Shown: one piece after another, positions 1 to 42,967 of the stretch | Layout: every line of letters begins with the position of its first letter | Position numbering within the stretch: the first letter of the stretch is position 1 | DNA from: Gammaproteobacteria bacterium | GTDB taxonomy: Bacteria > Pseudomonadota > Gammaproteobacteria > Steroidobacterales > SZUA-146 | DNA: 42,967 nucleotides | Direction: 5' to 3' | NCBI GenBank assembly: GCA_013002925.1 | Contig: JABDLQ010000274.1 | Span: forward strand, 1-42,967 | The notes under the pieces: model-generated | What the model saw: only the letters and a program-made list of their open reading frames with translations | Databases searched by the model: none | What the model was told of the DNA's origin: nothing | Translations under genes and position numbers: made by a program

Positions 1-1
1 G

Positions 2-1069
2 GACATACCGGCCGAGCTCAAGGTGCATCGCGTGTTTGCATTAGACACCAAGCGTCATCTGTCATTGTTGGGACGTTATCCGGGATTTCTGGCAAAACCG
101 GATCGCTGGTGTAGCTGGATTTATACAGGTACGCGTGCCGGCCATAAAATTGTACGCCAGTTTCAACCCCATGTAATCTGGTCGACGTATCCGATTGCAA
201 GCGCTCATGCCATTGCCCTGCGTCTCAGGCACGAATACAAAATTCCATGGGTGGCTGATTTTCGCGACTTGATGACCGAAGATGACTGGCCGCCTGACGC
301 CCGCCAAAGGCGCGAGCTTCGTGGCCTTGAAAAAGAAGTAATAACGCAAGCAACGCGCTGTGTTTTCACAACTCCCGGTGCAGCAAGTTACTACAAGGAA
401 TACTATGCAGCCGAGCCAGCCGCCAAGTTTGTTTGTCTGCCAAATGGATTTGATGAATCGAGTTTTACGCACGTCAAGACAAAAGAGCAGCAGGTGGGAA
501 AGCGCCTGACTTTGTTGCATGCCGGAATACTGTATCCCTGGGAACGCGATCCGGTGCCATTTTATAATGCGCTTGCGGCTCTTAAGTCGAAAGGGCGGGT
601 CAGCGCATCTAACCTATCGGTGTGTTTACGGGCAACCGGGCACGATGAGTATCATCGCCCACTATTGAAAAAACTGGGCATCGACGACATTGTCGAGCTT
701 GCTGGCCCCTTGCCGTATCGAGAGGTGTTGCAGGAAATGACTGATAGTGATGGTTTGCTGATTTTTCAGGCCGATAATTGCAATCGCCAGATTCCTGCCA
801 AACTCTATGAGTACTTTCGCGCCGGACGACCTATCTTTGCACTGACTGATAAACACGGCGACACCGCTGCACAAATCAATCAGGAACAGGCTGGCATAAT
901 CTGTCAAATCGATAACACGAATGACATCGAGCATCGACTTGAGGAGTTTCTGCAGACGTTGCGAAATCACAAGGCAAAAACTATCAGCACTGACAGGATT
1001 CAGCGCTATTCTCGTATTAATCAGACCGCGGATCTGGCTGGAGTACTTGAGGCTAGTATGCAAGAATAG
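2..1069 (+). CDS. Glycosyltransferase (GT4/GT1-like), 5' truncated by the window edge
   Basis: Frame is open from base 2 upstream of the listed GTG at 23. Motifs such as 'WVADFRDLM', 'FVCLPNGFDESSF' and 'IPAKLYEYFRAGRPIFAL' are typical of GT-B glycosyltransferases. Confidence 0.8.
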   Translation, partial: DIPAELKVHRVFALDTKRHLSLLGRYPGFLAKPDRWCSWIYTGTRAGHKIVRQFQPHVIWSTYPIASAHAIALRLRHEYKIPWVADFRDLMTEDDWPPDARQRRELRGLEKEVITQATRCVFTTPGAASYYKEYYAAEPAAKFVCLPNGFDESSFTHVKTKEQQVGKRLTLLHAGILYPWERDPVPFYNALAALKSKGRVSASNLSVCLRATGHDEYHRPLLKKLGIDDIVELAGPLPYREVLQEMTDSDGLLIFQADNCNRQIPAKLYEYFRAGRPIFALTDKHGDTAAQINQEQAGIICQIDNTNDIEHRLEEFLQTLRNHKAKTISTDRIQRYSRINQTADLAGVLEASMQE

Positions 1070-1380
1070 GACGTAGGTCATTGATCGTTAAAGTGAGCGA
1101 TACGTGTATCTGTTTTATAAACTAATGACTAATTGCGCAAGACTCACAACTATTGGAATATGGTGAATTAGTAATGGGGTCTTCAGAAGCTCTACGTATT
1201 GTTCAGGAGTAGTTAAAAGAGACAGGAAAGTCGAAGTTTGTTGTCGCCGTTAAGCGACGTTTGGGTTCTTGATTAGATCGCGCTAAGCTTGTGCCGCGCA
1301 AGTGCACCAATGTTATGTGGAATGTTGTAAAACCATTGCATGGGTGAAAAATTCTTACGCATTATTTCAAGCTTCGGGAA

Positions 1381-1396
1381 CGTGATTAACTTCACA
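1381..1396. promoter_or_regulatory. Near-consensus CRP/Vfr-type palindrome CGTGA-TTAACT-TCACA
   Basis: 9/10 match to TGTGA-N6-TCACA, about 35 bp upstream of the riboswitch. Confidence 0.35.
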
Positions 1397-1429
1397 TTTT
1401 GTGTTTTCCCGGAGTCGCATAATTAAATC

Positions 1430-1518
1430 TACATTGCAAAAGGCTCACCTGTCGAAAGGCAGGGTCGCAAAGCTACCGGTCTAAGGGATTTATCCTATGA
1501 AAGCGGGGTTACCAGTGA
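1430..1518 (+). promoter_or_regulatory. Cyclic di-GMP-I (GEMM-I) riboswitch
   Basis: 'AAGGCTCACCTGTCGAAAGGCAGGGTCGCAAAGCTACCGGTCTAAGG...ATGAAAGCGGGGTTACCA' carries the GEMM-I hallmarks: GAAA tetraloop, 'CGCAAAGC', 'CCGGTCTAAGG' and 'AGCGGGGTTACC'. The G equivalent to Vc2 G20 is retained, suggesting c-di-GMP rather than cGAMP specificity. Confidence 0.9.
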
Positions 1519-1686
1519 ATAGTAGAGAGGCCATTTTAAGGCGTCCACAATTTGTTGTTACCCGCCGTTACATTCCAACCCCACCGTTAGGTTTTACAGA
1601 CAAGACGCTGAGACACTTTCGGCTGAGTTATTTTGATCAATTTACGCTGTGTTTATTTTTTTGAAAGATTTGAGATCAAATTACTT

Positions 1687-4600
1687 ATGAGTGTTTATCA
1701 TATTGCGCGAAAGATTCAGTGGGTGGTGTTACTCGTATTAAGCGGGGCTGTCGTTCACTCTACATTCGCGGATGCCATCGATGATCTATTACCCGGTCAA
1801 TGGTATGCTGCGCCTAACTCGAAAATGCAGAGCGTCAATCCTTGCCCGACAGGCGGTTGTGCGTATACCGGCCAGACTGGTTTTCGTTCAGTTCAGATTG
1901 CGTGGAGCGGTGCGGCCTTTGACACCAATAGTGACAGGCTTATTGTCTGGGGTGGGGGTCACGGCGATTACTGGGGCAATGAAGTCTATGTCTTTGACGT
2001 AAACTCTTCACAGTGGTCGCGCTTGACGGAACCCAGCACGCTGGGCCCGAATTCGCAGGAATGCACAGGTATCAATCCGGATGGTCGGCCACGTTCCAGG
2101 CACACCTACAACAATCTCGATTTTTCGCCTGAGCTGAATGCATTTATCAGTTTCGGCAATAGTGGCACGTCGCCTGCAAATATTTGCGCTGATCGTAAGA
2201 CCTGGATTTTGCCGCTTGACAGCGCCACACCGGAGTGGCAGCTGGGCACTGATAATACCCTGTCTGGTGCGACCGGTATGGGCGCGACCGCCTACGATCC
2301 GGTGCGCGGAACATTCTGGCATCAACGGTCCGATGTCGGTGGGTTTGGCATGTATGACCCTGCGACGCACACGTGGCAAAACTATGGTTCCCGGGCGTTG
2401 GCAATTTATGCAACCGGTGCCATCGATCCACTGCGAGATCAAATGCTGGTTATCGGTGGAACTGCCAGCCAGGCATTTGTCTGGGATCTGGCAAACCCGA
2501 ACAACCCACCGCTGAATCTTTTAAGCAACTCCACTTTCACGTCAACCGACACTGATGGTATAGCAGGTGGTCGTGGCGTTGGCCTTGCCTATGATCCTGT
2601 CGTTGACGCTTTTGTCGTGTGGGACGGTGGTACCACTGTTTATACCATTGACCCTGACACCTGGGCGGTCAGCCGGATCAATGCTGACGCCGGTAACACA
2701 GTGAATCCGGGCACAGCGATTACCGCTGGAACGTATGGGCGCTTTCGCTATGTGCCATCCCGCAATGTCTATATTCTTGCCAACGGGGTTGACAAGGATG
2801 TGTTTTTCTATCGGCTCTCAGATGGTGGCGGTAGCACTGCAGCACCGGTCATCGGTATGACGCTGACGAACAGCAATATATTGATTGGCGAAGATGCTGA
2901 TTTGAGCTGGTCCGTTGCCCATGCTGATTCCTGTGTTGCCAGCGGAGACTGGTCAGGTAGTAAGCCGGTAGCAGGCAGCACGACATTTCCCGCGCTGACA
3001 AGCGATCAAACCTTTACGCTTACTTGTAGCGGTGCGGGCGGGACCAGCAATAAATCGATTACCGTCACGGTGTCAGCGCCACCGCCACCACCAGCCGGGA
3101 CAGAAGACTGGGAGGCGCGTTCCACCGCACCGGGCGTATTGTCTGCCATTGGTTTTGATGTGGAAAGCGAAGTGACGAACTGGATACATCTTGATTCCAA
3201 GCAGGATCATGTGGTGTGGGAAACTGCAAACACGTCTTCCGGTGCGGGTGCATTACGCTTTAACATTTTAAAAACGGACGGAGCAAATTCAGGCAACTGG
3301 CGTCGATGGTTAGCCGATGACGAGCGCGAATTTGTTGAAGGCGATGAGTTCTATATTTCTTATCGTCAATATATTCCTGAATACTATGCCACTCATCAAT
3401 TCCTCGGCGGCGGTGGCTGGAAACAGATAATCGTAAGTCGTAACGCCGGCAATATGAATGGAGTGAACTATGTAGGTACACCAACCGGATCCAACCAGGT
3501 CAATGAAATTGTGATGAACAATTACCTTTATCGGAGTTTGCCACAAGGTTATCATCGCACCACGAATGGCTCCTATGTTGGTTTTTACACGGGTGCATCA
3601 ACCGCCTGTTCCCATACCGACTTCAGATTACAGAATGCTGTCGATCGCGGACCGCAATCGATTGGTACAGCGTGTGAAAATGACCGTGCACGCTATGGTG
3701 GGTTGTTTTCCTATGGCTCCCGTACCGGAGTACCGGATCCTCTCACCGGCGCATTTACTTTTACGCCCGATGAGTGGCATTCGTTTAAAATGTGGATCAA
3801 ATTGGGCAGCCAGGGTACCACTACCAGAAATACTCACGTCAAAATCTGGGCGGCGCATGACGGTGAAGATTGGGACCTCATCATAGATCGCGATGACGTC
3901 GATCTGGGTGGAGGTCCTGCGCACAATGCGTATTGGTTATTACCGTATGACACAGGCAAACAACCAGATCCTACCCGTGAGGATACGTATACGCTTTATG
4001 ACGAAGTAATCGTATCTCTGAATGACATTGCCGCGCCGGGAGCGACTGGCTCGGGTGCGACACTGCCCACGGTTGATTTGACGGCCAGCTCCGGATCTAT
4101 CCTGGACGGCGGTTCCGTGCAATTGAATTGGACTTCAACTGCTGCGGATACTTGTACGGCATCAGGGGGCTGGAGTGGTGCAAAAGCGACCAGCGGCACC
4201 GAAACTGTTGGTCCGCTGTCGGCGACAACAAGTTTTGTTCTGACGTGTACAAATGCAGACGGAAGCCGCTCAGACAGCTTGACGGTGACCGTCGAGGCAC
4301 CTATGCCTTACACGATATTACAGAGTAAAACAATTCACCATCAGGATACATTTGAACTTGACGGAGCCACTGTCTCGGATGGAATTTTTGCCTTTGTCTC
4401 GCCGGGTTCCGGGCTATCACAGGTGCAGTTTTTTCTCGATGATCCAACAGCCAGCGGTACACCTTACAGTGTCGAATTTGTTGAACCCTTTGACTTTGCC
4501 TATGATCCGGTTGGAGGGTTTGATACGACAACTATCGCCAATGGCAGCCATTCGTTAACCGCCAAATTATTTCTGGTTGGCGGAGAGGAGCAGATCATCT

Positions 4601-7600
4601 CGGTGTCTTTTACGGTTGCCAATGAGATCATTGTGCCGCCACCGACACTCAGTTTTTCCGCGAGTCCGGTCGCAGTTGATTTTGAGGGCTTTACTACGCT
4701 CACCTGGTCGACAACAAGTGCATCTTTATGCGTGGCGGGCGGAGACTGGACAGGAAGCCGCGCTGTCAGCGGCAGCGAGTCTGTTGGCCCGTTGACCAGC
4801 AATAAAACGTTTTTTTTGAGCTGCACCGGACCAGGTGGGAGCGTCAACCAGACCGCCACAGTACTTGTGGCGTCACCTGACGCCCCTGAGCTGACGATCA
4901 CAGCCACACCTTCTTCTGTTGATTACAACGGCGCTACAACAGTCTCCTGGACCACTACAGGCACAGAATCCTGCGTGGCCTCGGGCGGATGGGTGGGAGT
5001 CCGCCCGGTTTTTGGCTCGGAAACCGTCGGGACTCTGCAGGAAAACACTGATTTTACGCTGACATGCACAGGCCCTGGCGGATCTGTGACAGGTACGGCA
5101 GGCGTGACCGTCGCACCTGTGCCGGCGCCTACTGTGACTCTGGTTGCATCGCCTCCGGCGGTTGACTACAACGGTGCATCAACACTGAGTTGGAGCTCTA
5201 CCAATGCCGAATCGTGTGCGGCGTCGGGTGCCTGGAGCGGCGCACGTTCGTCCCTGGGCGTATTGACTGTCGGTCCGCTGGAAGAAACCGCGGAGTTTAC
5301 GCTGGTGTGTACGGGTGCAGGAGGCACGGGCAATGCCAGTGTCACCGTGACGGTGGCGGCGCCGGCGCCGCCCGAATTGAGCTTTACCGTTTCATCATCG
5401 TCAATCGCCTACGATGGCTCCATTTTGGCGTATTGGACAGCAACTAATGCCACCAGTTGTACCGCAAGCGGTGACTGGTCGGGCGTGCGGGGCCTCAACG
5501 GTGTTGAAGCGCTGGGTCCATTGCAGGAAGACGCCGTATACACATTAACCTGTAGTGGTCCCGGTGGATCGGTCAGCCACACCCAGACTATTTCAGTGGC
5601 CGCACCGCTGGCACCTGTCATCGGATTTACTACCGATGCAGCATCGGTAGATTACGGCAGCGGCGCCCAGTTAAGTTGGGATGTCAGTAATGCAACGAGT
5701 TGTATCGCAAGTGGTGCGTGGAGCGGCACACGGTCACTGACTGGCACCGAGGCCGTAGGTCCGCTGTTAAGCGACAGCACCTACACATTATCGTGCACAG
5801 GACTTGGCGGGACGGCGAGTCAGACGGTGACGGTGACGGTCAATCCGCCTGTACCCACGGTGTCCCTGACAGCGACACCGCTGTCCATTCCGTTTGAGGG
5901 CACAACGACGCTCTCGTGGACCAGCGAGCATGCTTCTGAATGTACAGCCAGCGGTGCATGGTCTGGTACTCTGGCAGGCAGTGGCACGCAAGTATCGGCG
6001 TCTTTATCCACTAACAGTACGTTCATGATTACGTGCACGGGCACTGGTGGGTCTGCTTCAGATTCACTGACGGTTAACGTAGCTGCACCCGGGGCTCCGT
6101 CCGTCGGTTTCTCTGCCAGTCCGGCAGCCGTGGCCAGTGGTGAGTCCACTACATTGACCTGGACATCAAGCAATACAACCGCTTGTAATGCGGCAGGTGA
6201 CTGGTCGGGTACCAAGGCGATCAATGGCAGTGAAAGCGTAGGCCCACTGACCGCCACCAGTACGTTTATACTGACGTGTTCTGGTGTAGGAGGCGACGTC
6301 ACACAGACCATTACAGTTCCGATATTGGTGCCTGAACCGGTTGTAACGTTAACCGCAGCGCCTGGGAGTGTGCCGCATAATGGCAGCACCACACTGACCT
6401 GGACCTCGACGAATGCGAACAGTTGTGAAGCGTTTGGCAGCTGGTCAGGGCTGCAGGCCCTGAACGGCAGCCTGACGGTTGATAATATCGATAGCGAACG
6501 CACGTATGCGTTGTACTGTGAAGGATCCGGTGGCACGGCCAGTGCACTGGTGACCATTGCGGTCGGCGCTCCACCTGTCCCTGAAATCAGTCTATCCACA
6601 GACGTTGTGACAGTCATGTATGGCGATACCGTGACCATCAACTGGGCAGCTACACAAGCCACAACATGTGAAGCCTACGGGGGTTGGTCAGGGATCAAGA
6701 CATTAATTGGCACAGAAGAGAGTTTGCCAATTACCAGTGACACTACGTATGTGCTGGTGTGCTCTGGCCCCGGTGGGCAGGTAGATGCCGCAACAGTCGT
6801 TACGGTTGCGGTTGAGCCCCCCAATGTAACGCTGGAGGCGTCGCCGCTGACGGTAGATTACGACGGTTCAACGACACTGACGTGGACTGCCACCGGAGCG
6901 GACTCATGCCAGGCTTTCGGCAGCTGGTCGGGTGTAAAGGTTACGTCAGGTACCGAGGTTATCGACAATCTTGCCAATACCGGAAATTTCGTATTGTTGT
7001 GTTCCGGCCCGGGAGGTGACGGGGACGCGAGTGTTTCGGTGTTGGTGAACCCGGCACCGCTACCGCTGGTCAGCCTGATCGCAGAGCCCGCAGAAGTCAG
7101 TTTTGGTGGTACAACAACCTTAAGCTGGTCAAGTCGCGATGCAGATACCTGTGAAGCATTTGGTGGCTGGTCCGGCGATCGTGATACTGAAGGGAGCTAT
7201 GTGGTCGAAGATTTACTGGCCACCACGAGTTTCACGCTTTTGTGTCAAGGTCCGGGTGGCAGTCGCGTGTTGATTGCCAATGTTGCGGTTGGAGCTCCGG
7301 AAGCGCCGATCATAGAGTTCTATGTCGAGCCCGATTTTATTGCTTACGGCGGCGCAGCTATTTTGAACTGGACAGTCAGTCAGGCTGATTCCTGTTTCGC
7401 AACCGGCGACTGGTCCGGCGACAAAGCCCTGACGGGTGTTGAAACAATCTCACCTTTGTACTCAACGGCAAATTTCGCATTGACATGTACCGGCGTGGGC
7501 GGCGGCTCGAGTGTGTCTGTCAGCGCAACCGTGGCGTCACTGGCTGACATGGCTTTACAGAATTTTGAAGACAATGAACTCAATACCGACCCGGAAGGTT

Positions 7601-10116
7601 GGATCGACACGGGTCCGGATTTTGTCACGACCCAGTTGTCATCCGCATTCAAGGTGCGTGATATTGCCGGTAGCCGTGCTCTGGCAATCACCCGTACGAC
7701 TGGGCTGGATATGCATTCACACTATGTGCTTGACGATTCGGGTAGCTGGCAGGACTATCGATATAGCGGACGGATTCGAATTCAGAACACCGAGGATAAG
7801 GCGGGAGTGACAATTCTGTCGGCGATGCCGGAGTTAGCTGCTTATTACCGTTTAGGTGTGGCAAGTACTGGTGAAAACTTTGTGTTGAGTAATGTTGGCA
7901 CGGGTGTGAACTGTGCAGGTGATCTGGACACTGGCGTACTTGCGAGTGCTGGCAACTGGTATCGTTTCGCCATCGAAGCGCAGACCAGCGAGACTCAAAC
8001 TGATGTACGTGCGCGTGTCTGGATCGATGGTGAAGCCGAGCCAGCAGAATGGCAGGCACAATGCACGGATACGGGCCCGGGTAGACGATTCCATGGGCGC
8101 GTAGGTGTCTGGGTCAGTCTGCAGTCGCCGCTCGCTGGTGGCGCCTGGGATGAATTGCTGGTCACGCCTTTGAGTGGAGCACCGGTATTACCACCACTTC
8201 TGACGTTTTACGCAAACCCGGTGACCGTAAGCAGCCTGGACTTCTCGACACTGACCTGGGAGGCTACTAATGCAGATAGCTGCGTCGCAAGCGGTGCCTG
8301 GGAAGGGGCGCGCAGCGTAAGTGGTAACGAACAAACAGCACCGCTGACGGAAAACAGCACTTTTACTATGCAGTGTAATGGCCCGGGAGGCAGTGCCACG
8401 AGTTCTGTTGTTGTAGCGGTTGGTGATGCGGTACCACCTGAACTTAGTTTTGCTGTAACGCCGGACAGCGTGTTTTCCGGGGACGATGTCACACTAACCT
8501 GGTCGTCGACTTCGACAGCGATATGTACCGCTTCCGGCGACTGGAGTGGCGCACGAAGCACCAGTGGTTCAGAGTCAATTTCCAATGTGATGGACGATAT
8601 GACATTCACCCTGGATTGTGTCGGCGCGGGAGGTAGCGTTTCACAGACAGTCAATCTTCTGCTGGCCGACATCATCCGCGACCCGCAACTTGCGTTCTCA
8701 GTTGACCCGCTGAGACTAGGTGTCGACGGCACCGTGATTCTCAACTGGAGCTCAGAAAACACCACCACATGTGAAGCCAATGGCAGCTGGAGCGGGTCTC
8801 GCCCGGTCAGCGGAGGTGAAGTAGTCGGCCCGATAAGCGCATCGGAGTCTTATGTCCTGATTTGTAGTGGTCGCGGTGGCACGGTCGCAGATGCTATTGC
8901 GGTTTCCTATGTCGATTCGGATAGTGATGCCATGCCAGATATTTGGGAGACTGCCGTTTTTGGAAGTTTGTCCAACAATGGACTGGGCGACACGGATGGT
9001 GATGGACTGCTTGATCAGGAGGAGTATCTGAGCGGCACTGATCCGCGCGATACAGATTCCGATGATGATGGACAGAACGATTTCGATGAACTTCAGTTTG
9101 GCAGTGATCCGCTGGATCCAGGCGATAATTTCGGTGATTCGTCGCCGGCGCAGCCGATTGTCGCTGACTCGGACAACGCCAGTCTCGCGTTACTGGAGAT
9201 TGACGTAATGAACGGATATAGCGACCCGGATGGAAATCCATTGCAATTTTCACACTGGCAGATCAGCTTGAGTGAGAGTTTTGATAGCATGGTGTTCGAC
9301 CGGGAAGTGTCGGGCTCAACGGCGTTGATGATACCGAGTGGGGTGTTGGACCCTGGGGTCACCTATTACATCAGAACGCGTCACGTGGATTCTTCCGATA
9401 CGCCATCCCCGTGGTCGGACGTTGCGACAATGGTTGCTGATACGGCGTACCCAAATGATCTTGATGGCAATGGCATCGATGACGAATTCCAGGTGCCTGG
9501 AAACCCGGACACCAACGGCAATGGAACGCCTGATCAGAGTGAGGGCATCTGCAATCTGTATGATGCGATGGGTGGCAATATCATTGGTATTACCAGCAAC
9601 GTCGGCGTGACTCGTTGCTATACCTCGGTATCAAATGATGTCGTAAGCGGCATTAGTTTACCGGATGGAATGGAATTGCCATTGGGGATGTTCAGTTTCC
9701 GCATCGAAGGTCTGTTTGTCGATGAAGCTTCGCCTGCACAGGTTTTTGTGAGCGTGTGGCTGCCCACGACTTATGATCCTGCCAGTGGTTGGTACAAGTG
9801 GGACGAAACAAGCGGCGAGTTAACCGACTATTCAGACTATGTCACCTACAATGACAATCGTGTGACAATCAGCCTGACCGATGGCGGCCCCGGAGATCAG
9901 GATGGGGTGGTTAACGGTATCATTGTTGATCCTAGTGGCCCTGCGATAGCCGCGGCGCCGCCGCCACCGCCGCCGCCGCCCGCACCGCCGACTACCCCGT
10001 CTGATCCGGATCCGTCGACACCTGTGGCGAGTGACAGTGGGGGAGGCGGCGCTCTGCACTGGGTGACGTTGCTGCTGCTGTATACGCTCGCATTGCGCAG
10101 ACGCCGGCCGCAGTAA
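1687..10116 (+). CDS. Giant secreted multidomain protein: kelch-like N-terminus, polysaccharide-lyase-like/jelly-roll region, 17 Ig-like repeats, thrombospondin-type-3-like Ca-binding repeats, choice-of-anchor U-like region, GlyGly-CTERM-like tail
   Basis: ORF listed from TTG 1633. ATG 1687 gives a clear signal peptide (MSVYHIARKIQWVVLLVLSGAVVHSTFADA). Repeats of the type 'LTWTSTNATSCTASGAWSGTK...GPLT..TTFTLTCTGPGG'; 'DTDGDGLLDQEEYLSGTDPRDTDSDDDGQND'; C-terminal 'SGGGGALHWVTLLLLYTLALRRRRPQ'. Confidence 0.9.
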   Translation: MSVYHIARKIQWVVLLVLSGAVVHSTFADAIDDLLPGQWYAAPNSKMQSVNPCPTGGCAYTGQTGFRSVQIAWSGAAFDTNSDRLIVWGGGHGDYWGNEVYVFDVNSSQWSRLTEPSTLGPNSQECTGINPDGRPRSRHTYNNLDFSPELNAFISFGNSGTSPANICADRKTWILPLDSATPEWQLGTDNTLSGATGMGATAYDPVRGTFWHQRSDVGGFGMYDPATHTWQNYGSRALAIYATGAIDPLRDQMLVIGGTASQAFVWDLANPNNPPLNLLSNSTFTSTDTDGIAGGRGVGLAYDPVVDAFVVWDGGTTVYTIDPDTWAVSRINADAGNTVNPGTAITAGTYGRFRYVPSRNVYILANGVDKDVFFYRLSDGGGSTAAPVIGMTLTNSNILIGEDADLSWSVAHADSCVASGDWSGSKPVAGSTTFPALTSDQTFTLTCSGAGGTSNKSITVTVSAPPPPPAGTEDWEARSTAPGVLSAIGFDVESEVTNWIHLDSKQDHVVWETANTSSGAGALRFNILKTDGANSGNWRRWLADDEREFVEGDEFYISYRQYIPEYYATHQFLGGGGWKQIIVSRNAGNMNGVNYVGTPTGSNQVNEIVMNNYLYRSLPQGYHRTTNGSYVGFYTGASTACSHTDFRLQNAVDRGPQSIGTACENDRARYGGLFSYGSRTGVPDPLTGAFTFTPDEWHSFKMWIKLGSQGTTTRNTHVKIWAAHDGEDWDLIIDRDDVDLGGGPAHNAYWLLPYDTGKQPDPTREDTYTLYDEVIVSLNDIAAPGATGSGATLPTVDLTASSGSILDGGSVQLNWTSTAADTCTASGGWSGAKATSGTETVGPLSATTSFVLTCTNADGSRSDSLTVTVEAPMPYTILQSKTIHHQDTFELDGATVSDGIFAFVSPGSGLSQVQFFLDDPTASGTPYSVEFVEPFDFAYDPVGGFDTTTIANGSHSLTAKLFLVGGEEQIISVSFTVANEIIVPPPTLSFSASPVAVDFEGFTTLTWSTTSASLCVAGGDWTGSRAVSGSESVGPLTSNKTFFLSCTGPGGSVNQTATVLVASPDAPELTITATPSSVDYNGATTVSWTTTGTESCVASGGWVGVRPVFGSETVGTLQENTDFTLTCTGPGGSVTGTAGVTVAPVPAPTVTLVASPPAVDYNGASTLSWSSTNAESCAASGAWSGARSSLGVLTVGPLEETAEFTLVCTGAGGTGNASVTVTVAAPAPPELSFTVSSSSIAYDGSILAYWTATNATSCTASGDWSGVRGLNGVEALGPLQEDAVYTLTCSGPGGSVSHTQTISVAAPLAPVIGFTTDAASVDYGSGAQLSWDVSNATSCIASGAWSGTRSLTGTEAVGPLLSDSTYTLSCTGLGGTASQTVTVTVNPPVPTVSLTATPLSIPFEGTTTLSWTSEHASECTASGAWSGTLAGSGTQVSASLSTNSTFMITCTGTGGSASDSLTVNVAAPGAPSVGFSASPAAVASGESTTLTWTSSNTTACNAAGDWSGTKAINGSESVGPLTATSTFILTCSGVGGDVTQTITVPILVPEPVVTLTAAPGSVPHNGSTTLTWTSTNANSCEAFGSWSGLQALNGSLTVDNIDSERTYALYCEGSGGTASALVTIAVGAPPVPEISLSTDVVTVMYGDTVTINWAATQATTCEAYGGWSGIKTLIGTEESLPITSDTTYVLVCSGPGGQVDAATVVTVAVEPPNVTLEASPLTVDYDGSTTLTWTATGADSCQAFGSWSGVKVTSGTEVIDNLANTGNFVLLCSGPGGDGDASVSVLVNPAPLPLVSLIAEPAEVSFGGTTTLSWSSRDADTCEAFGGWSGDRDTEGSYVVEDLLATTSFTLLCQGPGGSRVLIANVAVGAPEAPIIEFYVEPDFIAYGGAAILNWTVSQADSCFATGDWSGDKALTGVETISPLYSTANFALTCTGVGGGSSVSVSATVASLADMALQNFEDNELNTDPEGWIDTGPDFVTTQLSSAFKVRDIAGSRALAITRTTGLDMHSHYVLDDSGSWQDYRYSGRIRIQNTEDKAGVTILSAMPELAAYYRLGVASTGENFVLSNVGTGVNCAGDLDTGVLASAGNWYRFAIEAQTSETQTDVRARVWIDGEAEPAEWQAQCTDTGPGRRFHGRVGVWVSLQSPLAGGAWDELLVTPLSGAPVLPPLLTFYANPVTVSSLDFSTLTWEATNADSCVASGAWEGARSVSGNEQTAPLTENSTFTMQCNGPGGSATSSVVVAVGDAVPPELSFAVTPDSVFSGDDVTLTWSSTSTAICTASGDWSGARSTSGSESISNVMDDMTFTLDCVGAGGSVSQTVNLLLADIIRDPQLAFSVDPLRLGVDGTVILNWSSENTTTCEANGSWSGSRPVSGGEVVGPISASESYVLICSGRGGTVADAIAVSYVDSDSDAMPDIWETAVFGSLSNNGLGDTDGDGLLDQEEYLSGTDPRDTDSDDDGQNDFDELQFGSDPLDPGDNFGDSSPAQPIVADSDNASLALLEIDVMNGYSDPDGNPLQFSHWQISLSESFDSMVFDREVSGSTALMIPSGVLDPGVTYYIRTRHVDSSDTPSPWSDVATMVADTAYPNDLDGNGIDDEFQVPGNPDTNGNGTPDQSEGICNLYDAMGGNIIGITSNVGVTRCYTSVSNDVVSGISLPDGMELPLGMFSFRIEGLFVDEASPAQVFVSVWLPTTYDPASGWYKWDETSGELTDYSDYVTYNDNRVTISLTDGGPGDQDGVVNGIIVDPSGPAIAAAPPPPPPPPAPPTTPSDPDPSTPVASDSGGGGALHWVTLLLLYTLALRRRRPQ
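2841..7540 (+). repeat. Ig-like repeats 1-14 (about 240-243 nt each; repeats 1 and 2 are separated by the lyase-like domain, and repeats 2 and 3 by an unrelated ~100-aa segment)
   Basis: Manual alignment. Each unit has Cys-x3-G-x-W-(S/T/V/E)-G and a second Cys. Repeats 3-14 are contiguous from about 4636. Confidence 0.9.
8188..8910 (+). repeat. Ig-like repeats 15-17
   Basis: Same Cys-pair/WSG repeat unit, resuming after a LamG-like insertion at about 7543-8175. Confidence 0.85.
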
Positions 10117-10126
10117 GGTAACTACA

Positions 10127-10162
10127 GAAAAACCGGTCTCTCTTGATGAGGCCGGTTTTTTT
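10127..10162. terminator. Rho-independent (probably bidirectional) terminator between convergent genes
   Basis: AAAAACCGG...CCGGTTTTTTT inverted repeat with a T tract, located between the convergent genes ending at 10116 (+) and 10172 (-). Confidence 0.85.
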
Positions 10163-10171
10163 ATGCGTCGT

Positions 10172-11410
10172 CTAGACCAGAAATTCCCGTGGCGCCGGAT
10201 GACTCAAAAAGTACTGTGGGCTGGCAGTGTATCCATAGGCACCACTTTGAAACACGACCACAAGATCATCGATGTCCGCCTCCGCAAGTGTCATTTTCGC
10301 GGCGAGCAGGTCCAGAGGCGTGCACAATGGTCCGACTACAGATGCAGTTGCCGTTGACGTCGCCTGCATTTTAGTACCGATGGCAACCGGGTAGTTTTTG
10401 CGCAACACCTGTCCAAAGTTACCGCTCGCGGCCAAATGGTGATGCAAGCCACCATTACAAATCAAAAAAATCTGCCCGCGAGACACTTTTTTGTCGGTGA
10501 TACGGCACACATAGATGCCGGATTCAGCAACAAGGTAACGACCCAGTTCAACCACCAGATCCGCCTGCGGTAATTGTTGCTGCATCGCGGCGCTCAGGGT
10601 GTTCAGACTGGCGCCAATGGGTTCGATATCAAGTGGTGTTTCATTCGGAAAATAAGGCACGCCAAGACCACCACCGATATTCAGCATACGCACGGGTGAG
10701 GGCGCAAACCGGGCAAGGCGCACCGCGAGTTCGCAGGCCTTGTTCTGGCTCTCAATAATTGCATCCGCACGTAAATTCTGGGACCCACTAAAAATATGAA
10801 AACCGTGAAAGTCCAAATGCATATACTGCATGGTGGAGAGAACTGCCGGAACCTGTTCAGCATCAATGCCGAACTGCTGCGGCCCGCCAGCCATTTTCAT
10901 GCCCGAATTCTGCAGTTGAAAATCCGGGTTTACGCGCAGCGCAACTTTTGGGCGAAAGCCCATGTCAGCGGCAAGCCCGTCAATTCGTTCAAGTTCAGTG
11001 GCACTTTCGCAGTTGATTACGATGCCCTTCGTGATGGCCAGCCGCAGTTCGTCGGTTTGCTTGCCTGGTCCGGCAAAACTGATTTCATGGCGCGGTGTTT
11101 GTGTCGCAGCAGCAACCTCCAGTTCGCGCCCTGAGGCGACATCCAGCCCATCCACCAATGACGCCATGTGCGCTACAAGTTCGGGCATCGGATTAGCTTT
11201 GATGGCGAAATGTAATTTAACAGAACGCGGAAAGTGCTCTCTCAGCTGGGCAACTTTTTGCGCCATGATCGAGCGGTCGTATGCATAGAACGCCAGGCCA
11301 TCAGCACGCGTTGCCAGTTCACTCACGGTGTGACCGCCAATGACCAGGTCATTATTCTGCACGTCGAAACACGTGATGGGGCTATGGCGGTCAAATTCAA
11401 TGGTGCTCAT
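10172..11410 (-). CDS. PLP-dependent decarboxylase, exosortase A system-associated type
   Basis: Ornithine/diaminopimelate decarboxylase-like fold-III protein: 'FYAYDRSIMAQKV', 'LHFAIKANPMPELV', 'LDVASGRELEVA', 'LNIGGGLGVPYF'. Overlaps the upstream acyl-CoA ligase gene, the pairing expected in exosortase A loci. Confidence 0.85.
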   Translation of the reverse strand: MSTIEFDRHSPITCFDVQNNDLVIGGHTVSELATRADGLAFYAYDRSIMAQKVAQLREHFPRSVKLHFAIKANPMPELVAHMASLVDGLDVASGRELEVAAATQTPRHEISFAGPGKQTDELRLAITKGIVINCESATELERIDGLAADMGFRPKVALRVNPDFQLQNSGMKMAGGPQQFGIDAEQVPAVLSTMQYMHLDFHGFHIFSGSQNLRADAIIESQNKACELAVRLARFAPSPVRMLNIGGGLGVPYFPNETPLDIEPIGASLNTLSAAMQQQLPQADLVVELGRYLVAESGIYVCRITDKKVSRGQIFLICNGGLHHHLAASGNFGQVLRKNYPVAIGTKMQATSTATASVVGPLCTPLDLLAAKMTLAEADIDDLVVVFQSGAYGYTASPQYFLSHPAPREFLV

Positions 11411-12987
11411 TGCTGCAATCCTTTCAGCAATGCAGGTAATTCCTGTGCGAGCCCGGCGCGATCAATTTTGCCATTGGCGTTGCGTGGCATATCGGCCACC
11501 CAGATGATGTGCTTTGGCAGCATGAAATTGGCCAGTTCCTGGCGGCACGCCAATGACAATGCGGCCGTATCCTGCTCTGAGTCGTGCGTCGCGACCACGA
11601 TCGCTACAATGGCTTCTCCAAGGTCTTTGTCAGCAGTGCCAAGGGCGACAGCCTCGCTGACCATGCCGGTCGCAAACAGAGCTTCTTCGACTTCGTTCGG
11701 GCTGACCCGATATCCGCTCGTCTTGATCATTTCGTCGCGGCGACCGACAAAGTAAAGATAACCATCTTCGTCACAGCGCACCCGGTCTCCCGACCACACG
11801 GCAATTTCTTCCATTACCAGTTCCTTCTGATGATGCGGAGCGGGTTTGAAGCGCGCCGCCGTTTTCTCCGGATTATTCCAGTATCCCAAAGATACCAGGG
11901 AACCGCGATGGACGAGTTCCCCGATTTCATCTGGCGCACAAATTCCGCCATCGTCGTTGACCACCATAATCTCGGCATTGGGAATTGCTTTGCCCATGGA
12001 ACCGTGACGTTTATCCAGCTCTGCAGGTGGGAGCCAGGTTGACCGGAATGCCTCTGTTAATCCATACATCAATACCGGGTCCGTTTTTGGTAGTGCGGTA
12101 CGCAGGGATTCAAGTGTCACTTGTGGCATCGCTCCCCCGGAATTTGTCCAGTATCTCAGATGGTCGGTTGCCGTTTCAGGCCAGGGCAGCCCCGCCAGCT
12201 GATTCCACAACGGAGGGACGCCGGCAAGCCCGGTAATTTCTTCCTGGCACACTTTACGAATGACATCGCGGGGCAGAAGATATTCCATCAACACGACGCT
12301 GGCGCCACGGCAAAACGCAGTAGTGAGCTGACTGAACCCGTAATCAAAGCTGAACGGCAATACGGCCAGGAGTTTATCGGACGCCGTGTTTTCCAGGTAC
12401 TCGGACACGCTAAATGCCCCGGTCACCATATTCTTGTGACTGAGAACCACGCCCTTCGGCTTGCCGGTGCTACCTGATGTATAGAGTATGGAAGCGACAT
12501 CGGCATCGATAATGCGCCACATATCTACCGATGGCGCCGCCAGTAAGTCGTCCCAGGAAATCACCTGTTTGCTTGACGATAGCTCTTGTAATTCGTCCAC
12601 CAGCACAATCGCTTCGAGCGCAGGACAGTCGGCAATTACTGTCTCCAGGCTCTGCGCGCGCTGCCGTGAAGTGACCAGAATCCGCACGTCACAATCTGTC
12701 AGAATGTGCTGCACCTGGGCAGGTTTGAGCAAAGGGTTTACCGGAACGAATACACCACCGGCATGCGCGGTTGCAAAAATGCTGACCACCGTTTCGATTT
12801 GTTTGGGCAGGTAGATGCCGATACGGTCCCCTTTACGCATTCCGGCGGCAATAAAGCCGTTGGCCGCCGCGCGCATTAGCTCCGTCAACTGGCCATAATC
12901 CAGCCGCCGTGAGCGATCAATCAATGCCGGCGCCGAATCGCCAGTTTTGCCGCCATGAGTGATGAGTTGTGACAGACACAGAGTCAA
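11407..12987 (-). CDS. Acyl-CoA ligase (AMP-forming), exosortase A system-associated type
   Basis: AMP-binding motif 'ILYTSGSTGKPKGVVLSH' and 'YLYFVGRRDEMIKTSGYRVSPNEVEEAL'. 4-nt overlap with the decarboxylase. Confidence 0.85.
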   Translation of the reverse strand: MTLCLSQLITHGGKTGDSAPALIDRSRRLDYGQLTELMRAAANGFIAAGMRKGDRIGIYLPKQIETVVSIFATAHAGGVFVPVNPLLKPAQVQHILTDCDVRILVTSRQRAQSLETVIADCPALEAIVLVDELQELSSSKQVISWDDLLAAPSVDMWRIIDADVASILYTSGSTGKPKGVVLSHKNMVTGAFSVSEYLENTASDKLLAVLPFSFDYGFSQLTTAFCRGASVVLMEYLLPRDVIRKVCQEEITGLAGVPPLWNQLAGLPWPETATDHLRYWTNSGGAMPQVTLESLRTALPKTDPVLMYGLTEAFRSTWLPPAELDKRHGSMGKAIPNAEIMVVNDDGGICAPDEIGELVHRGSLVSLGYWNNPEKTAARFKPAPHHQKELVMEEIAVWSGDRVRCDEDGYLYFVGRRDEMIKTSGYRVSPNEVEEALFATGMVSEAVALGTADKDLGEAIVAIVVATHDSEQDTAALSLACRQELANFMLPKHIIWVADMPRNANGKIDRAGLAQELPALLKGLQQ

Positions 12988-13106
12988 GCGGGTTCTCCAG
13001 AAAACAGGTCGCGCTATTGTACCTCAGCACTGTGGATTTTGGTCTTTTGTTGCAATAAACAGGTATAGTCAACATATAACAACAATGACGAGAACGAGAG
13101 GACAAA

Positions 13107-14306
13107 GTGACGGTAACAACTGCTGATTTCGTAATCATTGGCGGTGGTATCGCCGGTATTACAATCGCACTGGAAATTCGCCGGCGTCAGCCGCGCGCTT
13201 CGATCATGGTCTTTGAAAAAGATGCGCGTTGCGGGTTGCACGCCAGTGGTCGCAATAGCGGTGTGCTGCATGCCGGCTTTTATTACACCGCAGATAGTCT
13301 CAAGGCACGTTTTACCCGCGATGGTAGCCGGCAGATGGCGGCCTACTGTGAGGCAAGGGGCCTGTCGCTAAACCGGTGCGGAAAATTGGTGGTTGCCCGG
13401 CAAGAAAAAGATATTGCCGTATTTGACACACTCCTGGAGCGGGCCGGCGCTAACGGAGTCCGTCTTGAGCGCCTTGCGCTGGACGATGCACGCCGTATCG
13501 AGCCGCGTGTGAAATCCAAAGGAGATGTGCTGTTTTCACCGGACACGATGTCTGTCGATCCGCAGGAAGTCATGCGGTCACTCATTGAAGATGCCAGGCA
13601 TACAGGAATCTCGATCCGTACGGGACAGAGCTTCATGGGACGTGACGGCGAAACTTTGAGAATCGGGCAGGACCGGGTGCAGGCGGGCTTCGTCATCAAT
13701 GCGGCCGGGCTCTATGCCGATCAGATAGCCAAAGCGTTCGGGTTTTGTCAGAACTACACCATCATGCCTTTTAAGGGGCTCTATCTGTTCGGTCGGCATC
13801 CCGGGTCGGTCGCCACAAATATTTATCCGGTTCCCGATATTGCGAATCCGTTTCTCGGCGTTCACTACACCGTTAGTGCAAACGGGCGAATCAGTATCGG
13901 GCCTACGGCGATACCCGCTTTCTGGCGGGAGCACTATCGTGGATTCTCCGGTTTTTCGCTGAGAGAGCTGTTGGCTATAACCTCCAGGCAACTTGGTTTG
14001 CTGGTGCGTAACGATTTCGGGTTTCGCGGACTGGCATGGCAGGAAATTCCCAAGTATCTGAAATCGACCATGATTAAGCTGGCCGGTGAGCTCGCCGAAA
14101 ACCCTGAACAGGATGAGTTTGATCAGTGGGGACCGGCCGGGATCCGGGCACAATTGGTTAATATCAGGGACCACTCACTGGAAATGGATTTTGTCTGGGA
14201 AGGCGATGAGCATTCCTTTCACGTGTTAAACGCTGTTTCTCCGGCGTTTACCTGTTCACTGGCCCTGTCAGAATACTTTGTCGATCAGTTTGAAGTGACG
14301 CTTTGA
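13107..14306 (+). CDS. FAD-dependent oxidoreductase, L-2-hydroxyglutarate oxidase (LhgO)-like
   Basis: N-terminal 'DFVIIGGGIAGITIALEIRRR', 'ASGRNSGVLHAGFYY' and 'FRGLAWQEIPKY'. GTG start preceded by 'gagagga'. Confidence 0.75.
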   Translation: MTVTTADFVIIGGGIAGITIALEIRRRQPRASIMVFEKDARCGLHASGRNSGVLHAGFYYTADSLKARFTRDGSRQMAAYCEARGLSLNRCGKLVVARQEKDIAVFDTLLERAGANGVRLERLALDDARRIEPRVKSKGDVLFSPDTMSVDPQEVMRSLIEDARHTGISIRTGQSFMGRDGETLRIGQDRVQAGFVINAAGLYADQIAKAFGFCQNYTIMPFKGLYLFGRHPGSVATNIYPVPDIANPFLGVHYTVSANGRISIGPTAIPAFWREHYRGFSGFSLRELLAITSRQLGLLVRNDFGFRGLAWQEIPKYLKSTMIKLAGELAENPEQDEFDQWGPAGIRAQLVNIRDHSLEMDFVWEGDEHSFHVLNAVSPAFTCSLALSEYFVDQFEVTL

Positions 14307-14558
14307 TAAGCAATTTTGGCACAATTTATTTTTGCGGGTAGCACGGGTTGAGTAAGCTAACGTTACACAGGATGCACTTATTCGCCCACGAGTCGCTACT
14401 TTCGCTTGGTAGACTGGGTAGTGGTCAGCTATTTGGGTCATCCGGCAGAAAATTCCTGAAAGTGGACAGAAGTCCGTGCCTGTCAGTACATTTTGTCGTA
14501 TAAATTCAAATAAATCAGGTGCCGATGGCGTTGGAGCCGCACTGAAGAGGAAGGGTGT

Positions 14559-15338
14559 ATGAAAGTCGTATTGTTTTGTGGTGGCATGGGTACCCGATTG
14601 CGCGAGCAGTCAGGGACGATCCCCAAACCGCTGGTGCCGGTGGGTGAGCGACCGATTATGTGGCACATGATGAAATTCTATGCGCATCATGGACACACTG
14701 ATTTCATTCTGTGCCTCGGTTACAAAGGCGAAATGATCAAAGAGTATTTTTTGGACTATAAAGCCTATCGCGGTGCGGAGTTTGTTACCAAAAACAAAGG
14801 CAAGGTGACAGTACCCAACGACAGTGATGTGGACGACTGGAACATCACTTTCGTGCAAACCGGGTTGCATTCCAATATCGGGCAGCGCCTGTTGGCGGTG
14901 AAGCACCTGCTGAAAGATGAAGAAATTTTTATGGCAAACTACAGCGACCAGTTAAGTGATGTGGATTTGTCTGAATACCTGCGACTGTTTGAGCAACGCA
15001 AAGATGCGGTTGCGGGAATTGTCGGTGTGCGACCATCCCAGTCGTTTCATAATGTGCGTATCAATGACAGTGGCAATGTTACGAAGATCGAACCTGTGGC
15101 CGTTTCCGACTTCTGGATAAATGGTGGGTATATTGTAATGCGCAATGAAATTTTTGACTACATAAAGGACGGGGAAGAACTGGTCGAGGAGCCGTTTCAG
15201 CGGCTGATCAGCGAAAAACGGCTATTCGCGTACAAATATAAAGGCTTTTGGGCGGCGATGGATACTTTTAAGGACAAAATTACTTTTGACCGCATGGATG
15301 GGCAGGGCGACCGTCCGTGGCAGGTTTGGGATAAGTAA
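14559..15338 (+). CDS. Sugar-phosphate nucleotidyltransferase (glucose-1-phosphate cytidylyltransferase-like)
   Basis: 'VVLFCGGMGTRLREQSGTIPKPLVPVGERPIMWHMMKFYAHHG' and 'ILCLGYKGEMIKEYF'. Confidence 0.8.
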   Translation: MKVVLFCGGMGTRLREQSGTIPKPLVPVGERPIMWHMMKFYAHHGHTDFILCLGYKGEMIKEYFLDYKAYRGAEFVTKNKGKVTVPNDSDVDDWNITFVQTGLHSNIGQRLLAVKHLLKDEEIFMANYSDQLSDVDLSEYLRLFEQRKDAVAGIVGVRPSQSFHNVRINDSGNVTKIEPVAVSDFWINGGYIVMRNEIFDYIKDGEELVEEPFQRLISEKRLFAYKYKGFWAAMDTFKDKITFDRMDGQGDRPWQVWDK

Positions 15339-15341
15339 ACG

Positions 15342-16001
15342 ATGGAATCATTTGTAGAAATTGATCAGCGGATGCGTGCCGGTGGTGGCCATATTTTATG
15401 CCTGGGCGCACACTGTGACGATATTGATATCGGGGCAGGAGGAACCCTGATTAAATGGCTGGCACAGTGGCCACAGACGCGTGTCACGTGGGTTGCGTTG
15501 TCGAGCGATAGTCGCCGCGCTGCTGAATTACGCGCTTCGGCACAGTTATTTTTGGCAGGCGCAGCAGAATACGATGTCTTGTGCGCTGAATTCAAAAATG
15601 GCTTTTTTCCGTTCCACGGTGACCCCATCAAGGAATATTTTGAAGCATTAAAAGAGTTGCCCAACCCGGATATTGTTTTTACTCACCAGCGCGATGATCG
15701 TCATCAGGATCATCGCCTGGTCAGCGAGCTGACCTGGAATACGTTTCGAAATCATATGGTGCTGGAATATGAGATTCCAAAATATGATGGTGAATTGGTG
15801 CAACCGAACACGTTCGTGGAAATCGAGGAAGAAATAATCGATCGCAAATCACGAATTCTGACCGAGTGTTATCCCAGTCAACAAGATAAACAGTGGTTTG
15901 ATCGTGACCTGTTTCGTGGCATCGCAAGGCTACGAGGCGTGGAATGCGCCAGTTCAACGCGCTTTGCCGAGGCGTTCAGCGGGCGTAAGCTGGTGCTATA
16001 A
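15342..16001 (+). CDS. PIG-L/LmbE-family deacetylase
   Basis: 'ILCLGAHCDDIDIGAGGTL' and 'DIVFTHQRDDRHQDHRLVSELTW'. Confidence 0.8.
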   Translation: MESFVEIDQRMRAGGGHILCLGAHCDDIDIGAGGTLIKWLAQWPQTRVTWVALSSDSRRAAELRASAQLFLAGAAEYDVLCAEFKNGFFPFHGDPIKEYFEALKELPNPDIVFTHQRDDRHQDHRLVSELTWNTFRNHMVLEYEIPKYDGELVQPNTFVEIEEEIIDRKSRILTECYPSQQDKQWFDRDLFRGIARLRGVECASSTRFAEAFSGRKLVL

Positions 16002-16216
16002 ACAAATTCTGTTGCAGCAGTGGCTACGGCCCCGCGTGTCACAGGGCTGTCCGGGCGAGAGACGCTCAATTGTCCGGCACCATGGGGGTGATGTAACAGC
16101 ACTGTTGCCCTGATAAGAGGTCGATCGTTCTATCGGGCCCGGATGCGACCTGCAAGGATGAGATCGTAATGAATTTATGCTACATATCGCATTGGATTGG
16201 CAACCTGTAGATCATC

Positions 16217-17317
16217 GTGAAAAAAATAACTGTACATTTAATTGCTGCGGCCAGGCCTAATTTTATGAAGGTCGCTCCTTTGTACCATGCGATGGTGGCA
16301 GCACCGTGGTGTGAACCGATTATTGTGCACACAGGCCAGCACTACGATGCCAACATGTCGGATGCGTTTTTTAACGATTTACAACTACCCAAACCTACCG
16401 TTCATTTGGGAGTTGGCAGTGGCAGCCACGCCGAACAAACCGGTGGGGTAATGATTGCCTATGAAAAAGTATGCATGGCTGACCGACCCGACTGGATCGT
16501 TGTGTGTGGCGATGTCAATTCCACAATTGCCTGTGCATTGGTAGGTGCCAAATTGTGGATTCCGGTCATCCACCTGGAAGCGGGCCTGCGCAGCGGCGAT
16601 CGTGCCATGCCCGAGGAAATAAACCGCCTGGCCACTGACAGCATTGCAGAAGTCTTATGGACCCCGTCACCTGATGGAGACGAGCACCTTCTGCGCGAAG
16701 GCGTGACGCCTGAACGGATTACACGCATAGGCAACATCATGATTGATTCGTTTGAGCTCATGCGCAATCAGATCGAAGCCGACGGGACCCGTCATGACAT
16801 GGGTCTGAAGTCCGGAAAATATGGAGTGGTCACGCTGCACCGGCCCTCCAACGTGGACACCCGTGAGGCCCTGCAGGTGCTGGTTGATCAGTTGGTTGGT
16901 GCCTCGCGACAGATCAGACTGGTGTTTGCGGTGCACCCGCGCACGCGTGCACGTCTGCAGGAGTTTGAACTTGAAGCACAGCTTGGCGCAGCTGATGGCA
17001 TGATCCTGTGCGATCCCCTGGGCTATATCCAGTTCATGAACCTGGTCACTGGTGCTGCCATGGTCATAACAGATTCTGGCGGGATCCAGGAAGAAACCAC
17101 CTATCTGGGGATTCCTTGCATGACATTACGCACGTCGACAGAGCGGCCCATAACAGTCACGCAGGGTACTAACCGTTTGATAAAACCGGCTCAACTTCTG
17201 GTGAGCATCAATAAAGTAGTTCAAGGTGACTGGCCGACCGGCCGACGCCCAGACCTTTGGGATGGTCGCACCGCACAGCGCGCTGTCGAAGATCTGTATA
17301 CCCGGTTAAACAATTAA
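16217..17317 (+). CDS. wecB: UDP-N-acetylglucosamine 2-epimerase
   Basis: 'AARPNFMKVAPL', 'VHTGQHYD', 'HLEAGLRSGDRAMPEEINR' and 'ITDSGGIQEETTYLGIPCMTLR'. Confidence 0.9.
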   Translation: MKKITVHLIAAARPNFMKVAPLYHAMVAAPWCEPIIVHTGQHYDANMSDAFFNDLQLPKPTVHLGVGSGSHAEQTGGVMIAYEKVCMADRPDWIVVCGDVNSTIACALVGAKLWIPVIHLEAGLRSGDRAMPEEINRLATDSIAEVLWTPSPDGDEHLLREGVTPERITRIGNIMIDSFELMRNQIEADGTRHDMGLKSGKYGVVTLHRPSNVDTREALQVLVDQLVGASRQIRLVFAVHPRTRARLQEFELEAQLGAADGMILCDPLGYIQFMNLVTGAAMVITDSGGIQEETTYLGIPCMTLRTSTERPITVTQGTNRLIKPAQLLVSINKVVQGDWPTGRRPDLWDGRTAQRAVEDLYTRLNN

Positions 17318-17332
17318 GCTGCGGCAGGTGCT

Positions 17333-18679
17333 TCAGACATGACTGTGTTTAAACACCTCCGGATCCAGTTGGTGACGCGCCAGCAACTTGTAAAAATCTG
17401 TGCGATTTCGTTTTGCCATGCGTGCCGCCTGCGTCACGTTGCCGCCGGTCATTTTTAAAAGTCTTGCCAGATAGCTGCGGATAAACTCATCCCTGGCGAC
17501 GGCAAAAGAGGGCAGGGGGCTGTCGAGATCACCTAGTGTGTCGCGCACCAGTTCGGCGCTGATCACCGGTGTTCTGCATAAGCTGACATGCTCTTTTACC
17601 AGGTTTTTTAATTGTCTAACGTTGCCCGGAAGCCGCGCACTCATAAGACATTCGATTGCCTCCGGTGCATAGACCATGCGGGGTCGCGACAACCGGGCAA
17701 TATGCTCGTCCAAAAAACTGTTGGCCAGAACCGGAATATCCTCCGCGTGCTCATGCAACGCAGGCATTGTCAAACTGGTCTGGGTCAATCGGTAGTAAAG
17801 ATCTTCCCGAAAGCGACCATCCATGATTAACGCTCTCAGGTCCTTGTTGGTCGTCGAGAAAATACGCGCATTTACCGGCACAGTCTCGGAACTCCCAACC
17901 GGTCGAACGGCGTTTTCCTCTATGACTCGCAGTAGTTTCACCTGCAGACGTACCGGCATGTCGCCAATTTCATCGAGAAGCAGAATCCCGTCCTGTGCCT
18001 GCTGAAACAAGCCTTCGCGCGGATTCGGCTGATCTGCAAAAACGTCAGCGGTACGGCCAAACAGCTCCGCTTCGAGCAGATTTTCTGCCATCGCACTGCA
18101 TTTCATTACAACAAAACGACCGTTCTTTTGCGGACTCGCCCGATGCATGCTCTCGGCCAGTAATTCTTTGCCAACACCACTCTCACCAAAAATTGCCACA
18201 CGCGAATTACTGGCGGCGATAGTATGGGCTTTATCCAGCAAACTGTTCAGCACCGGACTGCGCGTAATAAATTGTGCCCGCCAGTTCGACTCGTCGGTGT
18301 CCGGTGGGCGCGAAACCTTGATGGCACGGCTAATCAAATCGAGCAATTCGTTTTTATCAATCGGTTTGGTGATAAAGCCAAACGCTCCACATTGGGTGGC
18401 TTTGACTGCATCCGGAATAGTCCCGTGCGCAGTCATCAAAAGCACGGGTAAACCAGGCCATTTTCCCTGCAGTGATTGTAGCAACTCTATGCCGTCGACA
18501 TTTTCCATGCGTAAGTCAGTAATCACCACATCCGGGCGAAAGGACTCGGTGGCATCCAGGGCTGCGGCACCATTGTCGACGCCTTCAATCTCGTAACCCT
18601 CGGCGAGCAGTCGAATGCTGAGCAGACGCAGCAGGCCAGGATCATCGTCAACCAACAAAATGCGTGGTGGTGTTTTCAT
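17333..18679 (-). CDS. glrR: GlrR/QseF-like response regulator with AAA+ and Fis-type HTH domains; GAFTGA motif degenerate
   Basis: Receiver 'DVVITDLRMENVDG', Walker A 'GESGVGKE', 'ILLLDEIGDMP', 'FREDLYYRL', 'LPGNVRQLKNLV' and C-terminal 'GNVTQAARMAKRNRTDFYKLLARH'. Gene order matches glrK-qseG-glrR. Confidence 0.85.
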   Translation of the reverse strand: MKTPPRILLVDDDPGLLRLLSIRLLAEGYEIEGVDNGAAALDATESFRPDVVITDLRMENVDGIELLQSLQGKWPGLPVLLMTAHGTIPDAVKATQCGAFGFITKPIDKNELLDLISRAIKVSRPPDTDESNWRAQFITRSPVLNSLLDKAHTIAASNSRVAIFGESGVGKELLAESMHRASPQKNGRFVVMKCSAMAENLLEAELFGRTADVFADQPNPREGLFQQAQDGILLLDEIGDMPVRLQVKLLRVIEENAVRPVGSSETVPVNARIFSTTNKDLRALIMDGRFREDLYYRLTQTSLTMPALHEHAEDIPVLANSFLDEHIARLSRPRMVYAPEAIECLMSARLPGNVRQLKNLVKEHVSLCRTPVISAELVRDTLGDLDSPLPSFAVARDEFIRSYLARLLKMTGGNVTQAARMAKRNRTDFYKLLARHQLDPEVFKHSHV

Positions 18680-18687
18680 ATTTAAAA

Positions 18688-19311
18688 TTACTCTGAAGAA
18701 ACTTCAATGTTTTTGATGGCATCCAGTTTTGCTTCGGCCTCCGCAAGTTCGGCCTGCAACGTCTCGATTTCAAGCTCGGCTTGCGCCAGACGCTCGCGCG
18801 CTTGCTGTAAGTCAATACGGCTGGAGCGGCCGCTTTTGCTGATTCTGGACCTGGTATCCGATACGATATCGTCAAGTTCGGCATTCCGTGTCTCGAGAAT
18901 CATCAGCTGTGCTGCACTGTGTGCAACAACTCTCGCAAGGTTCAGTTCAGCCGTGGTGAGATCGCCGGGCGCGTCGATGAGCCTGGACAGTTCGGTATAC
19001 CCCTTGCCGATATCAGCATTTGGATGTCCGCGTGTGGTGAGGGCCAGCGCATGACGAAACGCTGCCCTGGAACTGGATTGCGCCTGCAATTCTTCCTGAA
19101 CCCGGGTAAACAGATTCAATCGTTGCTGATAGGGCCCGCTGGTAATTTCACGCATTAACGAAAGATGAGAGTTGAGATGTTCCAGATCCTGCAGCTGCTG
19201 CTGTTTGAGGTGGGACTGTTGTCCTGCAGACCAGTTGCTTAACCCGGTGCATGCACTGAGTGTCAGCAGTGCAATGCAAACGAACATGTGCGTCAGTGAT
19301 TTCATCAACAA
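18688..19311 (-). CDS. QseG-like lipoprotein
   Basis: Lipobox 'LLTLSACTG', coiled-coil C-terminus 'LAQAELEIETLQAELAEAEAKL', between HK and RR genes. Confidence 0.7.
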   Translation of the reverse strand: MLMKSLTHMFVCIALLTLSACTGLSNWSAGQQSHLKQQQLQDLEHLNSHLSLMREITSGPYQQRLNLFTRVQEELQAQSSSRAAFRHALALTTRGHPNADIGKGYTELSRLIDAPGDLTTAELNLARVVAHSAAQLMILETRNAELDDIVSDTRSRISKSGRSSRIDLQQARERLAQAELEIETLQAELAEAEAKLDAIKNIEVSSE

Positions 19312-19314
19312 CCT

Positions 19315-20760
19315 TTAAGCGGCAACCGGTGTGGGAATCAGCGGTAACGAAATCCGAAAATGCGCTCCCGGGTGCTGGCCCTCAATGATACTTATTTTTC
19401 CACCGTGTGCGCTAACGCATTCGAACACCACTGATAACCCAATGCCCGTGCCTTTTACATGCCCGCTTTGTGCGGTGCTTCCCTGGTAGAATGGATCAAA
19501 TATTCGGGCGCGGTCTTGCGCCGAAATACCCAAACCCTCATCAGCGATTTCAATAACATAAGAGTTTTCTTCCTGAAATGCGGACACAAAAATCGTCCCG
19601 TTGCCGGGGCTGAATTTGATCGCATTTGACAGCAGATTATCGAAAACCATGCGTAGCTTGGATTTGTCAGCAATTACCTCAATTTCCTCCAAAGCGAACT
19701 TGATCTGCAAATCCTGTGCGCTGAGCGACAGGCGCTGCTGGTCGATAATCGTCCGAATCAGCGACGCGAGGTTGAATTCTTCGAGTTCCAATGCCGACAG
19801 GTTTGATTGCCATGCGCTAAAACTCAGCAGGTTCTCGATCAGTTTTTGCAATGACAAACTGTTTTCGCGGAGGATGTCAGCTACTTCCTTTTGAGGTGGG
19901 TGCAACTCGCCGACAGAACCATCGATCAATAGCTCAGTGCCTTCCCGGATATTCGCCAGTGGGGTTTTGAGCTCATGTGACATGTGGCGCAGAAATTTAT
20001 CTTTTTCGCGCTCTTGTTCACGGAGACGCTCTCGCAACCATTCCAATTGATTACCGAGAGTTTCCAGGTCAGCAGGACCCTTGACATTGATAGGATTGGA
20101 AAATTGTCCATCGCCGAGCGCGCTGATAGCCCGGTCCAGCTGTCGCAATGGACGTGCCAGCAGGGCCGTGAAAAATACGATGACGAGCAGCGTAAAAGGT
20201 GCGAGCAACGCGGTCTGGATCGCCAGTTGGCGCTGTGTGCGCCTGGCCCGCTCCTGCAAAGTGCTGAGACCCTGATCGATATACCGATTACTCTCACGCG
20301 CCATGTCATCAACAAAGTCACGCAACTGTTGAAAATCTTCGATTGCTTTGTCGAGTTGCGCGGGCTGGCTCTCTGCACTGCGCAAAATCGTGTCAAACTC
20401 GCTTAAACGCAGTTTCAGTTCGCGAATCTGACCCAGTCGCTGTGCGTCCGATGTGGCGGTCGCAATTTCGTCAAGCGTTATGTCGATTCGTTCAAGGCGT
20501 TCGGCGTAGGCGGCGAGAAGTTCAGGTTCACCAATCACCCGATATACCCGGGCGCTGCGCTCAATAGATGAAAGCTGTTTGCGCAGACTCTGATTTTGAT
20601 CTGTTGCCAGCACTCCCTGTATCACCAACTGCTGCGATTCGGTAGCAAAGCGGTTCATTTGTGTAGACGCGCGTGCGATCGCCAACAACAGGGGCAGGGA
20701 TACAAGAACGAATCCCAATAGTAGCAGTCCACTTAACGATTTTGGTCTGGGTAACCGCAT
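19315..20760 (-). CDS. glrK: Sensor histidine kinase, GlrK/QseE-like
   Basis: N-terminal TM segment, HAMP, 'FLRHMSHELKTPLANIREGTELL' (H-box), 'NLLSNAIKFSPGNGTI' and 'GTGIGLSVV'. Confidence 0.85.
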   Translation of the reverse strand: MRLPRPKSLSGLLLLGFVLVSLPLLLAIARASTQMNRFATESQQLVIQGVLATDQNQSLRKQLSSIERSARVYRVIGEPELLAAYAERLERIDITLDEIATATSDAQRLGQIRELKLRLSEFDTILRSAESQPAQLDKAIEDFQQLRDFVDDMARESNRYIDQGLSTLQERARRTQRQLAIQTALLAPFTLLVIVFFTALLARPLRQLDRAISALGDGQFSNPINVKGPADLETLGNQLEWLRERLREQEREKDKFLRHMSHELKTPLANIREGTELLIDGSVGELHPPQKEVADILRENSLSLQKLIENLLSFSAWQSNLSALELEEFNLASLIRTIIDQQRLSLSAQDLQIKFALEEIEVIADKSKLRMVFDNLLSNAIKFSPGNGTIFVSAFQEENSYVIEIADEGLGISAQDRARIFDPFYQGSTAQSGHVKGTGIGLSVVFECVSAHGGKISIIEGQHPGAHFRISLPLIPTPVAA

Positions 20761-20833
20761 GCAATAAACACACCTCGATCAGAACAGAGTACCTTTTCTA
20801 ACTCAACCGGCAACGCGCAGATTTGCCCACTGC

Positions 20834-21835
20834 TCAGCCTTGGTCGGCATAGAGCTTGCGTTCCCAGTTCAGCGCGGTTTTGGCAATCGCACTGAGATCA
20901 TCATATTTTGGGGTCCAGCCGAGCAACTCGTGAGCAAGATCGACGCGGGCAACCAGTTGGGGTGGATCTCCGGCCCGACGTTCCTCTTCGATAGTTTTAA
21001 GTGGCTGACCGTGGACCTGTTGCACCATATCAATGACTTCACGAACGCTATATCCATGGCCGTAGCCGCAGTTGATGGTTACTGAGTCACCACCCCGAAC
21101 CAGATAATCGAGCGCTTTGAGATGCGCGTCTGCGAGATCTTCAACATGGATGTAATCACGGACTCCGGTGCCATCCGGCGTCGCATAGTCGGTTCCAAAA
21201 ATAGAGACATGGGGTCTTTTGCCAACGGCGACTTCACAAGCGACTTTGGTTAGCAATGTGGCCTTGGCCGTTGACTGACCAATGCGCCCACCCGGGTCGG
21301 CACCAGCAACATTAAAGTAGCGCAAAGTGACATTGCGCAACGGTGATACAGCAGACAAATCACGCAACATCCATTCACTCATCAACTTGGACGTGCCATA
21401 AGGGTTGATAGGAGCGGTCGCTGCGGTTTCATCGATCAGCGGTTGCTCAGGCTCGCCGTAAACAGCCGCGGTCGACGAAAAAATAAAGTGTTCCACACCG
21501 GCATCACTGCAGCACTCCAGAAGATTACGCGTATTTGCGGTGTTGTTGCGATAGTACTTGAGAGGATTGGCAACCGACTCGGGCACAATGGTGGCCGCCG
21601 CAAAATGCATAACCGATTTTATCGCGTGCCGGTCGAGTATCGTGCTGACCAGGTTCTGATCGCCAACATCACCTACAATCAGCTCACCGTGTAACACGGC
21701 ATCTGCAAAACCGGTTGCTAAATTGTCGATAACGACGACATCAAAGCCTGCCTCGCCAAGCTGGCGCACAACGTGACTGCCGATATATCCGGCACCGCCG
21801 GTAACAAGAATGGTTGAGCTCATTGTGGTGTCCAT
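20834..21835 (-). CDS. galE: UDP-glucose 4-epimerase
   Basis: 'ILVTGGAGYIGSHVVRQL', 'FSSTAAVYGEP' and 'NPYGTSKLMSEW'. Confidence 0.93.
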   Translation of the reverse strand: MDTTMSSTILVTGGAGYIGSHVVRQLGEAGFDVVVIDNLATGFADAVLHGELIVGDVGDQNLVSTILDRHAIKSVMHFAAATIVPESVANPLKYYRNNTANTRNLLECCSDAGVEHFIFSSTAAVYGEPEQPLIDETAATAPINPYGTSKLMSEWMLRDLSAVSPLRNVTLRYFNVAGADPGGRIGQSTAKATLLTKVACEVAVGKRPHVSIFGTDYATPDGTGVRDYIHVEDLADAHLKALDYLVRGGDSVTINCGYGHGYSVREVIDMVQQVHGQPLKTIEEERRAGDPPQLVARVDLAHELLGWTPKYDDLSAIAKTALNWERKLYADQG

Positions 21836-21916
21836 ATGTCAGGGTCAGCCATATTATCAAGGCTCATCCGGTAATCCTATGTGATCTATTCCTCAGCCTT
21901 GCAGGTTTGCCGTATT

Positions 21917-22939
21917 TTACGCGGCGCCAGACAGTGCCAGCACCGGCTCGTGCATCAGCGCCAGCTGCTCCTTCAGGCTCAGGATGTGATCCTGCCAGAA
22001 TCTGGCGGTATTGAACCAGGGAAATGCGCGGGGAAAAGCCGGATCAGACCAGCGCCGCGCCAGCCAGGCCGTGTGATGCATGATGCGCATGGTGCGTAAG
22101 CACTCAACCAGCGTCAGTTGACTGGATGGAAATGGTCGAAACATTTCGTAACCGGTGGCGAGGGCATCCAGGTTGGTCTGCATTTCGGTGCGTTCACCTG
22201 AAAGGAACATCCACAGGTCCTGAATTTCCGGGCCATTGCAGGCATCATCGAAGTCCAGTAGCACCGGTCCTGCTTGATTCCACAGTAGATTTCCGACATG
22301 CATGTCACCGTGGAGTCGTCCAAAGCGGCTCGGGTCGGTGAGTTGCATGCGTTGATCCAGCATAGTCAGAACCGGCTCCGCAATTGCCGCATAGGCTTCC
22401 TGCAACTCATCAGGCAAAAAAGGTCCTGTGATGATAAAGCGTGCAGACCCCAGTGCATGCTGGTCAAACGTCAGGTCGATGCGCTCTTCAAAGCACCGGG
22501 TAAATCCGCAATTGTGAATGCGCGCGAGCAGCCGCCCGATTTGTTCCAGCCTGGCCGGGTCATCCAGGCCGGGTGCATGACCCGAGGCTTTCCGATACAC
22601 GGAAAAACGAAAGTTCCCGTGCTCACAAAGGGTCTTCCCGGAAGGCGAGGGCAGGGGTGTCAGCACCGGTAAGTCGAGCGCCACCAGCTCGTCAGTAAAT
22701 TCGAACTCTTCCAGAATCTGCTCGTCGGTCCAGCGATCGGGGCGGTAAAACTTGGCGACAACATTGCTGCCGTCATTCAGACCAATCTGGTAGACCCGGT
22801 TTTCATAACTGGCCATGGCCTGAATTTCACCGTTACATTCCCAGCCGCAGGCTTCAAGGCACGTGATAATTTCGTCAGGCAATAGTCCGGAAAAGGCACT
22901 TTTTTTGGCAGTCGGGGTCATAGTGAGGAGTTTGTTCAC
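21917..22939 (-). CDS. srkA: Stress response kinase A (YihE/SrkA-like)
   Basis: 'YENRVYQIGLNDGSNVVAKFYRPDRWTDEQILEEFEF', 'LHGDMHVGNLLW' and 'VLLDFDDACNGPEIQDLWMFLSG'. Confidence 0.9.
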   Translation of the reverse strand: MNKLLTMTPTAKKSAFSGLLPDEIITCLEACGWECNGEIQAMASYENRVYQIGLNDGSNVVAKFYRPDRWTDEQILEEFEFTDELVALDLPVLTPLPSPSGKTLCEHGNFRFSVYRKASGHAPGLDDPARLEQIGRLLARIHNCGFTRCFEERIDLTFDQHALGSARFIITGPFLPDELQEAYAAIAEPVLTMLDQRMQLTDPSRFGRLHGDMHVGNLLWNQAGPVLLDFDDACNGPEIQDLWMFLSGERTEMQTNLDALATGYEMFRPFPSSQLTLVECLRTMRIMHHTAWLARRWSDPAFPRAFPWFNTARFWQDHILSLKEQLALMHEPVLALSGAA

Positions 22940-22964
22940 ACGGTATTCAGGTCAATATTGCATA

Positions 22965-24695
22965 ATGGACGATCTTGGGTCAGGAGACCAGTCAGTGTTT
23001 GACAGGCAACCGGTAACGACAAAATCAACGCCGCGACAGTTTGCTGGTAGTACCTGCCGCAAGGTGCTGTTGCTGACCGTGCTGGTGACATTGGCTGCCT
23101 GCGGTGGAAGCGGTGGCGGCGATGCAACCCCAACACCGGTTACGGACCCTGGCGCAGCGGGCGATACCCTCATTACAGGGAAGGCGACCTATGACCTGGT
23201 GCCGCAGGTCAATTTCGATAACAGTCTGAACTACAATTCAATCAGGGTGCAGCCGATACGCGGCGCTACCGTTGAACTCTTGAACTCGGCAGGCAGCCTG
23301 CTCGAGCGTGCGACCACTTCGGCATCCGGCGATTATCAGTTTACTGTTGCCGATGGCGCGAACGTGCGTCTCCGGGTCCGTGCCGAGCTGCTTGCGGCCG
23401 GGTCACCCGCCTGGGATGTAAAAGTCATCAACAACACGAATAATGGCTCGTTGTATGCGATCGAGGGGGGCGAGTTTACAGCCGCCGGTGCCGCTGTCAC
23501 GCATGACATCCACGCCCCTTCAGGCTGGACCGGCAGCGGTTATGGCCAGACCCGGGCCGCGGCCCCGTTTGCCGTGCTGGATGTGATTTACACCGGGATG
23601 CAAAAAGTTCTGATGGCATCACCTGGGGTGGTGTTTCCTCCTCTTAGCATTAACTGGAGCCCGGACAATCGGCCGACTCAGGGCGATGAAGCGCGCGGTG
23701 AGATTGGCACCAGTTTTTATCGAAATGTCGGTGACGACAGCCATATATTTTTGCTCGGCAAAGAGAATGTCGATACTGACGAGTACGATCGTCATATCGT
23801 AGCTCACGAATGGACACATTATCTCGAGAATCGGTTGGGGCGTTCAGACAGTCTCGGTGGTGGGCATAGCAGTGGTGATCGCCTGGATCCGAGGGTTGCT
23901 TTTGGGGAGGGCCTTGGGTACGCCTTTGCCGGTGCTATTTTGGACAATCCCAACACTATCGATACCCTGGGCCCTGGTCAGGAGCAAGGTAGCAATATCA
24001 ATGTTGAAGACAACAGCATTCTGAATCCCGGGTGGTATAACGAGGGCTCGGTACAGGCAGCGATCTACGATTTTTATGATTCAGCCGTTGACGGGCCTGA
24101 TACTGTTGAACTGGGGTTCGTGCCCCTGTTTGACGTGCTGACTGGCCAATTCGCTGACGGAGTCGCGCTGACAACCATCCATGCCTATGCGACGGCGTTA
24201 AAACTCGCCAATCCCGCAGCTGCTGTTGCAATCGACGCAATTATTGAAAATCAGCATATCGCATCGGAAAATACCGATGCCTTTGCGCGCAACGAGACTA
24301 ACGATGCAGACAATGCCAATGACGTCTTGCCGATCTACACCGCGCTACCGCTGGATGGGCGGACGGTCAATCTTTGCAGCATTGGCGGAAATTTACCGCC
24401 CGCTTCATTTGGAACCTACAACAAACTCAGTAACCGCCGTTTTTTGCACTTTGAAACAATGGCGCCGGGCACGGTATCAATTACTGCGACCGGACCAAAT
24501 GGCTCCGATCCGGATCTGATACTGCATCGGGCAGGAATACTGCAGGTGGCCGAATCAGTGTCGGCAACCGAGACTTTGTCAACAGTGCTGGAAGCGGGCC
24601 GGTATGTCATCGAGATTTATGAATACAGCAACGTGACGGACAACCCGCGGGGTCGAACCTGCTTTGGCATCAGCGCAACCGTCAATCAGGAGTAA
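22965..24695 (+). CDS. Secreted lipoprotein, putative zinc metalloprotease
   Basis: ATG at 22965 is preferred over the listed 22863 start, which overlaps srkA. Lipobox 'LTVLVTLAACGGSGGG'; HExxH motif 'HIVAHEWTHYLENRLGRSD' followed by 'AFGEGLGYAFAG'. Confidence 0.7.
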   Translation: MDDLGSGDQSVFDRQPVTTKSTPRQFAGSTCRKVLLLTVLVTLAACGGSGGGDATPTPVTDPGAAGDTLITGKATYDLVPQVNFDNSLNYNSIRVQPIRGATVELLNSAGSLLERATTSASGDYQFTVADGANVRLRVRAELLAAGSPAWDVKVINNTNNGSLYAIEGGEFTAAGAAVTHDIHAPSGWTGSGYGQTRAAAPFAVLDVIYTGMQKVLMASPGVVFPPLSINWSPDNRPTQGDEARGEIGTSFYRNVGDDSHIFLLGKENVDTDEYDRHIVAHEWTHYLENRLGRSDSLGGGHSSGDRLDPRVAFGEGLGYAFAGAILDNPNTIDTLGPGQEQGSNINVEDNSILNPGWYNEGSVQAAIYDFYDSAVDGPDTVELGFVPLFDVLTGQFADGVALTTIHAYATALKLANPAAAVAIDAIIENQHIASENTDAFARNETNDADNANDVLPIYTALPLDGRTVNLCSIGGNLPPASFGTYNKLSNRRFLHFETMAPGTVSITATGPNGSDPDLILHRAGILQVAESVSATETLSTVLEAGRYVIEIYEYSNVTDNPRGRTCFGISATVNQE

Positions 24696-24697
24696 CT

Positions 24698-25312
24698 ATG
24701 AACAGGCAAACCCGCTGGCAACCTCTGTGCCGAACCGCTGTCGCTGTGCTGTTGATAGGCGTCTCTACAGTATGGGTGGCAGCCGACGTCGACGGGCTAT
24801 CAGAAAATAGCGCAAAACGCCCATGTTCTGATGCAGCAGCGACCAAACTAACGTCCCCTGTCCGCAGTCCCGGCAAGGCGTCTATCCCCGTCAAATTTGT
24901 CAATCCCGGACGCTTCAAAGCCAATCTGGGCGAGCAGGTCGTCGTTTCCCTGACCCTGTTGGCCACTGAGAAAATTGCACAGCTTCAGGTGCAGGCAACG
25001 ACAGAGAATGCGCGGATCGTCGTGGGCTCTGTCAGCGATACAAGTTTTTACAATATTCCAGCTGGCGAGCAGGTGACACTGGACTACACGGTGCAACCAC
25101 AAACAGACGGGCTGAGCTACGTCAATGTCTTCCTCTCGACACATTCCGGTCAGGGCAAGCGCATGGCCAGTTATTCGATTCCTGTCGAAGTCGGCGATAT
25201 TCGCGGCGCCGTCGCCACCAAGAGCGTACCGGACCTGGTTGTCGCTGAAGACGGCGTTGTACTCGAGATTATGCGGGCACGCGATACAAGCCCCACACCA
25301 CCACGCCCCTGA
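24698..25312 (+). CDS. Hypothetical exported protein, probably co-transcribed with the preceding lipoprotein
   Basis: Starts 3 bp after the upstream stop codon; N-terminal hydrophobic signal 'TAVAVLLIGVSTVWVAADVDG'. Confidence 0.65.
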   Translation: MNRQTRWQPLCRTAVAVLLIGVSTVWVAADVDGLSENSAKRPCSDAAATKLTSPVRSPGKASIPVKFVNPGRFKANLGEQVVVSLTLLATEKIAQLQVQATTENARIVVGSVSDTSFYNIPAGEQVTLDYTVQPQTDGLSYVNVFLSTHSGQGKRMASYSIPVEVGDIRGAVATKSVPDLVVAEDGVVLEIMRARDTSPTPPRP

Positions 25313-25481
25313 TAGAGTCAAAGTCCGTAGGCGGTGGCAAAGAAGGGTTGGCGTCTCGCCGATCTGACGGCAACCCGCGCTGGCGGGAATGATCCAACAC
25401 CCTGCTCAGGCCAATAAAAAATAATCATGCTGCGATCCGCATAAACTGTATAATCCGCGGCTTTTAGCCTTGTGAAGAGTC

Positions 25482-27308
25482 ATGTTCGAAGGAATACGCA
25501 ATATCGCGATCATCGCGCACGTTGATCACGGCAAAACCACGCTTGTTGATCAGTTGCTCAAGTGTTCGGGGATGCTGGCTGCACGGGTGGATGTGCCCAG
25601 CCGCGCGCTGGACTCCAGCGACCTGGAAAAAGAGCGCGGGATTACCATTCTCTCCAAGAATACCGCTATCCGGTGGCAAAATTTTCGAATTAACATCGTG
25701 GACACACCGGGCCACGCAGATTTTGGAGGCGAAGTTGAGCGCGTACTGAGTATGGTCGACTCGGTGCTACTGGTTGTCGATGCGGTCGACGGCCCGATGC
25801 CGCAGACGCGGTTTGTCACGATGAAGGCTTTCAGCCATGGCTTGAATCCGATTGTTATTGTAAACAAGGTAGATCGCCCTGGAAGCCGGCCAGACTGGGT
25901 GGTAGAGCAAATATTTGATTTGTTTGATCGTTTGGGCGCTCACGACGAACAACTTGATTTTCCGGTTGTCTATACCTCAGCTCTGCAGGGTACATCGGGG
26001 GTCACCGCAACCGGGCAGGAGGCCGGCATGGATGCTGTGTTTGAAGCCATTACCGAGCATTGCCCGCCACCAGGCGTTAATGAGGATGGTCCGTTTCAGA
26101 TGCAGATCAGTTCGCTGGACTATTCCAGCTATGTGGGTGCAATTGCAATTGGTCGGATTTTTCGTGGCACCGTGCGGCGCAACGATACGGTTGCCGTGGT
26201 CGGCATTGACGGCTCGACGCGGCGTGAAAAAATTTCCCAGATTCTGGGCTTTGAAGGACTCGAACGCGTAGAAATTCAGTCTGCAGCGGCTGGCGACATC
26301 GTGGCGCTGGCTGGCATCGAACGGCCGCGCATATCCGATACCTTGTGCCACCCGGATGCAGCAGAGGCACTGCCTGGTCTAACGGTCGATGAACCGACCA
26401 TCAGCATGGTCTTCGAAACGAACAGCTCACCGTTTGCAGGACTGGAGGGCAAGTTTGTCACCAGCCGACAAATTCGCGAAAGACTGATGCGTGAAACGTT
26501 ACATAACGTCGCACTGCGCGTCGCGGACACCGATGATCCTGAAAAATTTCGTGTCAGCGGTCGCGGCGAACTGCACCTGTCAATTTTGCTGGAAACAATG
26601 CGGCGCGAAGGTTACGAGTTGGCAGTGTCCCGGCCGCGGGTGATCTTTCGCGAAATTGATGGGGTAAGACAGGAGCCGTATGAGCTATTGGCCGTTGATA
26701 TTGAAGAACGTGATCAGGGCGCAGTGATGGAGGCCCTGGGTGAGCGCGGCGGAAAACTGTCCAACATGACACCCGACGGGAATGGCAGAACCAGGCTCGA
26801 TTACAAGATTCCGTCCCGTGGGCTGATTGGGTTTCAAACGCATTTTCGCACGCTCACCAGCGGTAATGGCATGCTCTATCATGTTTTTGATGAATACCGT
26901 GAAGCGCTCAGTCAGCCGGTAGCTCAGCGCCAGGCAGGCGTGCTGATTTCCACGGCAAGAGGCAAGGCGCTGGCATACGCACTGTTTAATCTGCAGGAAC
27001 GCGGACGACTGTTCATTCGGCATGCTGACGAGGTGTACGAAGGGCAGATCGTTGGTCAACACAACCGCGACAATGATTTGCCGGTCAATCCGCTCAAAGG
27101 AAAGCAGCTGACCAACGTCCGTGCTTCAGGCCGTGACGAAAAAATTGTCCTGACCCCGGCGATTGAATTCTCTCTGGAGCAGGCACTCGAATTTATCGAT
27201 GACGATGAACTGGTAGAAATAACTCCGCAACACATTCGATTGCGCAAGCGCTTTTTGAAAGAACATGAGCGCAAGCGTGCCAGCAGGCAAAAAGCCGCTG
27301 ACGCTTAA
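25482..27308 (+). CDS. typA: Ribosome-associated translational GTPase TypA/BipA
   Basis: 'IAIIAHVDHGKTTLVDQLLKCSG', 'LEKERGITILSKNTAI', 'DTPGHADFGGEVERVL' and 'LTPAIEFSLEQALEFIDDDELVEITP'. Confidence 0.97.
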   Translation: MFEGIRNIAIIAHVDHGKTTLVDQLLKCSGMLAARVDVPSRALDSSDLEKERGITILSKNTAIRWQNFRINIVDTPGHADFGGEVERVLSMVDSVLLVVDAVDGPMPQTRFVTMKAFSHGLNPIVIVNKVDRPGSRPDWVVEQIFDLFDRLGAHDEQLDFPVVYTSALQGTSGVTATGQEAGMDAVFEAITEHCPPPGVNEDGPFQMQISSLDYSSYVGAIAIGRIFRGTVRRNDTVAVVGIDGSTRREKISQILGFEGLERVEIQSAAAGDIVALAGIERPRISDTLCHPDAAEALPGLTVDEPTISMVFETNSSPFAGLEGKFVTSRQIRERLMRETLHNVALRVADTDDPEKFRVSGRGELHLSILLETMRREGYELAVSRPRVIFREIDGVRQEPYELLAVDIEERDQGAVMEALGERGGKLSNMTPDGNGRTRLDYKIPSRGLIGFQTHFRTLTSGNGMLYHVFDEYREALSQPVAQRQAGVLISTARGKALAYALFNLQERGRLFIRHADEVYEGQIVGQHNRDNDLPVNPLKGKQLTNVRASGRDEKIVLTPAIEFSLEQALEFIDDDELVEITPQHIRLRKRFLKEHERKRASRQKAADA

Positions 27309-27316
27309 ACTCGTTC

Positions 27317-27913
27317 CTAGTTGCTGGTTCGCCGAGTATCGTCAGGGGCGCGGGGGCGCTGACGAGGGCTGTCCATGTGGCGATAATCGCGAACCCTTGA
27401 CGGTGGTGGTCGGGATACGGGTGCAGGCCTGGCAACCGGTGCAGCGCCACTGGTATTAGTACCTCTCGCTACGGGTGTTCTCGTATTCAAAATGGGTCGT
27501 CCCCGCGAAGAACCGCTGTAGCTATAGGGATAGCGCGCCGAATTGCCCGCAAAGTTGCCATTGATCTGGTAGACCGGGTTTCCCCAACGATCGTAATAAA
27601 GTGGCTCCCGCGATTGTGCTCTTGAGGCTGGCAAGTAACGGATATCGCCGACATAATAACGATTGTTACCGAGCGCTTCATGCGTGTTCATCGTGTACAC
27701 GCGATTGCCATCTGCATCGGTAATCCACTGTTTGCGAAAAATCGACAACGACCCCTGTGTTTGCGCGCTGGCGGAATAATAATCCGTTCCATCATCAACG
27801 AAACTGTCATCAATGGGCACAACGGCGGTCCGGGCAGCGCTGCTTGCGCAGCCGCCAAGAACGGGCAGCGAAACTGCCGTCAGCGCGGTTATCAGCAAAG
27901 CACAATGGCGCAA
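27317..27913 (-). CDS. Hypothetical lipoprotein
   Basis: N-terminal lipobox-like 'LPVLGGCASSA'; Pro/Arg-rich C-terminus. Confidence 0.6.
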   Translation of the reverse strand: MRHCALLITALTAVSLPVLGGCASSAARTAVVPIDDSFVDDGTDYYSASAQTQGSLSIFRKQWITDADGNRVYTMNTHEALGNNRYYVGDIRYLPASRAQSREPLYYDRWGNPVYQINGNFAGNSARYPYSYSGSSRGRPILNTRTPVARGTNTSGAAPVARPAPVSRPPPSRVRDYRHMDSPRQRPRAPDDTRRTSN

Positions 27914-28037
27914 AATTTTTTCTCCGTTCAGGCAGATAGAGCCAACAATAATTACGACATTATGCGGTACCGACAGTTCATTGTCCGGGGATTTTGAACT
28001 TTCGGAATATGTTAAATCGCAGCAGAGATTAACGACT

Positions 28038-28053
28038 TGTGACGTACGTCACA
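28038..28053. promoter_or_regulatory. Exact CRP/Vfr-type palindrome TGTGA-CGTACG-TCACA
   Basis: 16-bp perfect palindrome TGTGACGTACGTCACA in the divergent intergenic region upstream of the GGDEF-EAL gene. Confidence 0.6.
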
Positions 28054-28089
28054 CATTATACCGGATACTGGCGCTAGATTTGATTTCGG

Positions 28090-28111
28090 GATTGGGACAA
28101 TTTTCCCAATC
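28090..28111. repeat. Inverted repeat GATTGGGA-N6-TCCCAATC
   Basis: Perfect 8-bp arms, located 30 bp before the GTG start at 28142. Confidence 0.6.
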
Positions 28112-28141
28112 TATCAAAGCATTTCTATTGGCGGTGGTAAT

Positions 28142-29905
28142 GTGTCACATGTAAAAATTAAGAAAAACAAAAGCTTAGCGAAAAGTCATTTGCCACGTCG
28201 GGGTTCCAGAGCGGCTCTGCAGGCGATCAGCGACGGTGTTGTTGTCACTAATGAGCATGGGATGGTCGAATTCCTGAATCCCGCGGCTGAGTTGTTGTCG
28301 GGTTGGCGGACCCAGGATGCTGCCAATCTTCCGGTGGATAAAGTCGTTCATCTGTGTGACGAGAATTCCGGCCAACCCATGGAAGACACCGGCGTCTGGA
28401 AACGTCCTGACATCGCCTGTAACAAGGTCGGGCGTTGCACGTTACAGTCGCGTTCCGGTACTCAGCATCTGATCGACGCCAATGTCTCGCCAGTACTGGA
28501 CGCCGATGGCACCGTAACAGGAACGGTTCTGGTACTGCGGGATTTGAGTCAGGAAACCGGCTTGCTCGAACGACTCGATTACCAGGCAACGCATGATTCG
28601 CGTACCGGGTTGTTAAATCGTTCTGCCTTCGAACAGGCGGTTCGTGAATTGCATATGGACCCTGCCTCAGCGGGTGCAAGAAACGCAATCATTTACATAG
28701 ACGTGGATCAGTTCAAAATAATCAACGACACTTGTGGGCATGTCGCCGGCGATCATTTTCTTGAAGCGTTGTCCGAAAAATTGCAGAGCCGTGTCCGCGA
28801 AAGCGATGTGCTGGCGCGTCTGGGCGGTGACGAGTTTGGCGTGTTGTTGCGTGGCTGTACACGCCGCCATGCGCAAGCCCTGGCGGAACAGATTTGTCAC
28901 CTTGTTGAAGATATGCGTTTTGCCTGGGGTGGTCGCCTGCACCGTCACACGGCCAGCGTGGGAGTGACGGCCATCAGTGAAGATGCCAACGTAGCTTCAG
29001 TTTTGAGTGCCGCAGAAATTGCCTGTTTTACCGCAAAAGATCAGGGTCGAAACAGGGTGCACGTCTATCACAATGAAAATGTGCCTAGTCGGCATGTTGA
29101 AATGCAATGGGTGGCACGCATTTCGAGAGCGCTGGACGAAAACCGGCTCACCGCATTTCATCAACCCATCGTACCACTGGGCGATGACCATTCCCGGGAC
29201 GAGCGGCCGCACTACGAGCTATTGGTGCGCATGACTGATCGGTTCGGGCAAATCATACTGCCAAAATATTTTATTTCTGCAGCCGAACGGTACAACCTGA
29301 TGCCCAGTATCGATCGTTGGATGGTGACCGAAGTATTGTCGCGCCTGGTCTGGAGAAAAGATCTGGGACCCGGCTTCAAACCGTATACGCTGTCCATCAA
29401 TCTGTCGGGTACTTCGCTCAGTGACACCAGCTTTATGAACTTTCTCGAACGCGAGCTGGAACGCTATCCTATCGAGCCGCGCACTTTGTGTTTTGAGATA
29501 ACTGAGACTGCAGCCATCTCCAATATTGCGGACGTTGCCAACGTAATGCGCCGCCTAAAGAGTCGGGGCTGCATGTTTTCGCTGGACGACTTTGGCAGTG
29601 GCTTATCGTCGTTCGCCTATCTCAAAGGCCTGCCAGTCGACCTGATAAAAATTGATGGTGATTTTATCGCCGATATTCTGAACTCGCCGGCCGATACCGC
29701 TTTTGTGGATGCCATCTGTCGGGTCGCAAAAGCCATGAATATACGCACGGTGGCTGAGCACGTTGATTCAACTGAACTTTTGGACGCTTTGAGCGAGCTT
29801 GGCGTTGATTATGCGCAGGGCTATCACATCGCCAAACCGCGTCGGGTACACAATCGGTCAAGTTTTGCGTTGCCGGGCTCGAAAACGCCACTCGAGGCCG
29901 TCTGA
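28142..29905 (+). CDS. PAS-GGDEF-EAL dual-domain c-di-GMP enzyme
   Basis: 'RESDVLARLGGDEFGVLLRG' (I-site RxxD plus GGDEF); 'YELLVRM' (ExLxR), 'CFEITETAAI', 'LDDFGSGLSSFAYLKGLPVDLIKIDGDFI' and 'AQGYHIAKP'. Confidence 0.93.
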   Translation: MSHVKIKKNKSLAKSHLPRRGSRAALQAISDGVVVTNEHGMVEFLNPAAELLSGWRTQDAANLPVDKVVHLCDENSGQPMEDTGVWKRPDIACNKVGRCTLQSRSGTQHLIDANVSPVLDADGTVTGTVLVLRDLSQETGLLERLDYQATHDSRTGLLNRSAFEQAVRELHMDPASAGARNAIIYIDVDQFKIINDTCGHVAGDHFLEALSEKLQSRVRESDVLARLGGDEFGVLLRGCTRRHAQALAEQICHLVEDMRFAWGGRLHRHTASVGVTAISEDANVASVLSAAEIACFTAKDQGRNRVHVYHNENVPSRHVEMQWVARISRALDENRLTAFHQPIVPLGDDHSRDERPHYELLVRMTDRFGQIILPKYFISAAERYNLMPSIDRWMVTEVLSRLVWRKDLGPGFKPYTLSINLSGTSLSDTSFMNFLERELERYPIEPRTLCFEITETAAISNIADVANVMRRLKSRGCMFSLDDFGSGLSSFAYLKGLPVDLIKIDGDFIADILNSPADTAFVDAICRVAKAMNIRTVAEHVDSTELLDALSELGVDYAQGYHIAKPRRVHNRSSFALPGSKTPLEAV

Positions 29906-30168
29906 TTTACGGTATCCTGCGACAGGCCCAAACGGACTAGGCGTTCGCGGTATCAGGCCGCATTCCCGCCATCTGTTTATCTTCACCGGCCGCCAGCACC
30001 CGGGACTCCGGCCGGCGCAATCCGGACCGCTGCCGGCTATACAGCATGGTACTCGACCCGGAGACTCCTGTGTTAATATACGCCCATAAACCGGTGCAGG
30101 GGCGGCCGTGTCCTGACGCGGGTCATCACACTACGGTAAAGCAAAAACTCGAAACTATCCGGGGAAAT

Positions 30169-30984
30169 ATGGAACAAGCCATCTGGACATCCAATAGCGC
30201 GTTGTTTGACGAACATGATCCGCCGCCGTTTACGATCATGAACCCGGATTCCGATTTGCCGTTATTACTGGTGGCGGACCACGCCAGCAATCGTATTCCC
30301 GCGCGTCTTGGTGATCTGGGTCTCGATCAGGATACTCTGCTACGACACATTGCCTATGACCGGGGCACTGAAGCGCTCACGATGCAAATTGCGGAGCGTG
30401 TCGGCTGTCGAGCCGTTCTGTGTAACTACTCGCGACTGGTGGTGGATTGTAACCGGCATCTGCACGATGGCACGGCGATTCTTGAAGTCAGTGATTTAAC
30501 CCGAATTCCGGGCAACGAAAATCTGTCGGATGCGCAACGCGAAGCGCGTATTGCCGGAATCTATGCGGCCTATCATCAGGCGATCGAGCAGACGCTGAAT
30601 CAATTGCAACAAATAGTAGCGGCGCCTGCATTGCTGGCGGTTCATTCATTTACACCGCGATTAAAAATGGGCGATGCCCGCCCATGGCACGTGGGCGTGC
30701 TGTGGGACAAGGATGAACGTATTGCAACGCGGTTGCTGGCGCATCTGCGCCAGAATCCGGATTTGCATGTCGGAGATAATCAACCCTATTCCGGCAAGCA
30801 TCCGGCTGACTATACGATAGATACCCATGGAGAAGCCCGTGGCTTGCCCTGTGCATCCATTGAGATACGAAAAGATCTGCTGGCCGATGAGGGTATGGTA
30901 GATCAGTGGGCACAGCGGCTGATCGGTTTTGCGCAATCCTTGATTACGGAACCCGAAATATTTGCCGAAATCAGGTCCGAATGA
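30169..30984 (+). CDS. N-formylglutamate amidohydrolase-like protein
   Basis: 'LLLVADHASNRIPARLGDLGL', 'RLVVDCNRHL' and 'LLAVHSFTPRL'. ATG at 30169 after 'ggggaa' is preferred over the listed 30046 start. Confidence 0.8.
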   Translation: MEQAIWTSNSALFDEHDPPPFTIMNPDSDLPLLLVADHASNRIPARLGDLGLDQDTLLRHIAYDRGTEALTMQIAERVGCRAVLCNYSRLVVDCNRHLHDGTAILEVSDLTRIPGNENLSDAQREARIAGIYAAYHQAIEQTLNQLQQIVAAPALLAVHSFTPRLKMGDARPWHVGVLWDKDERIATRLLAHLRQNPDLHVGDNQPYSGKHPADYTIDTHGEARGLPCASIEIRKDLLADEGMVDQWAQRLIGFAQSLITEPEIFAEIRSE

Positions 30985-31013
30985 TTTTTTAAAAAGTAAC
31001 TAAAGGGGCGCCC

Positions 31014-32156
31014 ATGATTAACACTCCGCCATTTACCATTGGCATAGAAGAAGAGTACTTACTCGTCGATAAAGCGACCCGGGATCTTGCCACGGATCCA
31101 CCTGAACAAATGCGCAACGAATGTCAGGAAGCCTGTCCAGGCCAAATCACACCCGAATTTTTGCGTGCGCAGATCGAAATTGGCACCAGGGTCTGCAAAA
31201 ACATCGGTGAAGCACGTGAAGAACTGACTAATTTGCGTGGTTGCGTTGTCGACATTGCTGATCAATACGGGCTGGCACCGATCGCGGCTTCAACACACCC
31301 GTTTGCACACTGGCAGGCGCAAAAACAGACTGACAACCCTCGTTATGATGATCTCAATCGTGATATGCAGGCCTCCGCACGGCGCTTGCTGATTTGCGGC
31401 ATGCATGTCCACGTGGGTCTGGATGACGATGAGTTGCGTGTGGACCTCATGAATCAGTTCACTTATTTTTTGCCGCATTTGCTGGCACTAAGCTGCTCTT
31501 CGCCGTTCTGGGAAGGGGATGATACCGGGCTGCAGTCCTACCGTTTGACAGTGTTTGATGGCATGCCGCGCACTCGTCTGCCGGAGACGTTTTCAAGCTA
31601 TAGTGAGTATCAGCGGCACATCGATATCCTGATCAGTTCAGGCATTATCCAGGACGCAACAAAAATATGGTGGGATGTGCGCCCCAGCGCGCGCTATCCG
31701 ACGCTGGAAATGCGGGTTACGGATGTATGCACTCGTGTCGATGATGCCCTGTGCGTGGCGGCATTGACAGTTTCCATTATGAGCATGTTGTATCGCCTGC
31801 GCTGCGAAAACAAGCGCTGGCGCCAGTATGCACATATGCTGATTCAGGAAAACCGCTGGCGTGCATTGCGTTACGGCGTCGAAAATGGCCTGGTTGACTT
31901 TGGGTGTGGCAAAGTTATTTCTTTTACGGATTTATTCGCTGAAATACTGGAGCTGGTCAGCGAGGACGCGCGCCGATTGGGTTGCCTCAAAGAAGTGATG
32001 CATGCCGTCAAGATCATTCAGATGGGCAATAGTGCAAGGCTGCAACGGCAAGTTTACTATGCGGCGTTAGACAACGGAAAGTCAAAGGAAGATGCGTTGC
32101 GTGACGTTGTTGATTTTTTGGTGGCTGAAACCCGTCGCAAGCCGTCCTCTGAATAG
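31014..32156 (+). CDS. Carboxylate-amine ligase, YbdK/GCS2 family
   Basis: 'FTIGIEEEYLLVDKATRDL', 'CGMHVHVGLDDDELRVDLMN' and 'RPSARYPTLEMRVTDVCTRVDDAL'. Confidence 0.88.
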   Translation: MINTPPFTIGIEEEYLLVDKATRDLATDPPEQMRNECQEACPGQITPEFLRAQIEIGTRVCKNIGEAREELTNLRGCVVDIADQYGLAPIAASTHPFAHWQAQKQTDNPRYDDLNRDMQASARRLLICGMHVHVGLDDDELRVDLMNQFTYFLPHLLALSCSSPFWEGDDTGLQSYRLTVFDGMPRTRLPETFSSYSEYQRHIDILISSGIIQDATKIWWDVRPSARYPTLEMRVTDVCTRVDDALCVAALTVSIMSMLYRLRCENKRWRQYAHMLIQENRWRALRYGVENGLVDFGCGKVISFTDLFAEILELVSEDARRLGCLKEVMHAVKIIQMGNSARLQRQVYYAALDNGKSKEDALRDVVDFLVAETRRKPSSE

Positions 32157-32179
32157 ATGTGAGCCTGGTGCGGTGACAG

Positions 32180-33166
32180 ATGATTGACGACCGGCGCATC
32201 AGCGTTGCGCCCATGATGAACTGGACCGATCGCCATTGCCGATATTTTCATCGCCTGCTGCACCCGCAGGCATGTTTATTTACGGAAATGATCCACGCGA
32301 ATGCCGTGATCAATGGTGATCGTGATTATCTGCTGGGTTTCAATGATGCTGAACATCCGGTGGTTGTCCAGCTCGGCGGTAATCATCCGGCAACGCTTGC
32401 GCGTGCCGCGGTCATTTGTGCTGAACATGGCTACGACGAGATCAATCTCAATATCGGTTGTCCCAGCGAGCGCGTGCAAATCGGTGACTTTGGCGCATGT
32501 CTGATGGCGCAACCGCAATTGGTTGGTGAGTGCATCGCCGCAATGAAAGCTGCTGTAAACGTGCCGGTGTCGGTGAAAACACGTATCGGCATTGACGCGC
32601 ATGATTCTTATGATTTCTTGCATACTTTTATTGCGGAGGTAGTTGCAGCGGGTGCAGATGTAATCGTAGTGCATGCGCGGATTGCTATCCTGTCCGGGCT
32701 TAGCCCGAAACAAAACCGCGAAGTGCCGCCTCTGAACTATTCAAGGGTGGCCCGGATTGTCGCTGAGTTTCCCGATGTTCCGGTGATTCTGAATGGCGGT
32801 ATATGCGGTCTGGGTCAGATCAAAGAGGCGCTGGAGACTTATGTGGGCGTAATGCTCGGACGTGCTGCGTACCACAACCCCTGGTTGCTGGCCCAAATTG
32901 CCGCGCAGTGGCAGATTCAGAAGACACCACCAGATCGGGAGACTGCGGTCAGGCAGTTTATTCCCTATATGAGGCAACAGTGTGAAGCAGGAGTGCCGTT
33001 ACACAAAATGACTCGCCATATACTTGGCTTGTATCAGGGGCAGCGCGGGGCCCGCGCCTGGCGACGCCACCTGAGCGAAAACAGCCATCGCTCAAAGGCT
33101 GATGTCAGTGTGGTGGAAGCTGCCATGTCGCTAGTGGACCACGGTTCTGTAATCACGTATAAGTAG
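32180..33166 (+). CDS. dusA: tRNA-dihydrouridine(20/20a) synthase
   Basis: 'SVAPMMNWTDRHCRYFHRLL', 'INLNIGCPSERVQIGDFGACLM' and 'ILNGGI'. Confidence 0.92.
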   Translation: MIDDRRISVAPMMNWTDRHCRYFHRLLHPQACLFTEMIHANAVINGDRDYLLGFNDAEHPVVVQLGGNHPATLARAAVICAEHGYDEINLNIGCPSERVQIGDFGACLMAQPQLVGECIAAMKAAVNVPVSVKTRIGIDAHDSYDFLHTFIAEVVAAGADVIVVHARIAILSGLSPKQNREVPPLNYSRVARIVAEFPDVPVILNGGICGLGQIKEALETYVGVMLGRAAYHNPWLLAQIAAQWQIQKTPPDRETAVRQFIPYMRQQCEAGVPLHKMTRHILGLYQGQRGARAWRRHLSENSHRSKADVSVVEAAMSLVDHGSVITYK

Positions 33167-33201
33167 CACTTCGTCAGCGCACGCGGGGAAGGAAAAAACA
33201 G

Positions 33202-34044
33202 ATGTCAAAACCTGAAAAAGCACAAAAACAACGCAAACGGAAGGGTCTGCCACCCATGGCAGATGTTGCGGATCGACATCAGCTTTATGAAATGTCCGTG
33301 CAGAGTGTTGAGACTGAAGTAGAGTTTCTGGGCGATACCTACCGGTCCGTGCGTGGCCGTCCGGCAATCTCGTTGCGTGAAGATTTTTGTGGAACGGCTG
33401 CAGCAGCTTGCGAATGGATCAAAGTCAATCCGGAGCATACAGCGATCGGGATTGACATTGATGGTGAGGTGCTTGAATGGGGACTGAATCATCATATTGC
33501 AAAGCTTGACGACGCAGGGCGCGCGCGCTTGCGCATCGTCGAGGACGATGTTCTGCATGCAGAGGTCGAGCCGGTTGATATTTTAACGGCGTTTAATTTC
33601 AGTTACTGGATTTTTAAAACCCGCGATTCACTGCGTAACTACTTTGCTATCGCACGCGATGGGCTGAAAGATGATGGTCTGTTTTTTATCGACGCATTTG
33701 GTGGTTCCGAAGCACATGATGTAATGGAAGAAGAAACCGAACATGACGGTTTCACTTACATCTGGCAACAGGGAAGTTTTGATCCGATAACACACGATCT
33801 GAGTTGTTATATTCATTTTGAGTTTCCTGACGGTTCGCGTCTCAAACGCGCCTTTAGCTATCACTGGCGCCTATGGATGCTGCCCGAACTTCAGGAGTTG
33901 CTAACGGAGGCCGGGTTCTCCAACGTCACTGTATACTGGCAACAGGAAGATGACGATGATGATGAGGAAGAAGGCGATTTTGAACCCGCGACCCGCGGGG
34001 AGCCGGACCCGGCCTGGATAGCGTATATTGTCGCGGAAAAATAG
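33202..34044 (+). CDS. Class I SAM-dependent methyltransferase
   Basis: 'SLREDFCGTAAAACEWIKVNPEHTAIGIDIDGEVLEWG'; acidic tail 'EDDDDDEEEGDFE'. Confidence 0.75.
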   Translation: MSKPEKAQKQRKRKGLPPMADVADRHQLYEMSVQSVETEVEFLGDTYRSVRGRPAISLREDFCGTAAAACEWIKVNPEHTAIGIDIDGEVLEWGLNHHIAKLDDAGRARLRIVEDDVLHAEVEPVDILTAFNFSYWIFKTRDSLRNYFAIARDGLKDDGLFFIDAFGGSEAHDVMEEETEHDGFTYIWQQGSFDPITHDLSCYIHFEFPDGSRLKRAFSYHWRLWMLPELQELLTEAGFSNVTVYWQQEDDDDDEEEGDFEPATRGEPDPAWIAYIVAEK

Positions 34045-34173
34045 TTTTGGTCGTCAGTGCCCTGGAAACGTGGTGAATGTATACCCCGCAACGTGTGCGG
34101 GCTATAATCTCGACACTGATACGCGGTAAAACACACCAATAAGCTGGGTCATGCAGGGCTTCATGGTAATGGA

Positions 34174-35070
34174 ATGGTAAACCACGCAGAACTTGCAATA
34201 TTGTTTGCTGATGTTGTTGGCAGCACCAAGCTCTACGAGCTAATGGGTGACGCCAAGGCACGCGTCACTGTGCAAAACTGTATAGACCTGATGACTCGTG
34301 CAACAGAGGAAAACTCGGGTAACGTCATCAAGACCATGGGTGACGAAGTTATGTGCACATTTCCAACGGTCGACAACGCGGTCGAGGCGGCCGCTCAGAT
34401 GCAGCAAATGATCAGTGAAGATCTCAGTGTCGACGATGTACCGGTTGCGATTCGTGTAGGGTTTCATTTTGGCCCGGTGATGCTCGAGGATGACGATGTG
34501 TTTGGCGGGGCTGTGCATACCGCTAATCGAATGACCAGTCAGGCAAAAGCCGCGCAAATTATCACGACTGCAATTGCCGTCGGAAAAATGTCTTCTGACT
34601 GGCAGTCCTGGACACGGCAAATTGATCTGGCGACCGTAAAAGGTGTCAAGGATGAAATTGCGTTGTTTGAGGTGTTGTGGCAGCGGGAAGACAACACCCG
34701 CATGTTGCCAACCATAAACTGGAGTCAGGCAACTGATGTGCGTAATCAGCGGCTGCGCCTGACCTATCGGGGCCAGGAAGTAGTGGTTGACAATGTTCGT
34801 CCCTACGTCAGTATTGGCCGAGCGGAAGACAGCGATATCGTTGTCAAAGATACGTTAATTTCGCGATTGCATGCACGTATCGAATTTGTACGGGGAAAAT
34901 TTGTCCTGTATGACGAAAGCACGAATGGAACGTGCGTAAAACAAGACTCCGGCGAAGAGCAATTTGTGCGGCGTGACAGCTTGCAAATCACGGGTGCTGG
35001 CTCTATCGGCCTGGGGCGTGTGCCACAGCCTAATTCACCGCAGGCAATACAATTCAATTATGAAGAATAG
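34174..35070 (+). CDS. Class III adenylate/guanylate cyclase homology domain fused to an FHA domain
   Basis: 'ELAILFADVVGSTKLYELMG' and 'NVIKTMGDEVMCTFP'; FHA core 'VSIGRAEDSDIVVKDTLISRLHARIEFVRGKFVLYDESTNGTCV'. Confidence 0.88.
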   Translation: MVNHAELAILFADVVGSTKLYELMGDAKARVTVQNCIDLMTRATEENSGNVIKTMGDEVMCTFPTVDNAVEAAAQMQQMISEDLSVDDVPVAIRVGFHFGPVMLEDDDVFGGAVHTANRMTSQAKAAQIITTAIAVGKMSSDWQSWTRQIDLATVKGVKDEIALFEVLWQREDNTRMLPTINWSQATDVRNQRLRLTYRGQEVVVDNVRPYVSIGRAEDSDIVVKDTLISRLHARIEFVRGKFVLYDESTNGTCVKQDSGEEQFVRRDSLQITGAGSIGLGRVPQPNSPQAIQFNYEE

Positions 35071-35531
35071 CGACGCAGGGGGATCGTCATCCTCCGGCAT
35101 CGTCAGACAGTTTCCTGATTGCATGTTAACCGTCCTTTAACGATTTTATCAGGAGCTCTTCAATAGACCTCCGATAATCGCCACCAGCTTCTGTTCCTGC
35201 GCGCTATTTGAACGGGTCGGATGAAGAGGTTTGGCAAGAGGTCAGGAGTCAATTTCGTGCTTGCCGATGTCTTTATCTTCACCCGAGCCGACACCAACCC
35301 ACGGACAACGTCCGATCTCATCGAAAATGACAGACAGATGCCGGTTCACAAACCGGCCAATGCTTGCACTACGGTGATTATTCTCAGGGCGCCCCGAACG
35401 AGACCGTGAAAAAATTATCGGACGGATTTCATAAAATGCGACCTGAAGGTGCGGTCGCAAGAAGAGGGAATGTTCGCCGCAAATCATTGCGCCTGAGAGA
35501 GAAGGGGGTATTACTTTTGCAGGTTCCAGAT

Positions 35532-35564
35532 AAAAAAACGCCCCCACGGTTGTGGGGGCGTTTT
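35532..35564. terminator. Rho-independent terminator downstream of the phasin-like gene
   Basis: AAAAAAACGCCCCCAC-ggtt-GTGGGGGCGTTTT: strong GC hairpin flanked by A and T tracts, functional in either direction. Confidence 0.9.
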
Positions 35565-35589
35565 CAGTTACGCGGTCAGCCTGTTGTTG

Positions 35590-36183
35590 CTAGGCGACTT
35601 TTCGGGTTCGCTTTTTGGCGGTTTTACGTACAGTCTTGCCCGCTTTAGTTGCCTTCTTTTTGGCGGTTTTTTTGGATCTTGAGACTTTTTTACCTGGCTG
35701 ACGAGCCAGCTTGGTCGCTGTTTTGCGGGTGCGCTTGACAGCTTTTTCACTCTCTTTGCCAAATTCACCGGCAATGTCCACAACCCAGTCCCGCAGTTCA
35801 GCACCAGTGTCCGTGAACACCGCAATGACGTTGCGGGTATCGCGTGTTAAGCGCTCACGGGTTTTTGGCATCAGATCGACCTGATCGCTCCAGAGCATCT
35901 GAAAGCTGTCGGCATTTGCAGCTACGTCGAGGCGTTTCGCCACGCCGCGCAAACTGCCTTGTACCAGGCGGCTTTGCTCATTGAGCAAACGTGCCAGCAT
36001 GTCGTGAGAAATTTTGTTTAATTTCAGACCTTTATTTGAAGCCTTAGCAACATCCTTCGTGCTTTTGGCAACCCAGTCTGAACTGGTTTCAGCCAGCTTG
36101 CGGCTGCGCTTTACGCTGGCAGTTGCCAGATTTACAGAACCGTCTACAACGGGTTGAACAATCTTTTCGATGACCGGATTCAT
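35590..36183 (-). CDS. Phasin-like protein with Lys/Arg-rich histone H1-like C-terminal tail
   Basis: N-terminal ~150 aa amphipathic helical region (MNPVIEKIVQPVVDGSVNLATASVKRSRKL...); tail 'KKVSRSKKTAKKKATKAGKTVRKTAKKRTRKVA'. ATG at 36183 is preferred over 36207. Confidence 0.65.
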   Translation of the reverse strand: MNPVIEKIVQPVVDGSVNLATASVKRSRKLAETSSDWVAKSTKDVAKASNKGLKLNKISHDMLARLLNEQSRLVQGSLRGVAKRLDVAANADSFQMLWSDQVDLMPKTRERLTRDTRNVIAVFTDTGAELRDWVVDIAGEFGKESEKAVKRTRKTATKLARQPGKKVSRSKKTAKKKATKAGKTVRKTAKKRTRKVA

Positions 36184-36394
36184 GATGGCCTCCTGTGTGG
36201 TTAACAAAACACTAAATGTTGCATTGCACTATACGAGTTTTGTTGCACTGTGTCAATTATTTTAAGCCCGCAATTTAACGGGTGTGAAAACCTGTTTTTG
36301 AGATAAGCAAAATCCTTAGATACAACGATCAAATAGTCAGGGTTCACCGGATAATTGCTTCTGCCAAAACGTGCAAATCACCGAACTCTTGAAG

Positions 36395-36410
36395 TGTGAT
36401 GACTCTCACA
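36395..36410. promoter_or_regulatory. Exact CRP/Vfr-type half-site pair TGTGA-TGACTC-TCACA
   Basis: Exact TGTGA-N6-TCACA in the 414-bp intergenic region upstream of the DUF11 gene cluster. Confidence 0.5.
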
Positions 36411-36621
36411 AGTAAAAGCCCATGGCCTCTTTACAATCCGAATATTGTTGAGTAACCGGTCACTTGGGGGCCAATTGCGGGTGCGATCAGGCGTTCGGCC
36501 TTCAGACAAAGTGCATCGGTATGTGGTTTTCCCTGGTTTATGTCGCATGACCAGACCATCTGATTATTGATCAGGCGCGCCAGAGGGATGTCCTGTAAGG
36601 GGCGTCGGTATTTAAGTATTC

Positions 36622-37626
36622 ATGACAGATTTCCGTCAACAGCGAGTATGGTGGCAGCTGCTTTGCGCAGCCGGAATCCTGTGGAGTCGTGCTGACGCAT
36701 TTGCTGAGGGCACAATCGCCGGTACCGACATCGCTAATACTGCCCGGATCGAGTACAGCGTCGGTGTCAATTCTGTCACCACGTCCTCAAACACCGCCGT
36801 AGTGACGGTTGCAGAGATTATCGACGTCGATGTCGTGTTACAAAGCGGCCAGGTACCCGTAGGCCCCGGTGAGACAAACCAGGGCCTCGTGTTCACGATT
36901 ACCAATACCGGTAATGGTACTGAAACGTTTACGCTGATTGCGGACAGCACGCTGCCAGGTGATGATTTTGATCCGGTGTTGTCGTCACCGAACCCGATAT
37001 TTTTTGACACCGATGGCAGCGGTGATTTCTCGGCTGCAGACGTCGCCTATCTTCCGGGAACGAATGATCCAGAATTGAGTCCGGACGAGCATATCACTGT
37101 AGTGGTCCTGAACGACATACCAGCCAGCGGTTTGGTTGACACCCAGACTGGCAGCACGCGCCTGCACGTTGAAGCACGCACAGGGGTGGGTGTGGCCGGC
37201 ACAATTTTTGTCGGTGCCGGTGATGGGGGTGTGGATGCGATGGCGGGAGCCACGGAAGGCGATGGCGAAGACACCGGCGAGTACATGATCAAGACCATCG
37301 ACCTGAATGTTTCAAAATCGGCCGGCATTAGCGATCCCTTTGGCAACGCTCTACCTGTGCCAGGTGCCGAAATTACCTATCGCATCGAAGTTTCGGTAAC
37401 CGGTACCGGGGTGGCATCCGGTGTTGTGATGACAGATGTTATTCCTGCGCACACCACGTATGTGCCCGGGACTATCGAGCTTAATGGTACGCAGCTCACT
37501 GACGCACCTGATGCCGATGTCGGTGAGTTTAACGCCGGCACTGATCCAGCCGTTGCGGTGCAAATAGGCGATATTTCTGAAGCCGGCGGCCCACAGGTTG
37601 TCGAATTTAAAGTTGTAATCAATTGA
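36622..37626 (+). CDS. Exported DUF11-type repeat protein
   Basis: Signal peptide; 'NTARIEYSVGVNSVTTSSNTAVVTV' and 'SKSAGISDPFGNALPVPGAEITYRIEVSVTGTGVASGVVMTDVIPAHTTYVPGTI'. Confidence 0.75.
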   Translation: MTDFRQQRVWWQLLCAAGILWSRADAFAEGTIAGTDIANTARIEYSVGVNSVTTSSNTAVVTVAEIIDVDVVLQSGQVPVGPGETNQGLVFTITNTGNGTETFTLIADSTLPGDDFDPVLSSPNPIFFDTDGSGDFSAADVAYLPGTNDPELSPDEHITVVVLNDIPASGLVDTQTGSTRLHVEARTGVGVAGTIFVGAGDGGVDAMAGATEGDGEDTGEYMIKTIDLNVSKSAGISDPFGNALPVPGAEITYRIEVSVTGTGVASGVVMTDVIPAHTTYVPGTIELNGTQLTDAPDADVGEFNAGTDPAVAVQIGDISEAGGPQVVEFKVVIN

Positions 37627-37643
37627 CCCGCAAGGGGGAGCAC

Positions 37644-38132
37644 ATGATGAAATCTATCCGCATGTTCATAACCGTCTCTGTAGCCATTGCAAGTGTCGCG
37701 GTTGGCGCCCAGCAAGCACCGGTTTCAATGACGACAGTTGCAGAGAAAGAGGAAGCCTATACCGACGGGCAGGGTATTGAACGCACCCGCCTGGTACCCG
37801 TGGCAACCGTTATTCCCGGTGATCGCATCGTCTACACGATTACTTTTGCAAACAAGGGAGAGGAAGTCGCAGATAACATCAATGTCGTCGATCCGATTCC
37901 TGAACAGATGCGCTTTATTGCGGGCTCGGCGTTTGGGCCGGGCACCAAAATCACTTTTTCCGCTGATGGCGGAAAGACGTTTGGACTGCCTGGTGACATT
38001 ACGGTAGTTGATGACACAGGGCGCGTGCGATCTGCATCACCAGCGGATTACACCCATATCAGATGGAAATTTCTGAGCCCGCTGAAACCTGGAACACAAG
38101 CGTATGCGCAGTTTAAGGCAGAGCTGAAATAA
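37644..38132 (+). CDS. Exported DUF11-type small protein
   Basis: Signal 'MMKSIRMFITVSVAIASVAVGAQQ'; 'VIPGDRIVYTITFANKGEEVADNINVVDPIPEQMRFIAGSA'. Start chosen after 'aaggggga'. Confidence 0.75.
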   Translation: MMKSIRMFITVSVAIASVAVGAQQAPVSMTTVAEKEEAYTDGQGIERTRLVPVATVIPGDRIVYTITFANKGEEVADNINVVDPIPEQMRFIAGSAFGPGTKITFSADGGKTFGLPGDITVVDDTGRVRSASPADYTHIRWKFLSPLKPGTQAYAQFKAELK

Positions 38133-38186
38133 GTTATCCCGGGCCTGCTGATGGCAGGTCTGGCTGTTTTTATTGAGGAGTGTATT

Positions 38187-39446
38187 GTGAAATTTTCACG
38201 CAAAAACCTGTACCCGCTGTTGCAGCTGCTGATTCCCGCGTTAGCATTGATTTATACGCAAGCCGGGCTGGCTGCCGGAACTGATCCGGGAGGTACAGCA
38301 GCGGGTACCAGCGTAGCCAACCAGGCGACACTGGACTATGAAATTGGTGGTATCCCACAAACCCAGGTGTTGAGTGACAATGACGGTAATCCCGCCAACG
38401 GCTCCAATGCAACGACCTTTGTCGTTGATCGCAAACTGGACGCACTGGTCAGCGAAAATGGCGCCACCTACAACAGTTCCACCACTGCCACAGTGGTACC
38501 CGGACTTTCCCAGGGAGGTGGCAGTACCGGGGCCGTGTTGTCATTTACGGTAACCAACGAGGGCAATGAGGTTCAGGACTTTAGCCTGTCGGCAGCGCCC
38601 ACGGTGTTTGATCCTTTCAGCGGTACGGATAATTTTGATGCCACAAACGTCAATATTTTTGTTGATGGCAATGGTAATGGTACCTATGAACCGGCGATTG
38701 ACACCGCAACTTACATTGACGAACTGGACTACTTTGGGAACGGCGCAGGTAATCCGAGCTCCACTGTAGTTTTTGTGGTCGCCGATATTCCGGCGGTACA
38801 GGTCAACGGTGACATTGCGGCCTATGTGCTGAATGCGCAGGTAGCTGAAGGCGGCACCGCTGCCACACAAGGCGCAGATATCACGACTGATGATTCCGCA
38901 GTGGCCGATGATCCTGCAGTTGTACAGGATGTGTTTGCAGATAGTGAAAACACCAACAATGCCGGAGATGGAATCAGCGATGGAATCGCTTCTATTGAAG
39001 ATGCATACCTGATATCGTCGCCTACACTGACGATTGCGAAAAGTTCAGCGGTGATTAGTGATCCGTTTACATGCCCGGTTTTGCCATGTGCACCGGGTAC
39101 GGATCCGAAGGCGATACCGGGAGCGGTCATTGAGTATACGATCGCCATTGTTAACGCTACAGGAGCAGCTGCCGCGACCAATGTCAGCGTGTCAGATGAT
39201 CTGTCATCTGAAATCGTTGGTGGTGGGGGCACCGAAAGTATCGACTTTTTGCTGGGTCAATATGGTGGCGCTGGCGCCGACATAGAGTTGACTGTGAACA
39301 GTGGAGGAACCGTGGTAACCAATCTCGGTGCATCAGCGTTTGACGGTGACGCGGGTCAGTTTGTTGCCAACGTTGTGACAGTGACAGTCGCTAACCTGGC
39401 GGGTGGGGAGTCTGCAGAAGTCAGGTTCCGCGTGGAAATTCAGTAA
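38187..39446 (+). CDS. Exported DUF11-type repeat protein
   Basis: GTG start at 38187 after 'gaggag'; 'VANQATLDYEIGGIPQTQVLSDN' and 'IPGAVIEYTIAIVNATGAAAATNVSVSDDLSSEI'. Confidence 0.75.
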   Translation: MKFSRKNLYPLLQLLIPALALIYTQAGLAAGTDPGGTAAGTSVANQATLDYEIGGIPQTQVLSDNDGNPANGSNATTFVVDRKLDALVSENGATYNSSTTATVVPGLSQGGGSTGAVLSFTVTNEGNEVQDFSLSAAPTVFDPFSGTDNFDATNVNIFVDGNGNGTYEPAIDTATYIDELDYFGNGAGNPSSTVVFVVADIPAVQVNGDIAAYVLNAQVAEGGTAATQGADITTDDSAVADDPAVVQDVFADSENTNNAGDGISDGIASIEDAYLISSPTLTIAKSSAVISDPFTCPVLPCAPGTDPKAIPGAVIEYTIAIVNATGAAAATNVSVSDDLSSEIVGGGGTESIDFLLGQYGGAGADIELTVNSGGTVVTNLGASAFDGDAGQFVANVVTVTVANLAGGESAEVRFRVEIQ

Positions 39447-39471
39447 CGCGAGTAAGGATACGGGAATACGT

Positions 39472-42400
39472 ATGTTGAGCCACCTGCTGATGGTATCCGG
39501 ATTGCCCGGCGCGCTGCGCTGGCTGATGCGATGTGCTCAACAACGCAGGCAACGCAAGCGCACTGATTCCATAGTTGGCGGGGGTGCTTCGACACACTCC
39601 AGACGTGGAGCGCGACGCTGGTCAGCGCGCTTTACGGTTCTCCTGTTTTTACCCGTGTGCGGGATAACTGCAACCAGCGCCCAGACACTACCCGGGACAC
39701 AGCTGCAGAATATTGCCGGGATCACCTGGCTGGCAGCCCCCGGAGGGGTGAGCAGCGTTACCAGTAATCCGGTCACTATTCGCACAGTATTGCCTGATTC
39801 AAGCGCTGCAGTAAGTTTCACCCGGCCCGCTCTCGTAAGCGGAACAGTTGATACCTTGTACGAAACAGCCTGTCAGGGTTCGGCGGGCACAGTTGCGTTA
39901 CCTGATCCGACGTTGCTGGATGGCACCTCCTTGCCGACAGGGAGCAGCCTGCAATTTTCCACCAGTAATGTGTTTCACGCCGGCGAGCCCCTGTTTATCC
40001 GGCTTGAAGATGCTGATCAAAACCTTGACGGTCTGAGTATAGATTTCATCGATGTGACCGTGGAGTTTGAGGCGACCGGCGATGTCGAGTTTATCAAACT
40101 GGCGGAAACCGGAGAAAACTCAGGAGTATTCCTTGGGTATGTGCCGACAAGCATTACTGCTGCCATACGCAGCGATTGTGTGCTTCAGGTTGCAGTCAAC
40201 GATCGCGCTACAGTGCGTTACACCGATCCCACTGATGGCGCGGATATTGCCGCAAACAGCGCGCTGGTCGATCCGCGCGGAGTCGTGTTTGACTCGGCAA
40301 CTGGTCAACCTGTCGATGGCGTCACCATTACTCTGATCGATACGTTGACCGGGATGCCCGCGATCGTGCGTGGAGACGACGGCATCAGCAGCTACCCTGC
40401 GCAAGTGATTTCAGGTGGGAGCGCCACTGACGGGGCTGGAAATAATTATACTTTTGCACCTGGCGGCTATGTTTTTCCGCTGGTTGCCCCGGGTAGCTAT
40501 CGGTTACAGGTAGATTCGCCGCCAGGATTCAGCTCACCATCACTGGTGTCAATTGCCGAGCTACAGCAATTGCCCGGTGCACCGTTTGCATTGGGAGCGG
40601 CCTCGTATGGTGCAGTGTTTGTGGTGACTCCAGGCCCGATCATTCATATCGATATCCCACTTGACACAGCATCCAGCGATTTGTTTTTGCAAAAATCAAC
40701 CGTGACCACCGTGGCGGCGCCGGGAGATTTTGTGCAATACGAGTTGCGGCTGGACAATGCCAATCCGACCTCGAACGTTACTGCTGCCCGCATTCTGGAT
40801 CAATTGCCCGCGGGGTTTCGCTATGTTCGTGGCTCCACCGTTATTGACGGCAACACCGCAGCCGATCCACAAATTGATACGGACGGACGTTCGCTGACAT
40901 TTACCCTGGGTACGCTCGGCCCCACGCAGAGCCGACGTGTAAGCTATGTGACGGAAATTACTACTGCAACGAACGGTCAGCAAGCAACAAATACCGCCGT
41001 TGCCCAGGCCGGTGGTGCGGCGCAATCGAACATTGCGAGCACCACAATTACCCTGGCGGAAGATTTGTTCGCGAGCCGCAGCATACTGATTGGGCGAATT
41101 ATCGAGGGCAGTTGCGACAACGATGTCAGTAACGACACTGTTGGTCTTGCCAACGCCCGCGTGTATATGGAGGACGGCCGTTACGCGATTACCGATGAGG
41201 GTGGACGTTTTCATTTCGAAGGAATCCAGCCTGGTGCGCACGTAGTGCAACTTGATGTAGACAGCCTGCCGCGTGACTACGAAGTAATGCCCTGCCAGGA
41301 GAACTCGCGGTTTGCAGGCCGTTCATTTTCGCAGTTCGTCGATTTGCGTCCCGGCGCGCTGTGGCGCGCAGATTTTTATGTGCAGAAAACCCCGCCCAAG
41401 ACCGGTGACGTAAGCATTGAGCTGTCCAGTGTGCCCAATGGGGACCGGGTTGAGTACGCGCTGGAGATAACGGGTGCGGGTTCTGTTGGTCTCGAAGATA
41501 TCCGCAGCATGGTGTTGCTGCCCGACGGGTCAAATTATCTTGCCGGCAGCGCCACCCTCGACGCGCAACCGGTTGTTGATCCTGAAGTTGAAGGTGCGGT
41601 GCTCGCCTGGAACCTGGGGGCGCGCAGCGGTGACTGGCACCATGTTCTACGCTTCTCCACGCAAATAAATTCTCATGGCAGCCGTGAGCATCTGACCAAA
41701 GCAATGGCGCTGTTCACTACACCGGCCAAAAAACAACAGCGCACGCCGTTGGCTGAAAACCTGTTCGTGTTTGTGCCGCCGGCGTATGAACGCATGGAGT
41801 GGGTGCTGGAGCCACGGTTTGGTGTGCGCAACGCGCAGTTAACTGATACAGATCGACAAGACATCAAAATGCTGGTGTCACGCATCGATCTTACTCGTGA
41901 CATTCGGGTGCGTGCTGTAGGACATACTGATAATGTACGCATCGCCCCGGAAAATCGCAGGGAGTATGCGAACAACTACGAGCTGTCGCTGGATCGTGCG
42001 CGCACGGTAGCAAACTATCTGCGTGATCTGTTGAAGTTGACACCCAGCCAGATAACGGTCGAAGGCAAAGGGCCGGACATGCCGGTGGCAAGTAACACGA
42101 CGCGGGATGGGCGTGCACGCAATCGCCGCGTTGAGCTGACCATTTGGGCGGAACGGCAACAAATCGGCTTGCAACAAATTTCCGCAGAGCAAAGTCGCCT
42201 GAACAGTGGCGCGCAAAAGGCAACCGTAACGGGCTCGTTAACAGCGGATGAAATGCAGGATACGGCAGTTCCACAAAGCGACGACGATCTGTACCTCGAT
42301 ACTGCATGGGCAGATCGCCTTTCACCTGGCATTGAGCTGCTGCTGCCACGTGAAGGATTTAACCCGGCGATACCGAGCCTCAAAATTGCTGTCAAGCATG

Positions 42401-42967
42401 CTCCGCAGCACAAAGTCAGCGTTTCGATAAACGGTGAGCCTGTCAGCGGCATACATTTTGATGGCGTGACGCGTAAGCAGGATAAATCTGTGATTATCAG
42501 TCGCTGGCGTGGCACTAACATCGTGCCCGGTGATAATCAGCTTGAGATCGAGGTGCGTGATCGCGATGGCGCGGTTGCTCAACGCATCGTGCGTAACGTT
42601 CACTACAGCGGCGGGCCGGTGCGGGCGCGATTCAATCAGAGCAGCTCGAAACTGGTCGCAGATGGCAGAAGCCGGCCGCTCATTGTACTGGATATGTTTG
42701 ATCGCGAGGGTTACCCGGCCAGACCAGCTGCGGTCGGAGTTTATCATGTCGCTCCTCCGTATCGTTCCCAGTGGGAGGTTGATGCTGCGCGCGAAAACCA
42801 ATTGATCAGTGTGGGTGACCGTGATCCGGTTTACTCCCTCAATGAGCAAGGGCAGGCAGTGATAGAACTGGAGCCGACCAGTCGCGCCGGGGAGGTGGTG
42901 TTAAACCTGAGTTTTGAAAACAATCGGGAACAGGAAGTTCGTGTCTGGCTGGCCCCGGCTGCGCGTG
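39472..42967 (+). CDS. Large DUF11 / SdrD B- or carboxypeptidase-regulatory-like / OmpA-family surface protein, 3' truncated by the window edge
   Basis: Manual translation is open for >1,160 codons from ATG 39472 with no stop. DUF11 'LFLQKSTVTTVAAPGDFVQYELRLDNANPTSNVTAARILDQLPAGFRYV'; 'ARVYMEDGRYAITDEGGRFHFEGIQPGAHVV'; OmpA-like 'IRVRAVGHTDNVRIAPENRREYANNYELSLDRARTVANYL...RARNRRVELTIW'. Not in the supplied ORF track. Confidence 0.88.
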   Translation, partial: MLSHLLMVSGLPGALRWLMRCAQQRRQRKRTDSIVGGGASTHSRRGARRWSARFTVLLFLPVCGITATSAQTLPGTQLQNIAGITWLAAPGGVSSVTSNPVTIRTVLPDSSAAVSFTRPALVSGTVDTLYETACQGSAGTVALPDPTLLDGTSLPTGSSLQFSTSNVFHAGEPLFIRLEDADQNLDGLSIDFIDVTVEFEATGDVEFIKLAETGENSGVFLGYVPTSITAAIRSDCVLQVAVNDRATVRYTDPTDGADIAANSALVDPRGVVFDSATGQPVDGVTITLIDTLTGMPAIVRGDDGISSYPAQVISGGSATDGAGNNYTFAPGGYVFPLVAPGSYRLQVDSPPGFSSPSLVSIAELQQLPGAPFALGAASYGAVFVVTPGPIIHIDIPLDTASSDLFLQKSTVTTVAAPGDFVQYELRLDNANPTSNVTAARILDQLPAGFRYVRGSTVIDGNTAADPQIDTDGRSLTFTLGTLGPTQSRRVSYVTEITTATNGQQATNTAVAQAGGAAQSNIASTTITLAEDLFASRSILIGRIIEGSCDNDVSNDTVGLANARVYMEDGRYAITDEGGRFHFEGIQPGAHVVQLDVDSLPRDYEVMPCQENSRFAGRSFSQFVDLRPGALWRADFYVQKTPPKTGDVSIELSSVPNGDRVEYALEITGAGSVGLEDIRSMVLLPDGSNYLAGSATLDAQPVVDPEVEGAVLAWNLGARSGDWHHVLRFSTQINSHGSREHLTKAMALFTTPAKKQQRTPLAENLFVFVPPAYERMEWVLEPRFGVRNAQLTDTDRQDIKMLVSRIDLTRDIRVRAVGHTDNVRIAPENRREYANNYELSLDRARTVANYLRDLLKLTPSQITVEGKGPDMPVASNTTRDGRARNRRVELTIWAERQQIGLQQISAEQSRLNSGAQKATVTGSLTADEMQDTAVPQSDDDLYLDTAWADRLSPGIELLLPREGFNPAIPSLKIAVKHAPQHKVSVSINGEPVSGIHFDGVTRKQDKSVIISRWRGTNIVPGDNQLEIEVRDRDGAVAQRIVRNVHYSGGPVRARFNQSSSKLVADGRSRPLIVLDMFDREGYPARPAAVGVYHVAPPYRSQWEVDAARENQLISVGDRDPVYSLNEQGQAVIELEPTSRAGEVVLNLSFENNREQEVRVWLAPAAR

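Follow-up and report, generated by a model that had tools for sequence, protein, structure and literature searches.

The nearest worked system to the one described here is gbpA of Vibrio cholerae, which encodes a secreted, GlcNAc-binding colonization protein and whose promoter is activated by CRP-cAMP (PMC4545359, PMC4744006). The gbpA leader contains the GEMM-I aptamer Vc1, situated close to the 5′ end of the RNA; Vc1 acts as an ON element, with no apparent terminator or anti-SD sequence (PMC4545359, PMC4744006). The stretch of 42,967 nt that we analysed, hereafter the window, comes from a gammaproteobacterium of the Steroidobacterales and contains a leader which resembles that of gbpA in having a GEMM-I aptamer near the predicted transcript start, a CRP-type site upstream of it, a long spacer in which neither a terminator nor an anti-SD sequence is visible, and a secreted, carbohydrate-related surface factor as its product. 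It differs in that the protein is of another family and size and is GlyGly-CTERM anchored, and in that the CRP-type site is a perfect palindrome whose predicted class II spacing is fixed and conserved among the paralogues. The kind of switch is therefore already known, and the arrangement is a new, well-conserved example.

The reading that we favour, with a probability of roughly 0.7, is that a CRP-type promoter and a GEMM-I leader together place the gene for a surface or matrix protein under the control of two messengers, cAMP (through CRP) and c-di-GMP. Computation supports it with the aptamer itself, a CRP-type promoter element that is conserved, the finding that aptamers go with long forms of the protein, and a sorting signal together with its processing enzyme. 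We infer ligand binding, the identity of the activator as CRP, the transcription start and the sign of the response from sequence, and the mechanism would run as follows. A CRP-family activator, most likely cAMP-CRP, would bind the box at 1382–1395 in the class II position; transcription would begin at about 1430, and the GEMM-I aptamer would be the first RNA structure to emerge and would bind c-di-GMP. The c-di-GMP-bound state of the aptamer would then decide expression of the 8.4-kb coding region. Export of the giant protein would probably follow the type II route, rhombosortase would process the GlyGly-CTERM tail, and the product would be held at the surface, where its kelch and lyase-like domains would probably contact the exopolysaccharide that the genes around it specify.

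The aptamer and its CRP-type promoter

A covariance search against Rfam identified positions 1432–1516 (+ strand) as a c-di-GMP-I (GEMM-I) riboswitch aptamer (RF01051; score 74.8 bits, gathering threshold 35; E = 5.2e-13), the sole Rfam match across the 43-kb window. The match covers all 87 positions of the model and keeps the ligand contacts of Vc2, with G20 represented by G1443 (+ strand), A47 by A1470 and C92 by C1512; a G at the first of these indicates the c-di-GMP rather than the cGAMP type. The element is thus confirmed as a genuine, full-length aptamer of the c-di-GMP-I class, and the preliminary description, which had recognised both the GEMM-I core and the G equivalent to Vc2 G20, was right on each count, as it was in placing the aptamer about 170 nt from the ATG (170 nt separate the aptamer end at 1516 from the ATG at 1687). 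As a representative of RF01051 the aptamer is unremarkable: it has the full-length match and the ligand contacts, and nothing notable sets it apart. Some homologues are instead preceded by the variant c-di-GMP-I-GGC (RF03167).

The assembly of the source genome (479 contigs, 84.5% complete) contains three further GEMM-I elements. Two of them (L005:103–187 and L007:1854–1932) stand before genes for lipoprotein-like products whose N-termini are similar, and the third (L006:656–731) precedes a 149-aa gene without a family match. A perfect CRP-type box lies ∼80 nt upstream of the GEMM-I element in the L005 leader and ∼54 nt upstream of that in L006.

Comparison of the sequences 5′ of the aptamers brought out a GTGA-N6-TCAC palindrome, which in the window is GTGATTAACTTCAC at 1382–1395 (+ strand, centre 1388.5). 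Exactly 22 nt past this box is a −10-like hexamer, CATAAT (1418–1423, + strand). Each of the five genus leaders has the same box, and the box–N22–CATANT spacing is identical in these five and in G126, with related hexamers at the same −10 place in G023, G073 and G158. Among the 15 long-form leaders described below, a perfect box was found in seven, against 0.025 expected from shuffled sequences (maximum 1), and a box with no more than one mismatch, centred 41–46 nt before the aptamer, in nine (0.035 expected from shuffles). Six of the 15 lack a box at the 41–46 position, and the leader of G110 has a perfect box at 57.5, outside it. The composite of box and hexamer is rare, occurring two, three and two times in three genomes of the genus, where a control pattern does not occur at all; five of these seven occurrences are at genes of the giant-protein family.

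Class II CRP promoters have their box centred at −41.5. Were transcription to start at about 1430 (+ strand), 7 nt past the hexamer, as predicted, the centre of the box would fall at this class II position and the 5′ end of the RNA would lie 2 nt before the aptamer. There is thus a palindromic TGTGA-type site near −41.5 of the predicted start, with a −10 element at the matching distance. Among the genes of the genome is one for a CRP (NF008732 equivalog, 317.9 bits, cut-off 266) in which, on alignment to a solved CRP, the cAMP-contact cassette GE...RSAWVR is conserved. The promoter upstream of the aptamer apparently reads cyclic AMP, and the regulator that binds the box is most likely cAMP-CRP. 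The first reading of the leader therefore holds for its aptamer part and was incomplete beyond it: of the span 1430–1686 only 1432–1516 is the aptamer proper, 1517–1686 is spacer, and the functional leader begins further upstream, at the overlooked promoter (1382–1423) which is predicted to set the RNA start at the aptamer. Elsewhere in the window are genes for a class III nucleotide cyclase with an FHA domain (34174–35070), a possible source of cAMP, and for a PAS-GGDEF-EAL c-di-GMP enzyme (28142–29905).

Boxes of this type also occur before other GEMM-I leaders of the order, a perfect box lying within 160 nt in 12 of 90, where shuffled sequences gave 0.17 (maximum 2); the distances vary more than in the long-form leaders. 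The genome has just one further composite CRP-type promoter, 55 nt 5′ of the start codon of a gene for a GAF-GGDEF diguanylate cyclase (L203:504–545 and 600–1535, on G000 C412), and an HDOD-domain gene follows. We suggest, tentatively and with some doubt, that GEMM-I leaders across the order constitute a regulon of two messengers, in which CRP-type promoters would start transcription at the aptamer and cAMP status and c-di-GMP would be combined on one RNA for surface proteins; the second composite promoter would then make a feed-forward loop, from CRP to the cyclase, to c-di-GMP and to the riboswitch. The loop is only an idea, since no close homologue of this cyclase was found in seven relatives, nor was conservation of its promoter.

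The giant protein and its surroundings

The gene downstream of the aptamer encodes an exported protein of 2,809 aa (1687–10116, + strand, from the ATG at 1687 of an open frame spanning 1633–10116), in agreement with the ∼2,800 aa given earlier. By eye, its N-terminus has a hydrophobic, signal-like segment. There follow a kelch-like N-terminal domain (1750–2898, + strand), which has weak Pfam kelch and β-propeller matches and is the part common to short homologues, and a 315-aa domain (3094–4038, + strand) which is conserved in the long-form relatives and weakly resembles the polysaccharide lyase family PF14099, with a score of 13.4 bits that is below the gathering cut-off of 29.9. Sequence searches of the PDB gave only marginal β-propeller-type matches for the kelch domain and no match for the lyase-like domain, for which a single-sequence AlphaFold2 prediction had a mean pLDDT of 31. 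By motif count the protein also contains about 17 Ig-like units. Towards the C-terminus are a choice-of-anchor U domain (9661–9948, + strand; NF041766, 67.3 bits, cut-off 32) and a GlyGly-CTERM sorting signal, GGGGALHWVTLLLLYTLALRRRRPQ (10039–10113, + strand; TIGR03501, 20.7 bits, cut-off 15.5).

A GlyGly-CTERM substrate carries a C-terminal TIGR03501 match over the cut-off together with a signal peptide, here the N-terminal stretch read by eye, and has a rhombosortase as partner; the genome encodes one (TIGR03902, 141.7 bits, cut-off 84). Tail and enzyme both match the described GlyGly-CTERM/rhombosortase system (PMC3237569, PMC6219818). A type II secretin, GspD, is also encoded (548 bits). 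The earlier proposal of a matrix or surface protein is thus borne out, and can be sharpened to a GlyGly-CTERM/rhombosortase substrate. In the open literature we found no report that links such substrates to a riboswitch.

The assignment to an exopolysaccharide locus also stands, as the neighbouring genes are of the exosortase-A/exopolysaccharide type. Upstream is a glycosyltransferase gene (2–1069, + strand), cut by the contig end. This gene order is kept in several relatives: a homologous glycosyltransferase is directly 5′ of the giant-protein homologue in G001 C9, G002 C2, G167, G102 and G152, and no more than about 4.5 kb away in G110. On the other side (10172–12987, − strand) are genes for an exosortase-A-associated decarboxylase (TIGR03099, 583 bits) and acyl-CoA ligase (TIGR03098, 747 bits), both over their cut-offs. 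The locus resembles XrtA exopolysaccharide loci in having the TIGR03098 and TIGR03099 genes beside the giant-protein gene, and the exosortase XrtA itself is encoded elsewhere in the genome (328 bits); it differs in that the tail of the giant protein is GlyGly-CTERM and not PEP-CTERM. Further along the window (36622–42966) is a run of DUF11-repeat proteins, the last of which has an OmpA-like domain and is cut by the contig end.

Aptamers before long and short homologues

Homologues were collected by searching with the kelch domain, in 148 relatives and then in 397 genomes of the order. This gave 15 long-form loci, with frames of 841–2,829 aa, two of which run off the contig end, and 13 short, kelch-only homologues of 377–547 aa. 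Each of the 15 long-form loci is preceded, on its own strand, by a GEMM-I or GEMM-I-GGC aptamer, usually 85–213 nt from the likely start (2 nt in G079), and none of the 13 short homologues has an upstream GEMM-I. Fisher's test gives p = 2.7e-8 for this split when relatedness is ignored; as the loci are related, the value describes the split and should not be taken as a true probability. One locus running off its contig was kept outside these counts. Since every long-form homologue is preceded by the same aptamer class, it is very likely that the aptamer controls the giant-protein gene.

More distantly, two remote homologues of about 700 aa are without GEMM-I. Outside the order, three kelch homologues with an Ig-like unit were found, all truncated by contig ends, and in the two for which some 4 kb of upstream sequence exists no GEMM-I was found in it; the pairing is therefore not universal. 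The short and long forms can occur side by side, as in G267 C83 (L105:881–2014 and 2326–5302), where a short kelch form without an aptamer directly precedes a long form and the GEMM-I of the long form lies between them. The G079 locus (L111, on C10), whose aptamer ends 2 nt from the start codon where others have long spacers, is a natural variant for study of the platform. In several genera of the order, GEMM-I aptamers also precede, with spacers of roughly 100–220 nt, genes for M23-type-looking envelope peptidases with a C-terminal LHFEV motif (L013, L019, L021, L022, L025, L026, L027, L032 and L035). Closely spaced tandem GEMM-I aptamers, about 200–240 nt apart, were seen in several relatives, namely in G013 C28, G026 C27, G032 C152, G050 C5, G060 C34, G075 C200 and G081 C1.

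The spacer and the competing explanations

The 170-nt spacer (1517–1686, + strand) was scanned by folding, for terminators, for complementarity to the aptamer and for C/G content. Neither the 286-nt leader (z = −0.06) nor the spacer (z = +1.10) folds better than shuffled sequences, and the spacer has no strong intrinsic terminator, its weak matches being near the shuffle mean; this is in keeping with the preliminary remark that the platform is not obvious by eye. Two candidates were rejected. A T7 tract (1656–1662) is common to one paralogue (G002 C2) and missing in two others, and the best aptamer/spacer duplex, an anti-aptamer pairing of 1503–1510 with 1577–1582, is not conserved and has p = 0.62 against shuffled spacers. 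The spacer also has a candidate start-site hairpin, whose 5′ arm is GTTATTTTGATC (1627–1638, + strand) and whose 3′ arm, GATCAAATTAC (1674–1684, + strand), is just before the ATG. In leaders of the genus GATCAAATGAY, which covers the start codon or lies just before it, can pair with an arm, GAGTYATTTGATC, located 30–50 nt upstream. Compared with shuffles of the upstream sequence this duplex is the better one, with p = 0.018 in the window and p = 0.019 and 0.009 in two orthologues, and it is absent from G002 C24 and most leaders of other families. Ensemble folding of the leaders with and without the aptamer region revealed no consistent change in accessibility of the start site. We infer, with low confidence, a translational mechanism, for which a hairpin sequestering the start codon is the best candidate within the genus, with moderate support.

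Several other explanations have to be set against these readings. Rho-dependent termination, instead of control of translation, would suit a long, weakly structured spacer with no intrinsic terminator, and the window does have a 78-nt stretch with a C/G ratio of 1.84; the enrichment of C over G is inconsistent among homologues (0.62–2.09), and we regard this route as unlikely. Somewhat doubtful, but deserving more weight, is an OFF switch, in which c-di-GMP binding would free the anti-start arm and close the start site. The 3′ strand of the aptamer can pair beside or over that arm in G001 C7 and G001 C9, which would open the start site when ligand is absent, and complementarity between aptamer and spacer exceeds that of shuffles in these leaders (p = 0.002 and 0.03, respectively) as well as in G002 C24 (p = 0.03). 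In the window such pairing was not seen (p = 0.62), nor is the exchange visible in ensemble folding. By analogy with V. cholerae Vc1/gbpA, we slightly favour an ON response to c-di-GMP.

It is also conceivable, if rather unlikely, that the palindrome serves another regulator of the CRP/FNR superfamily, be it a second CRP-like protein or a c-di-GMP sensor of the Clp kind. The riboswitch would then still control the giant-protein gene, but the promoter would read only c-di-GMP, or some other signal. Clp of xanthomonads binds a TGTGA-type site and c-di-GMP, and the genome has several CRP-family genes, including one for a second CRP-like protein whose 231.8 bits do not reach the CRP cut-off. The genome nevertheless has a full CRP equivalog that exceeds this cut-off, and the RSAWVR cassette of cAMP-binding CRP is kept in both CRP-like proteins, which favours cAMP-CRP. 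Finally, the aptamer might be degenerate or silent, through weak c-di-GMP binding or loss of the platform in this lineage, leaving the gene controlled at the promoter only. The scans of leader and spacer, which found no platform, are consistent with this, as is the behaviour of V. cholerae Vc1, which binds weakly despite conserved contacts and likewise has no visible platform (PMC4744006). We consider it improbable, because the full model and all ligand contacts are kept here, and because the presence of the aptamer before all 15 long-form genes, across at least three families, indicates that it is under selection.

On the favoured reading of joint control by cAMP-CRP and c-di-GMP, the single worked example that we found of CRP plus GEMM-I control, that of gbpA, now has a conserved counterpart in another group, in which the promoter geometry is fixed. 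Long forms have the aptamer and short forms lack it, a strict split that offers a clean comparative handle. The long spacers with no visible platform, a feature common to Vc1, mean that the way in which such GEMM-I leaders act can be tested in natural variants. The arrangement would also tie c-di-GMP riboswitches to giant surface proteins sorted by rhombosortase.
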